The notes under the pieces: generated by a model
The model's database searches: none
Told to the model about the DNA's origin: nothing
The model's input: the letters and a program-made list of their open reading frames with translations, nothing else
In this document: positions 1 to 64,000 of the stretch, one piece after another
Layout: each line of letters opens with the position of its first letter
Numbering within the stretch: position 1 is the first letter of the stretch
Position numbers and translations under genes: made by a program
Assembly: GCA_019359515.1 (NCBI GenBank)
Contig: JAHHHC010000001.1
Span: forward strand, 248,001 to 312,000
Origin: Desmonostoc vinosum HA7617-LM4
GTDB taxonomy: Bacteria > Cyanobacteriota > Cyanobacteriia > Cyanobacteriales > Nostocaceae
DNA length: 64,000 nucleotides
Direction: 5' to 3'

Positions 1-2
1 TT

Positions 3-3000
3 GTTGAATATCAAGCGATCGCTAAACACCATCATCCCCATCAAACAGTTTTAATTGCCCGTGACACACCAGGTATTGCGGCGCGGATAGCCGCAGAAAA
101 ATTGAATATACCTCTTTTAGCAGTCATGTCCTCACCAAGCCACCTTTCCACCAGGTCGCTAGTTGCAGAACTAATTGGTTCTATTTTTGGTGATGAGATC
201 AATCAAATCAGAGCCAAAATGGGTCTAGTGCCTGTAAGTGATTGGTTGGCATGGTTAAGATTACCCGACAAGACAATTGGACTTTGGCCAGACTGGTTTG
301 CACCCAAATCGTCAGGAGTATTGCAGACAGGTTTTGTATGGCACGATCAGCCATCAACAAATAACCTTCCCGCAGAACTTCGAGAAGTGCATGGAGAAGA
401 ACCACCAATTTTAATTACAGGTGGCACCACCTCATTAGCAGGGGCCAAATTTTTCGCAGTTAGTGCCGAAGCGTGTCAGCTTTTGCAACGTCGGGGTCTT
501 TTGGTGACGCGACACGCAAAACTAGTACCAGAAAACCTTCCCAGTTTAGTTAAGTGGGTGCAATACCTGCCATCGATGGTAAGTTGTATGCCTTATACAA
601 GCGCCGTGATTCATCATGGCGGTTTAGTTACAAGCGGTCAGGCGATCGCCTCTGGTATACCGCAGTTGGCGCTGGCAATGGGAGCAGATCAGCTATATAC
701 TGGCTCTTGCTTGAGTCGCGTGGGAGTTGGTGAGTGCTTGCCGCCATCTCAATGGCAAGCAAAAGTGATAGCTGAGAGTTTGGAACAGCTGATTAATTCC
801 CCTACCGTACAACAGCGTTGCCAAGAATTGTTACGTAGAATTATTGATACTAACCCTGTAGCAGTTGCTTGTGATGCGATCGAGGCGCTAATTCCTCAAA
901 ACGATTCGTACATCAGGCTAAAACCGACACTGCAACCAGAAAATTATGCTGTAAAAAACAATACAGAAAAAAATAATTTCCAAACGAGTAATCTACTCCA
1001 ACTCACACAAAAGCTTTCCCCAGAAAAGCTAGCCCTCTTGGAACTGCGGCTGATGAAAAAGCATCGGGATGTCGCCAAGACAATTCCTGCGATTCCCCGC
1101 AATTTAGAACAGAACTATTTTCCCCTTGCCTTTGCCCAACAGCGACTATGGTTTCTCGACCAATTAGCCCCAGGCAACCCAACTTACAATATTTCTGGTG
1201 CTGTCCGCCTGATGGGAACACTCAACGTTACAGCCTTGGAAGAGTCCTTCAATACTCTTGTGCAGCGCCACGAAGTATTGCGAACTACTTTTACTACAAA
1301 ACAGGAGCAACCTGTACAAGTTATTGCCCCCGCCGATAAATTCACACTGCCAGTATTGGATTTGCAAGGATTATCAAAGGCAGAACAGCAACAGCAGATT
1401 CAAAAGTTAGCAATTAGAGAACAACAGCGTTCTTTTGACTTGACAACAGGGCCATTGTTGCGAGTGAGTTTGCTACAACTCAATCAAACAGAGCATGTGA
1501 TGTTGTTTTCCATGCACCACATTATCTCTGATGGCTGGTCGATGGGCATCCTAATTCGGGAAATTGCCACACTCTATGCCTCTTTCTCTACCGGGAAGCA
1601 CCAATCCTTACCAGAACTTTCCATCCAATACGCAGACTTTGCGCTTTGGCAGCGTCAGTGGCTTGTAGGGCAAGTGTTAGAGACTCAACTTACCTACTGG
1701 AAGCAGCAGTTAGGTGGCAATATTCCCATACTTAATTTACCTTGCGATCGCCCCCGTCCAAAAATACCCAGCTTCCAAGGAGCAACCCACTCTTTTATAC
1801 TGCCTGCTAGCTTGTCCCAAGCCCTGCAAAAGCTTTCACAGCAAGAGAACGCCACCCTCTTTATGACACTGCTAGCAGCCTTGCAAACACTACTGTACCG
1901 CTACACAAATCAGGAAGATATTGTAGTTGGGACTGATGTTGCTAACCGTAACCGAGCCGAAACAGAAGCTTTGATTGGTTTCTTTATCAATTTACTTGTT
2001 TTGCGGACAGACTTATCGGGTAATCCCAGTTTTCGCGAACTTTTGAAACGGGTGCGCGAGGTAGCATTAGGTGCGTATGCCCATCAAGATTTACCCTTTG
2101 CAAAGCTGGTGGAAGAACTGCAACCAGAACGCAATTTGCAACCCACACCCCTATTTCAAGTTTTGTTTGTCATGCAAAATACACCAATGTCACCGCAGTC
2201 GCTTTTGGGATTGGAGATGGCACCAATAGAAGTTGACAACAAAACTGCAAAGTTCGATTTAGCTCTATTTATCAATGAAACAGAACAGGGATTAATAGGC
2301 AGTTGGAACTACAGCACCGACCTTTTTGATGCGACTACTATTACTCGCATGACAGGTCATTTTCAGACGCTACTAGAGAATATTGTCTCGCAACCTGAGA
2401 CAAGAATTGATAGTTTAGAAATGCTGACGACAACAGAAAAAAAACAACAAATTATCCAAAAAAGGGAGCGTCAAACTTTCAAACGGGAAAAATTAATGAA
2501 AGTTGTTCCCAAAGCTGTAAATTTATTACCAGAACAATTAATTAAAATTGATGATCTCGAACCAGGACAAACATTTCCTTTAGTGATTCAGCCTAACAAC
2601 GATGAGATTGATTTGATTGTTTGGGCTAAAAATAACCGCGAATTAATAGAGACAAAATTATTAAAATCTGGAGCTATTCTTTTTCGAGGCTTCCACATTC
2701 AATCTACCTTAGAATTTGAAAGTTTTGCTCAGGCAATTTGTCCAAAATTATTCGGCGAATATGGCGATTTACCCCGTACAGACGAAGGAGGAAAAGTATA
2801 TGGTTCTACACCTTACCCAGCTGACAAAGCAATTCTCTTCCATAATGAAAGCTCTCATTTACATAGTTTTCCTCTCAAAATATGGTTCTTCTGCCTGCAA
2901 CCAGCCGCAAAAGGTGGAGAAACGCCAATTATAGATTGTCGTCAAGCTTACCGAATTCTTGATCCCAAGTTACGAGATAAATTAGCTGAAAAGCAATTAA

Positions 3001-3506
3001 TGTATGTTCGCAACTATACAGATAGTTTAGATGTCAGTTGGCAAGAGTTTTTTCAAACTCATGATCAAAATGTAGTAGAAAGAATCTGCAAACAAGCAAA
3101 AATTGATTTTGAATGGCATGAGAATAATGGACTTGTCACTCGTCAAATTCGTCCAGCATTGGCAATACACCCAAAAACCGATGAACCTGTATTTTTCAAT
3201 CAAATTCAGTTGCATCATATAAACTATTTAGATTCAGAAGTGCGAGAATCTTTATTATCTTTATTTAGTGAACATCAGCTACCACGGAATGTTTATTATG
3301 GTGATGGTACTCCCATTGAAGATTCTGCAATTACAGAAATTAATGAAGTTTATCGACAGTCTCAAACTAGCTTTTCATGGCAAAAGGGTGACATATTAAT
3401 GTTAGATAATATGCTCGCTGCCCACGGACGTAACCCTTATGTAGGCTCTCGCAAAATTGTGGTGGCAATGGGCGAAATGATCAATAGCGCAGATATTATT
3501 AAATAA
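3..3506 (+). CDS. Glycosyltransferase (GT1) - NRPS condensation - TauD/SyrP-type hydroxylase fusion, 5'-truncated by the window edge
   Basis: The frame is open from base 3, so the true start lies outside the window; 1167 residues are visible. Residues ~1-290 resemble the GT1/MGT glycosyltransferase fold, with the nucleotide-sugar signature HHGG at ~203 followed by A-x3-GIPQ and a DQ pair. Residues ~370-815 are a condensation domain with intact HHIISDG (~506). Residues ~845-1167 are a TauD/TfdA Fe(II)/2-oxoglutarate oxygenase with HNE (~946) and a distal His in AAHGRNP (~1140), closest in pattern to SyrP-type aspartate beta-hydroxylases. The gene ends 14 bp before the next NRPS gene, whose first domain is an interface-like C domain followed by an Asp-type A domain. 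The TauD part therefore probably hydroxylates PCP-bound Asp, while the C domain condenses it with the upstream chain. What the GT domain glycosylates is unknown. Domain families are clear; partner assignments are inference. Confidence 0.85.
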   Translation, partial: VEYQAIAKHHHPHQTVLIARDTPGIAARIAAEKLNIPLLAVMSSPSHLSTRSLVAELIGSIFGDEINQIRAKMGLVPVSDWLAWLRLPDKTIGLWPDWFAPKSSGVLQTGFVWHDQPSTNNLPAELREVHGEEPPILITGGTTSLAGAKFFAVSAEACQLLQRRGLLVTRHAKLVPENLPSLVKWVQYLPSMVSCMPYTSAVIHHGGLVTSGQAIASGIPQLALAMGADQLYTGSCLSRVGVGECLPPSQWQAKVIAESLEQLINSPTVQQRCQELLRRIIDTNPVAVACDAIEALIPQNDSYIRLKPTLQPENYAVKNNTEKNNFQTSNLLQLTQKLSPEKLALLELRLMKKHRDVAKTIPAIPRNLEQNYFPLAFAQQRLWFLDQLAPGNPTYNISGAVRLMGTLNVTALEESFNTLVQRHEVLRTTFTTKQEQPVQVIAPADKFTLPVLDLQGLSKAEQQQQIQKLAIREQQRSFDLTTGPLLRVSLLQLNQTEHVMLFSMHHIISDGWSMGILIREIATLYASFSTGKHQSLPELSIQYADFALWQRQWLVGQVLETQLTYWKQQLGGNIPILNLPCDRPRPKIPSFQGATHSFILPASLSQALQKLSQQENATLFMTLLAALQTLLYRYTNQEDIVVGTDVANRNRAETEALIGFFINLLVLRTDLSGNPSFRELLKRVREVALGAYAHQDLPFAKLVEELQPERNLQPTPLFQVLFVMQNTPMSPQSLLGLEMAPIEVDNKTAKFDLALFINETEQGLIGSWNYSTDLFDATTITRMTGHFQTLLENIVSQPETRIDSLEMLTTTEKKQQIIQKRERQTFKREKLMKVVPKAVNLLPEQLIKIDDLEPGQTFPLVIQPNNDEIDLIVWAKNNRELIETKLLKSGAILFRGFHIQSTLEFESFAQAICPKLFGEYGDLPRTDEGGKVYGSTPYPADKAILFHNESSHLHSFPLKIWFFCLQPAAKGGETPIIDCRQAYRILDPKLRDKLAEKQLMYVRNYTDSLDVSWQEFFQTHDQNVVERICKQAKIDFEWHENNGLVTRQIRPALAIHPKTDEPVFFNQIQLHHINYLDSEVRESLLSLFSEHQLPRNVYYGDGTPIEDSAITEINEVYRQSQTSFSWQKGDILMLDNMLAAHGRNPYVGSRKIVVAMGEMINSADIIK

Positions 3507-3520
3507 GGATGGAGTAACGA

Positions 3521-6500
3521 ATGCAATCTAACACTATTCAAGGCTTTCGGCTTTCTCCCCAACAGAGGCACCTTTGGTTATTACAAGCAAATAATTCGGT
3601 TTATCGGGCGCAATGTGCTATTTATGTTGAAGGTAATCTCAATCTAGACTATTTAAAAGCTGCTGTAGAGCAAGTCATTAACAAGCATAAAATTCTCCGC
3701 ACCAATTTTCATTGCATACCTGGTATGAAGATGCCAATTATGGTTGTGGAGGATCGTATTTCTCCTTTGTGGCAAGAAATCCAGTTGATTGATGGTGAAA
3801 CAACAAAAATTGAGCGGTTGTTTCAGGATAAGATTACTCAAAATCACAACAATAATATTACTTTATATTTAATTAAACTCTCTTTAGATAAATATATTTT
3901 AATTATTAACTTACCTGCGCTTTGTGCAGATTATTGGACACTGTATAATTTAGTTAAAGAGATTAGTATTACCTACTCAGAATGCTTAAAAGGTCAAAAA
4001 TATAGCGATTTGGAAGTTGTACAATACGTGCAATTTGCAGAATGGCAGAATCAATTACTAAAAGATGAAGTAGCCACAACAGAAAATAATTATTGGCTAA
4101 ACCAAGATTTTTCATCGCTAGCTAAATTGCAGCTACCATTCGAGGATCAGAATTCTCAACAAACAGCATTTGTACCAGCGTCTTTCAAAGTAGCACTTTC
4201 TGACGATATCACTACAAAATTAGAATTACTTGTACAGCAGTATGACTCTTCTACATCTGTATTTTTACTGGCGTGTTGGCAGATACTGCTATGGCGATTG
4301 ACAAAACAGCCAGAGATCATCATCGGCAAGGCTTGTGATGGTAGAGAATATGCAGAACTGCATGATGCTTTGGGATTATTTGCCAAATGGTTGCCAATCC
4401 GTAGCCAACTGAACACAAATTTATGCTTTAAAGAAGTTGTAGAACTAGCTCAAAAAGTTATAGAAGCTGCGGAAGAATGGCAAGATTATTTCGTTGCCGA
4501 AAAGTTGATTGAGCAACCTGAAAAAGGTATAGTTTTCCCCTTTGGGTTTGAGTTTGTAGAATTTTCACAACAATTTTCTGTAGATGAAGTTGTATTTTCA
4601 TTGGAGCAGCAATACACTTGTATTGAACCGTTTAAAGTTAAACTTGTTTGTTTGCAAAACAACGATTCTTTGTTAATAGAATTTCACTATGATACCAACT
4701 TATACTCAACCACAGCTATTCAAAACCTAGCCGAACAATTTCAAACTTTATTATTCAGTGCAATTGCCAATCCAGAAGTGGCAATTAGCAAATTAGCAAT
4801 CTTAAGTGCGATCGCACAACACCAACTGTTATTAGAATTTAACAATACTCAGACTGATTACCCACTCAACAAGTGCATCCACCAACTGTTTGCCGAACAG
4901 GTAGCCAAAACTCCCAATCATCTCGCTGTGGTATTTGAACAAGAGCAACTCACCTATACCCAACTGAATGCTCGTGCCAACAAAATCGCTCGTTATCTGC
5001 AAAAGTTGGGAGTAGGGCCAGAAGTAATTGTAGCTGTTTATCTGGAGCGATCGCTGCATACAATCACAGCCATGCTCGGTATCCTTAAAGCCGGTGGAGC
5101 CTATCTAGTAATAGACCAAATACCCAAACAAGGGCTAGCATTGCGGTTGCAGGATGCTCAAATATCAATCATTCTCACCCAACAGACTTTAGTCGCAACA
5201 CTACCAACACATCCGGCACAGATAATTTGCCTAGACAGCGAAGTTGCGATCGCTCAAGAAAGCTGCGAAAATGTCACTAGCAAAGTAACGAGCAACAATC
5301 TAGTTTACGTCGTGTACACCTCTGGTTCTACAGGTAAACCCAAAGGTGTAGCGATCGAACATCGTCAACTACTCAATTATTTTTACGCCATCTCAGATAA
5401 ATTAGCTTTACCTAATCCTGCCAGCTTTGCCACCGTTTCCACCTTCGCCGCCGACTTGGGCAATACAGCAATTTTTCCAGCTTTATGTACCGGAGGTTGC
5501 CTGCATATTATCTCCCAAGAGCGGGCTACCGACACAGAAGCACTAGCAGATTACTTTCACCGTCATCAGATCGATTGTCTGAAAATAGTTCCCTCTCATT
5601 TAGCAGCGTTGCTAACTTCCACTAACGCTAAATCTATATTGCCTCGACTGCGACTAATTTTAGGCGGTGAGGCTGCTAGTTGGCATCTAATTGAGCAGAT
5701 TCGGCAGTTGATGCCGGAGTGTCAAATCCTAAATCATTACGGCCCGACTGAAACTACGGTTGGGGTGCTGACGTATCTAGTAAATAACAAACAAAACTAC
5801 ACACAAACTGTTCCTCTTGGGCGTCCGCTAGCTAATACTCAGGTTTATGTACTCGATGAGGAACTGCAACCTGTACCTATTGGTGTGCCAGGTGAACTGT
5901 ACATTGGCGGGGTTTCTGTGGCTAGAGGCTATTTAAATTCACCTCAGTTAACCAAAGAGCGATTTATGCAACTCCCTGCCTCTAATCAATCAGCAGCAAA
6001 GCTCTATAAAACGGGGGATATAGTTCGTTACTTACCGGATGGAAATCTAGAGTTTTTGGGACGAGTTGATTATCAGGTAAAGTTACGCGGTTTTCGCATT
6101 GAATTAGGAGAAATTGAGGCGCTACTTAGTCAATATCCGCAGGTGCAACAGGCAGTAGTTACAGTCCGAGAGGATCGGCCAGGGGATAAGCGTTTGGTAG
6201 CTTATGTAGTGTCCAGACGAGAATTAGATACTAGTCAACTGCACCAATTTCTTCAAGAGAAACTACCTGAATACATGATACCGACTGCCTTTGTACTGCT
6301 GAAGACACTACCTTTAACAGCCAATGGTAAAGTCAACCGCCAGGCACTACCAACCCCTGAACAAACGCCATCGCCAGAAACTTTTGTAGCACCTCGAAAT
6401 CCGGTCGAAGAAGTGCTAATTGGCATTTGGGCTGAAATTCTCAGTTTGAAACGGGTAGGCATTGACGATGATTTCTTCACCTTGGGCGGACACTCACTGC

Positions 6501-9500
6501 TAGCAACTCAAGCCATCTCCCGCATCCGTAAAGCGTTTGCAGTGGAACTACCTCTGCGCCAACTATTTGAAACACCCACGGTAGCCGGACTAGCCAAACA
6601 AATTGAAACAGCAATGAAGGCTGGAGAAAAACTGCAACTTACCGATATCAAACGTGTTTCTAGAGATAGGGAAATACCGCTATCATTTGCCCAGCAGCGC
6701 TTGTGGTTTCTAGAGCAACTAAATCCTGGTGGGGCTGCCTACAATCTTTCTAGAGCGATTCGCATTACAGGCAAACTAAATATTGCTGCACTCCAAGAGT
6801 GTATAAACGAAATCTTGCAGCGTCACGAAGTTTTACGTACAAGTTTTGCGATCGCTCATGCCCAACCAGTGCAAAAAATTGCATCGTCTTTGCAACTGAA
6901 TATACCAGTAATAGATTTACAGGAACTACCTACACAAGCCGCCGAAATCCAACGCTTGGCTACTTTAGAGGCGCAACAAGGGTTTGATTTAATGCAAGCT
7001 CCCTTACTGCGGATGAGTTTATTAAAGCTGGCTGCGGAAGAACATGTAGTATTATTTACCATGCACCACATCGTCTGTGATGGTTGGTCAACTGGTGTAT
7101 TGATTCGAGAATTAACAGCACTCTATCAAGCCTACTCTTATTCTTACTCCCCACTCCCCACCCCCCACTCCCCACTCCCCATTACCCCTAATCCCCACTC
7201 CCCACTCCCCACTCCCCACTCCCCACTCCCCACCCCCCACTCCCCACTCCCCATTACCCCCACTCCCCACTCCCCACTCCCCACTCCCCACTCCCCACTC
7301 ACAGAATTGCCCATCCAGTATGCAGATTTCGCTATTTGGCAACGACAGTGGTTAGTAGGGGAAGTACTAAAAAATCAATTGGCGTACTGGAAACAGCAAC
7401 TCCAAGATTTACCAGTCTTAGAACTGCCCACAGACCGTCCGCGGCCTGCCATGCAAACTTTTCGGGGTGAAACGCGATCGCTTTTGTTGCCTCAAGCCCT
7501 AACTCAAGCACTCAAAGCTTGCAGCCAAAAGCAGGGAGTCACTCTATTTATGACACTGCTAGCAGCATTTAAGACATTGCTCTATCGCTACACCGCTCAA
7601 ACAGATATTGCTGTCGGTTCGCCAATTGCTAACCGCAATCGCGGCGAAATTGAAGATTTGATTGGGTTCTTTGTCAATACATTAGTGCTACGCACCAACC
7701 TATCGAGCAACCCGACTTTCTCACAGTTGCTGGTGCGGATACGCGAGGTGACATTAGGAGCCTACACCCACCAGGATTTACCGTTTGAAAAACTGGTCGA
7801 AGAATTGCACTGGCAACGAGATTTAAGCCGCGCTCCTTTATTTGGGGTGATGTTTGTCTTCGAGAATGCCCCAATGCCAGATTTAGAGCTACCAGGTTTA
7901 GTTCTGCAACCCTTGGAAATCAACACCAAAGCGGCGAAGTTTGACCTGACTTTGTATATGGTAGAAACACAAGAGGGACTGACAGCCAGCCTAGAGTACA
8001 ACAGCGATTTATTTGATGCTGCGACCATAACGCGGATGTTGGGTCATTTTCAGACTTTGCTAGAGGGTATCTGCGTCGATACCAATCAACACCTCTCTGA
8101 TTTGCCTTTGCTCACACCAACTGAGCAACAGCAACTATTAGTCACATGGAACAACACTCAGGCTAATTATCCCAACCAGTGCATTCACGAGTTATTTGCT
8201 GCCCAGGTAGAGCAGTCGCCCGATGCTGTCGCAGTCATATTTGAGAACGAGCAACTGACTTACCGCGAACTTAATACCCGTGCCAATCAACTAGCGCATT
8301 ACTTGCAACAGTTAGGAATAGGGGCGGGAGTGCTAGTTGGTATTTGTATAGAACGGTCAGCAGCGATGATAGTGGGGCTACTGGGCATTCTCAAAGCTGG
8401 TGGAGCTTATGTACCTTTAGACCCAGCATACCCACAAGAGCGGTTGAATTTGATGTTAAAAGACTCTCAGGTGTCGGTATTGCTGACTCAGCAGCACCTT
8501 GTTGGTAAACTTACTGAATCCACAGCCAAGATAATTTGCATTGATACCGGCTGGCTAGATATTGCCCAACATTACAAACAAAATCCTACTAGCAAAGCTA
8601 CACCCGATCATCCCGCCTATGCAATCTACACTTCCGGTTCTACCAGTACACCTAAAGCAGTTCTCGGTACTCATCGCGGTGCTGTCAACCGTTTTGCTTG
8701 GATGTGGAAGACCTACCCTTTTACACCAAAAGAGATTTGTTGCCAAAAAACATCCCTGAGTTTTGTAGATTCTGTCTGGGAGATTTTCGGCCCATTACTC
8801 CAAGGAATTCCCCTTGTTCTGATACCCGATTTAGTCATCAAAGAGCCACAACAGTTTTTGACAACCCTCGCCAGTCACCGAGTTACTCGGCTTGTACTAG
8901 TGCCTGCTTTACTGCGCTTATTGTTAGATACTGATACGGATTTACAACAAAGACTACCTGACCTCAAGCTTTGGGTGACAAGCGGTGAAGCCTTAGCGAT
9001 CGCTCTTTTACAACGCTTTCGGCAGTCCCTACCAGAGAGTATACTTTTAAACCTATACGGTTCTTCAGAAGTAGCTGCTGATGTCACCTGTGATTGTAGC
9101 AGTCCCCAAGACCAAATACCCGATCGCGTTTTGATTGGAGGTGCGATCGCTAATACGCAAATTTATCTCCTAGATGCCTATTTACAACCAGTACCTATGG
9201 GAGTAGTTGGGGAATTGTACATCGGTGGCGATAGTTTGAGCTTGGGCTACCTGCACCAACCAGAATTAACAGCACAAAAGTTTATCTCCAACCCCTTTGA
9301 GGAGGCAGGGGGAGAAAGAGGACGCGGGGACGCGGGGACGCGGGGACGCGGAGAAAGCGTTTCTTGTACAGACGCGATTAATCGCGTCTCAGGGGGAAGC
9401 CGCCTTTACAAAACAGGTGATTTAGCTCGTTACCTACCAGATGGTAACTTGGAATTTGTGGGACGCTGCGATCGCCAAATTAAACTGCGTGGCTTCCGCA

Positions 9501-10120
9501 TTGAACTATCCGAGATTGAAGCAACATTAAGTCAATATCAAGGAGTGGGATCAACTATAGCCATGATTCGGGAAGATCAACCCAACCACAAGCGAATCGT
9601 AGCCTACATTGTTCCTCGCCCAGAATCGAATCTCACCAGCAGTAATATCCACCATTTTCTCAGCGAAAAATTGCCAGAATACATGTTACCAAATGCCTAT
9701 GTATTCTTAGATAAACTACCCTTATTACCCAACGGCAAAATTAATCAATCTGCCTTACCCGCACCAGGCGATCGTCGTCCAGAACAAGAAACAATATTTG
9801 TTGCACCCCAAACACCAACTCAAGAAAAAATCGCCCAGATTTGGACAGAAATTTTATCAATCAAGCAAGTAGGAATTGACGACGATTTTTTCCTATTGGG
9901 AGGACATTCGCTGTTAGCAACACAATTGATTTCACGAATCTATCACAGTTTTGGCGTACAGCTATCATTACGAGACTTATTCATTTCCCCAAAAATTTGT
10001 AGCCTAGCCGAAAAAGTAGAAACAGCCCTTTTGCTCAATGCCAATATCGACACGATGCTCGACCAACTAGAAACAATGGATGAAGAAGAAGTGCAAAAAA
10101 TATTAGCCCTTGATGAATAG
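3521..10120 (+). CDS. NRPS, two modules: interface-like C - A(Asp) - PCP - C - A(beta-Ala) - PCP
   Basis: 2199 residues. Residues ~1-435 are C-like but lack the HHxxxDG motif (LPALCAD instead), as in the interface domains that pair with beta-hydroxylases. A1 (~460-960, YTSGSTGKPKG at ~598) gives the pocket read-out D-L-T-K-I-G-H-V-G-K, the Asp code. PCP1 has GGHSLL near 988. A conventional C domain follows (HHIVCDG near 1181) and carries a repeat-derived insertion at ~1209-1260. A2 (~1545-2075) reads V-D-W-V-V-S-L-A-D-K, a beta-alanine-type code; its A3 core is unusual (TSGSTSTPKA) and a second repeat insertion lies before the YKTGD motif. PCP2 has GGHSLL near 2126. No epimerase or thioesterase is present. 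GGATGGAG lies just upstream of the ATG. Product inference: (beta-OH-)Asp then beta-Ala. Domain calls are firm; substrates come from reading the code by eye. Confidence 0.93.
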   Translation: MQSNTIQGFRLSPQQRHLWLLQANNSVYRAQCAIYVEGNLNLDYLKAAVEQVINKHKILRTNFHCIPGMKMPIMVVEDRISPLWQEIQLIDGETTKIERLFQDKITQNHNNNITLYLIKLSLDKYILIINLPALCADYWTLYNLVKEISITYSECLKGQKYSDLEVVQYVQFAEWQNQLLKDEVATTENNYWLNQDFSSLAKLQLPFEDQNSQQTAFVPASFKVALSDDITTKLELLVQQYDSSTSVFLLACWQILLWRLTKQPEIIIGKACDGREYAELHDALGLFAKWLPIRSQLNTNLCFKEVVELAQKVIEAAEEWQDYFVAEKLIEQPEKGIVFPFGFEFVEFSQQFSVDEVVFSLEQQYTCIEPFKVKLVCLQNNDSLLIEFHYDTNLYSTTAIQNLAEQFQTLLFSAIANPEVAISKLAILSAIAQHQLLLEFNNTQTDYPLNKCIHQLFAEQVAKTPNHLAVVFEQEQLTYTQLNARANKIARYLQKLGVGPEVIVAVYLERSLHTITAMLGILKAGGAYLVIDQIPKQGLALRLQDAQISIILTQQTLVATLPTHPAQIICLDSEVAIAQESCENVTSKVTSNNLVYVVYTSGSTGKPKGVAIEHRQLLNYFYAISDKLALPNPASFATVSTFAADLGNTAIFPALCTGGCLHIISQERATDTEALADYFHRHQIDCLKIVPSHLAALLTSTNAKSILPRLRLILGGEAASWHLIEQIRQLMPECQILNHYGPTETTVGVLTYLVNNKQNYTQTVPLGRPLANTQVYVLDEELQPVPIGVPGELYIGGVSVARGYLNSPQLTKERFMQLPASNQSAAKLYKTGDIVRYLPDGNLEFLGRVDYQVKLRGFRIELGEIEALLSQYPQVQQAVVTVREDRPGDKRLVAYVVSRRELDTSQLHQFLQEKLPEYMIPTAFVLLKTLPLTANGKVNRQALPTPEQTPSPETFVAPRNPVEEVLIGIWAEILSLKRVGIDDDFFTLGGHSLLATQAISRIRKAFAVELPLRQLFETPTVAGLAKQIETAMKAGEKLQLTDIKRVSRDREIPLSFAQQRLWFLEQLNPGGAAYNLSRAIRITGKLNIAALQECINEILQRHEVLRTSFAIAHAQPVQKIASSLQLNIPVIDLQELPTQAAEIQRLATLEAQQGFDLMQAPLLRMSLLKLAAEEHVVLFTMHHIVCDGWSTGVLIRELTALYQAYSYSYSPLPTPHSPLPITPNPHSPLPTPHSPLPTPHSPLPITPTPHSPLPTPHSPLTELPIQYADFAIWQRQWLVGEVLKNQLAYWKQQLQDLPVLELPTDRPRPAMQTFRGETRSLLLPQALTQALKACSQKQGVTLFMTLLAAFKTLLYRYTAQTDIAVGSPIANRNRGEIEDLIGFFVNTLVLRTNLSSNPTFSQLLVRIREVTLGAYTHQDLPFEKLVEELHWQRDLSRAPLFGVMFVFENAPMPDLELPGLVLQPLEINTKAAKFDLTLYMVETQEGLTASLEYNSDLFDAATITRMLGHFQTLLEGICVDTNQHLSDLPLLTPTEQQQLLVTWNNTQANYPNQCIHELFAAQVEQSPDAVAVIFENEQLTYRELNTRANQLAHYLQQLGIGAGVLVGICIERSAAMIVGLLGILKAGGAYVPLDPAYPQERLNLMLKDSQVSVLLTQQHLVGKLTESTAKIICIDTGWLDIAQHYKQNPTSKATPDHPAYAIYTSGSTSTPKAVLGTHRGAVNRFAWMWKTYPFTPKEICCQKTSLSFVDSVWEIFGPLLQGIPLVLIPDLVIKEPQQFLTTLASHRVTRLVLVPALLRLLLDTDTDLQQRLPDLKLWVTSGEALAIALLQRFRQSLPESILLNLYGSSEVAADVTCDCSSPQDQIPDRVLIGGAIANTQIYLLDAYLQPVPMGVVGELYIGGDSLSLGYLHQPELTAQKFISNPFEEAGGERGRGDAGTRGRGESVSCTDAINRVSGGSRLYKTGDLARYLPDGNLEFVGRCDRQIKLRGFRIELSEIEATLSQYQGVGSTIAMIREDQPNHKRIVAYIVPRPESNLTSSNIHHFLSEKLPEYMLPNAYVFLDKLPLLPNGKINQSALPAPGDRRPEQETIFVAPQTPTQEKIAQIWTEILSIKQVGIDDDFFLLGGHSLLATQLISRIYHSFGVQLSLRDLFISPKICSLAEKVETALLLNANIDTMLDQLETMDEEEVQKILALDE
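7147..7301 (+). repeat. Heptanucleotide tandem repeat (CCCCACT family) inside the NRPS coding region
   Basis: About 155 bp built from the 7-mer CCCCACT with variants (CCCCATT, CCCCTAAT). Three 7-mers make 21 nt, so the tract is read as a heptapeptide repeat, S-P-L-P-T-P-H, without stops. It falls between the helix after the C-domain active site (LTALYQAY) and the conserved LPIQYADF, where other C domains here have a short loop. The same 7-mer occurs in intergenic DNA at about 21205-21235 and near 46610 and 62440, so it is a genomic short tandem repeat that has expanded within a gene. Confidence 0.95.
9304..9402 (+). repeat. In-frame dispersed repeat (GACGCGGG tract plus 18-bp palindrome) inside A domain 2
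   Basis: A GGGGACGCG tandem tract is followed by the perfect palindrome GACGCGATTAATCGCGTC at 9371-9388. It is inserted in frame in the variable loop between the FISNPF and LYKTGD segments of the beta-Ala A domain and encodes a Gly/Arg-rich stretch. A close copy sits in the PKS gene at 16733-16816, and a partial copy lies between dhaL and dhaK near 54588. Confidence 0.9.
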
Positions 10121-10210
10121 TATAGAAAAGTGTAGCTAATAAATTAAGTAACCCTCTGCGCCCCTTCGCGCTTTCCTCTGCGTTTAAAAAAACAAACACA
10201 GGTATTTTAA

Positions 10211-11824
10211 ATGAAAAAAGCAACAACATGTACTGAGGCTCCCAAAAATAGCATCGAAAACTATATTAAGGATATATTTTCTATTTCCAATCACCCAAAA
10301 TTAGCAGAGATAAAATTAGATGAAAAAATTTCAACAATTACTAAAAACTTCTTACAAGATGACAGCGTTTGCACCGATATCGACCTAGTATCAATAACTC
10401 ACCAATTTAGTAATAGTCAAATCCCTGCTGAGCCATCCGAAATTACTAGTTATATAGATGATTTAGTCACCAATGTCATCGACCATTCAATTCATACCTC
10501 TTCCCCACGATTTATTGGTCACATGACATCAGCACTCCCCTATTTTGTCCGTCCTTTGGGGAAATTAATGACTGCAATCAATCAAAATGTCGTCAAGACA
10601 GAAACCTCAAAATCATTCACTCCTTTTGAACGCCATAGTTTGGCATTGATGCACCGCTTAATTTATCAATTCTCTGAGGAGTTTTATCAATTTCATATTC
10701 AAAATTATGAAAGTACACTTGGGATCATAGCTACTGGAGGTACGCTAGCTAATATTACAGCACTTTGGTGCGCTCGGAATTTTTCACTAGGGCAAAAAGA
10801 TAATTTTACTGGGATTGAAAACGAGGGTTTACCAGCAGCATTAAAATTTTATGGGTACGAGGGAGCCGTGATTATTGGCTCCGAGCGAATGCATTACTCT
10901 TTTGAAAAGGCAGCAGGTTTATTGGGAATAGGTGAACGCAGTTTAATTAAAGTTCCTGTTGATAGTAAAAATCGCATTGACTTGTCAAAATTACAGCAAA
11001 CTATTGCAGAGTGTCGTACTGCTAAAAAACATATTATTGCTATAGTTGGTATTGCCGGGGCTACTGATTGTGGAGCTGTAGATCCACTGTTAGATATGGC
11101 AGAAATTGCCCAAAATGCTAATATCCATTTGCATGTTGATGCTGCTTGGGGTGGGCCAGTTTTGTTTTCAGAACAACATCGGCATAAACTTGTCGGCATT
11201 GAAAGAGCAGATTCGGTAACAATTGACGGGCATAAACAGCTATATTTGCCAGCAGGAATTGGCATGGTATTACTACGCAATCCGCAGATAGCAAAAGTAA
11301 TTGAGAAGTATGCAGCATATACCGTAAGAAAAGAATCAATTGATTTAGGTAAGCGCTCTTTGGAAGGTTCGCGTCCAGGGATGGTTTTATTTTTAGGAGC
11401 TGCCCTGAATTTAATTGGTCAAAAAGGTTATGAATTTTTGATTGATGAGGGCATTAGAAAAACTCAATACATGGCAAATTTAATTCTCAATCAACCTGAG
11501 TTTGAATTACTGTTAGAACCAGAGATTAATATTCTTTTATATCGCTATATTCCCAAGCATTGGAGACAGAAAGTAGCTACAGGTGAGTTAACAAAAGCTG
11601 ACAATCAACTCATTAATCAATTTAATGAACATTTGCAAAATCTCCAGCGTCAAGCAGGTTTGACTTTTGTCTCAAGAACGACTTTAGAAGTTGCAGGAAT
11701 ACCAATTGTGGCATTGCGGGCAGTCATTGCTAACCCACTGACTACCGAAGTTGATATTGACGCCGTTTTAGATGAGCAAATCAAAATTGCTGCCAGCATA
11801 TCTGTATTGGAGGAGGAAAGATGA
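10211..11824 (+). CDS. panP: PLP-dependent aspartate 1-decarboxylase (PanP-like group II decarboxylase)
   Basis: 537 residues, close to the usual ~547 for PanP. It is a fold-type I group II decarboxylase: substrate/cofactor segment SPRFIGHMTSALPYF (~97-111), TGGTLANITALW (~176), HVDAAWGG (~313) and the Schiff-base lysine in DGHKQLY (~341). PanP enzymes convert L-aspartate to beta-alanine. Here the gene lies directly after an NRPS whose last A domain has a beta-alanine-type code, so it probably supplies that monomer. The stop overlaps the next NRPS start by 4 bp (ATGA), preceded by GGAGGAAAG, which implies translational coupling. Cysteine-sulfinate, glutamate or diaminobutyrate decarboxylase activity cannot be excluded by sequence alone. 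Family confidence is high; exact substrate is moderate. Confidence 0.82.
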   Translation: MKKATTCTEAPKNSIENYIKDIFSISNHPKLAEIKLDEKISTITKNFLQDDSVCTDIDLVSITHQFSNSQIPAEPSEITSYIDDLVTNVIDHSIHTSSPRFIGHMTSALPYFVRPLGKLMTAINQNVVKTETSKSFTPFERHSLALMHRLIYQFSEEFYQFHIQNYESTLGIIATGGTLANITALWCARNFSLGQKDNFTGIENEGLPAALKFYGYEGAVIIGSERMHYSFEKAAGLLGIGERSLIKVPVDSKNRIDLSKLQQTIAECRTAKKHIIAIVGIAGATDCGAVDPLLDMAEIAQNANIHLHVDAAWGGPVLFSEQHRHKLVGIERADSVTIDGHKQLYLPAGIGMVLLRNPQIAKVIEKYAAYTVRKESIDLGKRSLEGSRPGMVLFLGAALNLIGQKGYEFLIDEGIRKTQYMANLILNQPEFELLLEPEINILLYRYIPKHWRQKVATGELTKADNQLINQFNEHLQNLQRQAGLTFVSRTTLEVAGIPIVALRAVIANPLTTEVDIDAVLDEQIKIAASISVLEEER

Positions 11825-14800
11825 GTAGCGATCGCTTGCAAAGATTACAAAATCTTTCACCCCAAAAACGAGCGCTGCTTTTAAAAGCATTGCAGAAAGA
11901 TGCAACGCCAACTGCACAGTCTCTATCGATTCCGCGCCGGAATGAGCAGACACCTTGCATTTTGTCCTATGCTCAACAGCGTTTGTGGTTCCTGGCTCAA
12001 TTAGAACCAGGTAGCGCAGCTTACAACATAGCTACCGCCGTCAGATTGCTGGGTGTACTCAATGTAGCTGCCTTGCACAGAAGCTTGAATGAAATCGTTT
12101 GTCGCCATGAAGCCCTGAGAACAACCTTTACTACAGTCGCAGGGCAACCAGTCCAAGTAATCGCACCCGCTGTCACCTTAGTTTTGCCACTAGTGGATTT
12201 GCAGGAGTTTGCTGAACAGGAAGCCAAAGTACAGCGACTAGCAAGCGAAGCAGCACAGCACCCCTTCGATTTGACTCAAAGCCCGCTTTTACGAGTTACC
12301 TTACTACGATTAAGCCAAACAGAGCATGTACTGCTCTTAACAATGCACCATATCATCTCTGATGGTTGGTCAATGGGAGTTTTAATTCGAGAATTGACAG
12401 CACTATATCAAGCCTACTTTGATTCTGACTCCCCGCTACCGCTAACAGCACAAGCTGAACACCCCGCTACCGCTAACAGCACTCGGCATTCCCCACTCCC
12501 CATCCAGTATGCAGATTTTGCAGTTTGGCAGCGACAGTGGTTGCAAACAGAAGTACTGCCAACTCAGATGTCTTACTGGAAGCAGCAACTAGGCGGTACT
12601 TTGCCAGTCTTAGAATTACCCACCGATCGCCCGCGATCGCCAATTCCCTCTTTCCGGGGTGAGACTCAATCATTCTCCCTATCTCCTCAACTGTCTGAAG
12701 CACTCAAAGCCTTGAGTCTGCAAGAGGGAGTTACCCTATTCATGACTTTATTAGCGGCATTTCAGACATTGCTCTACCGCTACACCGCTCAAGAGGATAT
12801 TTTAGTTGGCTCGCCCATCGCCAACCGCAACCGCTGCGAGCTTGAAGGGTTAATTGGTTTTTTTGTCAATACTCTAGTACTGCGTACTAACCTCAGCGGT
12901 AATCCCAGTTTCCGCGAGTTGTTAGGGCGGGTGCGTGAGGTAACTTTAGCAGCTAATGCTCACCAAGACTTGCCTTTTGAGGTACTAGTAGATGAACTGC
13001 AACCACAGCGAGATTTAAGTCGTAATCCCCTGTTCCAAGTAACTTTTACGCTGCATAACGCACCAAAGCCAGCCTTGGAACTGCCAGACTTGATATTAGA
13101 GCCATTAACTATCCAAAAAACAACAGCACAATTTGACTTGAGTCTGGACATGGTAGAGGAAAGCCAGGGAATCAAGGGGTCTGTTGAATACAGTACCGAT
13201 CTGTTCAATGCCTCTACCATCACCCGGATGTTAGAACATTTCCAGACAATGCTAACAGCGATCGCCGCCCATCCAGACAAGCACCTGTCAGACTTGCCGA
13301 TTTTGACAGCAACCCAACAGCAACAATTGCTAGTGGAGTGGAATCAAACTCAGGTTGATTATCCCCAACACCTGTGCATTCACCAACTATTTGAGAACAT
13401 TGCCCAGCAAACACCAGATGCAATTGCCGTAATATGCCAGGGTGAACAATTTACCTATCGAGAACTAAACCAACAAGCCAACATCATTGCTCACCATTTA
13501 CAAGCGCTGGGAGTAAAACCGGAAACACGAGTGGGTATTTGCACACAAAGAAGCGTTGATATAGCGATCGCAATTTTGGCAACCCTGAAAGCTGGTGGTG
13601 TATACGTACCATTAGATCCGTCCTATCCGCAGGAACGCTTGGCTTTGATGTTAGAAGATGCAAAGCCTTTAGTATTGCTAACTCAACAACAGTTAGCGAC
13701 AAAACTACCGCAAATAGAAGCAAAAAATGTATACATAAATATTGACTGGCAAGTAAATTCACTGAATCAGCAAAATCCCATTAGTGACGCTACACCCGAT
13801 AACTTAGCTTATATAATTTATACCTCCGGCTCTACTGGCATACCAAAAGGAGTTGCGATCGCGCATCAAGCATTAGTGAACCACAGTATTGCTGCTGCCC
13901 AAGCTTATCAACTACAACCAAATGATAGAGTACTGCAATTTGCTTCAATTAGCTTTGATGTTGCCGCAGAAGAGATATTTTCATCCTGGTTGAGCGGTGC
14001 AACAGTTGTGATTCGGCCAGAACAAGTACTGATTTTTGCAGACTTCCTGCAATTTTTAGCAGCAGAACAACTCACCGTTCTCAATCTCCCGACTGCCTAC
14101 TGGCATGAGTGGGTAACATATCTTACTCAACATCAAACATCATTGCTGCCAGCGCTGCGTCTAGTAATTGTGGGAACCGAGTCAGCCTCACCAGAAAAAT
14201 TAGAGCAGTGGCAGAAACTAGCAGATAAAAGCGTCCGTTGGTTGAATGCTTACGGCCCCACCGAAGCAACCATTGGGGCAACAATTTATCAACCAGAAAA
14301 CCAGCTGAGTAATTGCGTACCAATTGGTCGTGCGATCGCCAACACCCAGGTTTACATTTTAGATAAACATCTGCAACCCACACCAATAGGTGTATCAGGT
14401 CAATTGTATATCGGGGGTGATAGTTTAGCACGTGGCTACCTCAATCAACCCGAACTAACAGCCCAGAAGTTTATTCCTAACCCCTTTAACAATTCAAAAT
14501 TTAATAATCGCCTTTACAAGACAGGTGATTTAGCTCGTTATCTACCCGATGGGAATATTGAATTTCTTGGACGGATTGATCATCAAGTTAAAATTCGAGG
14601 CTTCCGCATCGAACTAGGCGAGATTGAAGCCAGATTGAACCAACACCCTCATATTAACCAAGCTGTAGTTATACCATGGGAAAGCGATCGCCATGACAAA
14701 TCCTTAGTAGCCTATATCACTCCTCAATCAAACCAGACATTAACAGCTACCGAACTGCGTAGTTTTCTCAAAGAAAAACTACCAGAATACATGCTACCTT

Positions 14801-15252
14801 CCGCCTTTGTAATTCTTTCAACCCTACCATTAACACCCAACGGCAAACTAGATCGGCAATCCCTGCCCGTAGCAGCTCGTCCAGAATTAGTAATTGCTGA
14901 TATCATCCCACAGACAGAAATCGAAAAAAAAATTGCTACCGTTTGGCAAAACGCGCTCAATCTTGAAAAAATTGGCATTCACGATAACTTCTTTGAAATC
15001 GGCGGTAATTCCTTATTAATCGCTAGAATTTATAGCCAATTACAAAAAATATTCACCACCGACATATCAATCCTCGACTTATTTAGATATCCAACCATAA
15101 ATTCCCTAGCAGAACATCTCTCCCCAGCCAAAAATCAAAACTCTCCCGAAACCAACATTCAACCAGAAAAAATAACAATCATCAAAACCCAACAAAAAAA
15201 ACACTTACAAAAAAGAAAAAACATCACATCCTCTAAAAACGTAGATCTATAA
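11821..15252 (+). CDS. NRPS module C - A - PCP (substrate unassigned)
   Basis: 1143 residues. A short N-terminal helix precedes the C domain (~40-480, HHIISDG near 176), then A (~500-1000, YTSGSTGIPKG), then PCP with GGNSLL near 1062. The A-domain pocket reads D-V-E-N-I-G-A-I-G-K. I cannot match this to a standard code; the acidic third letter (E) is often seen with basic side chains. The protein ends in a ~40-residue Lys/Gln/Asn-rich tail that may dock with the following PKS. The start is fixed by overlap with the decarboxylase stop and a GGAGG box. The usual C-domain loop before LPIQYADF is extended by a 21-bp direct repeat. It contributes one residue to the chain handed to the PKS module. 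Confidence 0.93.
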   Translation: MSSDRLQRLQNLSPQKRALLLKALQKDATPTAQSLSIPRRNEQTPCILSYAQQRLWFLAQLEPGSAAYNIATAVRLLGVLNVAALHRSLNEIVCRHEALRTTFTTVAGQPVQVIAPAVTLVLPLVDLQEFAEQEAKVQRLASEAAQHPFDLTQSPLLRVTLLRLSQTEHVLLLTMHHIISDGWSMGVLIRELTALYQAYFDSDSPLPLTAQAEHPATANSTRHSPLPIQYADFAVWQRQWLQTEVLPTQMSYWKQQLGGTLPVLELPTDRPRSPIPSFRGETQSFSLSPQLSEALKALSLQEGVTLFMTLLAAFQTLLYRYTAQEDILVGSPIANRNRCELEGLIGFFVNTLVLRTNLSGNPSFRELLGRVREVTLAANAHQDLPFEVLVDELQPQRDLSRNPLFQVTFTLHNAPKPALELPDLILEPLTIQKTTAQFDLSLDMVEESQGIKGSVEYSTDLFNASTITRMLEHFQTMLTAIAAHPDKHLSDLPILTATQQQQLLVEWNQTQVDYPQHLCIHQLFENIAQQTPDAIAVICQGEQFTYRELNQQANIIAHHLQALGVKPETRVGICTQRSVDIAIAILATLKAGGVYVPLDPSYPQERLALMLEDAKPLVLLTQQQLATKLPQIEAKNVYINIDWQVNSLNQQNPISDATPDNLAYIIYTSGSTGIPKGVAIAHQALVNHSIAAAQAYQLQPNDRVLQFASISFDVAAEEIFSSWLSGATVVIRPEQVLIFADFLQFLAAEQLTVLNLPTAYWHEWVTYLTQHQTSLLPALRLVIVGTESASPEKLEQWQKLADKSVRWLNAYGPTEATIGATIYQPENQLSNCVPIGRAIANTQVYILDKHLQPTPIGVSGQLYIGGDSLARGYLNQPELTAQKFIPNPFNNSKFNNRLYKTGDLARYLPDGNIEFLGRIDHQVKIRGFRIELGEIEARLNQHPHINQAVVIPWESDRHDKSLVAYITPQSNQTLTATELRSFLKEKLPEYMLPSAFVILSTLPLTPNGKLDRQSLPVAARPELVIADIIPQTEIEKKIATVWQNALNLEKIGIHDNFFEIGGNSLLIARIYSQLQKIFTTDISILDLFRYPTINSLAEHLSPAKNQNSPETNIQPEKITIIKTQQKKHLQKRKNITSSKNVDL
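12431..12482 (+). repeat. 21-bp direct repeat in the C-domain loop
   Basis: The 21-mer beginning CCCCGCTACCGCTAAC occurs at 12431-12451 and 12462-12482. It lies in the same variable C-domain loop that carries the heptamer expansion in the upstream NRPS. The GCTACCGCTAACG element resembles the dispersed repeats in intergenic DNA of this window. Confidence 0.85.
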
Positions 15253-15307
15253 GCAAACAATAAACCTCATGACAAAAAACCTAAACTTTCAACCCAAAAT
15301 CCTCTCA

Positions 15308-15382
15308 TAACTCTCTGCGCCTCCGCGCGGCAGTCGCTACAACGAGGGGAACCCCCGCAACGCGCTGCCTTGCCTCTGCGTG
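15308..15382 (+). repeat. Dispersed intergenic repeat before the PKS gene
   Basis: The stretch runs from CTCTGCGCC through GGCAGTCGCTACAACG and CCCCCGCAACGCGCTGCC to CTCTGCGTGA. A near-identical copy lies upstream of the TauD gene at about 22945-23010, and shortened versions lie upstream of the decarboxylase (~10150) and the aminotransferase (~31938). It overlaps a possible TTG start at 15370, which is one reason to prefer the ATG at 15409. Confidence 0.85.
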
Positions 15383-15408
15383 AAAAAATCTTATATTCAA
15401 TCAAAAAT

Positions 15409-18400
15409 ATGAACACCCCAATAGCACCTAACATCAACGGTTCAGAAATAGCAATTATCGGCATAGCAGGACGTTTCCCCAAAGCTAAAAATCTGGAAGA
15501 ATTCTGGGAAAACCTGCAAAACGGTATCGAAACAATTTCATTTTTTACCGATGAAGAACTTTTATCTACAGGCATAGAACCAGCCATACTCAGCCAGCCT
15601 AATTATGTCAAAGCCAGAGCCGTATTAGAAGATGTAGAATTATTTGACGCTGCCTTCTTTGGCTTCAGTCCCAAAGAAGCAGAAATCACCGATCCACAAC
15701 ACCGCCTATTTTTAGAATGTGCTTGGGAAGCCCTAGAAAATGCTGGATATGACACCGAAACATCCAACAGTGCAATTGGTGTTTACGCTGGTTCTAGCCT
15801 CAGTGGATACATTCTCAACTGTTATTTAGACCCAAATATTACCAACTCTGTAGACCATCATCAACTAGCGATCGCCGGCGATAAAGACTACCTCAGCACC
15901 CGCGTTTCTTACAAACTTAACCTCACCGGGCCTAGTTATACCGTTCAAACCGCCTGCTCAACCTCTTTAGTAGCCGTTCATTTAGCGTGTCAAAGTTTAC
16001 TCAATGGCGAATGCGATTTAGCTTTAGCTGGTGGTGTTTCCATTAATTCCACTAGAAAAGCAGGCTACTTTTACAAAGAGGGAGGTATTCATTCTCCAGA
16101 TGGACATTGCCGCGCTTTCGATGCTCAAGCACAGGGAATTGTTGGCGGTGAAGGAGTAGCGATCGCAGTTTTAAAAAGATTAGAAGATGCCCTTACCGAT
16201 AGAGACACCATCCATGCCGTCATCAAAGGTTCAGCGATTAATAACGACGGAGGGTGTAAAGTTAGCTACACAGCGCCCCGGATAGACGGTCAAGCCCAAG
16301 CAATTAGAACCGCTCAGATGATGGCAGAAGTTGAACCAGAAACCATCACCTACATCGAAACTCACGGCACAGGCACAGCCTTGGGCGACCCCATCGAAAT
16401 CGCTGCACTTACACAAGCTTTTCGCGCCAGTACTGACAAGAAAGGTTTTTGTGCGATCGGCTCACTCAAAACCAACATCGGGCATTTAGATGCTGCGGCT
16501 GGGGTGGCAAGCTTAATTAAAACCGTTTTAGCTCTCAAATATCAACAAATTCCCCCCAGCTTACATTTCCAACAACCAAACCCCCAAATTGATTTTGCCA
16601 ACAGTCCTTTTTATGTCAATACTTCCCTTTGCCAATGGCAGGTAAACGATATCCCCCGCCGTGCAGGTGTTAGTTCCTTTGGCATTGGTGGTACGAATGT
16701 TCATGTGATTCTCGAAGCAGCCCCAGATGTAAGGCAGGGGGAAAGAGGACGCGGGGACGGGGGGACGCGGGGACGCACAGAAAACGCTTCTTGTAGAGAC
16801 GCGATTAATCGCGTCTTGTTGTTGATCTCTGCCAAAACCAGTACCGCCTTAGAAAGGGCAAGCCAAAATTTAGCTGATTATCTGGGGCAACATCCAAATT
16901 TAAACCTTGCCGATGTTGCCCATACTCTCAGCGTAGGTCGTCGAGCTTTCAACTATCGCCGGATGGTGGTGTGCGAAGATATCAACGATGCAGTGCAGGC
17001 GCTTTCTATTGTAGATACTCAACGGGTGTTCACTCACTACCAACAGTTTAGCGATCGCCCTGTCGCTTTTATGTTTTCTGGTCAGGGAACGCAGTATGTA
17101 AATATGGGTAGGGAACTTTACCAGAGTCAGCCAACCTTTACTCAAGCAGTTGATCAATGCTGCGAACTGCTGAAACCGTATCTAGGTCTTGACCTACGTC
17201 ATGTATTATATCCCGATGCAGCCGAGAAAGAAAAAGCAACAGAGCAACTGCAACAGACTTGTTTAGCCCAGCCAGCACTATTTACCATTGAGTACGCCCT
17301 AGCTCAGTTGTGGATGGCATGGGGTGTACATCCCGAAACGATGATTGGTCACAGTATAGGGGAATACGTAGCTGCCGCGTTAGCTGGAGTTTTCTCACTT
17401 GCAGACGCTTTAGCGCTAGTTGCAACCAGAGGACGACTCATGCAGCAACTCCCGACTGGGGAAATGCTCTGTGTGCAACTTTCCGAGCAGGAAGTACAAC
17501 CACTGTTAGGAACGGAACTATCTTTAGCCGCCACCAATACACCAACATACTGTGTGGTTTCTGGTTCCACAGAGGCGATAGGAAGATTGCATCAACACCT
17601 GCAAGCAACAGGTGTAGGCTGTCGGCGATTGCATACATCCCATGCCTTTCATTCTCAAATGATGGAGCCTATTCTGGAGCCATTTTCTCATTCTTTACAA
17701 ACAATCACCTTAAATCCCCCTAAAATTCCGTTTGTGTCTAATGTGAGTGGTACTTGGATTACCGAGGCAGAAGCGACAGACCCCAAATATTGGGTAAAGC
17801 ATCTACGGCAAACTGTACACTTTAGTTCAGGGATAGTTGAGTTGACCAAGACACCTGAGCGTATACTGCTAGAGGTTGGCCCAGGACGAACTCTGAGTAC
17901 TTTTGCACTGATGCATCAGTTGGAGGAACTCGTGGTATTAACCTCGATACATCATCCACAGGAACAACATTCAGATGTGGCATTTTTACTCAACACTTTA
18001 GGTCGGCTTTGGCTAGTTGGAGTTAAAGTTGACTGGTTTGGTTTTTATGCCAATGAACAACGCCATCGTATCCCCTTGCCGACTTATCCCTTTGAACGCC
18101 AGCGTTACTGGATTGAACCACAAAAACCAGCCCTTGGGGGACAGGTTGACCAGACACCTCAAATCTCACCAGACAACAAGCCCGATATTGCTGACTGGTT
18201 CTACATCCCATCTTGGAAACGTTCTCTGCCACCGCAGCCTGGGAAATTTGCTCAGTCAGATTGCTGGTTAGTGTTTGTCGATCAGTGCGGCTTGGGTGAG
18301 AAAATAGTCAAGCGATCGCAACTTCAGGGTCAGGATGTGATTTCCGTCAAGGTGGGCGAAGAATTTCACCGCAATAGCGATCGCTCCTATACAATTAATC

Positions 18401-20094
18401 CTCGACAACGGGATGACTACGATATCCTGCTCAAAGAACTTCGGGCGTTAGGCCAGACCCCAAAAATGATTGTCCATCTGTGGAGTGTGACAAAAGAAAG
18501 CGACGGCGAATCAGTCATTGAAGCTTTGGGCTTCTACAGTCTGTTATTTCTCACCCAAGCACTTGGGGAAAATAATCAGATAGATGCTCTGGAAATGAGA
18601 ATCGTTTCAAACAATATGCACGAAATTACAGGTTCAGAGGTGCTGTGCCCAGAAAAGGCGCTGGTTCTCGGACATTGTAAAGTTATACCGCTAGAGTATC
18701 CAAACATCAACTGCCGCAGCATTGATGTGGTGATTCCCCCAAAAGAAAGTCTGCAAGAGGAGCAACTAATAAAAGTACTGCTAGCGGAACTCATCACCCC
18801 AACAGCTGACCAAGTTGTAGCTTACCGTGGTACTCATCGCTGGGTGCAGACTTTTGAACCTATTCACTTGGATGCAGTGGGTGAAGACACACCAAGGTTG
18901 AGAGAAAAAGGAGTTTATCTGATTACAGGTGGATTAGGGGGTGTTGGTCTAGCGCTAGCAGAATATTTAGCACAAACGGTGCAAGCAAAACTTGTATTAT
19001 TGGGGCGATCGCCTTTTCCTCATCGAGATGAATGGTCAAAATGGTTATCCACTCACGATCAGCACGATAACGTCAGCCTGAAAATCCAAAAATTGCAAGC
19101 GATAGAAGCGTTGGGTACACAAGTCATGGTAGTCAGTGCCGATGTCACCAACCTTGAGCAAATGTCTGTAGTACTCAAACAAGCCAATCACCAATTTGGT
19201 CAGATTCATGGTGTGATTCATGCCGCCGCCGTTTACGGGGGAGGGATGATTCAATTAACCACAAAAGCAGCCATAGCCAGTGCTTTAGCACCAAAAGTCA
19301 GGGGAACACGAGTATTAGAAACTCTTTTCCAGGATACAGAACTGGATTTCATGATTATGTGTTCATCCCTGAATTCGTTTATAGCGACACCTGGGATGAT
19401 AGATTATACCGCCGCAAATGCCTTTCTTGACGCTTTCGCTTACTACAGTGCTTCTCAAAACCGCACTTTTACCCAATCCATTAACTGGGATAGATGGAAC
19501 AGTATAGGGATGGCAGTGACTATAGAAGCACGGCATCAACAGAGAACGGGAAAAAATTTGATGGGAGGTATGACTTGTGCAGAGGGTGTGGAGGCATTTA
19601 GACGTATTTTGCACAGTGCTAATGTTCCTCAAGTGATGGTATCAACACAAAATTTACTGACTAAGATGCAGCCAAAGGAATCTGTTAAATCTTGGTCAGA
19701 GCAATTAATGCAGGTGAGTCAGTATCAATCCACTCACCCTCGTCCTCTTTTGGGAAATGTCTATGTTGCTCCTCGCAATGAGATTGAACAAACACTTGCA
19801 GACATTTGGCAACAATTATTAGGTATTAATATGGTGGGCATTTATGATAACTTCTTTGAGTTAGGAGGAGATTCTTTGTTTGCTACTCAATTTGTGTCGC
19901 AATTGTGTAAGAAGTTTCAAATTGAGCTTTCTTATAAGGCTTTTTTTGATGCACCGAAAGTGGCTGATTTGGGGGAGGTTATTTTACAAAAATTGGCTGA
20001 GCAGGCAGATGAAGCACTACTAGTTCAGGCATTAGCAGAAATTGAGCGTTTATCAGAAGATGAAGCGCAAACAATCCTAGCTTCATCACTATGA
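15409..20094 (+). CDS. Type I PKS module: KS - AT - KR - ACP
   Basis: 1561 residues from the ATG at 15409; an in-frame TTG at 15370 lies in a dispersed repeat and is rejected. KS (~10-435) has the active-site Cys in TACSTSL (~183) and HGTGT and NIGH histidine motifs. AT (~560-870) has GHSIGEY (~648) and HAFHS (~746), the pattern of malonyl-CoA-specific ATs. After a KR structural half, the NADPH motif GGLGGVG is at ~1173 and the SDR Ser/Tyr pair in SSLNSF and YTAAN. ACP has GGDSL near 1485. No DH, ER or MT is visible, so the module should add a C2 unit and leave a hydroxyl, giving a statine-like beta-hydroxy acid when fed by the upstream NRPS. A repeat-derived Gly/Arg-rich insertion lies in the KS-AT linker. 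Confidence 0.94.
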   Translation: MNTPIAPNINGSEIAIIGIAGRFPKAKNLEEFWENLQNGIETISFFTDEELLSTGIEPAILSQPNYVKARAVLEDVELFDAAFFGFSPKEAEITDPQHRLFLECAWEALENAGYDTETSNSAIGVYAGSSLSGYILNCYLDPNITNSVDHHQLAIAGDKDYLSTRVSYKLNLTGPSYTVQTACSTSLVAVHLACQSLLNGECDLALAGGVSINSTRKAGYFYKEGGIHSPDGHCRAFDAQAQGIVGGEGVAIAVLKRLEDALTDRDTIHAVIKGSAINNDGGCKVSYTAPRIDGQAQAIRTAQMMAEVEPETITYIETHGTGTALGDPIEIAALTQAFRASTDKKGFCAIGSLKTNIGHLDAAAGVASLIKTVLALKYQQIPPSLHFQQPNPQIDFANSPFYVNTSLCQWQVNDIPRRAGVSSFGIGGTNVHVILEAAPDVRQGERGRGDGGTRGRTENASCRDAINRVLLLISAKTSTALERASQNLADYLGQHPNLNLADVAHTLSVGRRAFNYRRMVVCEDINDAVQALSIVDTQRVFTHYQQFSDRPVAFMFSGQGTQYVNMGRELYQSQPTFTQAVDQCCELLKPYLGLDLRHVLYPDAAEKEKATEQLQQTCLAQPALFTIEYALAQLWMAWGVHPETMIGHSIGEYVAAALAGVFSLADALALVATRGRLMQQLPTGEMLCVQLSEQEVQPLLGTELSLAATNTPTYCVVSGSTEAIGRLHQHLQATGVGCRRLHTSHAFHSQMMEPILEPFSHSLQTITLNPPKIPFVSNVSGTWITEAEATDPKYWVKHLRQTVHFSSGIVELTKTPERILLEVGPGRTLSTFALMHQLEELVVLTSIHHPQEQHSDVAFLLNTLGRLWLVGVKVDWFGFYANEQRHRIPLPTYPFERQRYWIEPQKPALGGQVDQTPQISPDNKPDIADWFYIPSWKRSLPPQPGKFAQSDCWLVFVDQCGLGEKIVKRSQLQGQDVISVKVGEEFHRNSDRSYTINPRQRDDYDILLKELRALGQTPKMIVHLWSVTKESDGESVIEALGFYSLLFLTQALGENNQIDALEMRIVSNNMHEITGSEVLCPEKALVLGHCKVIPLEYPNINCRSIDVVIPPKESLQEEQLIKVLLAELITPTADQVVAYRGTHRWVQTFEPIHLDAVGEDTPRLREKGVYLITGGLGGVGLALAEYLAQTVQAKLVLLGRSPFPHRDEWSKWLSTHDQHDNVSLKIQKLQAIEALGTQVMVVSADVTNLEQMSVVLKQANHQFGQIHGVIHAAAVYGGGMIQLTTKAAIASALAPKVRGTRVLETLFQDTELDFMIMCSSLNSFIATPGMIDYTAANAFLDAFAYYSASQNRTFTQSINWDRWNSIGMAVTIEARHQQRTGKNLMGGMTCAEGVEAFRRILHSANVPQVMVSTQNLLTKMQPKESVKSWSEQLMQVSQYQSTHPRPLLGNVYVAPRNEIEQTLADIWQQLLGINMVGIYDNFFELGGDSLFATQFVSQLCKKFQIELSYKAFFDAPKVADLGEVILQKLAEQADEALLVQALAEIERLSEDEAQTILASSL
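16733..16816 (+). repeat. In-frame dispersed repeat in the KS-AT linker
   Basis: It shares order and sequence with the 9304-9402 repeat: GGGGGAAAGAGGACGCGG, GGACGCGG tandem units, CGCTTCTTGTA, then the palindrome GACGCGATTAATCGCGTC at 16798-16815. It is read in frame as a short Gly/Arg-rich linker between KS and AT. Confidence 0.9.
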
Positions 20095-20131
20095 GTAATA
20101 AAGTTTTTTTATCTCACGTAAAGGCGCAAAA

Positions 20132-21079
20132 ATGTCGATTGATAATATTACGAATTGGAGTTTTGTTTTAATTACATTATTTGTTGTCATCCGCCTTATT
20201 ATTTATCTATTAAAAAGGATGTGGCAGAAGAATAAATGTAGGTTGGTATGGACGCCTATTGATTTTGTTGAGCGTCGTAGTAATCTCTCAGGCGATGAAT
20301 TTGTGCGAGAGTATGCCTCTGTTGGCAAGCCAGTGATTATTACTGATGTGATGCAAGATTGGAATGCTTTGAGAAAGTGGAATTTAGATTTTTTTAAATC
20401 AGAGTATGGTTCAATTGAGTACTTTGTGAAAGATGATACTAATCAGGTCAAGGGGTCAATGACTATTGCTGATTATATAGATTATATGAATGTTAATAAT
20501 AGCGAGAGACGTCTCTATTTGGCTAATTGGCTAATTTCTTATTATCCTGAGCTTTTGGAGGACTATAAAGAACCGATTTACTTTCCAAATTGGTTACAAA
20601 AACTGCCCAGAAAACTGTTGCAAAAATATGAATACGATAACCCCGAAATATTTATCGGTTCTAAAGATACATCCGTAGGGCTTCATGAAGACCCTGATAG
20701 TTGTGCTGCTTGGTTAGGGTTGATTTCTGGACGAAAACAAATAGTTTTCTTTACACCAGATCAAAAAGATTTTTTGTATGCAGGACAAGTTGATGCCTTC
20801 AATCCTAATTTAGAGAAATTTTCACTTTATGCTAAAGCTAAGCCAGTGGAAGTTACACTTGAACCAGGAGAAATTATCTATATTCCGCCGAAATGGTGGC
20901 ATCAAGTCAAGAATTTAGAAAACAGTATTGGTTTAGGAAATATTTTTGTAAACGAATGGAATTCAGAGTTAGTTTTCCAAGCTTTTCTGGAAGAAAGTCC
21001 TATCAAAGGTCATCTTTTACCATTAATTTTAGAGTTTCCGTGGTTGAGCAAATTTCTACTTGCAACAGGTGTAATTTAA
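20132..21079 (+). CDS. Cupin-8/JmjC-type Fe(II)/2OG oxygenase with N-terminal membrane anchor
   Basis: 315 residues. Residues ~8-27 form one hydrophobic segment followed by basic residues (KRMWQKNK), suggesting membrane anchoring with a cytoplasmic catalytic part. The rest matches the cupin_8/JmjC fold: GKPVIITDVMQDW (~70), the HxD iron ligands in GLHEDPD (~184), SGRKQIVFF, and the distal His in PPKWWHQV (~256). Relatives hydroxylate proteins or small molecules. The gene starts 37 bp after the PKS gene within the biosynthetic run, so it may be a third hydroxylase of the pathway or a late tailoring enzyme at the membrane. The substrate cannot be predicted. Confidence 0.82.
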   Translation: MSIDNITNWSFVLITLFVVIRLIIYLLKRMWQKNKCRLVWTPIDFVERRSNLSGDEFVREYASVGKPVIITDVMQDWNALRKWNLDFFKSEYGSIEYFVKDDTNQVKGSMTIADYIDYMNVNNSERRLYLANWLISYYPELLEDYKEPIYFPNWLQKLPRKLLQKYEYDNPEIFIGSKDTSVGLHEDPDSCAAWLGLISGRKQIVFFTPDQKDFLYAGQVDAFNPNLEKFSLYAKAKPVEVTLEPGEIIYIPPKWWHQVKNLENSIGLGNIFVNEWNSELVFQAFLEESPIKGHLLPLILEFPWLSKFLLATGVI

Positions 21080-21082
21080 ATA

Positions 21083-21240
21083 ATTCGTAATTCGTAATTC
21101 GTAATGACCTTGTACCTCGCTACCACTTCGCTAACGCTAACGTAATTCGTAATTAATGACGGCAATAAAATCATAACTACTTATAAAATTAGCACTTTTC
21201 CATTCCCCACTCCCCACTCCCCACTCCCCACTCCCTTTAA
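21083..21240. repeat. Dispersed repeat cluster upstream of the stand-alone C-domain gene
   Basis: Tandem TAATTCG / GTAATTCGTAATGAC units flank a CTCGCTACC...CGCTAACG core, followed by a heptamer CCCCACT tract (about 21205-21235) just before the ATG of the next gene. It shares units with 22812-22876, 34470-34715, 44024-44280, 47661-47750 and 54786-54882. Confidence 0.88.
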
Positions 21241-21249
21241 TTTTAAAAA

Positions 21250-22809
21250 ATGAGTGACCTTTCTCAAAAAATTGCTGCTTTAACTCCAGGACAACGCCAG
21301 CTGCTTCTGCAAAAGCTGCACAATCAAAAAGGGAAAACCTTGTTGCGATCGCCTATCATACCTCAAAGTCGAGAATCTAATTCTTTTTCTCTATCTTTTG
21401 CCCAGCAAAGACTGTGGTTTCTTAACCAATTGCAACCAGGTAGCATTGCTTTTAATATCTCCCAACCCATGCGCCTGCAAGGTTGGCTGAATGTGACAGC
21501 GCTAGTACAAAGCTTCCAAGAAATCGTCAACCGTCACGAAATCTTAAGAACCACATTTACCACACTCAACGGACAACCAGCCCAAATTATTGCCCCAAAA
21601 ACTTGTTTCACGATACCAATAGTAGACTTACAAGCACTTCCTACCGATAAAATAGAGCTTGAGGTGATGCGATCGGCTCATGAAGATGCTCAACAACCTT
21701 TTGATTTAGCCAAAGGCCCTTTACTGAGAGTCACTCTACTACAAATCAGCGAAGTAGAACACGTCTTATTATTGACAATGCATCATATTATCTCCGATGC
21801 TTGGTCAGTAGGCATACTCATTCGTGAAATCAAAGCATTATACACAGCCTTCCTGTGTGGTAAACCCTCTGCGCGAGACGATAAGCGAACACCACTTCCC
21901 GAATTACCAATACAGTATGCAGACTTTGCTGTGTGGCAGCAACAATGGTTGCAGGGAGAACAACTAGCCACTCAAGTTGACTACTGGAAGCAACAGCTAG
22001 CTGCATTACCTATTCTAGAACTACCCACAGATCGCCCACGACCGCAATTTCAAACTTATAACGGTGCGAGAGAGTATATTAAATTACCCAAAAAATTATC
22101 AGAGCAACTGAAAAATCTGCATCAAAGCCAAGGCATCACCCTATTTATGACGCTATTAGCAGCGTTTCAAACACTACTGTATTGGTATACAAAACAAGAA
22201 AACATAGTTGTAGGTACAGATATCGCCAATCGTAACCAAATTGAAACTAGAGAGTTGATTGGTTTTTTTGTCAACCAACTTGTTTTACGCACAGATTTTT
22301 CTGGCAACCCCACCTTTGACGAACTACTAGCAAGAATACGTGAAATGACTCTAGATGCATACGCACATCAAGATTTATCTTTTGACAAACTAGTAGACAT
22401 TCTCAATCCTAAACGAGAACTAAACCGCCCACCACTATTTCAAGTCAAAATCATTTTAGAAAACACCCAAACACCTGACTTAGAACTTTCAGGTCTGACT
22501 ATTACTTCCCTAAATATACAAAAACAAACTACCCAACTAGATTTACTCCTAGACCTAAGAGAAACACCTCAAGGAATAATTGGAGCTTTCGAGTACAACA
22601 CAGACCTATTCAATTCTACAACTATAACCCAAATGATCAGACATTTTGAAATACTTTTAAATCAGATTATCGCACAACCAACAGCCAAACTAAACGAACT
22701 ATTAGCAACTATCGAAATCACAGACCAACAACAACAGCAATACCAAAACAGCAAACGCAAACAAACATATCAACAAAAACTCAAATTGCTAAAACGTCAA
22801 CCCCATTAA
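21250..22809 (+). CDS. Stand-alone NRPS condensation domain (HHxxxDA variant)
   Basis: 519 residues comprising one C domain: LTPGQRQLLLQKL leader helix, SFAQQRLWFLNQL core (~45), the active-site motif as HHIISDAWS (~180, Ala replacing the usual Gly), LPIQYADFAVWQ, and a C-terminal helical tail. No A or PCP domain is attached. It is followed by a stand-alone TauD hydroxylase and then an interface-A-PCP protein. That reproduces, as three separate genes, the C/TauD/interface-A-PCP order found as a fusion in the first gene of the window. It most likely condenses the ketide chain from the PKS with the hydroxylated Asp/Asn-type residue on the following protein. The DA variant keeps the catalytic second His. 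Confidence 0.92.
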   Translation: MSDLSQKIAALTPGQRQLLLQKLHNQKGKTLLRSPIIPQSRESNSFSLSFAQQRLWFLNQLQPGSIAFNISQPMRLQGWLNVTALVQSFQEIVNRHEILRTTFTTLNGQPAQIIAPKTCFTIPIVDLQALPTDKIELEVMRSAHEDAQQPFDLAKGPLLRVTLLQISEVEHVLLLTMHHIISDAWSVGILIREIKALYTAFLCGKPSARDDKRTPLPELPIQYADFAVWQQQWLQGEQLATQVDYWKQQLAALPILELPTDRPRPQFQTYNGAREYIKLPKKLSEQLKNLHQSQGITLFMTLLAAFQTLLYWYTKQENIVVGTDIANRNQIETRELIGFFVNQLVLRTDFSGNPTFDELLARIREMTLDAYAHQDLSFDKLVDILNPKRELNRPPLFQVKIILENTQTPDLELSGLTITSLNIQKQTTQLDLLLDLRETPQGIIGAFEYNTDLFNSTTITQMIRHFEILLNQIIAQPTAKLNELLATIEITDQQQQQYQNSKRKQTYQQKLKLLKRQPH

Positions 22810-22811
22810 AT

Positions 22812-23010
22812 AATTCGTAATTCGTAATGACGCTCGAGGACTCGCTACCGTTGCGCTAACGTAATTCGTAATTAAAAAAACTAAAATCAAATATACCCAC
22901 CTACCCTTAATAAACCTCTCAAAAAAGCTCTAACTCTCACATTCTTCTCTGCGCGACGGCAGTCGCTACAACGGGGGGAACCCCCGCAACGCGCTGCCTC
23001 CTCTGCGTGA
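22812..23010. repeat. Two dispersed repeats in the gap before the TauD gene
   Basis: At 22812-22876 a TAATTCGTAATGACGCTCGAGG...GTAATTCGTAATTA unit directly follows the C-domain gene stop. At about 22945-23010 lies a copy of the GGCAGTCGCTACAACG / CCCCCGCAACGCGCTGCC repeat also found upstream of the PKS gene. No coding potential was seen in 22810-23100. Confidence 0.85.
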
Positions 23011-23100
23011 ACTTTCCACCCCATATTCAACAACACCAAAATTATTTCAAACTTTTATCATTCCAAAGCAAATAACCTCCTCTTACCAAGTCAAGTAGCA

Positions 23101-24123
23101 ATGAACAAACTAAACCTCATCAAAAACACCCAACGCCAAGCAGTACTATTCTCACAAAACACATTAATTAAATTAGAGACTAACACAACCTTACCTTTAC
23201 TAATAAAACCAAACATCGATCACATCGACTTAGCAGATTGGGCCAAGGGTAATCAAGAATTCATTACAGAAAACCTACTCAAACATGGTGCAATTCTTTT
23301 CCGCCAATTTCATATCAACACAGCATCAGAATTTGAGCGCTTTTCTTTAGCAATTTGCTCAGAACTTTTCAACGAAAACGGCGAACATCCGCGAGAAGTG
23401 GTTAGTGGTAACGTATACACCCCAGTCTTTTACCCCGCTGATCAGCAACTGTTGTGGCATAACGAAAACACTTTTAATCATCAATGGCCGATGAAAATTT
23501 TATTCTGCTGCCGTCAACCCGCACAGCAAGGAGGAGAAACACCAATAGTTGATAGCCGCAAAATTTTTCAACTTATCGACCCCAAAATTAGAGAGCGATT
23601 TATTGAAAAAAAAGTCATGTATATTCGCAACTACAGCAACGAATTAGGTCTGAATTGGCAAACAGTTTTTCAAACTCAAGAACAAGCAAAAGTAGAAGCA
23701 ATTTGCCGACAAGTCTTGAGCGATTTTGAATGGAAACCAAGCGATCGCCTCAGAACTCGTTCTATTCGTCCGGCTGTTGTCAAGCACCCGCAAACAGGCG
23801 AAATGTCTTGGTTTAATCAAGCTCAACATTGGCATCCTGCTTGCTTAGATCCAAACACTAGAGAGTCTTTATTCTCATCATTTTCAGCAGAGGATTTACC
23901 CAGAAATTGTTATTACGGTGATGGTACTCCCATTGAAGATTCTGTGATGACAGAAATTTGTGCAGTTTATCAGCAATTAGAAGTGAGTTTTCCTTGGCAG
24001 CAAGGAGATGTATTACTACTCGATAACATATTAACCGCTCATGGTCGCAACCCATTTGTTGGAGAAAGACAGCTATTAGTAGCAATGGGCGAAATGACTA
24101 GTTTTACAGATGTTGGAGGTTGA
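23101..24123 (+). CDS. TauD/TfdA-family beta-hydroxylase (SyrP-like), stand-alone
   Basis: 340 residues, a single Fe(II)/2-oxoglutarate oxygenase domain. Visible ligands are the HNE motif in LLWHNENTF (~120) and the distal His in TAHGRNPFVGERQ (~313), with the Arg of the 2OG site shortly after. It is clearly homologous to the C-terminal domain of the first gene of the window (shared GAILFR, YADQ/PADQ-type loop, YGDGTPIEDS, AHGRNP, AMGEM). It ends 9 bp before the interface-A-PCP gene, so it probably hydroxylates the beta carbon of the Asp/Asn held on that protein. SyrP-type enzymes are known to act on carrier-bound Asp. Substrate position is inferred from gene order. Confidence 0.9.
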   Translation: MNKLNLIKNTQRQAVLFSQNTLIKLETNTTLPLLIKPNIDHIDLADWAKGNQEFITENLLKHGAILFRQFHINTASEFERFSLAICSELFNENGEHPREVVSGNVYTPVFYPADQQLLWHNENTFNHQWPMKILFCCRQPAQQGGETPIVDSRKIFQLIDPKIRERFIEKKVMYIRNYSNELGLNWQTVFQTQEQAKVEAICRQVLSDFEWKPSDRLRTRSIRPAVVKHPQTGEMSWFNQAQHWHPACLDPNTRESLFSSFSAEDLPRNCYYGDGTPIEDSVMTEICAVYQQLEVSFPWQQGDVLLLDNILTAHGRNPFVGERQLLVAMGEMTSFTDVGG

Positions 24124-24132
24124 AAATTAGCA

Positions 24133-27100
24133 ATGTCGAACCAAATTCAGGGATTTCAACTTTCTTCGCAGCAAAAGCGCCTTTGGTTATTACAACAAGA
24201 TAGTCAAATTTATCGCGCTCAATGTGCTGTTATTGTTGAAGGGAATCTACAATTAGAAATTTTAGAATCAGCGTTACAAAAAGTCATTGATAGAAATGAA
24301 ATTCTCCGCACAAAGTTTGTTCGAACTTGGGGAATGAAAATTCCTCTACAAGCTATCGTGAAGCATGATGATTTTTTTATTAATTATCAGATTTTAGAGC
24401 AGAAAAATGCTTTAGAAAAAGAAATTAACACCCTGTTTCAGCAGTCATTTAAGGAATCTTGTGACTATGAAAAAGAACCATTTTTACATATATCTTTGTT
24501 AAAATTCTCTGCTCAAAAACATTTTTTGATTATAAGTTTACCTGCTTTGTGTGCGGATACAGTGACGCTGAATCAGCTTGTGCGTGAAATTAGTTATTGT
24601 TATACAGCTTGTTTGCAGGGTGGAGAACTTACTGACGAGATATTACAATATGCAGATATTGCTGCATGGCAAAATGAATTACTTGAGGCAGAAAACAAGG
24701 AAGTTGGGAGAAAATATTGGCAGCAGCCAGATGTTTCTGTACTTAAAAATTTCCAACTTTTTAATGAAAATCGGTTAGTTGGAAAACAAGAATTTCAGCC
24801 GCAGTTTTTAACATTACCAATTCATCCCGAACTGAACGAACAGATTGAAGCGATCGCTCGCCAATATCAAGTACCAGTTAATGTATTATTCTTATCTTGC
24901 TGGGTAGTGTTACTCTGGCGGCTCACTGGTTACTCCGAGCCATTTGTAGGCGTAGAATTTGATGGACGAAACTATGATGAACTCAAAACAGCACTAGGTT
25001 TACTTGCTAAATATTTACCACTTACCTGTCATTTAGCAGCTGAATGTCGGTTCAGTGAGATTTTGACACAAATTAATCATACTACCAGCGAGTTAGCGCA
25101 ATGGCAGGAAAGCTTTGTTTGGGAACCTACTCAAGAGAGAGAACTATCATTTTTTCCATTTTGTTATGAATTTGTAGAAGCACCCACGACCTTTTCTACT
25201 GTCAATATAAACTTGACAATTTACAAGCACTATGTGTGTTTTGATCGATTTCAAGTGAAATTAACTTGTTTTCATACTCCAGATGGGGCAATGAATGCAG
25301 AATTTCACTACGATGCTAGTTTGTATGCTCAAAAAGATATTCAACGTCTAACTAGTCAATTTGAAATGTTGCTAACTAGTGTTGTGAGAAATCCGGATGC
25401 GACGATTTCACGATTAGATATTCTCAGCGAACTAGAGCGATCGCAACTGTTGGTAAAATTCAACAACACCGACACAACTACATCACAGCACCAATGTATC
25501 CACCATTGGTTTGAAGAACAATGCAAACATACACCAGATAATATTGCTGTTGTCTGTGGGGAAGAACAACTTAGCTACCAAGAACTTAACACCCGTGCCA
25601 ATCAACTAGCGCATTACTGGCAAAAGTTAGGCGTAGGGCCAGAAGTGCTAGTAGGTATTTGTGTTGAGCGTTCCTTGTCGATGGCGATCGCTATTTTAAG
25701 TATCCTCAAAGCTGGTGGAGCCTATGTACCCATAGACCTCAGTTATCCCCCAGAACGCAAAGCTTATATCCTTGCAGATACACAAATGCCATTATTGTTG
25801 ACTCAGGATTATTTAGCCGCAGACATCCCCACAGATCAGATCAAAATAGTTTGCTGGGATAGCGCTCAAGACATCATCGACCAGCAGCCAAAAACAAACC
25901 CACTCAGTACTACAACCGCTCTCAACTTAGCGTATGTCATCTACACCTCTGGTTCCACAGGCAAACCCAAAGGTACATTAATTCCCCACCAAGGTTTAGT
26001 CAACTACTTGCACTGGTGTACGCAAGCATATCAAGTTGAGCAAGGTTCAGGAACATTAGTTCACTCTTCCTTGGCTTTTGACTTGACAATTACCAGTCTA
26101 TTTTCGCCCTTGTTGGTAGGTAGTCAAGTAGAACTTTTACCAGAAAATCAAGGTGTAGAAGCCCTTTACACTACCCTGCGGCAAAAAAACAACCTCAGCC
26201 TGATTAAAATTACACCCGCTCATTTGCAGTTACTCAGTCAGCAGCTATCGCCCTCAGAAGCAGCCAGTCATACACGAGCCTTGATTATTGGGGGTGAAAA
26301 CCTGACTGCACAACACATTGCTTTCTGGCAAGATTTTGCCCCCGATACAATCTTGGTTAATGAATACGGGCCTACAGAAACCGTTGTTGGTTGCTGCGTC
26401 TATCAAGTTCCGCCAAAGCAAAATCATTCTGGCTCGATTCCGATTGGTTATCCCATTGCGAACACCCAACTTTACGTTTTAGACCGACACTTGCAACCAG
26501 TACCCACGGGGGTAGCGGGTGAACTTTACATTGGCGGGCAAGGAGTAGCAAGGGGCTATCTCAACCATCCTGAACTCAGCGCCTTGAAGTTTATTCCTCA
26601 CCCCTTTAGTAACAAAGGGGGGGAACGTCTTTACAAAACCGGCGATCGCGTGCGTTTTCGATTAGATGGCAGCCTTGAGTTTTTAGGGCGTTTCGATGAC
26701 CAAGTGAAAATTCGCGGCTTCCGTCTCGAATTAGGCGAAATTAAGTCTGTATTATCTTTGCATTCAATGGTCAAGGACTCTGTAGTTTTAGTTAGAGAAG
26801 ATATTCCCAACGATCAGCGTTTAGTTGCATACATCGTCTGCAATCAAGAATCGTCTTTCTCTGTGGGAAATCTGCGGAGTTTTCTCAAAGAGCAGCTACC
26901 TGATTATATGGTTCCCTCGGCTTTTGTACTGCTCAAGTCTTTACCACTCACCTCCAACGGCAAAGTAGACCGAAAAGCATTACCAGCACCAGACAAGGTA
27001 AGAACAGAACTAGAATTTTTTGTTGCTCCTCGCAACTCAACTGAGGAGAAACTCGTTGAAATTTGGGCGGAGTTATTGAGACTTGAGCGAGTCGGCATCC

Positions 27101-27378
27101 ATGATAATTTCTTCGACTTGGGCGGACACTCTTTATTAGTCACTCAGTTAATATCTCGTTTGCGCGACAATTTTGAGGTCGAACTACTAGTACAGCAAGT
27201 TTTTGCAGCTCCCACAGTTGCTGATTTAGCCGTCATCGTTACCCAAAAACTAGTAGAACAAATAGATGACGAAATGCTAACGCAAACCCTAGCAGAACTA
27301 GAACAACTTTCAGACACCGAAACTCAGGTAGTACTAGCCAATAGCCAGTTCATCAAGGAGCAAAAATCACATGAGTAG
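24133..27378 (+). CDS. NRPS: interface-like C - A(Asn/Asp-like) - PCP
   Basis: 1081 residues. Residues ~1-430 are a C-like domain without HHxxxDG (LPALCAD near 140), homologous to the N-terminus of the 2199-residue NRPS. The A domain (~450-960, YTSGSTGKPKG) reads D-L-T-K-I-G-E-V-G-K. This matches the Asn code except for one conservative change and differs from the Asp code of its paralogue mainly at H to E. PCP has GGHSLL near 996. The stop lies inside the start of the next NRPS (8-bp overlap), implying coupled translation. The upstream TauD gene and this interface domain should act together, giving beta-hydroxy-Asn or beta-hydroxy-Asp. Which of the two is loaded is uncertain. Confidence 0.93.
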   Translation: MSNQIQGFQLSSQQKRLWLLQQDSQIYRAQCAVIVEGNLQLEILESALQKVIDRNEILRTKFVRTWGMKIPLQAIVKHDDFFINYQILEQKNALEKEINTLFQQSFKESCDYEKEPFLHISLLKFSAQKHFLIISLPALCADTVTLNQLVREISYCYTACLQGGELTDEILQYADIAAWQNELLEAENKEVGRKYWQQPDVSVLKNFQLFNENRLVGKQEFQPQFLTLPIHPELNEQIEAIARQYQVPVNVLFLSCWVVLLWRLTGYSEPFVGVEFDGRNYDELKTALGLLAKYLPLTCHLAAECRFSEILTQINHTTSELAQWQESFVWEPTQERELSFFPFCYEFVEAPTTFSTVNINLTIYKHYVCFDRFQVKLTCFHTPDGAMNAEFHYDASLYAQKDIQRLTSQFEMLLTSVVRNPDATISRLDILSELERSQLLVKFNNTDTTTSQHQCIHHWFEEQCKHTPDNIAVVCGEEQLSYQELNTRANQLAHYWQKLGVGPEVLVGICVERSLSMAIAILSILKAGGAYVPIDLSYPPERKAYILADTQMPLLLTQDYLAADIPTDQIKIVCWDSAQDIIDQQPKTNPLSTTTALNLAYVIYTSGSTGKPKGTLIPHQGLVNYLHWCTQAYQVEQGSGTLVHSSLAFDLTITSLFSPLLVGSQVELLPENQGVEALYTTLRQKNNLSLIKITPAHLQLLSQQLSPSEAASHTRALIIGGENLTAQHIAFWQDFAPDTILVNEYGPTETVVGCCVYQVPPKQNHSGSIPIGYPIANTQLYVLDRHLQPVPTGVAGELYIGGQGVARGYLNHPELSALKFIPHPFSNKGGERLYKTGDRVRFRLDGSLEFLGRFDDQVKIRGFRLELGEIKSVLSLHSMVKDSVVLVREDIPNDQRLVAYIVCNQESSFSVGNLRSFLKEQLPDYMVPSAFVLLKSLPLTSNGKVDRKALPAPDKVRTELEFFVAPRNSTEEKLVEIWAELLRLERVGIHDNFFDLGGHSLLVTQLISRLRDNFEVELLVQQVFAAPTVADLAVIVTQKLVEQIDDEMLTQTLAELEQLSDTETQVVLANSQFIKEQKSHE

Positions 27379-30300
27379 TCTGCACGAACGGATTGCAGAA
27401 CTTTCTCCCGAAAAACGTGAACTGCTTCTGCAAAAGCTTAACCAGAAAAAAGGCAACGTCTCACCAACAAAAATCAAACCCCAAAGTCGAGATTCTCAGA
27501 CTTTCCCCCTATCCTTCGCCCAGCAACGTCTGTGGTTCTTCAACCAACTCGAACCAGATAGCTATGCTTATAATATTCCTACGGCAGTTAGCCTCACAGG
27601 CAAACTAGATGTAGCAGCCTTGAAGAGCAGCATCAAGGAAATTGGGCGGCGACACGAAGCTTTGCGGACTACTTTTAAAATCGTAGACGGGGAACCAGTG
27701 CAGGTAATTGGTGAAGCCGTTGATTTTCAGTTGCCAGTTATAGATTTGCAGGCTCTCTCAGCAGTTGCACAGCAAGAAGAAACGCTGCGGCTGGCGACTG
27801 TTGAAGCGGAGACACCTTTCGATCTAGTTAACGGGCCTCTGCTGCGGGTTGTCTTAGTGCGGCTAGGCGATACAGAAAACGTAGTGCTGTTGACAATGCA
27901 TCACATCATCTCTGATGGTTGGTCAACGGGGATATTGATCCAAGAATTGACGATACTATATACAGCCTTTTCTGGTGGAACACCCTACACACTTCCCAAA
28001 TTGCCCATCCAATATGCAGATTTTGCTGTTTGGCAACGACAGTGGTTACAAAAAGAGGTACTGCAAGCTCAAATAACTTACTGGAAGCAGCAACTTGGTG
28101 GTGAACTGCCAGTATTAGCATTACCGAGCGATCGCCCCCGTCCGGCAATTCAAAGCGATCGCGGCGCAACCCAATCTTTGCAACTGTCCCAGTCTCTGAG
28201 TGAGGAACTCAAAGCCCTTTCTCAGCAAGAAGGCAGTACTTTGTTTATGACGCTGTTGGCAGCATTTAAAGTATTACTGCACCGCTACACCCAACGAGAT
28301 GACATACTCATCGGCACGCCAATCGCTAACCGCAATCGTTCTGAAGTTGAAGGGCTAATTGGTTTTTTTGTCAATACATTGGTTCTGCGTACCAACCTGG
28401 AAGGGAACCCAAGTTTTCGCCAGTTGTTAAGGCGAGTGCGTGAGGTAACTTTAGGAGGTTATGCTCACCAAGACTTGCCCTTTGAGCAGTTAGTAGAAGA
28501 ACTCCAACCGGAACGGGATCTCAGTCATAACTCCCTATTTCAGGTGATGTTCATTCTTCAGAATGCTCCTATGGGAGTTCTCCAGCTACCCGAACTGACT
28601 CTCAAGGCATTGCAAGTGGAAAGCACCACGGCAAATTTTGATTTAACTCTCTCAATGGTAGAGACAGAACAAGGATTGAGGGGATTTTTAGAATACAATA
28701 CGGATTTATTTGATGCTGCCACAATTACCCGCATGTTGGGGCATTTTCAAACCTTACTCGCTGGTGTTGTTGCCTCTTTTGACACGCGTCTGTCCGATTT
28801 ACCCATCTTCAGTGCAGTCGAACTTCAGCAAATATTGGTTAGTTGGAATCGCAAACAGAGCGGTTTTCTATCTCCATTACATTGCATCCATAATTTATTT
28901 GAAGCGCAGGTAGAAGAAACACCCGATGCAGTTGCAGTAGTGTTTGCTAAGCAACGGCTCACATATCAACAACTGAATAGTAAGGCGAACCAGCTAGCGC
29001 ATTATTTGCGATCGCGTGGGGTAGGGAAAGAGGTGTTGGTGGGAATTTGCTTGGAGCGAACGCTAGACTTAATTGTCGGACTCATGGCAATTCTCAAAGC
29101 GGGTGGAGCATATCTACCACTCGACCCCGCCTATCCTCAAGAGCGGTTAGCGTACATGCTAGCAGATGCCCAAGTCTCAGTATTGCTCACACAAGAGCGA
29201 CTTTTAGCAGACTTACCAAATCACAACGCCCAAGTCATTTGTATAGATAGTAACTGGGAGTTAATCGCCTCACAAACCCAAGAAAATCTTGTGTGCGATG
29301 TGACAGCTAATAACCTGGCTTACATTATTTACACTTCTGGTTCCACAGGTCAATCTAAGGGAGTGATGGTTGAGCATCGCCATCTAGTTAATGCTTATCT
29401 TGCCTGGGAACAAGCTTACCAACTGCGAGATCGGGCAACCTGTCACCTGCAAATGGCCAGCTTCTGTTTCGATGTCTTTGTTGGGGACTTAGTACGCGCT
29501 CTCTGCTCTGGGGGTAAATTAGTGCTATGTCCCCGCGAACTATTGTTAGAACCCCAAGCACTTTATCAGCTGATGCTCCAGGAAAAAGTTGATTGTGCTG
29601 AATTTGTACCGGGGGTTTTGCGAAACCTGATGCAGTATTTAGAGGAAAGCCAGCAGCGACTCGATTTCATGCAACTGCTAGTTTGCGGTTCTGATAGCTG
29701 GTATGTGCAGGAGTATCAAAAACTCCATCGGTTGTGTGGTAGCAACACACGCTTAATTAACTCCTTTGGCTTAACCGAAGCCACAATTGACAGTTCTTAT
29801 TTTGAAAGTGAGACAGCAGACTTACACGTTGAGCAGTTAGTTCCGATTGGTCGTCCCTTTGCTAACACCCAGATTTATATTTTAGACCGTTACTTACAGC
29901 CTGTACCTATTGGTGCGATCGCTGAAATTTACATTGGCGGTGCTGGTTTAGCAAGAGGTTATCTCAACCGTCCAGATTTAACAGCTTTAAAATTTATCCC
30001 CAACTTATTTAGCGCACAACCAGGAGCCTGTCTTTACAAAACAGGTGACTTAGGACGCTACCTGCATGACGGTAATATTGAGCTATTAGGTCGTACAGAC
30101 TACCAGGTCAAACTCCGTGGTTTCCGCATTGAATTAGGCGAGATTGAAGCCATGCTAGGGCAACATCCAAAGGTGCGAGAGTCTGTGGTGATAGTGCGGG
30201 AAGATACGCCCAATCATCAGTACTTAGTAGCTTATATTGTCCCTAACGACAGGACACAAAACAACCTCACATCTACCGAACTGTGTTGCTTTCTCCAACA

Positions 30301-31897
30301 GCGGCTACCCAACTACATGATGCCTTCTGCCTTCTTGCTGCTCAACTCTTTACCACTAACACCCAATGGTAAAATAGATCGTCGTGCCTTGCCAAAACCT
30401 GAAGCCAATTTACTTGCATCTGAAGCAACCTTCGTAGCGCCTGCAAGTGAGATTGAAAAAACACTAGCAAAAATTTGGACTGAGGTACTCAGTATCGAAA
30501 TAGTTAACATTCATAGCAACTTCTTTGAATTAGGCGGACATTCTTTGTTGACAACTCGGCTCATTCTCAAAATTCGAGAAGCTTTCCAAGTGGAGTTACC
30601 CTTACGCATTCTGTTTGAGTCACCGACAATCTCCACTTTAGCCGCAACTCTAGACAAAACCCTCCAACCAGAACTTTCTACCACCCATACCAGAGAAACT
30701 ATTGCAGATATACAAGCCGATGCTATTCTCGATGCTCATATTTTTCCAGAAAATTTAATTGAGTCAACAACCGAGCCAGCAAACATGCTCTTAACAGGAG
30801 CAACAGGATTTGTTGGTGCTTTTTTACTTAATGAACTTTTGCAGCAAACACCAGCAAACATTTATTGTTTAGTGCGTGCCTCTAATATTGCAGAAGGTCA
30901 GAAAAAGCTGCAAAAAACTTTAGAATCTTATTTAATTTGGCATGAATCTTTTCTTAACAGAATTATCCCCATTCTCGGAGATCTATCTCAACCACTTTTC
31001 GGTTTAACTGATAAACAATTTCAAGACTTAGCACACAAAATCGATGTAATTTATCATAACGGGGCATGGGTTCATCATATTTATCCTTATTCCGTACTCA
31101 AAAAATGTAATGTGTTAGGAACGCAACAAGTTATCAAACTTGCTTGTCGAATTAAAACCAAGCCAATACATTTTATTTCCACATCCAGTATTTTTTCGAT
31201 ATCAAGTGCATCAGAAACTCAGGTAATTAAAGAAGAAGATAGCATTGATGATATCCCACTACCTGATAACGGCTACGTTCAGACTAAATGGGTAGGAGAG
31301 AAATTAGTCAAAGCTGCCAGTCAACGAGGCGTACCTGTTTGTATTTACAGATTAGGACGTGTATCAGGACATAGCGAAACCGGAGTTTTTAATATTAACG
31401 ACTTTATCTACAGATTAATCATTGGCTGTATTCAACTCGGCAGCGCCCCAGACCAAGACATCACCGAAGATATCATCCCCGTCGATTATATCAGTAAAGC
31501 GATCGCTCATCTATCACGCCAGAAAACCTCACCAGGCAAAGCTTTTCACTTAGTTAATTCCCAGTTGCTTCACTCAGACATACTCCTGAAAGTAATACAT
31601 TCCTTCGGTTATTCTGTTCCCCAAATTCCTTACGAACAATGGCAAACAAAACTAATGAAAATTGCTAGTCTTAACCCACAACACCCATTATATCCACTTA
31701 TACCTTTCTTCCCACCCAGAGAACCAACAGAACAAACCTCCACATCCCAAACACTATCTTTCGATTGTCAAAACACACTTAACGGACTAGCAAAAACATC
31801 CATTACTTGTCCCCCAATAGACGAAAAACTACTTAACACTTACCTATCATACCTAAACAAAAATAGTTTTTTAGAAACTTCACCCCTTCCACTGTAA
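27371..31897 (+). CDS. NRPS terminal module: C - A(Orn-like) - PCP - thioester reductase
   Basis: 1508 residues. C (~35-470, HHIISDG near 178); A (~490-1000, YTSGSTGQSKG) with pocket read-out D-V-G-E-L-C-S-I-D-K, two letters from the ornithine code D-V-G-E-I-G-S-I-D-K; PCP (GGHSLL near 1055). The C-terminal ~360 residues are an NAD(P)H-dependent reductase: TGATGFVGAFL near 1142, YHNGAWVHH, and the Tyr/Lys pair in GYVQTKW near 1301. No thioesterase exists in the cluster, so release is probably reductive, giving an aldehyde or alcohol. An aminotransferase gene follows 103 bp later. The ATG overlaps the preceding stop by 8 bp. Orn is the best reading; Lys or a related basic residue is possible. 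Confidence 0.93.
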   Translation: MSSLHERIAELSPEKRELLLQKLNQKKGNVSPTKIKPQSRDSQTFPLSFAQQRLWFFNQLEPDSYAYNIPTAVSLTGKLDVAALKSSIKEIGRRHEALRTTFKIVDGEPVQVIGEAVDFQLPVIDLQALSAVAQQEETLRLATVEAETPFDLVNGPLLRVVLVRLGDTENVVLLTMHHIISDGWSTGILIQELTILYTAFSGGTPYTLPKLPIQYADFAVWQRQWLQKEVLQAQITYWKQQLGGELPVLALPSDRPRPAIQSDRGATQSLQLSQSLSEELKALSQQEGSTLFMTLLAAFKVLLHRYTQRDDILIGTPIANRNRSEVEGLIGFFVNTLVLRTNLEGNPSFRQLLRRVREVTLGGYAHQDLPFEQLVEELQPERDLSHNSLFQVMFILQNAPMGVLQLPELTLKALQVESTTANFDLTLSMVETEQGLRGFLEYNTDLFDAATITRMLGHFQTLLAGVVASFDTRLSDLPIFSAVELQQILVSWNRKQSGFLSPLHCIHNLFEAQVEETPDAVAVVFAKQRLTYQQLNSKANQLAHYLRSRGVGKEVLVGICLERTLDLIVGLMAILKAGGAYLPLDPAYPQERLAYMLADAQVSVLLTQERLLADLPNHNAQVICIDSNWELIASQTQENLVCDVTANNLAYIIYTSGSTGQSKGVMVEHRHLVNAYLAWEQAYQLRDRATCHLQMASFCFDVFVGDLVRALCSGGKLVLCPRELLLEPQALYQLMLQEKVDCAEFVPGVLRNLMQYLEESQQRLDFMQLLVCGSDSWYVQEYQKLHRLCGSNTRLINSFGLTEATIDSSYFESETADLHVEQLVPIGRPFANTQIYILDRYLQPVPIGAIAEIYIGGAGLARGYLNRPDLTALKFIPNLFSAQPGACLYKTGDLGRYLHDGNIELLGRTDYQVKLRGFRIELGEIEAMLGQHPKVRESVVIVREDTPNHQYLVAYIVPNDRTQNNLTSTELCCFLQQRLPNYMMPSAFLLLNSLPLTPNGKIDRRALPKPEANLLASEATFVAPASEIEKTLAKIWTEVLSIEIVNIHSNFFELGGHSLLTTRLILKIREAFQVELPLRILFESPTISTLAATLDKTLQPELSTTHTRETIADIQADAILDAHIFPENLIESTTEPANMLLTGATGFVGAFLLNELLQQTPANIYCLVRASNIAEGQKKLQKTLESYLIWHESFLNRIIPILGDLSQPLFGLTDKQFQDLAHKIDVIYHNGAWVHHIYPYSVLKKCNVLGTQQVIKLACRIKTKPIHFISTSSIFSISSASETQVIKEEDSIDDIPLPDNGYVQTKWVGEKLVKAASQRGVPVCIYRLGRVSGHSETGVFNINDFIYRLIIGCIQLGSAPDQDITEDIIPVDYISKAIAHLSRQKTSPGKAFHLVNSQLLHSDILLKVIHSFGYSVPQIPYEQWQTKLMKIASLNPQHPLYPLIPFFPPREPTEQTSTSQTLSFDCQNTLNGLAKTSITCPPIDEKLLNTYLSYLNKNSFLETSPLPL

Positions 31898-32000
31898 AAG
31901 TAACATTACTAATTCAAAACTCAACACCTCTCAACTCCTCCTCTCTGCGACTCTGCGCCTCTGCGTGATATAAATCCATCATCAAATAAACATAACCCTC

Positions 32001-33446
32001 ATGCAAACAAAAATAACTAACACTCCAAACGACCTACCAAAAATTGACACCATCCCATCTCCCACCACCAATTCAAATAGCCATCAACAGAACTTCTTAG
32101 AAACATTTATCACCCGCTATAATAAACGAACTCAAACATCAAAACAACAAACACAAACCTACCGCCCAGTCTTAGCTGATGTTAGAGGTTCAGCAGGATT
32201 CCATCTTGCCATCAAAGAAATAGTCTATCCCATCATCGGTAAGCGTGCTTGCGGCTCCAAAATGTGGGATATTGACGGCAACGAATATATAGATTTAATC
32301 ATGGGATTTGGAGTAAATCTTTTTGGTTACAACCCCCCTTTTATTAAAGAAGCAATAGCAGAACGACTTGAACAAGGTATACATATCGGCCCACAATCAA
32401 ACCTTGCTGGCGAAGTAGCTCAACTAATCTCTGAACTAACAGGAATGGAGCGAGTTACATTTAGCAATACAGGCACAGAAGCCGTAATGACAGCATTGCG
32501 TTTAGCGCGAGCCGTAACAGGTCGTAATAAAATCGTGATGTTCTCAGGTGCTTATCACGGTCATTTTGATGGCACTTTAGCAAAATCTCAGATAGTAAAT
32601 GAAACTACAAAAATAGAGCCAGCCTTTATAGGCGTACCACCAAACATGGTTGCAGATGTTTTGGTTTTAGAGTATGGAAATCTTCAATCACTAGAAGTAA
32701 TCAAAGCTAATCAGAACGAACTAGCAGCTGTGATTGTTGAACCAGTGCAGAATGATAAACCTCATTTACAACCCCAAGAATTTCTCCAACAGTTACGACA
32801 AATCACACAAGCATCAGGAATAGCATTAATTTTTGATGAAATGCTTACTGGCTTCCGCCTTCATCCGGGGGGAGCGCAAGCATGGTTTGGCATTAAAGCC
32901 GATATTGCAACTTATGGAAAGATTTTAGGTGGTGGTATGCCAATTGGTGTCATAGCTGGCAAGGCTGCCTACATGGATAGAATTGATGGCGGGATGTGGG
33001 ATTATGGTGATGCATCCTCTCCTCAAGAAAAAACAACATTTTTTGCTGGCACTTATTGCAAGCATCCCCTAGCAATGGCTGCTGCACGAGCTGTACTTGA
33101 GTACCTCAAAATTCAAGGGCCGACTTTGCAACAACAGTTAAATCAACGAACTTCGCAGTTTATCCAAAAACTTAATTCTTACTTTGAAGAAGATGAAGTA
33201 CCAATTAAACTAGCGAATTGTGGTTCAATTTTTAATACTGTGCCGTTGGCAAATTCTGCTAATTCAAATAATGATGCTTCAGCAAATTTAGATTTAATGT
33301 ATTATCTCCTAATTGACAAGGGAGTATATTTACGAGCAGGTGGCGGTTTACTATCCACAGCCCATACTGACGAAGATTTAGATTACATAATTCAGGCTGT
33401 AAAGCATAGTGTTCAAGAACTACGAGATGCAGGTTTTTTACCTTAG
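32001..33446 (+). CDS. Class III aminotransferase (glutamate-1-semialdehyde aminomutase-like)
   Basis: 481 residues. Residues ~28-60 (FITRYNKRTQTSKQ, TYRPVLADVR) match the leader typical of aminotransferase domains embedded in NRPS/PKS systems. The PLP fold follows: SNTGTEAVMTALRLAR (~155), GAYHGHFDG (~183), IFDEMLTGFR (~275) and the Schiff-base lysine in TYGKILGGGMPIG (~307). GSA-type aminotransferases next to reductase-terminated NRPSs (MxcL of myxochelin is the known example) convert the released aldehyde to a primary amine. That role fits here, after the reductase gene. Alternatives are amination of a polyketide beta-keto group or monomer supply. A dispersed CTCTGCGCCTCTGCGTG repeat lies just upstream. 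Confidence 0.9.
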   Translation: MQTKITNTPNDLPKIDTIPSPTTNSNSHQQNFLETFITRYNKRTQTSKQQTQTYRPVLADVRGSAGFHLAIKEIVYPIIGKRACGSKMWDIDGNEYIDLIMGFGVNLFGYNPPFIKEAIAERLEQGIHIGPQSNLAGEVAQLISELTGMERVTFSNTGTEAVMTALRLARAVTGRNKIVMFSGAYHGHFDGTLAKSQIVNETTKIEPAFIGVPPNMVADVLVLEYGNLQSLEVIKANQNELAAVIVEPVQNDKPHLQPQEFLQQLRQITQASGIALIFDEMLTGFRLHPGGAQAWFGIKADIATYGKILGGGMPIGVIAGKAAYMDRIDGGMWDYGDASSPQEKTTFFAGTYCKHPLAMAAARAVLEYLKIQGPTLQQQLNQRTSQFIQKLNSYFEEDEVPIKLANCGSIFNTVPLANSANSNNDASANLDLMYYLLIDKGVYLRAGGGLLSTAHTDEDLDYIIQAVKHSVQELRDAGFLP

Positions 33447-33507
33447 ATATTTTGCATTATGCTAACTCTAAATTTTCTGAAATTACAATCAAAAAAAGGC
33501 ATTTTTT

Positions 33508-34272
33508 ATGAATCAAGAAATTTGTTCTCCCGTATATGATGAGTATGATTTTTTTGCTCGAATGTACAATGATTCTTGGGGGCCAAGATACTGTGAAGAG
33601 AATATCCAGTTTTTAGAGAAATTACTGCTACATTCTCTTACCAAACAAGCACAAATTTTGGATCTCTGCTGTGGGACAGGACAATTAGTTCAAGAGCTAG
33701 TTACAAGAGGGTATCAAGTCACTGGGTTAGATGCATCGGAGGCGATGTTAAGTTATGCCGAGAAAAATGTCCCAGATGCAAAATTTATCCTTGCAGATGC
33801 ACGCTCTTTTAATTTGCCTTCTAGTTTTGATGTAGTGGTTTCTACTTCTGGTTCTCTGAATCATTTCCTCAATCTGAGTGAATTGACAGAAGTTTTTTGT
33901 AGCGTTTATCAGGCACTCTTGCCAAATGGCACATTTGTCATAGACATGAATTTAGAAGAAGCATTTAAGCTTTCTTTTCTTGATAAAGTTGAAGATGGAG
34001 ATGTCAAAGAAGATTATGCTTGGGCTAGTCGTTCCAGTTACAACTCAGAAGATAAGATAGGTAGAATCAACATGATCTTATTTTCGTTAATAGAACAAGC
34101 CTGGCAACGTTTTGATACTACTTGGTTAGTGAGAGGTTATTCTCAATCAGAAGTTAAATCTGGTTTAGAAAAAGCTAGTTTTACTAACATTAGTGTATTT
34201 GATGCTAAACGTGATTTGGGACTAGATAAAGGTTCAGGCAAGACATTTTTTATTTGTCATAAAATTGAATAA
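33508..34272 (+). CDS. Class I SAM-dependent methyltransferase
   Basis: 254 residues. SAM-binding motif I is ILDLCCGTGQL (~50), followed by the acidic end of strand 2 in VTGLDAS (~73) and a motif IV-like segment FDVVVSTSGSLNHF (~110). The N-terminus (DFFARMYNDSWG) resembles small-molecule N- or O-methyltransferases. It lies 61 bp after the aminotransferase on the same strand and is probably the last gene of the main transcript. It might methylate the terminal amine or a hydroxyl of the product, but sequence does not define the acceptor. Confidence 0.85.
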   Translation: MNQEICSPVYDEYDFFARMYNDSWGPRYCEENIQFLEKLLLHSLTKQAQILDLCCGTGQLVQELVTRGYQVTGLDASEAMLSYAEKNVPDAKFILADARSFNLPSSFDVVVSTSGSLNHFLNLSELTEVFCSVYQALLPNGTFVIDMNLEEAFKLSFLDKVEDGDVKEDYAWASRSSYNSEDKIGRINMILFSLIEQAWQRFDTTWLVRGYSQSEVKSGLEKASFTNISVFDAKRDLGLDKGSGKTFFICHKIE

Positions 34273-34335
34273 GCTCTTAGCCTTGACATGCTAGCACCAT
34301 CAAAAATTTTCGGTGCATTATATTGCTGTACAGAT

Positions 34336-34360
34336 CCCCGACTTCTTCAAGAAGTCAGGG
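34336..34360. terminator. Hairpin after the methyltransferase gene
   Basis: GACTTCTT / AAGAAGTC arms with flanking CCC/GGG form a stem 64 bp after the methyltransferase stop, followed by a weak T/A-rich stretch. It may end the biosynthetic transcript. It belongs to a repeat family with copies at 41413-41445 and 57537-57569, so it may simply be a dispersed palindrome. Confidence 0.5.
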
Positions 34361-34469
34361 TTCTAAATCCAGGTTAAACAAGTAATATTCCACTCCACAA
34401 AACATGATAAGCTCCAGATTTGGAATATTAAAATTTCGCATTCAATTAATCTAGTGAGCTTAAACTTTG

Positions 34470-34715
34470 AATTTTTTAATTACGAATTACGCGCTTCGCA
34501 GCGTAAAGCCTGCGGCATAGCTTCGCTTAGAGCGAGTCCTCGAGCGTCATTACGAATTACGCGCTTCGCAGCGGTAGCGAGTCCTCGATAGCGTTAGCGA
34601 AGCGGTAGCGATAGCGTAGCGGTAGCGAGTCATCGAGCGTCAGCGTAAAGCCTACGGCATAGCTTCGCTTAGAGCGACGCAGGAGCGTCGCGTCATTACG
34701 AATTACAAATTATTT
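34470..34715. repeat. Large dispersed repeat mosaic upstream of the acylase gene
   Basis: It is made of ATTACGAATTACG units, GCGTAAAGCCTGCGGCATAG and TAGCTTCGCTTAGAGCGA units, and GGTAGCGAGTCCTCGAG units, partly duplicated and inverted relative to the copies at 44024-44280. The gap 34273-34732 contains this, the hairpin above and no recognisable gene. The repeat separates the acylase from the main operon. Confidence 0.9.
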
Positions 34716-34732
34716 AACAGTCCTATACACAA

Positions 34733-36829
34733 ATGAACTATTTACTAAGAGTTAAAAAAAAAGCATTCCAACTTTTACTATTTATACTTGGTTTCATCTT
34801 TGTCTTATTTACAGCAAGCCATAGTGGAGTGACAATAGCAACATCCACCGAAATTCTTTGGGATACTTATGGTGTACCCCATATCTATGGCAAGGATCAA
34901 GCAAGTGCTTTTCAAGCCTTTGGTTGGGCGCAAATGCAAAGCCACGGTAACTTACTTTTGCGTCTTTATGGTCAAGCACGGGGAAAAGCTGCCGAATATT
35001 GGGGCGAAAAATACTTAGAATCAGACCGATGGGTGCTGACTATGGGAGTTCCGGAACGTTCTCGTTCTTGGTATAAAGCACAAAGTCTAGCTTTTCGTAG
35101 CTATCTGAATGCCTTTGCCGCAGGAATTAATTCTTATGCTCAAGAACATCGAGAGTTGATAGACGATGAGGTAGAGGTCGTTTTACCAGTCAAAGCCGAA
35201 GATGTTCTCGCTCATCTCAACCGGGTACTGCATTTTACTTTTATTACGAGTTCAGAACAAGTTGCGGGCGTTAGTCAGCAGGAATCAAAAGCCGGGTCTA
35301 ATGGTTGGGCGATCGCACCATCACATTCTGCAAACGGTCATGCTATGCTGCTAGCTAACCCGCACTTACCGTGGTCTGATTTATTTCTGTGGTATGAAGC
35401 ACAGATGACTGCACCAGGAATTGACGCTTATGGAGTCACACTTGTAGGTATACCTGTTTTAGCGATCGCTTTCAACAATAATTTAGGTTGGACTCATACT
35501 GTTAATACTCACGACGGTTGGGATGCTTACAAACTCAACTTAGTTGAGAATGGTTATCGATTCGATGGCAAAGTCCGACCTTTTGACACCACAACCACTT
35601 TATTAAAAATCAAACAAAAAGACGGTACTCTCAAAACAGAACCTTTAGTCATCAAACATTCTGTTCACGGGCCTGTCACATCACAAACAAATAATCAAGC
35701 TGTGGCGTTGCGAGTAGTTGGTCTTGACAAGCCTAGTGTACTCGAACAATGGTGGGATATGGCACGCTCTCAAAACTTTTCCCAGTTTGAAGCAGCACTC
35801 AAACGCTTGCAATTGCCCATGTTTACGGTCATATATGCAGATAAAAACGGGCATATAATGCACCTGTTCAACGGTCAAGTTCCTATTAGAAAAAAAGGTG
35901 ATTTTCAATACTGGCAAAATATTATCCCAGGTGACACTTCTGACACCTTATGGACAAAAATTCACCCTTATCAAGATTTACCTCGCATCGTTGACCCCAA
36001 AAGTGGCTGGTTGCAAAATGCTAATGACCCACCTTGGACAACCACATTTCCAACTGCTATCAACGCAGATAAATACCCATCTTACATGGCACCACGTTTT
36101 ATGGATTTCCGGGCGCAGCGTTCTGCCAGAATGCTCTTTGAGGATAAAAAAATTACTTTTGATGAGATGGTGGCATACAAACACTCAACCCGAATGGAAC
36201 TAGCAGACCGGATATTAGATGATTTAATCCCGGCAGCACGAAGATATGGAAGTGAATTAGCAAAAGATGCAGCTGATGTTTTAGCAGCTTGGGACAAGAA
36301 AGCGAATGCAAATAGCAAGGGTGCGGTACTATTTGCTGCTTGGGTAAAACAAATAGATTTGGATCAGGTGTTTAGTATACCTTGGAGTGAAAACAAACCG
36401 CGCACCACACCCGACGGCTTGGCTAACCCTAAACAAGCAGTTGCCAAACTGGAAACAGCGGCAGCTCAAGTACAAAAGACCTATGGGAAGCTAGATGTAG
36501 CATGGGGAGAGGTTTTTCAGCTAGATTATGGTGATGTAAAGTTACCTGCAAACGGTGGTGCAGACCCTCTTGGCATCTTCCGCAGCCTTTGGTTTACACC
36601 ACAGTCAAATGGACATTTTAAGTCTGTTGGTGGGGATTCTTTTGTGGCGGCAATTGAATTTTCTCAACCAGTGCGAGCAATGGTACTTAACAGTTATGGC
36701 AATGCCACTCAGCCAAATTCACCCCATATTAGTGACCAGTTACAGATGTTCGCCAATCAAAAGTTGCGTCCAGTTTGGCGTCAGCGCTCAGATATTCTTG
36801 CTCATCTAGAAGAACGTAAAGTATTTTGA
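34733..36829 (+). CDS. Penicillin-acylase-family Ntn hydrolase, exported (PvdQ-like role possible)
   Basis: 698 residues. An N-terminal hydrophobic segment (~12-32) after basic residues suggests a signal peptide or anchor. WDTYGVPHIYG (~43-53) and GWAQMQSHGNLLLRL are hallmark penicillin acylase segments. The autoprocessing nucleophile is the Ser of GSNGWAI (~189), giving a ~160-residue alpha and ~510-residue beta chain; NDPPW and the beta-chain Asn region follow. Family members cleave amide-linked acyl groups, and PvdQ deacylates the pyoverdine precursor in the periplasm. Its place after the NRPS/PKS genes suggests late removal of a fatty acyl leader or self-protection. It could instead be an unrelated quorum-quenching acylase. 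Family call is firm; pathway role is inference. Confidence 0.88.
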   Translation: MNYLLRVKKKAFQLLLFILGFIFVLFTASHSGVTIATSTEILWDTYGVPHIYGKDQASAFQAFGWAQMQSHGNLLLRLYGQARGKAAEYWGEKYLESDRWVLTMGVPERSRSWYKAQSLAFRSYLNAFAAGINSYAQEHRELIDDEVEVVLPVKAEDVLAHLNRVLHFTFITSSEQVAGVSQQESKAGSNGWAIAPSHSANGHAMLLANPHLPWSDLFLWYEAQMTAPGIDAYGVTLVGIPVLAIAFNNNLGWTHTVNTHDGWDAYKLNLVENGYRFDGKVRPFDTTTTLLKIKQKDGTLKTEPLVIKHSVHGPVTSQTNNQAVALRVVGLDKPSVLEQWWDMARSQNFSQFEAALKRLQLPMFTVIYADKNGHIMHLFNGQVPIRKKGDFQYWQNIIPGDTSDTLWTKIHPYQDLPRIVDPKSGWLQNANDPPWTTTFPTAINADKYPSYMAPRFMDFRAQRSARMLFEDKKITFDEMVAYKHSTRMELADRILDDLIPAARRYGSELAKDAADVLAAWDKKANANSKGAVLFAAWVKQIDLDQVFSIPWSENKPRTTPDGLANPKQAVAKLETAAAQVQKTYGKLDVAWGEVFQLDYGDVKLPANGGADPLGIFRSLWFTPQSNGHFKSVGGDSFVAAIEFSQPVRAMVLNSYGNATQPNSPHISDQLQMFANQKLRPVWRQRSDILAHLEERKVF

Positions 36830-37098
36830 GCGAAATCACGCCTAATGTAAATTAAAAGCTTTAATTTTGTAGGGTGCATTATGGACGCAAGTCCTAACGC
36901 AGCGAAGATCTCGACTAAAAATCCGTCATTGATTGATTGGCTGAATAATGCAGACTTGCTCCCTTTCGCTGCTTGATTTGCCCTTGAATGCTAACAAGCA
37001 ACCCTGAAATACTATCCTCGCCGATCACTTGAAAACAATTTAACTTTGAACACTAACAAGCAATCTTACGAAGCGCACCCTCACCCATGACTCAAGCA
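36830..37098. other. Non-coding gap with repeat remnants
   Basis: No gene was recognised. Two copies of CTAACAAGCAA (near 36988 and 37054) and an AGGGTGC / GCACCCT inverted pair about 200 bp apart suggest decayed repeats. It lies between the acylase gene and an attC-like site. Confidence 0.5.
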
Positions 37099-37185
37099 GC
37101 CTAACGTTGCCCATCACCCGCCGCATATAGCCTACTGAACTCAACCAACCAATCCTTTAGGTCGGGTGCATGGGCGTGGTTATGC
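37099..37185 (-). other. attC-like recombination site (cassette end)
   Basis: Read on the minus strand: GCATAAC, spacer, CCCATGCACCCG, about 40 bp, CGGGTGATGGG, spacer, GTTAGGC. The outer boxes fit the attC core rules (GTTRRRY at one end, a YAAC box at the other). The inner arms pair over 11 bp with one extra G in the left arm, the type of extrahelical base that orients attC sites. It lies 142 bp beyond the stop of the DUF5615 gene and has the same orientation as 38384-38469. No integrase is in the window. Confidence 0.6.
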
Positions 37186-37216
37186 AGCATTTTCCGAGGA
37201 TTTCAATAGCAAATCT

Positions 37217-37307
37217 GGTAGTGCTAAAAACAAGTAATGATGACGTAATGAGATCTTTATACTGCAAGGACTCTAGCGATATAAAACATTACCTCTGTAG
37301 CACTACC
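37217..37307. repeat. Spaced inverted repeat downstream of the DUF5615 gene
   Basis: GGTAGTGCT (37217-37225) and AGCACTACC (37299-37307) are inverted, with inner GTAATG / CATTAC arms; AAATCT flanks each side. It may be a small palindromic element or folded 3' region. The function is unknown. Confidence 0.5.
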
Positions 37308-37326
37308 GCAAATCTTGTATAGCCAT

Positions 37327-37680
37327 TCAAAATGGGAAAGTCATAATCTGATTGATCCATTCCTCAGCAGTAGATGCTTCCCACACTAAGATAATTGCAT
37401 TGATTGCTTCGCTGATTGGAAGATTCTGAGAAAGAATTAGAACACCAGAACTCGTTTGCGAAATGATGAATTGACCAAACTCAGTCGGCATAGTTTTGCG
37501 ATCGTGCGTGACCAGCACCCTACCATCCCGTGCTGCAATGGTTAAAACTTCTGGATCTTTTATTCCTTCAAGCCCTGCTTCATTAGCTGATTGAAAATCC
37601 AGATTTGGTTGTCTGCGGATTGCACCAGTTACAATTGCCTGTCTAAGATCGGCATCAGCTTGAAAGCGAATTTCTGTCAT
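37327..37680 (-). CDS. DUF5615 (PIN-like) family protein, putative toxin
   Basis: 117 residues. It matches the DUF5615 family, a compact PIN-related fold: FQADADLRQAIVTG near the N-terminus, the acidic cluster around GIKDPEVLTIAARDGRVLVTHD (~38-60) and a C-terminal WINQIM helix. DUF5615 proteins are regularly encoded directly after a DUF433 protein, and the pair is considered toxin-antitoxin-like. Here the DUF433 gene ends 8 bp upstream on the same strand. The pair sits between two attC-like sites, consistent with cassette carriage. RNase activity is presumed from the fold only. Confidence 0.82.
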   Translation of the reverse strand: MTEIRFQADADLRQAIVTGAIRRQPNLDFQSANEAGLEGIKDPEVLTIAARDGRVLVTHDRKTMPTEFGQFIISQTSSGVLILSQNLPISEAINAIILVWEASTAEEWINQIMTFPF

Positions 37681-37688
37681 ACTGCTTT

Positions 37689-38009
37689 CTACTTTTGGGC
37701 TTGAGCCGCCTTCAATTTTTGGTATAGCAAAGGATTCTTTTCTCTACAAGACTGTTGTAATTGCTGAAACTCGGCTTCACCCTTTTTCAGATACGCATCC
37801 ACAAGCTCTCGATTGGCAAGATAGAAAGCGATCGCACCATAAACCTGTTCGAGTGAAAGGAGTGGAAAATTTTGGGCAATACTTTCGGGCGATTCTCCGT
37901 TCAAGAAAGAATAGACAACTGAATCAAGGGAGATGCGGATTCCTTTGATCCAATATCCTTTGTCTCGTTGTTCAATGTATTGTTTTGTTGGGGTTGAGGC
38001 TAATGTCAT
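37689..38009 (-). CDS. DUF433 family protein, putative antitoxin
   Basis: 106 residues. DUF433 proteins are small helical (HTH-like) proteins paired with DUF5615. Visible features are YWIKGIRISLDSVVYSFLNGESPESIAQNFPLLSLEQVYGAIAFYL split over ~20-65, with the typical I-S-L-DSVV strand, GESPESI and LEQVYGAI helices, then a Lys/Gln-rich tail. It lies immediately upstream of the DUF5615 gene on the minus strand. Its presumed role is to neutralise the partner and perhaps repress the operon. Confidence 0.82.
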   Translation of the reverse strand: MTLASTPTKQYIEQRDKGYWIKGIRISLDSVVYSFLNGESPESIAQNFPLLSLEQVYGAIAFYLANRELVDAYLKKGEAEFQQLQQSCREKNPLLYQKLKAAQAQK

Positions 38010-38125
38010 AGGAATAACACTTACTGTTTACCTAAAATACTCAAGCGATGGCTCACTGCTTGACAGGCATGAAGCATCAATCCTCATTTTTCTTGCTTTT
38101 ATCCGCGAGAAGAGATCCAAGCATA

Positions 38126-38356
38126 CTAGCGTGCTGCAAAACCAATCGAGAGCGCGCTTATTCCCTTAAAAAAAAGCCTTACTCTCTGCTCATGCTTGAG
38201 GTCTTCCTCACGCGATACTTTTGTAAGTTCTGGATTGCTCCTATAAATATAGCCCATTATTCGGGTACTCTCATCTACCATACTAAATCTTATTGATATT
38301 AAAGACCCTAGAACAATCAACAAACAAGCTAATCTTGCCTTTTTTTCATCTTTCAT
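38126..38356 (-). CDS. Small hypothetical membrane protein in the cassette
   Basis: 76 residues. Basic N-terminus (MKDEKKAR) then one hydrophobic segment ARLACLLIVLGSLISIRF (~8-25), and a charged C-terminal half. It begins 28 bp inside the attC-like site at 38384-38469, as expected for the first ORF of a cassette on the minus strand. I recognise no family. It could be a spurious ORF; the position and TM segment are the only support. Confidence 0.4.
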   Translation of the reverse strand: MKDEKKARLACLLIVLGSLISIRFSMVDESTRIMGYIYRSNPELTKVSREEDLKHEQRVRLFFKGISALSIGFAAR

Positions 38357-38383
38357 AACTCTGAATTACAGACTTTAAAGTCG

Positions 38384-38469
38384 GCATAACGGCTAAGTTG
38401 AGCGGCGGCTAGTATCCTCGGCATCCTCACCAAGATCTCTTGTTCGTCCGCTCCAACGTGTTGTTAGAC
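38384..38469 (-). other. attC-like recombination site
   Basis: Minus-strand reading: GTCTAAC, spacer AACACG, TTGGAGCGG, about 45 bp, CCGCTCAA, spacer, GTTATGC. The inner arms pair with a single extra G in the left arm, the extrahelical-base signature. The box GTCTAAC fits RYYYAAC exactly; GTTATGC departs by one base from GTTRRRY. Together with 37099-37185 it brackets a ~1.2-kb cassette-like unit. The 75-residue ORF at 38393-38620 reads into it, as cassette ORFs often do. Confidence 0.62.
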
Positions 38470-38620
38470 CGCGCTTTGGCGGCAAGCTGACAACTTCTCT
38501 TCCGCCTTCTGACTGTCTTTTTTGCCAGTCTGCAAACATTGCATCTAAGTCGTAATTGAAAGACTTAGCATGTTCTTCACGAATCTTGTGAATTTCATCT
38601 AGAATCTCATCTTGCCACAT
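38393..38620 (-). CDS. Small hypothetical protein reading into an attC-like site
   Basis: 75 residues. The first ~50 (MWQDEILDEIHKIREEHAK, LDAMFADWQKRQ, GGREVV) look like a short conserved cyanobacterial helical protein found next to toxin-type genes. The last ~22 residues (TTRWSGRTRDLGEDAED) are encoded by the attC-like repeat, so the natural C-terminus may have been replaced. It starts 3 bp after the stop of the PIN remnant upstream, which suggests the two formed an antitoxin/toxin-type pair. The function is unknown. Confidence 0.55.
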   Translation of the reverse strand: MWQDEILDEIHKIREEHAKSFNYDLDAMFADWQKRQSEGGREVVSLPPKRGLTTRWSGRTRDLGEDAEDTSRRST

Positions 38621-38623
38621 CGC

Positions 38624-38763
38624 TCAATCTCCTAATAGCTCGTAGGGAGTGCAAATTACAGGTAACTGGTATCCAAAATCAAAGCTAATCTCTTCAAGCT
38701 TCCTTTGAATTTGTGCGTTTGCAATATGCTTACAGTTCCAGGTTAACAGGTAATCCAAGCCGA
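38624..38763 (-). pseudogene. C-terminal remnant of a PIN-domain-type toxin gene
   Basis: The minus strand encodes LDYLLTWNCKHIANA, then QIQRKLEEISFDFGYQLP and ending CTPYELLGD before a TGA at 38624-38626. LLTWNCKHIANA is the typical end of small PIN-domain proteins. No start or N-terminal two thirds exist; upstream DNA beyond ~38764 is an unrelated repeat. It is therefore a truncated gene, too short for a normal ORF search. Confidence 0.7.
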
Positions 38764-38793
38764 AAAAAATTGTAGTTCGGGTTTGACTCCGTT

Positions 38794-38823
38794 AAACCCA
38801 ACATAAATCTCGGTGTTGGGTTT
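38794..38823. terminator. Hairpin downstream of the GT2 gene
   Basis: AAACCCAACA (38794-38803) and TGTTGGGTTT (38814-38823) form a perfect 10-bp stem with a 10-nt loop, 6 bp beyond the end of the minus-strand glycosyltransferase. On the minus strand the stem is followed by AACGGAG rather than a long T run, so it is only a possible terminator. The sequence resembles a common cyanobacterial repeat. Confidence 0.5.
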
Positions 38824-38828
38824 CATAA

Positions 38829-39776
38829 CTAACTCCGCACTTTTCGCAGTATTGCAAACGCTTTATCCCTTAACGCAACTGGTAACAGCGATAACCCTAA
38901 ACCAGTCCAAGCTTTTGTATTGGAAACAGATTTTCCTGCCAAAACTAACTTTCTACCTTGTTGCGTTTCGCCCTTTTCAATTAAACGTAAACCTAATATT
39001 AACTGTGTTTCTGCTAAACGATACTGTCTAGTTTTCTCCAATTTTTCTGATTCAAATTGATAATTTTCCAAGTAACAAATTTTATCAAATAAATAGGGAA
39101 TTGCTCTATTAATACCCTGCTGTTCTGCATGAGAGCGATATTCCATTAACAATTCTGGTAAATAATAACCTTTTTTCCCAGCCAAAGCTAACCGCACGAA
39201 TAAATCATTATCCTCGCAATTTTGCAAGTTAGGTAACATAAACCCTAGTTCTTGCAAAGTTTGACGGCGAAATAATGTTGCTCCAATTTGAAAACTCTGC
39301 TTAATAAAGACAACTTCTAGCAAATTATCAACAATACCTGCTAACAAATCTGCTCTACCCCAATAACGAGAATTATTTTGCGTTTTTTCTTCATCTCGGA
39401 TATTGTTAATATCAATTATCCAATGGTCTGTACCTACAAAATCAATACTTGCGTCTTGTTCAAGAATGCCAATAGTACGCGATAAAAAATCGCTTGTTAG
39501 TCTATCGTCATCATCAAATTTAATAAAATATTTGCCACTTGCAGCCTCAAAACCAGAGCGCATATTATTACTTTTACCAATGTTTTGCGGATGACGAATA
39601 TATTTAATCCGACTATCTGTATATTGTGACATCAACTCAGGTGTACCATCACAAGAACCGTCATCACAAACAATTAACTCAAATTCTTGCTCTGACTGTT
39701 GGAGTACACTTTCAATAGCATATGGTAATATATTTACTCGATTAAAAGTAGCAATACAAACAGAAACTTTGGGCAT
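38829..39776 (-). CDS. Family 2 glycosyltransferase
   Basis: 315 residues from the ATG at 39776; an in-frame upstream ATG adds 14 residues that do not belong to the fold. GT-A signatures: VSVCIATFNR at the N-terminus, ELIVCDDGSCDGTPEL (~40) and the metal-binding FDDDDRLTSDF (~88). It transfers a sugar from a nucleotide donor to an unknown acceptor, probably for surface polysaccharide or glycan decoration. It is the first of a glycosyltransferase group on the minus strand (38.8-42.5 kb) with a GT4 gene opposite. Confidence 0.9.
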   Translation of the reverse strand: MPKVSVCIATFNRVNILPYAIESVLQQSEQEFELIVCDDGSCDGTPELMSQYTDSRIKYIRHPQNIGKSNNMRSGFEAASGKYFIKFDDDDRLTSDFLSRTIGILEQDASIDFVGTDHWIIDINNIRDEEKTQNNSRYWGRADLLAGIVDNLLEVVFIKQSFQIGATLFRRQTLQELGFMLPNLQNCEDNDLFVRLALAGKKGYYLPELLMEYRSHAEQQGINRAIPYLFDKICYLENYQFESEKLEKTRQYRLAETQLILGLRLIEKGETQQGRKLVLAGKSVSNTKAWTGLGLSLLPVALRDKAFAILRKVRS

Positions 39777-39875
39777 ATTTTTAAATGAAAGGGAACAGGG
39801 GAAACTAGCCGTCCACAAAGAGCGGGGTTCAATCTACCTAACCAAACAATTCGCAATGATAATTTACTGCTAAAT

Positions 39876-40895
39876 TTAGGAAAAAGTTCTTTGTAGCTTT
39901 TTCATAGCTTTATTAAGTAGTCTATTGGTTTGAGATATAAAACTAGGTGGTTTTAGTTGCTTTGGTTTTTGGTCTGGTTGTTTAAGAAAGCGATAATGTA
40001 AAAATTCATCTTTATAACAAATCTTAACATCTTCTCCTTTACATAACCAAGCAAAATCATCAGAAGAATAGCTCATGTAATGAATACGATGAATTGGTTT
40101 TAAGCCATCTTGATTGTAGAGAACATTATTAATATTGACAAAAGGATTTGCATTGGCACAGTTACCAGTTCTGTCTTGTCCATTAGGACTAAGTGTAAAG
40201 TTAAATAAAGGGCGATCGCATCGCAAAGTTAGATAATTAAACAAAAAAGCATCATCCCACCATCCATATCCATTAATCCATTCAATTTCATTCTGGGTAA
40301 TTAAACGTTTTTTCATTTCCTGCATTTCTTGAGCAGTAAATAACCCTCGCTTCGACCCAAAAAAGCTAGAACAATGCAGTTTAGGACGGATATCTGCTTC
40401 TGTATATAGCCCGGTTTTTTCAATAACAGAAATATCTAAAGCTGCTACGGTTCTGTTTTTAAGATGTTCCCAATCATCAAAAATAAAATCATATTGCTTT
40501 AACTTTTCAATGACATCAGTTACTGGCTTCATTGCCAAACTATCACCGTCATAAAAGACAAATTGCTCAAAAACACCTTCAAAAGCAACAAACTTTCTTT
40601 GGAGATGACTTTTATACCAACTAGGACGCGATACTTTAGCTTCTTTTTCTCTGGGATGTGCTGCCCAAACTTGGTGAGCAAATTCTTCCCATCGTTGAAT
40701 TACGTCTGCATTTTCAAAAAGCATGACGTTCTTACGAGAATTAACTTCTTGTTGAACTAAATCTAATCGTTGATCATAGGGAATAATACAAATAGGAATA
40801 TCTTCACTAACATTCATCTCAATACTGTTAATTAAAGCTACCAATTGGTCATAAACCACATCATTAGCAAGGGTATAAATGCCGAAGGAATTCAT
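39876..40895 (-). CDS. Npun_R2821/R2822-like glycosyltransferase-fold protein (copy 1)
   Basis: 339 residues from the ATG at 40895; homology with the neighbouring paralogue begins exactly at M-N/K-SFGIYTLAND, so the longer upstream start is rejected. The FVFYDGDSLAMKPVTD segment (~105) has the D-x-D-type pattern of GT-A sugar transferases, and later blocks SPNGQDRTGNCANAN, FVNINNVLYNQDGLKP and HRIHYMSYSSDDF are shared by both copies. I know this only as a cyanobacterial paralogous family often in tandem. The enzymatic activity is unproven. The two copies stand head to tail with a repeat-rich gap between them. Confidence 0.75.
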   Translation of the reverse strand: MNSFGIYTLANDVVYDQLVALINSIEMNVSEDIPICIIPYDQRLDLVQQEVNSRKNVMLFENADVIQRWEEFAHQVWAAHPREKEAKVSRPSWYKSHLQRKFVAFEGVFEQFVFYDGDSLAMKPVTDVIEKLKQYDFIFDDWEHLKNRTVAALDISVIEKTGLYTEADIRPKLHCSSFFGSKRGLFTAQEMQEMKKRLITQNEIEWINGYGWWDDAFLFNYLTLRCDRPLFNFTLSPNGQDRTGNCANANPFVNINNVLYNQDGLKPIHRIHYMSYSSDDFAWLCKGEDVKICYKDEFLHYRFLKQPDQKPKQLKPPSFISQTNRLLNKAMKKLQRTFS

Positions 40896-41528
40896 TTGAA
40901 AAAATCCTTTTTTTAGTTGCGAACTGATCAAAGAATATATAGATAGACTGGTAATGACATAAATTAATTCGTTGACTAGTTTAAAGGATAAAGAAACCTT
41001 ATGGCTATACTTGCATCAGAAACTATTTATGTATTCTTGGTTACTATATACTGACTATTATTCCTCAATAAATACTTACCAAGCTCCTTCAAGGCGCGAA
41101 CAGGGAACAGAAAAAAGAATTAGCCCCGAATATAGGGTAACAGCGTCCTTTGTAACAAAGTTCTGTTCGCCCTTGACGTTGGCGAAGCCAGACGCTCGTT
41201 CGCGAATGCGTCTCCCCTTGGGAGAAGACTCGCTCTCAGCGAAGCTATGCCGGAGGCTTTACGCTACGCTAACGCTCAGACTTGGCGCTAAATTTATTTA
41301 TGAAAAAAGATAAAAATATGTGAAACGTTCCGGGCGTCAGCCACGATGTTTTAATGCGTCATTATTCAAATCCCCTAATTTTATAGCAATCCTAAATCAT
41401 TAGTGAGAACTAAGATCCCCAACTTTTTTGAGAAGTCGGGGATCTGGACACCGCGAATCTTCACAAATCAGATAGAATTGCTATATCTGCACCTCTGCGT
41501 TTATGTATAAAGCTTAAAAATAGTAATT
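40896..41528. other. Repeat-rich gap between the two paralogues
   Basis: No gene was recognised. About 41165-41290 is a mosaic repeat (GCGAAGCCAGACGCTCG, CTCAGCGAAGCTATGCC, GGCTTTACGCTACGCTAACG). An inverted repeat AGATCCCC...GGGGATCT lies at 41413-41445, one of three copies of a palindrome in this window. The rest is A/T-rich intergenic DNA. Confidence 0.7.
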
Positions 41529-42545
41529 TTATAATATTCTTTGCAGTTTTTTATGAGATTTTTGAACGAATCTATTTGTTTTAGATATTATGCTGGGTTG
41601 TTTTAATCGCCTTGGTTTTTTTTCTGGCTGTTTAAGAAAACGGTAATATAAAAATTCATCTCTATAACAAATATTGACATCTTCTCCTTGACATAAACGA
41701 ACAAAATCACCAGAAGAATAACTCATGTAGTGAATGCGATGAATTGGTTTTAATCCATCTTGGTTATAAAGAACATTATTAATATTTACGAAAGCATCTG
41801 CATTAGCACAATTACCAGTTCTATCTTGAGTATTGGGACTGAGAGTAAAGTTAAATATGGCGGGATCTCCGTACAAACTTACATAACTAAATAAACCAGA
41901 ACTAGACCACCAAGAACTGGGTCGAATCCATTCAAATTCTTGTTTTCCAATCCAGCGTTCTTTTAAAATATTTAAATCTTCGCCACCAAACAGCAATCGC
42001 TTAGAACCAAAGAAACTGTCACAATGAATTTTAGAACGCAACTCAGCTTCTGTCAGTTGAGTTCTATTTTCCAGAATCTCAAGATTTAGCTGTGTTTTTT
42101 CTCTAGGTTTAGCGTGTTCCCAATCATTAAAAACGAGATCATAAGTATTTAACTTATCATATATATCATCAATTGGCTTCATGGCTAAGCTATCAGCATC
42201 ATAAAACACAAATCTATCAAAATCACCATTAAAAGCAGCAAACTTCCTATGTACAAAGCCCTTATACCAACCAGGACGAGTTAATTTAGAATCACTTGCT
42301 CTAGGGTGATTATCCCAAAGCTGATTGACAAAATTGTCCCAGCGTTGAATTGCTTGCCAATCCTCAAAAAGGATAACATTTTTTCTAGATTTCAGTTCTT
42401 GTTTAACTAAATCTAATTGCTCGTTATAAGGAATTACACAAACAGGAATATCTTGACCAACATTCATTTCAATGCTGTTTAGCAAAGCAACTAGTTGGTC
42501 AAATACAGCATCGTTGGCAAGTGTATAAATACCGAATGATTTCAT
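41529..42545 (-). CDS. Npun_R2821/R2822-like glycosyltransferase-fold protein (copy 2)
   Basis: 338 residues from the ATG at 42545, chosen because similarity to the paralogue starts at MKSFGIYTLAND. It shares FVFYDADSLAMKPIDD (~105), FGSKRLLF, SPNTQDRTGNCANADAF and the HRIHYMSYSSGDF block. The central part (~180-225) is more divergent than the ends, which would fit different acceptor specificity. The function is unknown beyond a GT-A-like D-x-D segment. It is transcribed away from the GT4 gene at 42799, leaving a ~250-bp divergent promoter region. Confidence 0.75.
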   Translation of the reverse strand: MKSFGIYTLANDAVFDQLVALLNSIEMNVGQDIPVCVIPYNEQLDLVKQELKSRKNVILFEDWQAIQRWDNFVNQLWDNHPRASDSKLTRPGWYKGFVHRKFAAFNGDFDRFVFYDADSLAMKPIDDIYDKLNTYDLVFNDWEHAKPREKTQLNLEILENRTQLTEAELRSKIHCDSFFGSKRLLFGGEDLNILKERWIGKQEFEWIRPSSWWSSSGLFSYVSLYGDPAIFNFTLSPNTQDRTGNCANADAFVNINNVLYNQDGLKPIHRIHYMSYSSGDFVRLCQGEDVNICYRDEFLYYRFLKQPEKKPRRLKQPSIISKTNRFVQKSHKKLQRIL

Positions 42546-42798
42546 TCTGCTATACCCTATTCGACTAACAGATTTCATCTAGCAACAGTTACATCTTGCC
42601 TTAAACCTATTTGTAAAAACAATAGTTTGTGTGAAACTACACAGTAAATTTACGGTTATTGTCATTTAATGGATATTTAGCTTTTTGTAGGCTTTAATTT
42701 ATGAAAATTTTACGAAAAATATATAAGGGATATTTGTGATGACATTCAGCCTAAAATCAGGTGTCATGGTATATGTATCATCATTGGCAATTACTTGT

Positions 42799-44007
42799 AT
42801 GAATATATTAATGCTATCTTCCACTTTTCCTTATCCACCAACGCGTGGAGGCACTGCGGTGAGGACGTTTAATTTACTTAAGTACTTAAGTCAACGCCAT
42901 AATATTACCCTTGTAACTCAACGTGAATATGACGTTACAGAAACAGAAATAGCAGGGTTACGAGATTGTGTAGATCATCTAGTCGTTTTTGATCGTCCTA
43001 CAGATGCTAAAACTACCTCAAAAATACTTAAAAAAGTGCAGCGCTTCAGCACATTTCTACAACAGGGGACGCCACCAAGTGTACTGAACCGTTATTCAGT
43101 TGAGATGCAAGCATGGATTGATGCATTTGTAGAAGCGGGTAAATGTGATGTAATTACTTGCGAACATAGTGTTAATGAAATTTATGTGCGATCGCATTTT
43201 CTCAAACAACTAAAAACTATAGTCAACGTCCATAGTTCTGTATATGGTAGTTGTCGTAGTCAGCTAGCAATTGGCATTTCGGAGAATTCACTTAGAGACA
43301 GAATTAATTTACCGCTTTTGCGTCGTTATGAGCAAAAATACTGTGCTAAATTTTCAACTATTGTGGTAACAACCGAAGAGGATAAAATTCAACTACAAGA
43401 ATTCAATCCTCATAGTGAAATTACAGTTATTCCTAATGGTGTAGATTTGGTTACTTTTCCCAACCGTACCACCGATCCTGGAGGACATCGCTTAATTTTT
43501 ATAGGTGCAATGGATTATTTAGCAAACGTTGACGCTGTTTGCTTTTTCAGCAATGAAGTCTTACCAAAAATCCAAAAATCTTACCCTAATACGACTTTCG
43601 ATATTGTTGGTTCTCATCCTGCGCCAGAGGTTTTAGCACTTCAACAAAAACCAGGAATTAATGTTACTGGGCGTGTACCTTCGATGGTAGAGTATTTGCA
43701 CAAAGCAACCATTTGTGTTGTACCCATGCGGACAGGGTTTGGTATTAAAAACAAAACCTTAGAAGCAATGGCAGCCGGTGTACCAATAGTAGGAAGCGAT
43801 CGCGGTTTGGAAGGATTAACCATAGATGATGGTAAATCATTACGGGCATTACGAGCGAATGAGCCAGCAGAGTATGTTGCCGCTATTAGTCAATTATTTG
43901 AGCATCCACAAATGCGATCGCAATTGTCTAACAACGCTAGACAACTAATAGAAACAGAATTCACATGGGATATCGCTGGTAAACACTATGAACAAGCCTG
44001 TCTTTAA
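42799..44007 (+). CDS. Family 4 glycosyltransferase
   Basis: 402 residues from the ATG at 42799, where the fold begins (MNILMLSSTFPYPPTRGG); the 21 residues before it in the open frame look like untranslated leader. GT-B features: N-terminal Rossmann strand with the GG loop, VIPNGVDL (~220), RLIFIGAMDY (~235), IVGSHPAPEV, and the C-terminal donor-site motif FGIKNKTLEAMAAGVPIVGS (~318). It fits the GT4 group making capsule, exopolysaccharide or heterocyst-envelope type glycans. The acceptor is unknown. It is oriented opposite to the two paralogues upstream. Confidence 0.9.
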   Translation: MNILMLSSTFPYPPTRGGTAVRTFNLLKYLSQRHNITLVTQREYDVTETEIAGLRDCVDHLVVFDRPTDAKTTSKILKKVQRFSTFLQQGTPPSVLNRYSVEMQAWIDAFVEAGKCDVITCEHSVNEIYVRSHFLKQLKTIVNVHSSVYGSCRSQLAIGISENSLRDRINLPLLRRYEQKYCAKFSTIVVTTEEDKIQLQEFNPHSEITVIPNGVDLVTFPNRTTDPGGHRLIFIGAMDYLANVDAVCFFSNEVLPKIQKSYPNTTFDIVGSHPAPEVLALQQKPGINVTGRVPSMVEYLHKATICVVPMRTGFGIKNKTLEAMAAGVPIVGSDRGLEGLTIDDGKSLRALRANEPAEYVAAISQLFEHPQMRSQLSNNARQLIETEFTWDIAGKHYEQACL

Positions 44008-44023
44008 AGACAAAAATAGTTAA

Positions 44024-44280
44024 ATAATTCGTAATTCGTAATGACGCGACGCTCCTGTGTCGCTCTAAGCGAAGCTATGCCGTAGGCTTTACGCTGACGC
44101 TCGTACCGACGCTCGTTCGCCTTTGGCGTCTCCCCTTGGGAGATGACTCGCTCTAAGCGAAGCTATGCCGCAGGCTTTACGCTACGCTATCGCTACCGCT
44201 GACGCTCGTACCTCGCTACCGCTTCGCTAACGCTATCGATCACTCGCTACCACTAACGCTAACGTAATTCGTAATTAACG
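44024..44280. repeat. Dispersed repeat mosaic downstream of the GT4 gene
   Basis: AATTCGTAATTCGTAATGAC opens the element. It continues with CTCTAAGCGAAGCTATGCCG / TAGGCTTTACGCTGACGCTCG units in duplicate and closes with AACGTAATTCGTAATTAACG. The mirrored copy at 34470-34715 carries the reverse complement. This fills most of the gap 44008-44385. Confidence 0.92.
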
Positions 44281-44323
44281 AAGGTAGGAGGCGAGGTTTT
44301 AGACCTGATTGTTTCAATAATAC

Positions 44324-44362
44324 AAAAATGTCATTCTGAATTTAACTGAGAATGACATTTTT
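44324..44362. terminator. Strong bidirectional terminator-like hairpin
   Basis: AAAAATGTCATTCT (44324-44337) and AGAATGACATTTTT (44349-44362) form a perfect 14-bp stem with an 11-nt loop and A/T tails on both sides. It sits between the convergent GT4 gene (+) and the small secreted-protein gene (-), so it can terminate both. Confidence 0.85.
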
Positions 44363-44385
44363 GTAAATAAATTTTTAGTAACTGA

Positions 44386-44691
44386 TTACTGCTGCATTGA
44401 AGGTGCAGGAAAAATTCTACTGAAGATGGGAATACGTGGTTCAGGCTTTTTGACGGCTACATCGCTGTTAGAAGCAGAGGAGTTACTATCTACTTGAGAA
44501 AGTATAGGTAAATCTTTATTAGTATCATTACCAGAGTTTGTCACTTCTGTAACTGGAGATGAGTTTAAAGATTTGGGATTATTGCTACTTTTTTCATTTA
44601 ACTCTGTGGGAGTTTGAGCTTGGCATGGAGAAATGAGCAAAGTTGCACTAGCTCCTAAGATAATCATAAAATTAAAAAAGTATTGCTGCAT
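44386..44691 (-). CDS. Small secreted hypothetical protein
   Basis: 101 residues. An N-terminal signal peptide is evident (MQQYFFNFMIILGASATLLI with likely cleavage after CQAQ). The mature part is Ser/Asn/Thr-rich and low in complexity (LNEKSSNNPKSLNSS, DSNSSASNSD), ending in a Pro-rich segment. I recognise no domain. It converges on the GT4 gene with a shared terminator. Confidence 0.6.
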   Translation of the reverse strand: MQQYFFNFMIILGASATLLISPCQAQTPTELNEKSSNNPKSLNSSPVTEVTNSGNDTNKDLPILSQVDSNSSASNSDVAVKKPEPRIPIFSRIFPAPSMQQ

Positions 44692-45444
44692 AAAATTATA
44701 ATCTTTGTTAAAAAATACTAAACAATTGTGTTGTTATGCATGTAAAACTATTTTCTAATCAAAATATTTTTGATCGTCAATATATTTAACACAACAGTTA
44801 ACAATTTACTGCTATAGATATTTATTTTAAAAGAGAAATATTACTGATTTTTTAAATCTTCGATTCTAGCTAAATTCAAATTAAATTCATGAAAACATTT
44901 AAAAGATATATAAATTTTTAACAAAGCCTGACTAAATAAAAGTGTAGGGATTGTAGGGATGTAGGGGATGCTTGGCCCCTTCCGAGATTTGAAAACACGC
45001 TCTAGTAAATCATTATTAAATAGCTTTGTATTTTTATATACTAAATTTTTTATTTAATGAAAAATTGTGTTCGTGAACACATTTAGAGTTAACTCAATTT
45101 CTATTCCTTTAGTAGTAGTGGTTTGATTCTTGTGATAGAAGTTATGTCAGAAAGTAACAGTTATTCTTTGAAAAAATAGCGCTAATTATCGCAAACATCA
45201 AGAAATTGAGGAGTGACAACGCGCTTAGACAACAGTGATATTTGAAATCTGAAATTATACTAAGGTATGGCTCGCTAATCCACAATAATAAATGTGCCTT
45301 TCTAAAGTTTTACGGCTAGCAATTGCAGCCCAAACAGAGGGTCATTTTGTCACTCAGTAGCTTCAGGAATACTGCAATTGAGCCAAAAATTTATTTAGTA
45401 GATTTTTTTGTTCAACCTCTGCAAACAAGTAGCGGGAATTTAAG
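44692..45444. other. A/T-rich intergenic region
   Basis: No gene was recognised on either strand. A short GTAGGGATTGTAGGGATGTAGG direct repeat lies near 44943. The region must carry the divergent promoters of the secreted protein (-) and the PAS/Crp regulator (+), but I could not define -10/-35 elements confidently. Confidence 0.5.
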
Positions 45445-46623
45445 GTGAACATAGAACAATTTATCCAACGTACAGAAGCATTGCACAGGCGTTTAACAGA
45501 TTTATACCAAACTGCTAGTGTTTTGCCTTGGATACCTCTAGATTTATTGCCGCAAGCTTTCAAGGAACTTTATAGCACATCAAGGATGGTACAGTTAGCG
45601 GCAGAAGAATTGTATCAACAAAACGAAGAACTAATACAAACTCGAAATTTACTAGAAGCAGAACGTCAACGCTATCAAGATTTATTCGAGTTTGCTCCAG
45701 ATGGCTATTTAGTAACCAATGCAGAAGGCATAATCCAAGAAGCTAATTATGCGGCAACGAGATTACTCAATATTTCAAAACATTTTTTGGTAGGCAAACC
45801 AATAATTAACTTTGTCTGTTTAGAAGAACGTCAGCAACTCCGCCGAGAACTTGTTCAGCTATCACAATCGGACAGAATTCGAGAATTAGTAATGCGCTGG
45901 CAACAACCCCGGAGTGAACCTTTAAATGCAGCTTTGACAGTGGCTGCTGTTCGCAATCAACAGGGTAAAGCTATCTCTTTACACTGGCTAATGCGTAATA
46001 TTGCAGAGCGTGAGCGATCGCAATCACCAGTCATCAAGAATGACAACGATTTCATCCAAGACCGCCCTCTACATAAACATTCTAGAGGAGAGATTATTCC
46101 TCTAAGTCCATTAGAAATTTACTATGTTTGTCAAGGCTGGGTCAAGCTAAGTACATTTTGCGAAACAGGTGAAGAAGTTTTGATTGGGTTGGCAACAACA
46201 GGAATGGTTTTTGGTTCTAGTATGACCTCTCTAAATATTTACCAAGCAACAGCCCTCTGTAATGTTGAATTAGTATCAATTTATGTAGCAGAGATAGCAG
46301 CTTCTTCTACACTGAGCCATATTCTTTTACCAAAAATTAATCAACGTTTACAGCAAGCAGAATCTTTTTTAGTCATCTCTGGTAGGCGACGAGTACAAGA
46401 TCGTTTGTATCATCTATTGGAATTTTTAAAACAGGAAGTTGGTGAAACTTTTTCAGAAGGAGTTCGCCTCAATATTCGCTTTACTCATGAAGATATTGCT
46501 AGTGCTTGTTGCACTACAAGAGTGACGATTACGCGATTAATGGGCAAATTACAACAACAAGGTATTATTAGCGTTGACTCAAAAAAACATATTATTTTTA
46601 AGGGAGTGGGGAGTAGGGAGTAG
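45445..46623 (+). CDS. PAS-domain Crp/FNR-type transcriptional regulator
   Basis: 392 residues, starting with GTG at 45445. Residues ~1-70 form a helical, partly coiled N-terminus (AEELYQQNEELIQTRNLLEAE). Residues ~75-190 are a PAS domain (FEFAPDGYLVTNAEGIIQEAN). Residues ~215-300 resemble a shortened cyclic-nucleotide-binding-type sensor (SPLEIYYVCQGWVKLS, TGEEVLIGLATTGMVFG). Residues ~325-390 are a Crp-type HTH with FTHEDIASACCTTRVTITRL as the recognition helix. A PAS sensor fused to a Crp/NtcA-like output is unusual but known in cyanobacteria. The last codons (KGVGSRE) are encoded by a GGGAGT heptamer repeat. The target genes are unknown. Confidence 0.85.
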   Translation: MNIEQFIQRTEALHRRLTDLYQTASVLPWIPLDLLPQAFKELYSTSRMVQLAAEELYQQNEELIQTRNLLEAERQRYQDLFEFAPDGYLVTNAEGIIQEANYAATRLLNISKHFLVGKPIINFVCLEERQQLRRELVQLSQSDRIRELVMRWQQPRSEPLNAALTVAAVRNQQGKAISLHWLMRNIAERERSQSPVIKNDNDFIQDRPLHKHSRGEIIPLSPLEIYYVCQGWVKLSTFCETGEEVLIGLATTGMVFGSSMTSLNIYQATALCNVELVSIYVAEIAASSTLSHILLPKINQRLQQAESFLVISGRRRVQDRLYHLLEFLKQEVGETFSEGVRLNIRFTHEDIASACCTTRVTITRLMGKLQQQGIISVDSKKHIIFKGVGSRE

Positions 46624-46736
46624 GGAGTAGGGAAGAAATAGACTTATCCGACTTTTTTGCCGACTTGAACCGACTGACAAATGACTGAGCGATCGCTTAG
46701 GCTATTGGGCATAGAGATAAAAGTAATGTCAAAAAT

Positions 46737-47693
46737 ATGCCTAATGTTATCAGTCCATTTACAGAAAATTTGGCAGATCAAACCTACTCTCAGCCCCATC
46801 AATCTCAAAACCAGCATCGTATTCGTTTCCTTGTAGATCAATATCTTGGAATTGAAAAACTACATCAACGCTTGCAAGATTTACCATTACAATTTCAAAA
46901 TCCTCAACAGCGTCCTTGGAAACTGATTGATTGGAAAGCAATTAACCTGAATCAAATTATCGGTATAAATTCAGAGATATTTCTATCTATTCTTGTAGGT
47001 GCAATAGATACAGAAGCACCCATTCGCGGCTATACTCAAACAAGTCGCCAGTATTTAGAAAGATTGCATCCTCAGATGGCGCGTTTTGTCGGTGGCACAG
47101 TTGGCGAAGATGGTAACTTGCTAGAACTGGGTTTATGGGAAAAAGAAGAACGTCAACATACTCCCGCTTTACTCAAAGTTTACAGCCAATTAACAGGCGA
47201 GAAAATTACTCCAAAACTTCGTACAGTCAGAGGGTATCTTCCCACTAACGATCCTTATCAAGACTTATATCGCCACGGCTTACACCGTGTTGCTACTGAG
47301 TACGGTGCAACTTGCCTATATCTGTGGTTAATGGCCCATACCACTGGCGAACTTGCTGATGTTTTCGAAGAACTAGCCCAAGATGAAATCAACCACATGG
47401 CGAAATTCTGGGGATTTGGGGTTTGGGCTTTCCCTGAAATTTCCTTAGTACAAATTGGTCGCACATTAATCAAAACGCGATCGCAAAATTATCAACGCAA
47501 TAACCTAATTCGTACCCTACGCCGCATGATGGGGACACTTAATTGGCATTCTTGGTCTTTGAATAACAAAGTTACTTTATTATTCACTTTTACTTACGTA
47601 ATGCATCGTTTGTGGAGTTGGAATAGCACTCTCACACCAAAGTATTTACAAGATTTATTCGTAATTCGTAATGACGCTCGTACCTCGCTCTAA
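46737..47693 (+). CDS. Ferritin-like (diiron-type) protein with repeat-derived C-terminus
   Basis: 318 residues. Two E-x-x-H segments, EKEERQHTP (~140) and AQDEINHM (~218), inside long helices and an earlier Glu (DTEAPIRGY) suggest a four-helix diiron carboxylate site as in ferritin-like or acyl-ACP-desaturase-like proteins. The exact reaction is unknown. The final ~13 codons (FVIRNDARTSL) come from the dispersed GTAATTCGTAATGACGCTCG repeat, so the original C-terminus has been replaced or extended. The gene stands alone between a regulator and uppS. Confidence 0.72.
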   Translation: MPNVISPFTENLADQTYSQPHQSQNQHRIRFLVDQYLGIEKLHQRLQDLPLQFQNPQQRPWKLIDWKAINLNQIIGINSEIFLSILVGAIDTEAPIRGYTQTSRQYLERLHPQMARFVGGTVGEDGNLLELGLWEKEERQHTPALLKVYSQLTGEKITPKLRTVRGYLPTNDPYQDLYRHGLHRVATEYGATCLYLWLMAHTTGELADVFEELAQDEINHMAKFWGFGVWAFPEISLVQIGRTLIKTRSQNYQRNNLIRTLRRMMGTLNWHSWSLNNKVTLLFTFTYVMHRLWSWNSTLTPKYLQDLFVIRNDARTSL

Positions 47694-47750
47694 GCGAAGC
47701 TATGCCGTAGGCTTTACGCTACCGCTACGAAGCGCGTAATTCGTAATTAA
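47661..47750. repeat. Dispersed repeat overlapping the 3' end of the ferritin-like gene
   Basis: GTAATTCGTAATGACGCTCG, TCTAAGCGAAGCTATGCCG and TAGGCTTTACGCTACCGCTA units close with GCGTAATTCGTAATTAA. Its first ~33 bases supply the last codons and the stop of the upstream gene. Confidence 0.92.
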
Positions 47751-47893
47751 TATATCCGTTGAGAGGCTTGTTTTCAAGAAGCTTTCAATACTTTACTCTG
47801 TTTTTTAAACAATACTCACTTGGGCAACTTAGTATCATTAGTCATTTGCGAAGGACAAATGACTAATGACCAATGAAAAAGGAGAAATGACAA

Positions 47894-48661
47894 ATGACAA
47901 ATAATAAAAAACAACTTTTAGCATTACCTACAGACTTAAACCCTCAATACTTACCGCAACATGTAGCTGTGATTATGGATGGTAATGGACGATGGGCAAA
48001 CAGTCGAGGTTTACCACGTATTGCTGGACATCGCCAAGGAGCAAAGACACTCAAAGAATTGTTGCGATGCTGTAAAGATTGGGGAATTAAAGCACTTACA
48101 GCTTACGCTTTCTCGACTGAAAATTGGCGGCGTCCCACCGAAGAAGTGGATTTTTTGATGCTTTTATTTGAGCGATTGCTACGCCAAGAGTTAGCACAAA
48201 TGCATCGTGAAGGAGTGCGAATCTCATTTATTGGGAATTTGTCAGCTTTACCTGATTCTTTACAAGTTCAAATGCAGCGCTCAATGTTAGAAACGTTAAA
48301 TAATCAGGCAATTCACTTTACTGTTGCAGTCAATTACGGCAGTCGTGATGAAATTATTAAAGTCTGTCGTCAATTGGCCAAATTAGTGCAGCAAGGAGAA
48401 CTTAGCCCCGAACAAGTGAATGAAAGTATTGTAGAAAAACACCTTTATACAGCAGATATCCCAGAACCAGATCTGTTAATTCGTACTAGTGGTGAAATGC
48501 GGTTGAGCAATTTTCTCTTGTGGCAAATGGCGTACACAGAAATGTATTTTACTGATATTTTCTGGCCGGATTTTGATAGAGCGGCATTTTATCAAGCATT
48601 GTTAAGCTATCAAGGACGCGATCGCCGTTTTGGTCAAGTTAAACCTTCACTCTCAGCTTAG
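47894..48661 (+). CDS. uppS: Isoprenyl (undecaprenyl) diphosphate synthase family protein
   Basis: 255 residues, normal length for the cis-prenyltransferase family. Motifs: [16 protein letters not shown] (~25, with the catalytic Asp), [28 protein letters not shown] (~75) and [20 protein letters not shown] (~197). It condenses IPP onto farnesyl diphosphate in cis to make the lipid carrier for peptidoglycan and polysaccharides. It has AAAGGAG upstream; the start lies in a ATGACAAATGACAAAT repeat with an out-of-frame ATG 7 bp earlier. Cyanobacteria may hold more than one copy, so this may not be the only one. Confidence 0.93.
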
Positions 48662-48719
48662 TGCTGGAAAATAAAACTTACTTGTATGATTGTGATTAGA
48701 GTTCCTCTTCAGCGATATC

Positions 48720-49361
48720 ATGAGCGAATTACAAACAAAATTACCTAGTGATACCTGGGTAACAGCAACTTGGGATAAATACATCCAAGCGATCGCCAGT
48801 CCAATCTACGAAAAAGCCAAGTGCTACTATCACAATGGACAGATGAGGATTGAAATGCCACCAGTTGGAAATGACCATGCAAGTGACCACGGAATTGTTA
48901 TGTACGCAGTTTATCTATTTGCCAGCGTTAAAGGTATTCCTCTAAATGGCAAGGATAACTGTACCTACCGCAAACCAGGTGTTAGTGAGGTTCAACCTGA
49001 TATCTCTTATTACATTGGTGAAAACACCAATGTTGTTCCATATGGGACTTCAATTATCAATTTAGATATTTATCCCCCACCAGCTTTAGTAATTGAAGTT
49101 GCTAAGACTTCTCTAGCTGATGATAAAGGCGAGAAACGGCTCATATATGAAGATTTAGGAGTACAAGAATACTGGATTGTAGATGTTCAGAATGCTCAAG
49201 TGATGGCTTTTGCCATAGCAAATCAAGGTAGTAGAAGAATCACAGAATCTCAAGTATTGCCAGGATTAATAATTTCTCTATTAAATGATGCATTACGCCG
49301 AACTCGTCAGATGAATCAAAGTCAAGTTGGTGCTTGGTTATTAAGTCAATTTCAAGGGTAA
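48720..49361 (+). CDS. Uma2-family putative nuclease, copy 1
   Basis: 213 residues. Uma2 (DUF820) proteins have a PD-(D/E)xK nuclease fold: here VQPDISYYIGE (~85) supplies the Asp and ALVIEVAKTS (~122) the E-x-K pair, followed by YEDLGVQEYWIVD. They are very numerous in cyanobacteria with unknown cellular role, perhaps mobile-DNA or restriction related. It differs from copy 2 mainly in the first 23 residues and at GIVMYAVYLF (~58-67). Confidence 0.88.
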   Translation: MSELQTKLPSDTWVTATWDKYIQAIASPIYEKAKCYYHNGQMRIEMPPVGNDHASDHGIVMYAVYLFASVKGIPLNGKDNCTYRKPGVSEVQPDISYYIGENTNVVPYGTSIINLDIYPPPALVIEVAKTSLADDKGEKRLIYEDLGVQEYWIVDVQNAQVMAFAIANQGSRRITESQVLPGLIISLLNDALRRTRQMNQSQVGAWLLSQFQG

Positions 49362-49372
49362 TCAGCAATCTT

Positions 49373-50014
49373 ATGAGCAAATTACAAACAAAATTATCCA
49401 GTGATACCTGGTTAACAGCAACTTGGGATGAATACATTCAAGCGATCGCCAGTCCAATCTACGAAAAAGCCAAGTGCTACTATCACAATGGACAGATGAG
49501 GATTGAAATGCCACCAGTTGGAAATGACCACGCAAGCGACCACACAATAGTGATCTTTACTGTTAATCTGTTTGCCAGCGTTAAAGGTATTCCTCTAAAT
49601 GGCAAGGATAACTGTACCTACCGCAAACCAGGTGTTAGTGAGGTTCAACCTGATATCTCTTATTACATTGGTGAAAACACCAATGTTGTTCCATATGGGA
49701 CTTCAATTATCAATTTAGATATTTATCCCCCACCAGCTTTAGTAATTGAAGTTGCTAAGACTTCTCTAGCTGATGATAAAGGCGAGAAACGGCTCATATA
49801 TGAAGATTTAGGAGTACAAGAATACTGGATTGTAGATGTTCAGAATGCTCAAGTGATGGCTTTTGCCATAGCAAATCAAGGTAGTAGAAGAATCACAGAA
49901 TCTCAAGTATTGCCAGGATTAATAATTTCTCTATTAAATGATGCATTACGCCGAACTCGTCAGATGAATCAAAGTCAAGTTGGTGCTTGGTTATTAAGTC
50001 AATTTCAAGGGTAA
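49373..50014 (+). CDS. Uma2-family putative nuclease, copy 2
   Basis: 213 residues from the ATG at 49373; an upstream in-frame ATG overlaps copy 1 and is rejected because the duplicated unit starts at MSKLQTKL. It has the same PD-(D/E)xK residues as copy 1. The central block reads TIVIFTVNLF instead of GIVMYAVYLF; almost everything after it is identical at DNA level, which points to recent duplication or gene conversion. Confidence 0.86.
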   Translation: MSKLQTKLSSDTWLTATWDEYIQAIASPIYEKAKCYYHNGQMRIEMPPVGNDHASDHTIVIFTVNLFASVKGIPLNGKDNCTYRKPGVSEVQPDISYYIGENTNVVPYGTSIINLDIYPPPALVIEVAKTSLADDKGEKRLIYEDLGVQEYWIVDVQNAQVMAFAIANQGSRRITESQVLPGLIISLLNDALRRTRQMNQSQVGAWLLSQFQG

Positions 50015-50025
50015 TCAGCGATATT

Positions 50026-50097
50026 ATGAGCAAATTACAAACAAAATTATCCAGTGATACCTGGCTAACAGCAACTTGGGATGAATATATTCAATGA
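50026..50097 (+). pseudogene. Uma2 copy 3, truncated stub
   Basis: It encodes 23 residues (MSKLQTKLSSDTW, LTATWDEYIQ) then TGA at 50095-50097. These equal the N-terminus of copy 2. The break falls at CAATGACAAATGACAG, an ATGACAAATGAC-type repeat that also occurs before uppS. It is the remains of a third tandem unit. Confidence 0.9.
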
Positions 50098-50122
50098 CAA
50101 ATGACAGATAATAAATGACCTA

Positions 50123-51031
50123 ATGAAAAAATTTTTAGTATTCTGCTTTTGTATCTTTGCTGTAGTGCTAGTCATTGCTAGTTGCCAGCCAAATGTCGAG
50201 AGTAACAATGATGGTAAGATTATTGTCGCTTCTAAAGATTTTACTGAACAAGATATTTTAGGAGAACTTTTAGCACAGCAAATTGAGTCAACAACTAACT
50301 TAAAAGTTATACGTCGTCCTCGATTGGGTGGTTCTTTTGTTTGCCATAGTGCAATTACTGCTGGTCAAATTGATGCTTATATCGAATATACTGGCACTGC
50401 TTTTACTGGGATTTTAAAACAAAAAACAATTAATGATCCAAAAGTAGTTTATGAAAAATTAAAACAAGCTTATGCCCAGCAATTTAATTTAGAAATCATG
50501 CCAAGCTTAGGTTTTGAAAATACTTTTGCAATGATTATTCGAGGTGAAGATGCTAGGCGCTACAGCATTCAAACTCTCTCTCAAGCTGCCCAGTATACAC
50601 CACAGTGGCGCGGCGGTTTTGGCTATGAATTTTTAGAACGGGAAGATGGTTTTGCGGGATTAGCTAAAACCTATGATTTACGTTTTGCTAAGCCGCCCCA
50701 AAATATGGATTTGGGTTTAATATATCGCGCTCTGCTGCAAAAACTAGTAGATATCGTAGCAGGTAATTCTACAGATGGGCAAATTTCACGTTTGGGTTTG
50801 GTAGTGCTGAAAGATGATAAACAATATTTTCCACCTTATGAAGCTGTGCCCATTGTTCGTAAAGAAACTTTGCAAAAATACCCAGAATTAAAAATAGCGA
50901 TCGCTCAACTTGCCGGAAAAATTTCTGCTGATGAAATGCGACAATTAAATAACTTAGTTGAAGGAGAATTCAAAGACGTTAAAGACGTTGTTCGCAAGTT
51001 TCGCAAAGATAAAGGATTAGATTTAAAGTAG
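50123..51031 (+). CDS. Osmoprotectant (glycine betaine/choline-type) ABC substrate-binding lipoprotein
   Basis: 302 residues. It has a lipoprotein signal with the lipobox-like VIASC (Cys ~21). The mature domain follows the OpuAC/OsmF fold: IIVASKDFTEQDILGELLAQ (~33), RPRLGGSFVCHSAITAGQID, AYIEYTGTAF (~93), then YRALLQKLVDIVAGNSTDGQI (~195). It binds quaternary amines or related compounds in the periplasm. No permease or ATPase genes are adjacent, so it is an orphan or its partners lie elsewhere. It begins 25 bp after the Uma2 stub. Confidence 0.87.
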   Translation: MKKFLVFCFCIFAVVLVIASCQPNVESNNDGKIIVASKDFTEQDILGELLAQQIESTTNLKVIRRPRLGGSFVCHSAITAGQIDAYIEYTGTAFTGILKQKTINDPKVVYEKLKQAYAQQFNLEIMPSLGFENTFAMIIRGEDARRYSIQTLSQAAQYTPQWRGGFGYEFLEREDGFAGLAKTYDLRFAKPPQNMDLGLIYRALLQKLVDIVAGNSTDGQISRLGLVVLKDDKQYFPPYEAVPIVRKETLQKYPELKIAIAQLAGKISADEMRQLNNLVEGEFKDVKDVVRKFRKDKGLDLK

Positions 51032-51127
51032 AGAATGGAAAATTGGCAATTGGGAATAGAATTAGAGTTTTGACGCTGTTGATTAAATGTAGTAAAACGA
51101 GCCTATTTTAGTGAGGTAGTATCAATT

Positions 51128-51868
51128 ATGAATACTAATTTTCTCAAAGTCCTCAAAACATCCGTTCAAGCTTCTATTGTTGGCTTATGTATTTCTCATG
51201 GAAGCGTTTTTTCTCAAACATTAAATCTCTCACCTAACTTGATTGGTTTTAATTCTCCAGCAGGCGAAAAACTCTTAATTGACAGTAAATCAAGAGCAGA
51301 CTTTTTTCCGTTGAGTATGCAATTTATTACCCAAAATAATCAAGCATATTGCGGTGTTGCTAGTAGCGTCATGGTGCTAAACAGTTTACAGATTCTTGCA
51401 CCAGAAGCACCACAGTATAAGCCATATAGAGTTTTTACTCAAGAAAATTTTTTCAACAATGAAAACACCAAAAAAGTTATTACTCCTGAAGTTGTTTCTC
51501 GTAAAGGCATGACTCTAGAGCAATTAGGAGGGTTGTTAGCAAGTTATGGTGTGCAAGTCAAAGTTTACCACGCTGCCAATACTAATTTAGAACAGTTTCG
51601 TCAATTAGCAGCAGAAAATTTAAAGCAATCAGGAAATTTTATTTTAATTAACTATTTACGAAAAGAAATAGGTCAAGAAAGAGGGGGACATATCTCTCCC
51701 ATCGCAGCATATAATGAACAAACAGATAGATTTTTAATTCTCGATGTTTCCCGTTATAAATATCCGCCAGTTTGGGTAAAAACTGGAGATTTATGGAAAG
51801 CAATGTCAACTACTGACTCAGAATCTGGTAAAACACGCGGTTTTATATTTATCAATAAAGGTTCATAG
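51128..51868 (+). CDS. Phytochelatin-synthase-family (papain-like) protein
   Basis: 246 residues, matching the short bacterial/cyanobacterial type (about 240 residues) rather than the plant enzyme. The N-terminus (~1-30) is signal-like. The catalytic triad is Cys in NQAYCGVASSVMVLNSL (~75), His in RGGHISPIAAY (~189) and Asp in FLILDVSRYKYPPVWV (~206). Known cyanobacterial relatives cleave glycine from glutathione and only weakly make phytochelatins. The likely roles are glutathione-conjugate turnover or metal tolerance. It stands alone, convergent with an aspartic protease gene. Confidence 0.92.
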   Translation: MNTNFLKVLKTSVQASIVGLCISHGSVFSQTLNLSPNLIGFNSPAGEKLLIDSKSRADFFPLSMQFITQNNQAYCGVASSVMVLNSLQILAPEAPQYKPYRVFTQENFFNNENTKKVITPEVVSRKGMTLEQLGGLLASYGVQVKVYHAANTNLEQFRQLAAENLKQSGNFILINYLRKEIGQERGGHISPIAAYNEQTDRFLILDVSRYKYPPVWVKTGDLWKAMSTTDSESGKTRGFIFINKGS

Positions 51869-51939
51869 CTTAAAATTTGTATAGTCAAGATTATATATAG
51901 CAATCCTATGTTGTTGTTCTAAAGTTATGCCAGGATCGA

Positions 51940-52494
51940 TCAACGGTAATGAAACTCGACCTCTGTTTCTAAAATCTTGATGTCGTATTTGCCAAAGAAA
52001 TCGTGACCTAATAATCCAAAACCTGCTTTTGGTGCGATCGCAACTTCAATATTATTAGCTGTAATTTCACCCACTGCCAGAGATTTTACCTTGCCAGTAG
52101 AAAATTGTACTCGACTACCATCGGCAATTTGGGCTTGCAGTATACCTGTAGTTTTAAGTTTGAGATTACTCGCCATTTCTTGTGTAATTACAGTACTGCT
52201 AGCACCTGTATCTAAAACCATCTCGAAGGTTTGTTTGCCATTGAAGGTGACATCAATCAGTGGAGTATTACCAATACGGCGTTTGATGGGAACCCGAAAT
52301 ACTCTACTATCTGAAGATGTTGTGCGGCAAAGTTTTCTCAAGCTGATAGTTCTTCCAGAAGATGTCACCATAAAACATGTTCCTGGGTCTTCAGCTTTTG
52401 CCCAATGCGACAATAGGAAAAATCCCAGTATTGGCATCACTGCTATCAGCAATAAGTTACTAATTTTAATCCCAAACTTCCAAGCATATTTCAT
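51940..52494 (-). CDS. Retropepsin-like (clan AA) aspartic protease, exported
   Basis: 184 residues. An N-terminal hydrophobic segment (~9-30, LLLIAVMPILGFFLLSHW) indicates export or anchoring. The single aspartic protease unit has MVLDTGASSTVITQEMA (~95, catalytic DTGAS) and ends with GFGLLGHDFFGKYDI, the flap and C-terminal turn of the family. Such proteins act as homodimers. The substrate is unknown. It converges on the phytochelatin-synthase-like gene. Confidence 0.87.
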   Translation of the reverse strand: MKYAWKFGIKISNLLLIAVMPILGFFLLSHWAKAEDPGTCFMVTSSGRTISLRKLCRTTSSDSRVFRVPIKRRIGNTPLIDVTFNGKQTFEMVLDTGASSTVITQEMASNLKLKTTGILQAQIADGSRVQFSTGKVKSLAVGEITANNIEVAIAPKAGFGLLGHDFFGKYDIKILETEVEFHYR

Positions 52495-52902
52495 AAAAGT
52501 TTTGGTTATTTTAGTATTAATAAAATATATTTTAAACCGATGTAAATGCCTCTGATGACAAAGGCGTAAAGCTAATAAATGACAACTATATTTTGAAAGT
52601 TTTTAATACTTTTTACTATGTATTTGTCTACTTTTTTTAGATAGAATTAACTTTTGATATTTATATTCTATCCGTATTTACTGATAGGTAAAATAAAGAT
52701 TAAGTAAAGAGACGATGAAACCACGGATGGCAGAATTTAGCAGTAATATTGTGTTCGCTTGAAAACTTATCGTTATGACTGACGCGGGGATGCAGAGAAA
52801 CTTTAATCACAAGTAATTACTATAACTTGATATAAAATGCGATCGCATCAGAGTTCTAGCCGATAATTCTAGAATTCAATTAAATCTACAAGGAGAATCA
52901 TC
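52495..52902. other. A/T-rich intergenic region
   Basis: No gene was recognised. It contains a HIP1-type GCGATCGCA and, near 52786, a GACGCGGGGATGC fragment of the dispersed repeats. It should hold the divergent promoters of the aspartic protease and beta-lactamase genes; no clear operator was seen. A good AAGGAG box lies just before 52903. Confidence 0.5.
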
Positions 52903-53796
52903 TTGTTTAGCATGTGGCAATTTTTTTGGCGTTACGCACAGCGCAGGACACAATATCTCGTCTTCGCAATCGTTGGATGTCTTGCTTTAGTGAGCATAAT
53001 TAGCTTTGGGGCAATGCATGTTTTAGCTCAACCTGCAAATACCTCATCTAAACATCCAGCCATACTCGCCCTGAAAGCGCCAAATTTGGGGCGACACTTT
53101 CAAGATTTGGGGTTTGAAGGCTCAATCTTGATTTACGACTCCAAAAACAACCGCATCTACGAACACAATTCTCAGCGTAATGCAACTGCGATCGCACCAG
53201 GTTCGACATTCAAAATTTTTAACGCTCTAGTGGCTTTAGAAACAGGTATAGTCCCTGATGATGTAGCAGTTCTCACTTGGGACGGGATTCACCGAGAGAT
53301 TGATGCTTGGAACCATGATACAAACTTGCGTCAAGCCTTTAAAGATTCAACTGTTTGGTTCTACCAAGTCCTAGCACGAAAAGCTGGACATGAGCGAATG
53401 CAGCAATTAATTAACAAAGTCGGCTATGGTAATCGTCAAATTGGCACAGTCGCAGAGATTGATCGTTTTTGGTTGCAAGGGCCATTACAAATTACACCCA
53501 AACAGCAGATTGAATTTTTGCAACGGTTGTATGCAGGCAATTTACCCTTTTTGCAACGGACAATGAATTTGGTAAAAGATATTATGGTACGTGAACAAAC
53601 TCCAGACTATGTACTGCGAGGTAAGACAGGATGGTTAACAAGTATCAAACCAAATTTTGGTTGGTTCGTAGGTTATTTAGAACAAAATAAAAACATTTAC
53701 TTTTTCGCAACAACCATTGATATGCATAAAGCAGAAGATGCACCTGCCCGTATTGAGATTACACGACGCAGCCTAAAAGATCTGGGCTTGCTTTGA
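52903..53796 (+). CDS. Class D (OXA-like) beta-lactamase family protein
   Basis: 297 residues from a TTG at 52903; AAGGAG sits 7 bp upstream, whereas the ATG at 52912 would be 16 bp away. A hydrophobic segment (~20-45) is the export signal, with probable cleavage near VLAQP. Class D motifs: APGSTFKIFNAL (nucleophile Ser and carbamylatable Lys, ~105), STVWF (~147), YGN in KVGYGN (~176) and the KTG in LRGKTGW (~241). It hydrolyses beta-lactams or acts as a related penicillin-binding hydrolase in the periplasm. No regulator is adjacent. Confidence 0.92.
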   Translation: MFSMWQFFWRYAQRRTQYLVFAIVGCLALVSIISFGAMHVLAQPANTSSKHPAILALKAPNLGRHFQDLGFEGSILIYDSKNNRIYEHNSQRNATAIAPGSTFKIFNALVALETGIVPDDVAVLTWDGIHREIDAWNHDTNLRQAFKDSTVWFYQVLARKAGHERMQQLINKVGYGNRQIGTVAEIDRFWLQGPLQITPKQQIEFLQRLYAGNLPFLQRTMNLVKDIMVREQTPDYVLRGKTGWLTSIKPNFGWFVGYLEQNKNIYFFATTIDMHKAEDAPARIEITRRSLKDLGLL

Positions 53797-53875
53797 CTTC
53801 TAAGCGCTAGGAGGCAGAGGAGCAGGGGGCAGTAATTAGAGACAACAAATTATTTGTATTAAGTATTTCTTAACC

Positions 53876-54514
53876 TTATGAAATATGGGGTTCCAGCACT
53901 ACCAATAAACTCTTTAACATCAAATAAGCAGAAGTTCCCCCTGGATCTTGATGTCCAATACTCCGCTCTCCTAGATAGCTAGCCCGTCCTTTCTTGGCCA
54001 ACATGGGTATTGTATCTTTCATCGCCGCTTCTGCGATGGCTACTGTTTGCTGCAAGGCTGCAAGCGTACCTTTATCCTCGCTTAAAGCCTGTGCAAAAGC
54101 TGCCACAGCAGGGGATAGCACATCTACCATTGTTTTATCGCCCAGTTGTGCTTTACCACGCTGAAGTACGCCGTCTAAGCCAGCCTGGAGTAACTCTAAG
54201 GTGTCTTGTGCTGTCAACTCTTGCTTAAGCGTAGCTACGGTGCTAGCTCGTAGAAACCATGTGCCGTACAGTGGCCCACTAGCACCACCGATAGAAGAAA
54301 TAAGGGTCATGCTCACGGTTTTTAAAATGCTGCCGATATCTTGATCTGCAACGTTCGGTAACTGAGTGATTACCTTTTTAAAACCACGATCCATATTAAT
54401 ACCGTGGTCAGCATCACCGATCGCAGCATCTAATTCTGTCAGATATTCTTTATTTTGCTCTATCTCGGCTGCAAAGGTCTGCAACCATTGTAAAATCTGC
54501 GCTTGATTCACCAT
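53876..54514 (-). CDS. dhaL: Dihydroxyacetone kinase subunit DhaL
   Basis: 212 residues, the normal DhaL size. Features: LDAAIGDADHGINMDRGF (~25-42, with the Asp residues that hold Mg-ADP), SSIGGASGPLYGTWF (~73) and DKTMVDVLSPA, then GRASYLGERSIGHQDPGGTS (~178). DhaL binds ADP/ATP and phosphorylates dihydroxyacetone held by DhaK. dhaK lies upstream on the same strand, separated by a 371-bp repeat-filled gap. No PTS subunit DhaM is present, so it may use ATP directly or a distant partner. Confidence 0.94.
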   Translation of the reverse strand: MVNQAQILQWLQTFAAEIEQNKEYLTELDAAIGDADHGINMDRGFKKVITQLPNVADQDIGSILKTVSMTLISSIGGASGPLYGTWFLRASTVATLKQELTAQDTLELLQAGLDGVLQRGKAQLGDKTMVDVLSPAVAAFAQALSEDKGTLAALQQTVAIAEAAMKDTIPMLAKKGRASYLGERSIGHQDPGGTSAYLMLKSLLVVLEPHIS

Positions 54515-54885
54515 ATTTAGGGAGTAGGGAGTGGCTCTTATGGGTAGGTTTTTTAGATTTCGCGTTTTGGTTGACGCGTTTTGGTTGACGCGGGGACGCG
54601 GGGACGCGGAGAAAGATTTTGGAACGAAAAAATAGGTTTTTTCAGACTGAATATGAAAAACCTACCCTTGAAAGGTAGGGAGTGGGGGAAGATGTGGTTC
54701 GACTCCGCAGTAGTTGAATCTCGACTTCGCTCGATTACCGCGTAGCCGAAACTCACCAACCGGGGGATAAGGCAGGAGAGTAAATAATTACGAATTACGA
54801 ATTACGTTAGCGCAGCGGTAGCGAGGTACGAGCGTCAGCGTTAGCGACGCAGGAGCGTCGCGTCATTACGAATTACGAATTATTC
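54515..54885. other. Repeat-filled gap between dhaL and dhaK
   Basis: It contains GACGCGGGGACGCGGGGACG near 54588 (related to the in-gene repeats at 9304 and 16733), a CCTACCCTT / AAGGTAGG hairpin near 54660, and a dispersed repeat at 54786-54882 (ATTACGAATTACG, GCGGTAGCGAGGTACGAGCG, GACGCAGGAGCGTCGCGTC). No gene was recognised. The insertion has probably split a tighter dhaKL operon. Confidence 0.85.
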
Positions 54886-55959
54886 TCAAATTCCCCAGCG
54901 CCAACTTGGCGTTTTAACTGGTGCATCCCACAACCGGATGAGTTCATCGTCCAACTTGAGTAAGGTAATTGAGCAACCTTGCATTTCCAAAGATGTGATG
55001 TAAGGCCCAATCAAGTTCCGCACGATTTGCAGCCCTTGCTGTTCGCAGATTTGCGATAGTTTGCGATAAACAAGATACACCTCAGCAAGCGGAGTTCCAC
55101 CCATACTATTGACAAAAGCTAATATGCGATCGCCTTTTTGCAATGGTGGGTCTATCAATTCTACATCTATCCATTCTCCTTGATTTTCATCCCACTCGCG
55201 GACTGTACGCCTGTAGGATACATCCTCAATGATTGAGTGCGTCAAAATTTCTGTAATTTCATCTACTAGTTTTATATATGTGCGTTCTCTGCCTGGTTCC
55301 CCGTGAATACCGATGCCCAATTCAATTTCGCGATCGCTTAATTCAAATGTTGGTGTACCTTTAGCTGGTACTGTACAAGAAGTGAGAGCAATTCCCATGC
55401 TCCGCCCGTGCAAATTTACCCGACGACACAATTCTGCAACTTGTGATAAATCATACCCTTGTTCTGCGGCTGCACCACAAATTTTTTCCGCTAGAACCGT
55501 CGTTCCTACACCCCGACGACCTTGGGTATAGAGGCTGTCTTTGACTGCAATATCGTCATCAATCAAGATATTCAGTACTCGGATGCCTTCACTACGGGCT
55601 AATTCGGTTGCCATCTCAAAGTTCATGACATCGCCGCTGTAATTTTTGACGATATAAAGGATACCTGCACCACCATCAACTTGCTTGGCTGCTGCTAGCA
55701 TTTGGTCAGGGGTAGGTGAAGTAAAAACCTCTCCAGGACAAGCTGCATCTAACATTCCGTGACCAACGAAGCCCGCGTGCATTGGCTCGTGACCACTGCC
55801 ACCACCAGAAATAATTGCTACTTTCCCTGGGATAAGTGGAGTGGCTCGATAGACGAAAGTAGGGTCATAGTTGACTTTAATTAAATCGGCATGAGCTGCC
55901 GCCATACCTTGCAGACTCTCCCGCACAAAGTCTTCTGGCTTGTTGATCAGCTTTTTCAT
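54886..55959 (-). CDS. dhaK: Dihydroxyacetone kinase subunit DhaK
   Basis: 357 residues. Features: [20 protein letters not shown] (~52-71), [13 protein letters not shown] (~105-117), [22 protein letters not shown] (~148), and [12 protein letters not shown] (~219), where the His covalently binds dihydroxyacetone as a hemiaminal. Together with DhaL it makes dihydroxyacetone phosphate, feeding glycolysis or the Calvin cycle. The 3' end abuts a dispersed repeat within a few bases. Confidence 0.95.
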
Positions 55960-56165
55960 GGTTTGGTGTTAGAGGGGTCTACAAATACGATATAGGAATT
56001 TGCAACGCAGAGGAGCGCGGAGGTACGCAGAGTTGTTAATAAGCTACTGCTTTGCCTGCGGGTTTACGACTATCGTTAGTACCGTGGAGTAGTTTGGTGT
56101 TTGAGTCTACAGCAGTCCTAAATCATTCATTAAAAATGGAGTGACTCTGTGTTTTTGCATCAAAA

Positions 56166-56209
56166 AATTTGTAGAATAGCAATTACTAATAATTGCTATT
56201 CTACAAATT
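56166..56209. terminator. 20-bp perfect hairpin downstream of the fasciclin gene
   Basis: AATTTGTAGAATAGCAATTA (56166-56185) and its exact complement (56190-56209) are separated by CTAA. It lies 26 bp beyond the 3' end of the minus-strand fasciclin gene and has A/T-rich flanks, so it is a likely terminator for that gene. Confidence 0.8.
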
Positions 56210-56234
56210 ATAAATCAGCTATTTGAGTATTTGC

Positions 56235-56636
56235 TTATGCAGGAATCAACACTGTGTCAATAACATGAATAACACCGTTATCAGTAGCAACATCTGGTGT
56301 GGTAACGGTAGCATCATTAATTTTTACACCATTAGATGCATCGATTTTTACGTCAGTGCCTTCAACAGTGGTAGCTGACTTTAGCTTCACCACATCTTTT
56401 GATAGTACTTTACCTGAAACAACATGATAGGTCAGGATTTTGGTGAGTTGTGGAATATCGTTAAGCAGTGCGTCTACTGTACCTTTTGGTAGCTTCGCAA
56501 ATGCTTCGTCAGTAGGTGCAAAAACTGTAAATGGGCCAGCACCCTTGAGTGTATCTACTAAATTAGCAGCTTTAACTGCTGCTACTAGAGTGTTAAATGA
56601 ACCAGCATTTACAGCGGTATCAACGATGTCAGCCAT
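56235..56636 (-). CDS. Fasciclin (FAS1) domain protein
   Basis: 133 residues, one FAS1 domain with both conserved boxes: [21 protein letters not shown] (H1, ~37-57) and [15 protein letters not shown] (H2, at the C-terminus), plus the central [15 protein letters not shown]1 domains mediate adhesion or carbohydrate interaction. No signal peptide is visible, so this one may be cytoplasmic or use another route, which is common for short cyanobacterial FAS1 proteins. It has its own terminator. Confidence 0.93.
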
Positions 56637-56869
56637 ATGTCTTGGAGGTTTTTGTATATTTCACTACAAAGTTAAACCTATTTCACATAAATAGTATCTA
56701 CCTTTAGACAGGTTAGATTGTTTTTATTGAATAGAAAATCTAATTAACAAATTTAACCTTACCTTATTTTTTTATTTACCAAACGATAAGTATTTATGTA
56801 TAATACTCAAAATAAATATAACTATTTAATTACATAAGCGTTACATATAGCATTTGTTTAAAACGATGA

Positions 56870-57415
56870 TTATAAATGATCCTCGTTTGCCTGTGGTGAA
56901 TAAATGCCATTGACGTTTAGTTTAATAAAGCTATCAAAGGCATACCATGCCAACACATACCAAGGAATAACCTCAAATTGCAAACCCCTAATTGCTAGTT
57001 GCCGAACAGCCAGGATACTTAATCCCATAGGAAAAAGAAAGCGCAAATCAACTACACTATTAGTGGCTTGTTTGACTTGTCTATTCAAATCAATAACTGC
57101 ATTCGATAAACTCGCAGCAGCTTCGGTATTACCCACAGTAATATCGGTAAAAATAATTCCTAAATCTTGTAGAGCGGTTAGTAAATTTTTTAAATTGCTG
57201 CTTTTACTATCATAATTAATCACAATACTACCATGGTCGATATTAGTACGTACCTGATTGATATGTGGTTGCGCTTCTAAAAGGTTAACAATGTGTTGTA
57301 TTTTTTTGCTTTGACGATCAGGTCGAGCAATTCTTAACCGTAGTCTACCTGGAGTGTCACTGACAATTTTTGTAGATATGGAATTGTCAAGTTTGCTGAA
57401 GTTTGTTTGCTTCAT
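56870..57415 (-). CDS. HMA-like (heavy-metal-associated) domain protein
   Basis: 181 residues from the ATG at 57415, which has TAGGAG upstream; a longer frame begins at 57478. The N-terminal half is an HMA_2-type ferredoxin-like fold: SDTPGRLRLRIARP, HINQVRTNIDHGSIVINYD, LLTALQDLGI. It lacks the CxxC metal motif. The C-terminal half has hydrophobic segments (FLFPMGLSILAVRQLAI, WYVLAWYAFDSF), so it is probably membrane-bound. The same HMA_2 pattern recurs in the P-type ATPase and the 366-residue protein nearby, suggesting a shared system. Confidence 0.78.
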   Translation of the reverse strand: MKQTNFSKLDNSISTKIVSDTPGRLRLRIARPDRQSKKIQHIVNLLEAQPHINQVRTNIDHGSIVINYDSKSSNLKNLLTALQDLGIIFTDITVGNTEAAASLSNAVIDLNRQVKQATNSVVDLRFLFPMGLSILAVRQLAIRGLQFEVIPWYVLAWYAFDSFIKLNVNGIYSPQANEDHL

Positions 57416-57536
57416 ATTTTTGACGCTCCTATTAAGACTACTATTATTATTTTTCAATATATCTATTCTCTCAATCATATTTTTTAAAGCTATTTATCAA
57501 CAAAATATAGGACTCATATTTGATTTGGTCTAGATT

Positions 57537-57569
57537 AGATACCCGACTTCGTCAAGAAGTCAGGTATCT
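57537..57569. repeat. Palindromic repeat between the HMA and DUF5132 genes
   Basis: AGATACCCGACTTC and GAAGTCAGGTATCT form a 14-bp stem with one mismatch and a 5-nt loop. It is the third copy of the palindrome also seen at 34336 and 41413. It lies between two minus-strand genes and might act as an attenuator or terminator for DUF5132. Confidence 0.65.
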
Positions 57570-57608
57570 AGTAACCTAGCAACTATGCAACTATCTAACT
57601 GCTTGTCT

Positions 57609-57914
57609 CTATGCACCGTTATCTGTTGAAGTATCAACAGGAGTGCTAGCAGCTTCAAATGCAGGGTGCTTATCTTCAGCTATTTCGGCTCTGGCTTCAG
57701 CTACCATATCTTCCCAGGTTTCGCCAAGTTCGGCAAAGGCTCCTTTGCTTTTTTCATAGGCGACAAGTCCACCTTTGATGATTGTCTTGGCGATGGGTTT
57801 ACCAATTCCAGCCACAATGGGAAGTACAATAGGAGCTAGCAGAACTGCTCCAATACCGGCTACAATTCCGACTGGGCCGGCATCTTCAACGAAATCGGTG
57901 ATTTTAGGTGCCAT
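57609..57914 (-). CDS. DUF5132 family protein
   Basis: 101 residues. A hydrophobic stretch GPVGIVAGIGAVLLAPIVLP (~13-32) precedes a helical, acidic C-terminus (LGETWEDMVAEARAEIA). DUF5132 proteins of unknown function are commonly found beside HMA-domain proteins and P-type ATPases, as here. GGAGG lies upstream of the ATG. Membrane association and a role in metal handling are inferred from context. Confidence 0.82.
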   Translation of the reverse strand: MAPKITDFVEDAGPVGIVAGIGAVLLAPIVLPIVAGIGKPIAKTIIKGGLVAYEKSKGAFAELGETWEDMVAEARAEIAEDKHPAFEAASTPVDTSTDNGA

Positions 57915-58080
57915 GAGTTAAATTACCTCCGTAAATTGGAACATGGGAAAGCTTTCAAAGGTACTCTACAAAAAATGACTAGCTCATCTTACTGATGGTA
58001 GAGTTTTAGAACAGGGAACAGGGAATAGGGTGAAATTCTTTTGTTATGTGACTTTGTTCTTCTAAAAATTTGTACTTTAT

Positions 58081-60348
58081 TTACCTGCGATTTGCTGTAT
58101 TTAGCGAAGGTTTCAGGATTGGACGCAACCCATTTACGCCTGCAACTACTGTTGAACCATTGTTGACTACTGTTGCTGCTAGGGGATTTAGACCAAACAA
58201 AACTGCGATCGCCATTGCTGCTAAATTAGGAATAGCAACAAGACCTGTGTTTTGATGAATCAATTGCTTGGCTTTGCGAGCAATCTCAATCGCCTCTAGT
58301 AAACCATACAAGTCATTCTGCATTAACACTACGTCTGCTGTTTCGCGGGCAATGTCGGAACCGTTGGCAAAGGACACGGAAACATCAGCGTATGCTAAAG
58401 CAGGCGAATCATTAATTCCATCGCCTACAAACGCAACTGTTTTACCTTGTTCGTGCAGTTCGCGAACAATCGCTGCTTTTTGTTCTGGAAAGGCTTCGGC
58501 GTGTGTGTGGGCTGGAGCAATACCTAGTTCAGCGGCAACAGTGTTGGCTGTTCGCTTGTTGTCTCCTGTGAGCATGTGGACTTCCACACCCTCAACCGCC
58601 AATAACTCGTTAATTACATGCCGACTTTCTGGACGAAGAATGTCTCTATATTTTATTTTACCTTGAAGTTGACCGTTGCTAGCTACATAAATCACTGAAG
58701 TTGCCCGTTGATGACGCCCGTTGAGTAGTTGCATATCAATGCCTTGCTGACGCAAAAAGCGATCGCTACCCACATATACAGTCTCACCATCAATTTCTGC
58801 TTGCACACCTAAACCCAGTTGATAGTTCCACTTACCACGAGTTGGAATAACTACTTGTTGTGCTTCGGCGTAACGAATTATTGCCTCAGCGACTGGGTGT
58901 GTTAAACGCTGTTCTGCAGCGGCTGCTAGTTCCAGTACTCGCAAGTCTGATGTTGCAGGATTGAGACTCTCGGCAGCAACAACTGTCACTTCTCCTTTAG
59001 TAAGTGTGCCTGTCTTATCAAACACAACTGTGTTAACTGCTGCTAGTTGTTCTAATGCCCGTCCACTACGGATGAGAATACCGTGTTTGGCTGCATAAGT
59101 AAGTGCCGCCAAAACTGTTGTCGGAATAGATACGCGAATACCTGTACATAAATCCAAGGTAAGGACACTAGCGGCTCGTGCTGGGTTGCGAGTTATGGCA
59201 AATACTGTACCTCCAAGTAGCAAAGTTGGTACTACAGCTGTTTCGGCAATTTTTGTGGCATAGTTCTCCATCCGGGTATCGTGGACAGGAGCTTCTTGCA
59301 TTAACCTAATACTTTGTCCAGCACGAGTATCATTACCGACTCGTTCCGCCAAAATATAAATTCGTCCCTCACGCACCAAAGTTGAGGCAAAAACAGCTTG
59401 TCCTTTGCTTTTCAGCACTGGCATAGCTTCGCCAGTTAGTTTCTGTTCATCCAGCAGCGCTTTCCCCCGCATGATATTGCCATCAACTGGAACCTGTTCG
59501 CCAGGATAAACAATAACTGTATCACCGCGCTGTACTTCTTGAATGGCAATTTGTTGTTTGATGCCATCACGCTCAACCCAAACAAATTGTCCCAAGGAAT
59601 TGAGTAAATCTAGAGTCTGCAATTTTGAAGAACGAGCGGTGCGATCGCGGATATTCTCGCCAATTTCAATTAAACTCAGCATCAGCGATGGCGTGAGAAA
59701 ATGACCCTGGGCGGTAGTAATTACGATCGCCATCAGATCCAAAAAATCAATATTTAGCTTGCGCTGCGTTGTGATTCCCTCTAGCGCTCTTTGGAAGACG
59801 GGTAATGTCGCCAAGGCAATAGTTCCCGCCACCATTACAGGCGGAACGGAAAACCCTAATGGCCCTCCCAAGACAGCTAAACCAGTAGCCACAGCGGCAA
59901 GTTGCATCCCCGGCCAAAATGTATCTGTGTCCGTTGTTGGTGGCGATACCGATGAATTTTGAGCAGGGATGAGAACGTTTGCTACCTCATGGGCTGCTAA
60001 AAGTAGACGGATTAAATGCGATCGCATCTGTGTATCTGCAATTGCACTAGAGTTATAGGTAACTACTAGCGATGCAGCTGCAGATTTGAGCCGAACACTC
60101 GTGACGATGGGATCAGATTGGAGTAATGCTTGCAATCGGTTTGCATAGTCGGGATCAGAGCGTAACCGAGGCACACGCAACCGCACTCTTCCTTGAATTG
60201 CATGGACAACTTTGTAAGTAACTTTGGCTGTTTGTTTACTTAAGTATCCGTTGCTATTAGCTAGAGTAACTATGCCGTTCTGTTTTTTTACAGAATCTTG
60301 AGCAGATGCAATTGGGGATGGTGCTATTTGAGTACTGACTTTTGCCAT
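58081..60348 (-). CDS. P1B-type heavy-metal ATPase with non-canonical metal-site motif
   Basis: 755 residues. The N-terminus holds an HMA_2-like domain without CxxC (GRVRLRVPRLRSDPDYANRL, ~52). Membrane helices follow, then the actuator GEAMPVL (~300), the phosphorylation motif DKTGTLTKGE (~442), HP in LTHPVAEA, MLTGDNKRTA (~600) and GDGINDSPAL (~650). TM6 reads L-C-T in LDLCTGIRVSIPTT, where copper/zinc pumps have CPC, so the transported ion cannot be assigned and may not be a soft metal of the usual set. It ends with the family signature NNGSTVVAGVNGLRP. It lies with DUF5132 and HMA_2 proteins on the minus strand. Confidence 0.92.
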   Translation of the reverse strand: MAKVSTQIAPSPIASAQDSVKKQNGIVTLANSNGYLSKQTAKVTYKVVHAIQGRVRLRVPRLRSDPDYANRLQALLQSDPIVTSVRLKSAAASLVVTYNSSAIADTQMRSHLIRLLLAAHEVANVLIPAQNSSVSPPTTDTDTFWPGMQLAAVATGLAVLGGPLGFSVPPVMVAGTIALATLPVFQRALEGITTQRKLNIDFLDLMAIVITTAQGHFLTPSLMLSLIEIGENIRDRTARSSKLQTLDLLNSLGQFVWVERDGIKQQIAIQEVQRGDTVIVYPGEQVPVDGNIMRGKALLDEQKLTGEAMPVLKSKGQAVFASTLVREGRIYILAERVGNDTRAGQSIRLMQEAPVHDTRMENYATKIAETAVVPTLLLGGTVFAITRNPARAASVLTLDLCTGIRVSIPTTVLAALTYAAKHGILIRSGRALEQLAAVNTVVFDKTGTLTKGEVTVVAAESLNPATSDLRVLELAAAAEQRLTHPVAEAIIRYAEAQQVVIPTRGKWNYQLGLGVQAEIDGETVYVGSDRFLRQQGIDMQLLNGRHQRATSVIYVASNGQLQGKIKYRDILRPESRHVINELLAVEGVEVHMLTGDNKRTANTVAAELGIAPAHTHAEAFPEQKAAIVRELHEQGKTVAFVGDGINDSPALAYADVSVSFANGSDIARETADVVLMQNDLYGLLEAIEIARKAKQLIHQNTGLVAIPNLAAMAIAVLFGLNPLAATVVNNGSTVVAGVNGLRPILKPSLNTANRR

Positions 60349-60510
60349 TCTTTCTCTCTACATAAAGGGTTGTTACATTTGGTTTTTATTAATGGTTGGG
60401 GGTGGGCTTTGACTCCCTTCGGCTACGCTCAGGGCAAGTCGCTCAGCCCACGGGAGACTTAGCTAATCGCAAAATTATTGGTGTTTGCTAGAACTGCGGT
60501 TACATCACTA

Positions 60511-60669
60511 CTAACAGATTGAATCAGAGACAAGTTGAGGCTCTGAGTTTGTATTTGGTTGTGGAATCGCCACTTCTGGGGTAACTCTATAGATTACCTT
60601 TGAAGGCTGCGTGCTGCGAGCGCTAGATTTATAAATTAGACACGATTCCTGCAAAATAGAACCTTCCAT
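60511..60669 (-). CDS. Short ORF (52 residues) between the HMA protein and the P-type ATPase
   Basis: It starts with ATG at 60669 after a strong GGAGGG box and ends with TAG at 60511-60513. The protein begins MEGSILQESCLIYKSSAR and has the segment KVIYRVTPEVAIPQP. No domain is recognised. Same strand and spacing as its neighbours suggest it is co-transcribed with the metal-transport genes. The rest of the gap (60349-60510) has a CTTCGGCTACGCTCAGGGC repeat. The coding status rests on the RBS and open frame only. Confidence 0.55.
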   Translation of the reverse strand: MEGSILQESCLIYKSSARSTQPSKVIYRVTPEVAIPQPNTNSEPQLVSDSIC

Positions 60670-60704
60670 ATATTTCCCTCCATGTTCTTCATTTTTGGAA
60701 CCGT

Positions 60705-61805
60705 CTATAGAGGAAAGTTCGCCATGTAGGCTAAGGAATAAGACAAGGCCGAAGGCTTCATCTCAGCCCAGACGTGGGATGACGAGGATGAGAGGAAGTA
60801 GTTAACTAACTCTTGTTGCTGTTTTTGCTCCTTTATCTCTTCTTGCTCCCTCATCTCCCTCATCTCCCTCATCTCCCCTTGCTCCTCGACAGCAGGATTG
60901 ATTTGCAACGCCAACTCCATAAGATTTACCCAATGGGAGATGCTCACCTCATGAGGATGATAGGCGATCGTGATCGATGCGGCATCATCATTCACACGTA
61001 CACTAGTAACCTGGGGATCGGCTTTAATTAATCTCTCTAATCTTCGTGCATAAGCACGGTGTTGAGCGATTTGAGGTACATGAAAGCGCACTCGTCCAGG
61101 GAGGGTGTGAACAATGCTGTAGGTAACAGAAGTGGGAAGATTTGGAGATTGTTGTGGTGTTATCGTCTGTTGCTTCTGGTTTTCTTTGTTTTCTGAGTCT
61201 TCAGATGTGAGGATTTGCGATCGCGCAAAATCAATTATCCGCCGAGTTGTACCAGAAGTAATCATATAAACTGGGATCGCTGCCAAACCATTGATTCCCA
61301 ATCCTCCTGTCACTGCTAATCCTGTCATCAAGGGGATAAAAGAAATAGACTGTTCTTTCCAAAAATCAAGGGATTTCCATGCAGCGAAAGGATCTGTTTT
61401 GCTGGTTGATTGCGCTGAAGTTTCCAGTGGGTGAATGCCCAATTGTTGCAGTAGTTCTATCACCTGCGGCAATGATACGCGATTTTCATCGAAGGTGACT
61501 ATTATACTACCAGTTTGCTGATTAGTAGAAACTTCTTTTATCCCATGTTGTTGCCTTAAATATTGGGATATACTTTCCAATCTAGAATTCAAAGCACCTT
61601 CGCTCACACGAACTCGCACACGCTTTCTGGTGGCGTGAACTATTTGTAATCCCTCTGAAGGTAGTTGCACTTGTAACTGTGCAACCGTTGTGCTTGCATT
61701 TTTATTCAGTTTTACTTCATCGCTTTGGCGCTGAGTAAGGGTTAAGTCAGGAGACATATTTAGCTGCGGACTTAACCCATTGCGACTGCTGGTAGTATTG
61801 GTCAT
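60705..61805 (-). CDS. Membrane protein with two HMA_2-like domains
   Basis: 366 residues. HMA_2-like units lie at ~50-125 (HATRKRVRVRVSEGAL, IKEVSTNQQTGSIIVTFD) and ~230-300 (VHTLPGRVRFHVPQIAQH, VTSVRVNDDAASITIAYH), separated by a hydrophobic stretch (FIPLMTGLAVTGGLGINGLAAIP split over ~155-180). Neither unit has CxxC. A Glu/Met/Arg repeat (EMREMREMRE, ~315) precedes the C-terminus. It resembles the N-terminal part of the neighbouring P-type ATPase and may be its regulatory partner or a decayed relative. The function is unknown. Confidence 0.75.
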   Translation of the reverse strand: MTNTTSSRNGLSPQLNMSPDLTLTQRQSDEVKLNKNASTTVAQLQVQLPSEGLQIVHATRKRVRVRVSEGALNSRLESISQYLRQQHGIKEVSTNQQTGSIIVTFDENRVSLPQVIELLQQLGIHPLETSAQSTSKTDPFAAWKSLDFWKEQSISFIPLMTGLAVTGGLGINGLAAIPVYMITSGTTRRIIDFARSQILTSEDSENKENQKQQTITPQQSPNLPTSVTYSIVHTLPGRVRFHVPQIAQHRAYARRLERLIKADPQVTSVRVNDDAASITIAYHPHEVSISHWVNLMELALQINPAVEEQGEMREMREMREQEEIKEQKQQQELVNYFLSSSSSHVWAEMKPSALSYSLAYMANFPL

Positions 61806-61898
61806 TTAACCGATCACTAAACCAAGGCAAAGGTTAACAATAGGTTAAATATAACTTAGGTATCAGTGTTGAATCTCATTCTTCGGAATTATTTTGGG

Positions 61899-62432
61899 TT
61901 AAGTGTTGTTAACTACTCGTTGTTGGTATTCCTGCTCGGTAATCATGTCGAGGTTGCTTTCTAGGCGGTCAACGAATACAATACCGTCGAGATGGTCGTA
62001 CTCGTGTTGAAATATACGAGCCACAAAATCCGTTAATTCTCGCTTTTGTAGCTGACCAAGATGATCAGTATATTCCACTTCAATTGCTTGGTGCCTGGGA
62101 ACTGACCCCCTAATTCCTGGAACACTCAAACAGCCTTCCCAGCCTTTCACAACCTCAGTTGAACGAGCAATGATTTTGGGATTGATCATGGCAGTAGGTT
62201 CCATTTCTGGTGCATTGGGATACCTGGGATTAGGACGGGAAGCCACTATAAATAAACGATAAGAAGCGGCTACTTGAGGTGCTGCAATGCCCACACCGTT
62301 AGCTGTACCAACAGTGGCAATTAAATCTACTATTAATTTTTGAATGCACACATCTTGAATATTGTCAACTAAAGCAGCTTTTTGGCGCAATATGGGATTG
62401 CCTAATTGAATGATTTGTGATGATTCATTCAT
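61899..62432 (-). CDS. def: Peptide deformylase
   Basis: 177 residues from the ATG at 62432. The longer frame (to 62492) adds 20 residues encoded by a GGGGAGTGGGGAGTGGGAAG repeat and is rejected. The three metal-site motifs are present: GVGIAAPQVA (~48), EGCLSVPG (~102, Cys ligand) and HEYDHLDGIVF (~145, two His ligands and catalytic Glu). It removes the formyl group from nascent proteins. It ends a minus-strand pair with the HtrA-like gene upstream. Confidence 0.95.
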   Translation of the reverse strand: MNESSQIIQLGNPILRQKAALVDNIQDVCIQKLIVDLIATVGTANGVGIAAPQVAASYRLFIVASRPNPRYPNAPEMEPTAMINPKIIARSTEVVKGWEGCLSVPGIRGSVPRHQAIEVEYTDHLGQLQKRELTDFVARIFQHEYDHLDGIVFVDRLESNLDMITEQEYQQRVVNNT

Positions 62433-62491
62433 ATTTTTGGGGAGTGGGGAGTGGGAAGTAGGGAATGGGGAATTGGGAATTGCAAATGACA

Positions 62492-63784
62492 TTAACCTTG
62501 ACGTTGCACTGGTAAGGCAGCGGGTTTTACTGCTACTTGTGCGGTTTGTCCATTGCGTTCTATTTGTATTTGTAGAGTGCTGCCGATTTTGCTATTTTCT
62601 ACTAGCCTTTGCACGTCTTCAATTTTAGTAACAGGCTGGTTATTAATTCTTGTAATGACATCGCCAGCTCTGAGTCCTCCGATAGATGCAGGCGATCGCG
62701 CTACAACATCAAATAGAAAAACGCCTTTATCTGATTGTATGTTTAAGCGATCGCCACTACTACTAATGATTTTTTCTTTCACTTCTGGTGTTAATGTCAC
62801 CATTTGAATACCTAAATAAGGATGATCAACTTTGCCTTTAGCAATTAATTCTTTGGAGATTCTTTGCACTGTGTTAATGGGGATCGCAAATCCCAAACCT
62901 TGAGCGCCTCGAATAATCGCTGTGTTCATCCCTATCACTTGACCACGCGCATTCAGTAGTGGCCCCCCAGAGTTACCAGGGTTAATTGCTGCATCTGTTT
63001 GAATATAGTCAACTCGTTTGTCAGTAGCACCAATATCGCTACTAGAGCGACCTGTAGCACTAATAATCCCAGAAGTGACGGTGTTATTCAACCCCAAAGG
63101 ATTACCGATGGCAATTACTGCTTCTCCTGGTTGCAAAGCATCAGAATTGCCTATAGGTAATATTTTCAGTTGATTTTGCTCCTTAAGCTTACTGGTATCA
63201 ATTTTAATTACAGCCACGTCAGTTACTGGGTCTTCACCCATGACTTTGCCGTCAACAGTTTCACCACCTTTAAGTGTGACTGTAACTTTATCCGCACCAT
63301 CTACTACGTGAGAATTGGTCAAAATTTCACCTGAAGCACTGATGATAAATCCAGAGCCGCTACCCCTTTCTACTCGTTGTCTTGGCTGTGATTGCAATCT
63401 ATCTCTAAAAAACGGTCGGAAGACTGGGCCGTCAAATTCATCTGGGACTTGAGAGGTTATGGTTCTAGAAGCATCAATGCGAACTACCGCTTCCCCCACA
63501 TTTTGTACAACCTTAACCACATAATTAGGATCTCCAGTGGTTGAAATAATTGCTGGGGGAGCAATTACCGGATTAGGAGTGCTGGTATTTTGCACTTGAG
63601 TTTGAGATTGATTATCACTTTGCCCATTCTCCGTTGTCCTAGCAGAAATCAGAGAACAACCTCCCAAGAATATCGCTGTTACTCCAGACATGAGCATCAA
63701 TAAAGTTTTGTTTTTTCTCCACCTCTGAGGTAAATCCCTATTATTTATACTTGTGGGTGCTAAATTATAGTCTTTTGTCTTCAT
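62492..63784 (-). CDS. HtrA/Deg-type serine protease with PDZ domain (HhoA/HhoB-like)
   Basis: 430 residues from the ATG at 63784; the upstream in-frame start at 63811 is less likely. A hydrophobic segment with a lipobox-like GGC (~28-46, MLMSGVTAIFLGGCSL) directs export, possibly as a lipoprotein. Protease domain: NSHVVDGADKVTV (His), VTDVAVIKID (Asp), NPGNSGGPLLNA (Ser). One C-terminal PDZ (GGLRAGDVITRINNQPV). Cyanobacterial Deg proteases degrade or chaperone damaged envelope proteins. It is divergent from dnaA. Confidence 0.95.
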   Translation of the reverse strand: MKTKDYNLAPTSINNRDLPQRWRKNKTLLMLMSGVTAIFLGGCSLISARTTENGQSDNQSQTQVQNTSTPNPVIAPPAIISTTGDPNYVVKVVQNVGEAVVRIDASRTITSQVPDEFDGPVFRPFFRDRLQSQPRQRVERGSGSGFIISASGEILTNSHVVDGADKVTVTLKGGETVDGKVMGEDPVTDVAVIKIDTSKLKEQNQLKILPIGNSDALQPGEAVIAIGNPLGLNNTVTSGIISATGRSSSDIGATDKRVDYIQTDAAINPGNSGGPLLNARGQVIGMNTAIIRGAQGLGFAIPINTVQRISKELIAKGKVDHPYLGIQMVTLTPEVKEKIISSSGDRLNIQSDKGVFLFDVVARSPASIGGLRAGDVITRINNQPVTKIEDVQRLVENSKIGSTLQIQIERNGQTAQVAVKPAALPVQRQG

Positions 63785-63948
63785 GTGTCTTTGTTTCTCC
63801 GTGCGAGTCATCGGTGATAGGATATTGCCTACTGGGTATTTCCCTGATTACAACTTAAAAGCTGGTTCCAGATCTAGCGCGTCTGAATGCTAGATTGGTG
63901 CTTGCTCATATCTTCTATTGTGACGATTAGCAGCAAAGGTGGTAAATT

Positions 63949-64000
63949 ATGGAAACTCCCATAGAAACTTTGTGGAGTCAAGTCCTAGAACGCTTACAAA
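63949..64000 (+). CDS. dnaA: Replication initiator DnaA, 3'-truncated by the window edge
   Basis: Only the first 17 codons are present: METPIETLWSQVLERLQ. This matches the conserved N-terminal domain I start of cyanobacterial DnaA. AAAGGTGG precedes the ATG at good spacing. The 164-bp gap to the divergent HtrA-like gene contains no convincing TTATCCACA-type DnaA box, so the origin is not visible here. Confidence 0.85.
   Translation, partial: METPIETLWSQVLERLQ

Follow-up and report, generated by a model that had tools for sequence, protein, structure and literature searches.

The window analysed here is a stretch of 64,000 nucleotides from Desmonostoc vinosum HA7617-LM4 (contig JAHHHC010000001.1, positions 248,001 to 312,000), at the left end of which a glycosyltransferase (GT), a condensation (C) domain and a TauD-type hydroxylase are fused in one gene, followed by further biosynthetic genes. 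In window positions, the features are:

3..3506, +, GT-C-TauD fusion protein, residues 90-1256 of 1256, the ATG lying 267 bases ahead of the first codon in the window
3..935, +, glycosyltransferase domain (GT-B, GT1-like), residues 90-400, residues 1-89 lying left of the window
531..836, +, EryCIII-like_C, the donor half of the GT, with motifs IHHGG and GADQLYTG
987..1064, +, leader-like peptide SNLLQLTQKLSPEKLALLELRLMKKH in the GT-C linker, of a type found ahead of frame-opening C domains
1110..2447, +, condensation domain of the fusion, HHIISDG intact
2607..3467, +, TauD-type Fe(II)/2-oxoglutarate hydroxylase domain of the fusion, motifs HNE and AHGRNP
3521..4855, +, degenerate, interface-like C domain, first domain of the next synthetase, with LPALCADYW in place of HHxxxDG
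4871..6604, +, A-PCP, code DLTKIGHVG (Asp), whose residue is the putative TauD-domain substrate
6605..10120, +, C-A-PCP, code VDWVVSLAD (beta-Ala)
10211..11824, +, PanP-type aspartate decarboxylase, which would supply beta-alanine
11821..15252, +, C-A-PCP, code DVENIGAIG
15370..20094, +, PKS module KS-AT-KR-ACP
20132..21079, +, Cupin_8/JmjC protein
21250..22809, +, stand-alone C domain, the unfused counterpart of the fusion's C
23101..24123, +, stand-alone TauD hydroxylase
24133..27378, +, interface-like domain-A-PCP, code DLTKIGEVG, Asn
27371..31897, +, C-A-PCP-thioester reductase (chain release), A code DVGEVGSID, Orn
32001..33446, +, class-III aminotransferase
33508..34272, +, methyltransferase
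34733..36829, +, Ntn-hydrolase acylase (penicillin amidase family), with an N-terminal hydrophobic segment and a GSN site

Positions 3-3506 (+) are one uninterrupted reading frame of 1167 aa, cut by the left edge of the window. The left flank, where the preliminary description had advised looking for the full N-terminus, yielded the ATG and the 89 missing residues, which are all of the fusion protein that lies outside the window; the complete gene (G000:C12:247736-251506, equivalent to L010:5736-9506) encodes 1256 aa, which confirms that GT, C and TauD belong to one polypeptide. Pfam models matched the whole protein at residues 5-127 (Glyco_transf_28, 27.4 bits, barely over the cut-off of 26.2), 266-367 (EryCIII-like_C, 54.1 bits; cut-off 31.7), 459-904 (Condensation, 413 bits) and 958-1244 (TauD, 150.5 bits), and no A or PCP domain was found in it.

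From their sequences, the surrounding genes are predicted to form a lipopeptide siderophore line of the cyanochelin type. The fusion sits mid-line, between a Thr-code C-A-PCP protein and the interface-like-A(Asp)-PCP protein, and the starter protein (FAAL-ACP-C-A-PCP, L009:6182-11524, with two AMP-binding stretches, ‘FAAL’ being assigned from sequence rather than through a FAAL-specific model) lies well ahead of it: its start is 19.6 kb upstream, and one PKS module and one Thr-code NRPS module separate the two. The preliminary description had proposed on-line glycosylation of the starter before the first condensation; because of this distance and the two intervening modules the starter part is rejected, while the architectural part stands and action on the line is plausible on sequence grounds. 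Besides the fused GT, the cluster encodes another that stands alone (L009:11890-13146). Among the cluster genes of the window's genome that were run against Pfam or NCBIfam, none was recognisable as a sugar-nucleotide gene, and neighbouring ORFs of at least 200 aa, judged by their first 60 residues, showed no glycosidase; a transient sugar later removed by a cluster glycosidase was rejected, no such gene being recognised in this (mostly first-60-residue) inspection. The acylase is closer to glutaryl-7-ACA acylase (656 bits), and its identity with PvdQ was rejected (NCBIfam equivalog NF051460, 244 bits against a cut-off of 950); it may nevertheless work like PvdQ, a likeness in way of working and not in identity.

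Among the known systems closest to this line is the cyanochelin B pathway (ccs, Leptolyngbya sp. NIES-3755, AP017310.1), which in the available text of its description (PMC12628792) comprises a FAAL, a PKS/NRPS hybrid line and an NRPS-fused hydroxylase ahead of an Asp module, the same layout as in the window. In both lines C-TauD ends an NRPS and interface-like-A(Asp)-PCP follows, and cyanochelin B further has a stand-alone TauD ahead of another interface-like-A(Asp)-PCP and a terminal TD, comparable to the window. In contrast to the window, the cyanochelin B cluster shows no GT in the parts read, carries a Gly code instead of Thr ahead of the fused hydroxylase, and has Asp codes for both hydroxylated residues where the window has Asp, then Asn; a methyl-thiazoline unit is peculiar to cyanochelin B, and beta-Ala, an Orn-type end, the aminotransferase and the acylase to the window. 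A plasmid cluster of Nostoc sp. NIES-3756 (L052, L053), to our knowledge uncharacterised, has almost the same gene order as the window's, its first half being FAAL-ACP-C-A-PCP, PKS, C-A-PCP-C-TauD, I-A(Asp)-PCP-C-A-PCP and C-A-PCP, and its second half PKS, C, TauD, I-A(Asn)-PCP and C-A(Orn)-PCP-TD, with a TonB receptor and MFS adjoining as in the window's cluster. It differs in being without a GT, in a Gly rather than Thr code before C-TauD, in an additional small TauD gene, and in that no acylase is annotated in the stretches read. Siderophore beta-hydroxylases that are fused, and accompanied by an interface domain, were reportedly described by Reitz et al. in 2019; such systems share with the window a C-terminal TauD beside a C-family domain, an Asp module and a degenerate C-like domain, but in the window the fused C retains HHxxxDG, and the degenerate domain stands at the start of the following protein.

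A search for further GT-C-TauD architectures returned three more genomes (G076, G175 and G356), which belong to two families of the order other than the window's; their open frames are 1274, 1272 and 1252 aa long, and over 450 aa their GTs are 65%, 64% and 60% identical, respectively, to that of the window. All four GT clusters (4/4) have a Thr code before and an Asp code after the fusion and are adjoined by a TonB receptor and MFS; a Peripla_BP_2 binding protein lies by three of them (G076, G175, G356) and PepSY_TM in that of the window's genome (G000). The four GT-bearing C-TauD form one clade (local support 1.0; FastTree, 87 C-TauD pairs), whereas in a TauD-only tree of 19 rows the four GT-borne TauDs do not. 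The architecture is unusual, as had been suggested, with a GT in at least 4 of at least 84 C-TauD fusions in 388 genomes of the order, while C-TauD by itself is ordinary there (at least 84 places, in 82/388 genomes; 6/84 rows carried one stop inside the match and still read as C and TauD in one frame). These counts are lower bounds, as up to four candidates per genome were scored for the GT (order and phylum) and two per genome in the C-TauD survey. At E <= 1e-40, 386 genomes of the phylum gave GT matches in G000 and G076 alone; the families of G076 (19 genomes) and G356 (50 genomes) gave the known cases and nothing further, and the window's own family (217 genomes) the self-match only. No unfused close homologue of the GT was found at E <= 1e-40 among the 388 order and 386 phylum genomes (up to four candidates scored per genome), and the unfused GTs are distant relatives (10/100 genomes at E <= 1e-20, 28-34% identity). 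A contig scan with the whole protein gave nine loci, the matches listed beginning at query residue 398 or later and none covering the GT, and a scan of viral contigs gave no match.

The new part is the GT; C-TauD followed by interface-like-A(Asp)-PCP is already usual in the order. An interface-like domain directly follows C-TauD in 71/80 GT-less cases and in all four GT cases; among those without a GT, 73/77 have an Asp-type code in the A domain that follows. HHxxxDG is found in 0/21 interface-like domains, a class named by likeness, and the four fusions carry the elongating C motif HHII[SA]DG (4/4). Thr precedes C-TauD without a GT in 3/58 cases having an A domain in the preceding module, plus three with related DFWN codes; the Thr link may be a single event, because the four GT clusters form one clade. 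In 3/80 GT-less cases an aminotransferase-like domain stands directly before C-TauD, that is, at the place of the GT; in McyE-type enzymes such a domain at that position acts on the upstream carrier-bound chain.

The GT-C linker looks like the leaders that precede ORF-opening C domains, suggesting that two older genes were joined in the fusion. With a profile built solely from the four GT-C linkers, at least 5 bits were reached by 59/87 frame-opening C domains versus 0/132 of those following a carrier domain, and outside the four GT clusters by 49/73 versus 0/123. A strict leader pattern, derived from the same sequences that were first counted, matched 14/20 frame-opening C domains of the first set but 0/11 frame-opening GT-less C-TauD genes; it was rejected and the profile took over.

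We give about an even chance to the explanation that the fusion is a split elongation unit which both glycosylates and hydroxylates, in a lipopeptide siderophore line akin to that of cyanochelin B. The upstream Thr-PCP, perhaps docked at the GT-C leader, would present its Thr-ended acyl chain to GT and C. Before condensation with Asp, the GT would glycosylate a hydroxyl of this carrier-bound chain, most probably that of the Thr side chain, with an NDP-sugar from general metabolism as donor. The TauD domain, which the next protein's interface-like domain would hold in place, would hydroxylate PCP-bound Asp to beta-OH-Asp, an iron ligand, and the C domain would couple it with the Thr-ended chain. 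The line would end by reduction (TD), perhaps with transamination, the fatty acyl group may be cut back by the exported Ntn acylase, and the product would be a sugar-bearing, more water-soluble siderophore imported by the TonB receptor. As to iron ligands, the Asn-type A code after the second TauD counts against this explanation. That the GT1 is a new in-cis NRPS tailoring domain, glycosylating carrier-bound Thr in mid-assembly and yielding glycosylated beta-OH-Asp siderophores, is held somewhat more tentatively, at a little under an even chance; since the cluster has a stand-alone GT besides the fused one, the strain's siderophore may be doubly sugared.

Even when built into a synthetase, a GT may act after release, and it is possible, although less likely, that this one is an ordinary tailoring enzyme of the released lipopeptide, the fusion merely fixing dosage and co-expression. 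The structure model of the GT (mean pLDDT 79.3, high confidence in the core), the Pfam matches and the PDB matches agree on a GT-B fold with a GT1-type donor half, and the first six PDB matches (TM by query 0.67-0.73) are to a GtfA chimera, GtfD and yeast Ugt51. GtfA and GtfD, the closest folds, glycosylate finished peptides, which together with the second, stand-alone GT of the cluster speaks for action after release; GtfA, GtfB and GtfD (vancomycin group) share the fold and donor half with the window's GT at 20-23% identity in fold alignments, and are themselves stand-alone. Against it are the position of the fusion within the line, its retention in three families and the lack of an unfused close homologue in the order and phylum searches above.

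Glycosylation of the beta-hydroxyl made by the TauD of the same chain, masking the ligand, appears improbable: it would suit the sharing of one polypeptide by GT and hydroxylase, but it would take away a ligand although the cluster has genes for siderophore transport, the GT lies on the donor side of C with the Asp carrier in the next protein, and the neighbouring ORFs inspected showed no recognisable glycosidase. Improbable, too, is a GT devoid of catalysis that now serves as a docking or structural module. The preliminary description had raised the possibility of missing GT catalytic residues upstream; the N-terminal half is present, but the presumed base is Glu in 4/4 fused GTs versus Asp in 10/10 other GTs aligned (the distant GT L019, with a stop in its frame, was left out), and DR replaces DQ in one of the four donor motifs. 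Asp is the base in GtfA, GtfB and GtfD, but Glu can also serve as base. HHGG is kept in 4/4 fused GTs, the core of the GT-B fold is of high confidence, and dN/dS in the sole close pair (GT 0.19, C 0.14, TauD 0.10) indicates that the GT domain is under purifying selection, with between-family identities of 61-66% for GT versus 69-70% for C and 67-72% for TauD. An assembly join or frame error between GT and C has practically no chance of being right, with four genome assemblies in agreement, the fusion open in the three further genomes and nothing found in its favour.

Glycosylation of nonribosomal peptides is usually late and carried out by separate enzymes. The literature searched, to which the original cyanochelin and interface-domain papers do not belong, yielded no NRPS that carries a GT in cis. 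In the available text of three papers (PMC4598715, PMC4351081, PMC4787774), ‘glycosyltransferase domain’ beside NRPS words concerns GT sequences for sugar prediction, the C-terminal part of LmbT from the lincomycin pathway is weakly GT-like, and a GT fused to a C domain is not described. The words ‘glycosyl’ and ‘interface domain’ are absent from the available text of the cyanochelin B paper (PMC12628792), as are ‘glycosyl’ and ‘interface’ from that of the metallophore-mining paper. If the proposed reading is true, sugars can be added on the assembly line by a GT built into the synthetase and kept across three families, which would offer a module for engineered glycopeptides. Sugars alter the solubility, membrane behaviour and receptor acceptance of siderophores, salmochelin being an example. 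There would then be a class of glycosylated cyanobacterial siderophores, hidden as such from mining by chelating groups, and a sugar on the siderophore would bear on competition for iron.

Most of a single gene is covered by the frame at window positions 3-3506; the gene starts 267 bases before the first codon seen. The genome that the window comes from has this gene complete and intact, and Pfam divides the 1256-aa product as follows:

Residues ~1-400, within which lies a GT1-like glycosyltransferase (GT)
Residues 459-904, condensation (C) domain
Residues 958-1244, TauD hydroxylase domain

No A or PCP domain was found by Pfam anywhere in the protein. The same fusion is present in three further genomes, which confirms the single polypeptide reported in the preliminary description. 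At E <= 1e-40 the GT is found in 4 of the 388 genomes of the order, the window's own counted, each time in a frame of 1252-1274 aa. It occurs in one of the 217 genomes of the window's own family, and the other carriers belong to two other families (2/19 genomes of one and 1/50 of the other). Identity between families is 61-66% for the GT, 69-70% for C and 67-72% for TauD, and dN/dS, measurable only for the closely related carriers G076 and G175, is 0.19, 0.14 and 0.10, respectively. The fusion is real and evolutionarily kept. The four GT-bearing C-TauD pairs form one clade (local support 1.0; FastTree, 87 C-TauD pairs); a TauD-only tree of 19 rows did not unite the four GT-borne TauDs.

A structure model of residues 1-450, with 14 sequences as input, has a mean pLDDT of 79.3, with residues 389-432 and 439-450 below 50, and its top matches among solved structures are vancomycin-group enzymes and yeast Ugt51. 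The presumed base position is Glu in all four fusion GTs and Asp in 10/10 other GTs aligned, a set made up of the stand-alone GT of the cluster plus nine of ten distant GTs (locus L019 was left out). The donor motif reads DR in place of DQ in one of the four fusion GTs. Both departures cast some doubt on catalytic activity.

The C-TauD pair without a GT is common. C-TauD pairs occupy at least 84 places in 82 of the 388 genomes, and all 80 GT-less places were examined with a domain library built from the window's cluster. C and TauD share one frame in all 80, and a fused GT precedes C in none. The domain before C is a PCP in 64, the frame start in 11 (one at a contig edge), aminotransferase-like in three, C in one and ACP in one; the next domain after the pair is a degenerate C in 71, a methyltransferase in four, JmjC in two, TauD in two and none in one. 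Among 77 next A codes, 73 are of Asp type (one read in part) and four are Asn-like. HHxxxDG was absent from all 21 degenerate C domains collected. The aminotransferase-like domains lie directly before C-TauD, the GT's place in the window (loci L121:98-4453, L124:9033-13424 and L125:8622-13388, strand of match). Five further loci (L084, L090, L093, L100 and L122) encode proteins of 1363-1380 aa with a C-terminal PCP-C-TauD; L084 and L090, the two shown in full, start with C and gave no match to an A domain.

GT and C are joined by a peptide resembling LSPEKLALLEL. When a strict pattern was derived for this peptide from the very sequences that were then counted, with one C domain split by an insertion left out, it matched 4/4 GT linkers, 14/20 frame-opening C domains and 0/22 C domains after a carrier domain; it was found in none of the 11 C-TauD genes that lack a GT and open a frame. 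A fairer test used a profile from the four GT linkers alone (threshold 5 bits; identical segments counted once, related ones kept), which was matched by 59/87 frame-opening C domains versus 0/132 after a carrier, and outside the four GT clusters by 49/73 versus 0/123. Because the linker resembles the leaders of frame-opening C domains, the simplest reading of these sequences would be an in-frame fusion of a GT gene to a C-TauD gene already opening a frame. The Thr carrier protein would, on the simplest reading, still be supplied in trans.

The order of the cluster was read over 110 kb around the fusion; the database records that the cluster resembles most are cyanobacterial. The residue named for each A domain is the one that we take its code to specify; I is a degenerate, interface-like C domain and TD a thioester reductase.

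Upstream of the synthetase genes, opposite strand: MFS exporter, PepSY-TM protein, TonB-dependent receptor
Start of the line: FAAL-ACP-C-A(Ser)-PCP, stand-alone GT1, PKS module
After the first PKS: hydroxyacyl-CoA dehydrogenase, acyl-CoA dehydrogenase, FkbH, C-A(Thr)-PCP, then GT-C-TauD
After GT-C-TauD: I-A(Asp)-PCP-C-A(beta-Ala)-PCP, aspartate decarboxylase, C-A-PCP, PKS, JmjC, C, TauD
End of the line: I-A(Asn)-PCP, C-A(Orn)-PCP-TD, aminotransferase, methyltransferase, acylase

The rarity of the architecture stands as first described, but the proposed on-line glycosylation of a starter before the first condensation does not, since the FAAL starter, a PKS and C-A(Thr)-PCP all precede the fusion. 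The core order is the same in the other three GT clusters, and a Thr code before and an Asp code after the fusion are found in 4/4. The acylase, TonB receptor and MFS protein are present in 4/4 and a periplasmic binding protein in 3/4; the stand-alone GT, both dehydrogenases, FkbH and JmjC went undetected in a local domain search of the other three clusters. In the synthetase that follows the fusion, an in-frame proline-rich repeat (PTPHSPLP...) at window ~7145-7286 interrupts the second full C domain and splits the domain match. Window 38829-44007, to the right of the cluster, encodes glycosyltransferases of GT2 and GT4 type together with two proteins that resemble each other and have no Pfam match.

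A domain N-terminal to C would face the upstream carrier. In microcystin-type synthetases, an aminotransferase in the position before C works on the carrier-bound chain. Since aminotransferase-like domains occupy the same place in three GT-less relatives, the predicted GT would, by analogy, act on a chain ending in Thr. A Thr code directly before C-TauD is seen in 4/4 cases with the GT versus 3/58 GT-less cases in which C follows a PCP and an A domain lies within 2 kb (Fisher p = 6e-5, in a test that is not independent, the four GT cases being one clade); related DFWN codes occur in 3 further of the 58. Other possible acceptors are the hydroxyl left by the ketoreductase of the first PKS module and the Asp beta-hydroxyl. 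The donor is likely a common NDP-sugar, because no genes for an unusual sugar were recognised in the cluster.

Cyanochelin B, the structure of which is solved, contains beta-OH-Asp, and the paper describing it places an NRPS-fused hydroxylase before one Asp module and a self-standing hydroxylase before the other (PMC12628792). Our own reading of the cyanochelin B plasmid agrees with that layout. Its beta-OH-Asp is encoded by the same C-TauD then Asp-module arrangement as in the pairs described here; the siderophore setting and the hydroxylation by TauD therefore have a characterised relative behind them, whereas the sugar step does not. The module after the self-standing TauD has an Asp code in cyanochelin B but an Asn-type code (DLTK[IV]GEVG) in the window (24133-27378), in the three other carriers (G076, G175 and G356) and in L052, a plasmid cluster stretch of Nostoc sp. 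NIES-3756; beta-OH-Asn has no obvious role as a ligand of iron.

All four cluster acylases have a hydrophobic N-terminus and an Ntn-hydrolase GSN site. In a comparison with the PDB, the window acylase reaches 656 bits with glutaryl-7-ACA acylases and 209 bits with PvdQ. PvdQ-like fatty-acid trimming by this enzyme is a fair guess and no more. Its identification as PvdQ itself was rejected, the score falling under the NCBIfam cut-off (244 versus 950 bits). Leptolyngbya boryana and Gloeothece citriformis likewise have acylases adjoining their C-TauD clusters.

The stand-alone GT1 of the cluster (418 aa; L009:11890-13146 on contig C12 of the window's genome) is flanked by the FAAL synthetase and the first PKS, ~14 kb to the left of the window. 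In genome G387, where C-TauD is without a GT, the same cluster place is taken by a homologue scoring 544 bits (L157:3041-4312). In the portion of the open-licence literature covered by the search, no description was found of a synthetase in which GT and C domains are fused. The GT is a conserved and rare addition, undescribed within that literature, to a known siderophore hydroxylation unit, and sugars may be placed on siderophores of this group by two different routes.
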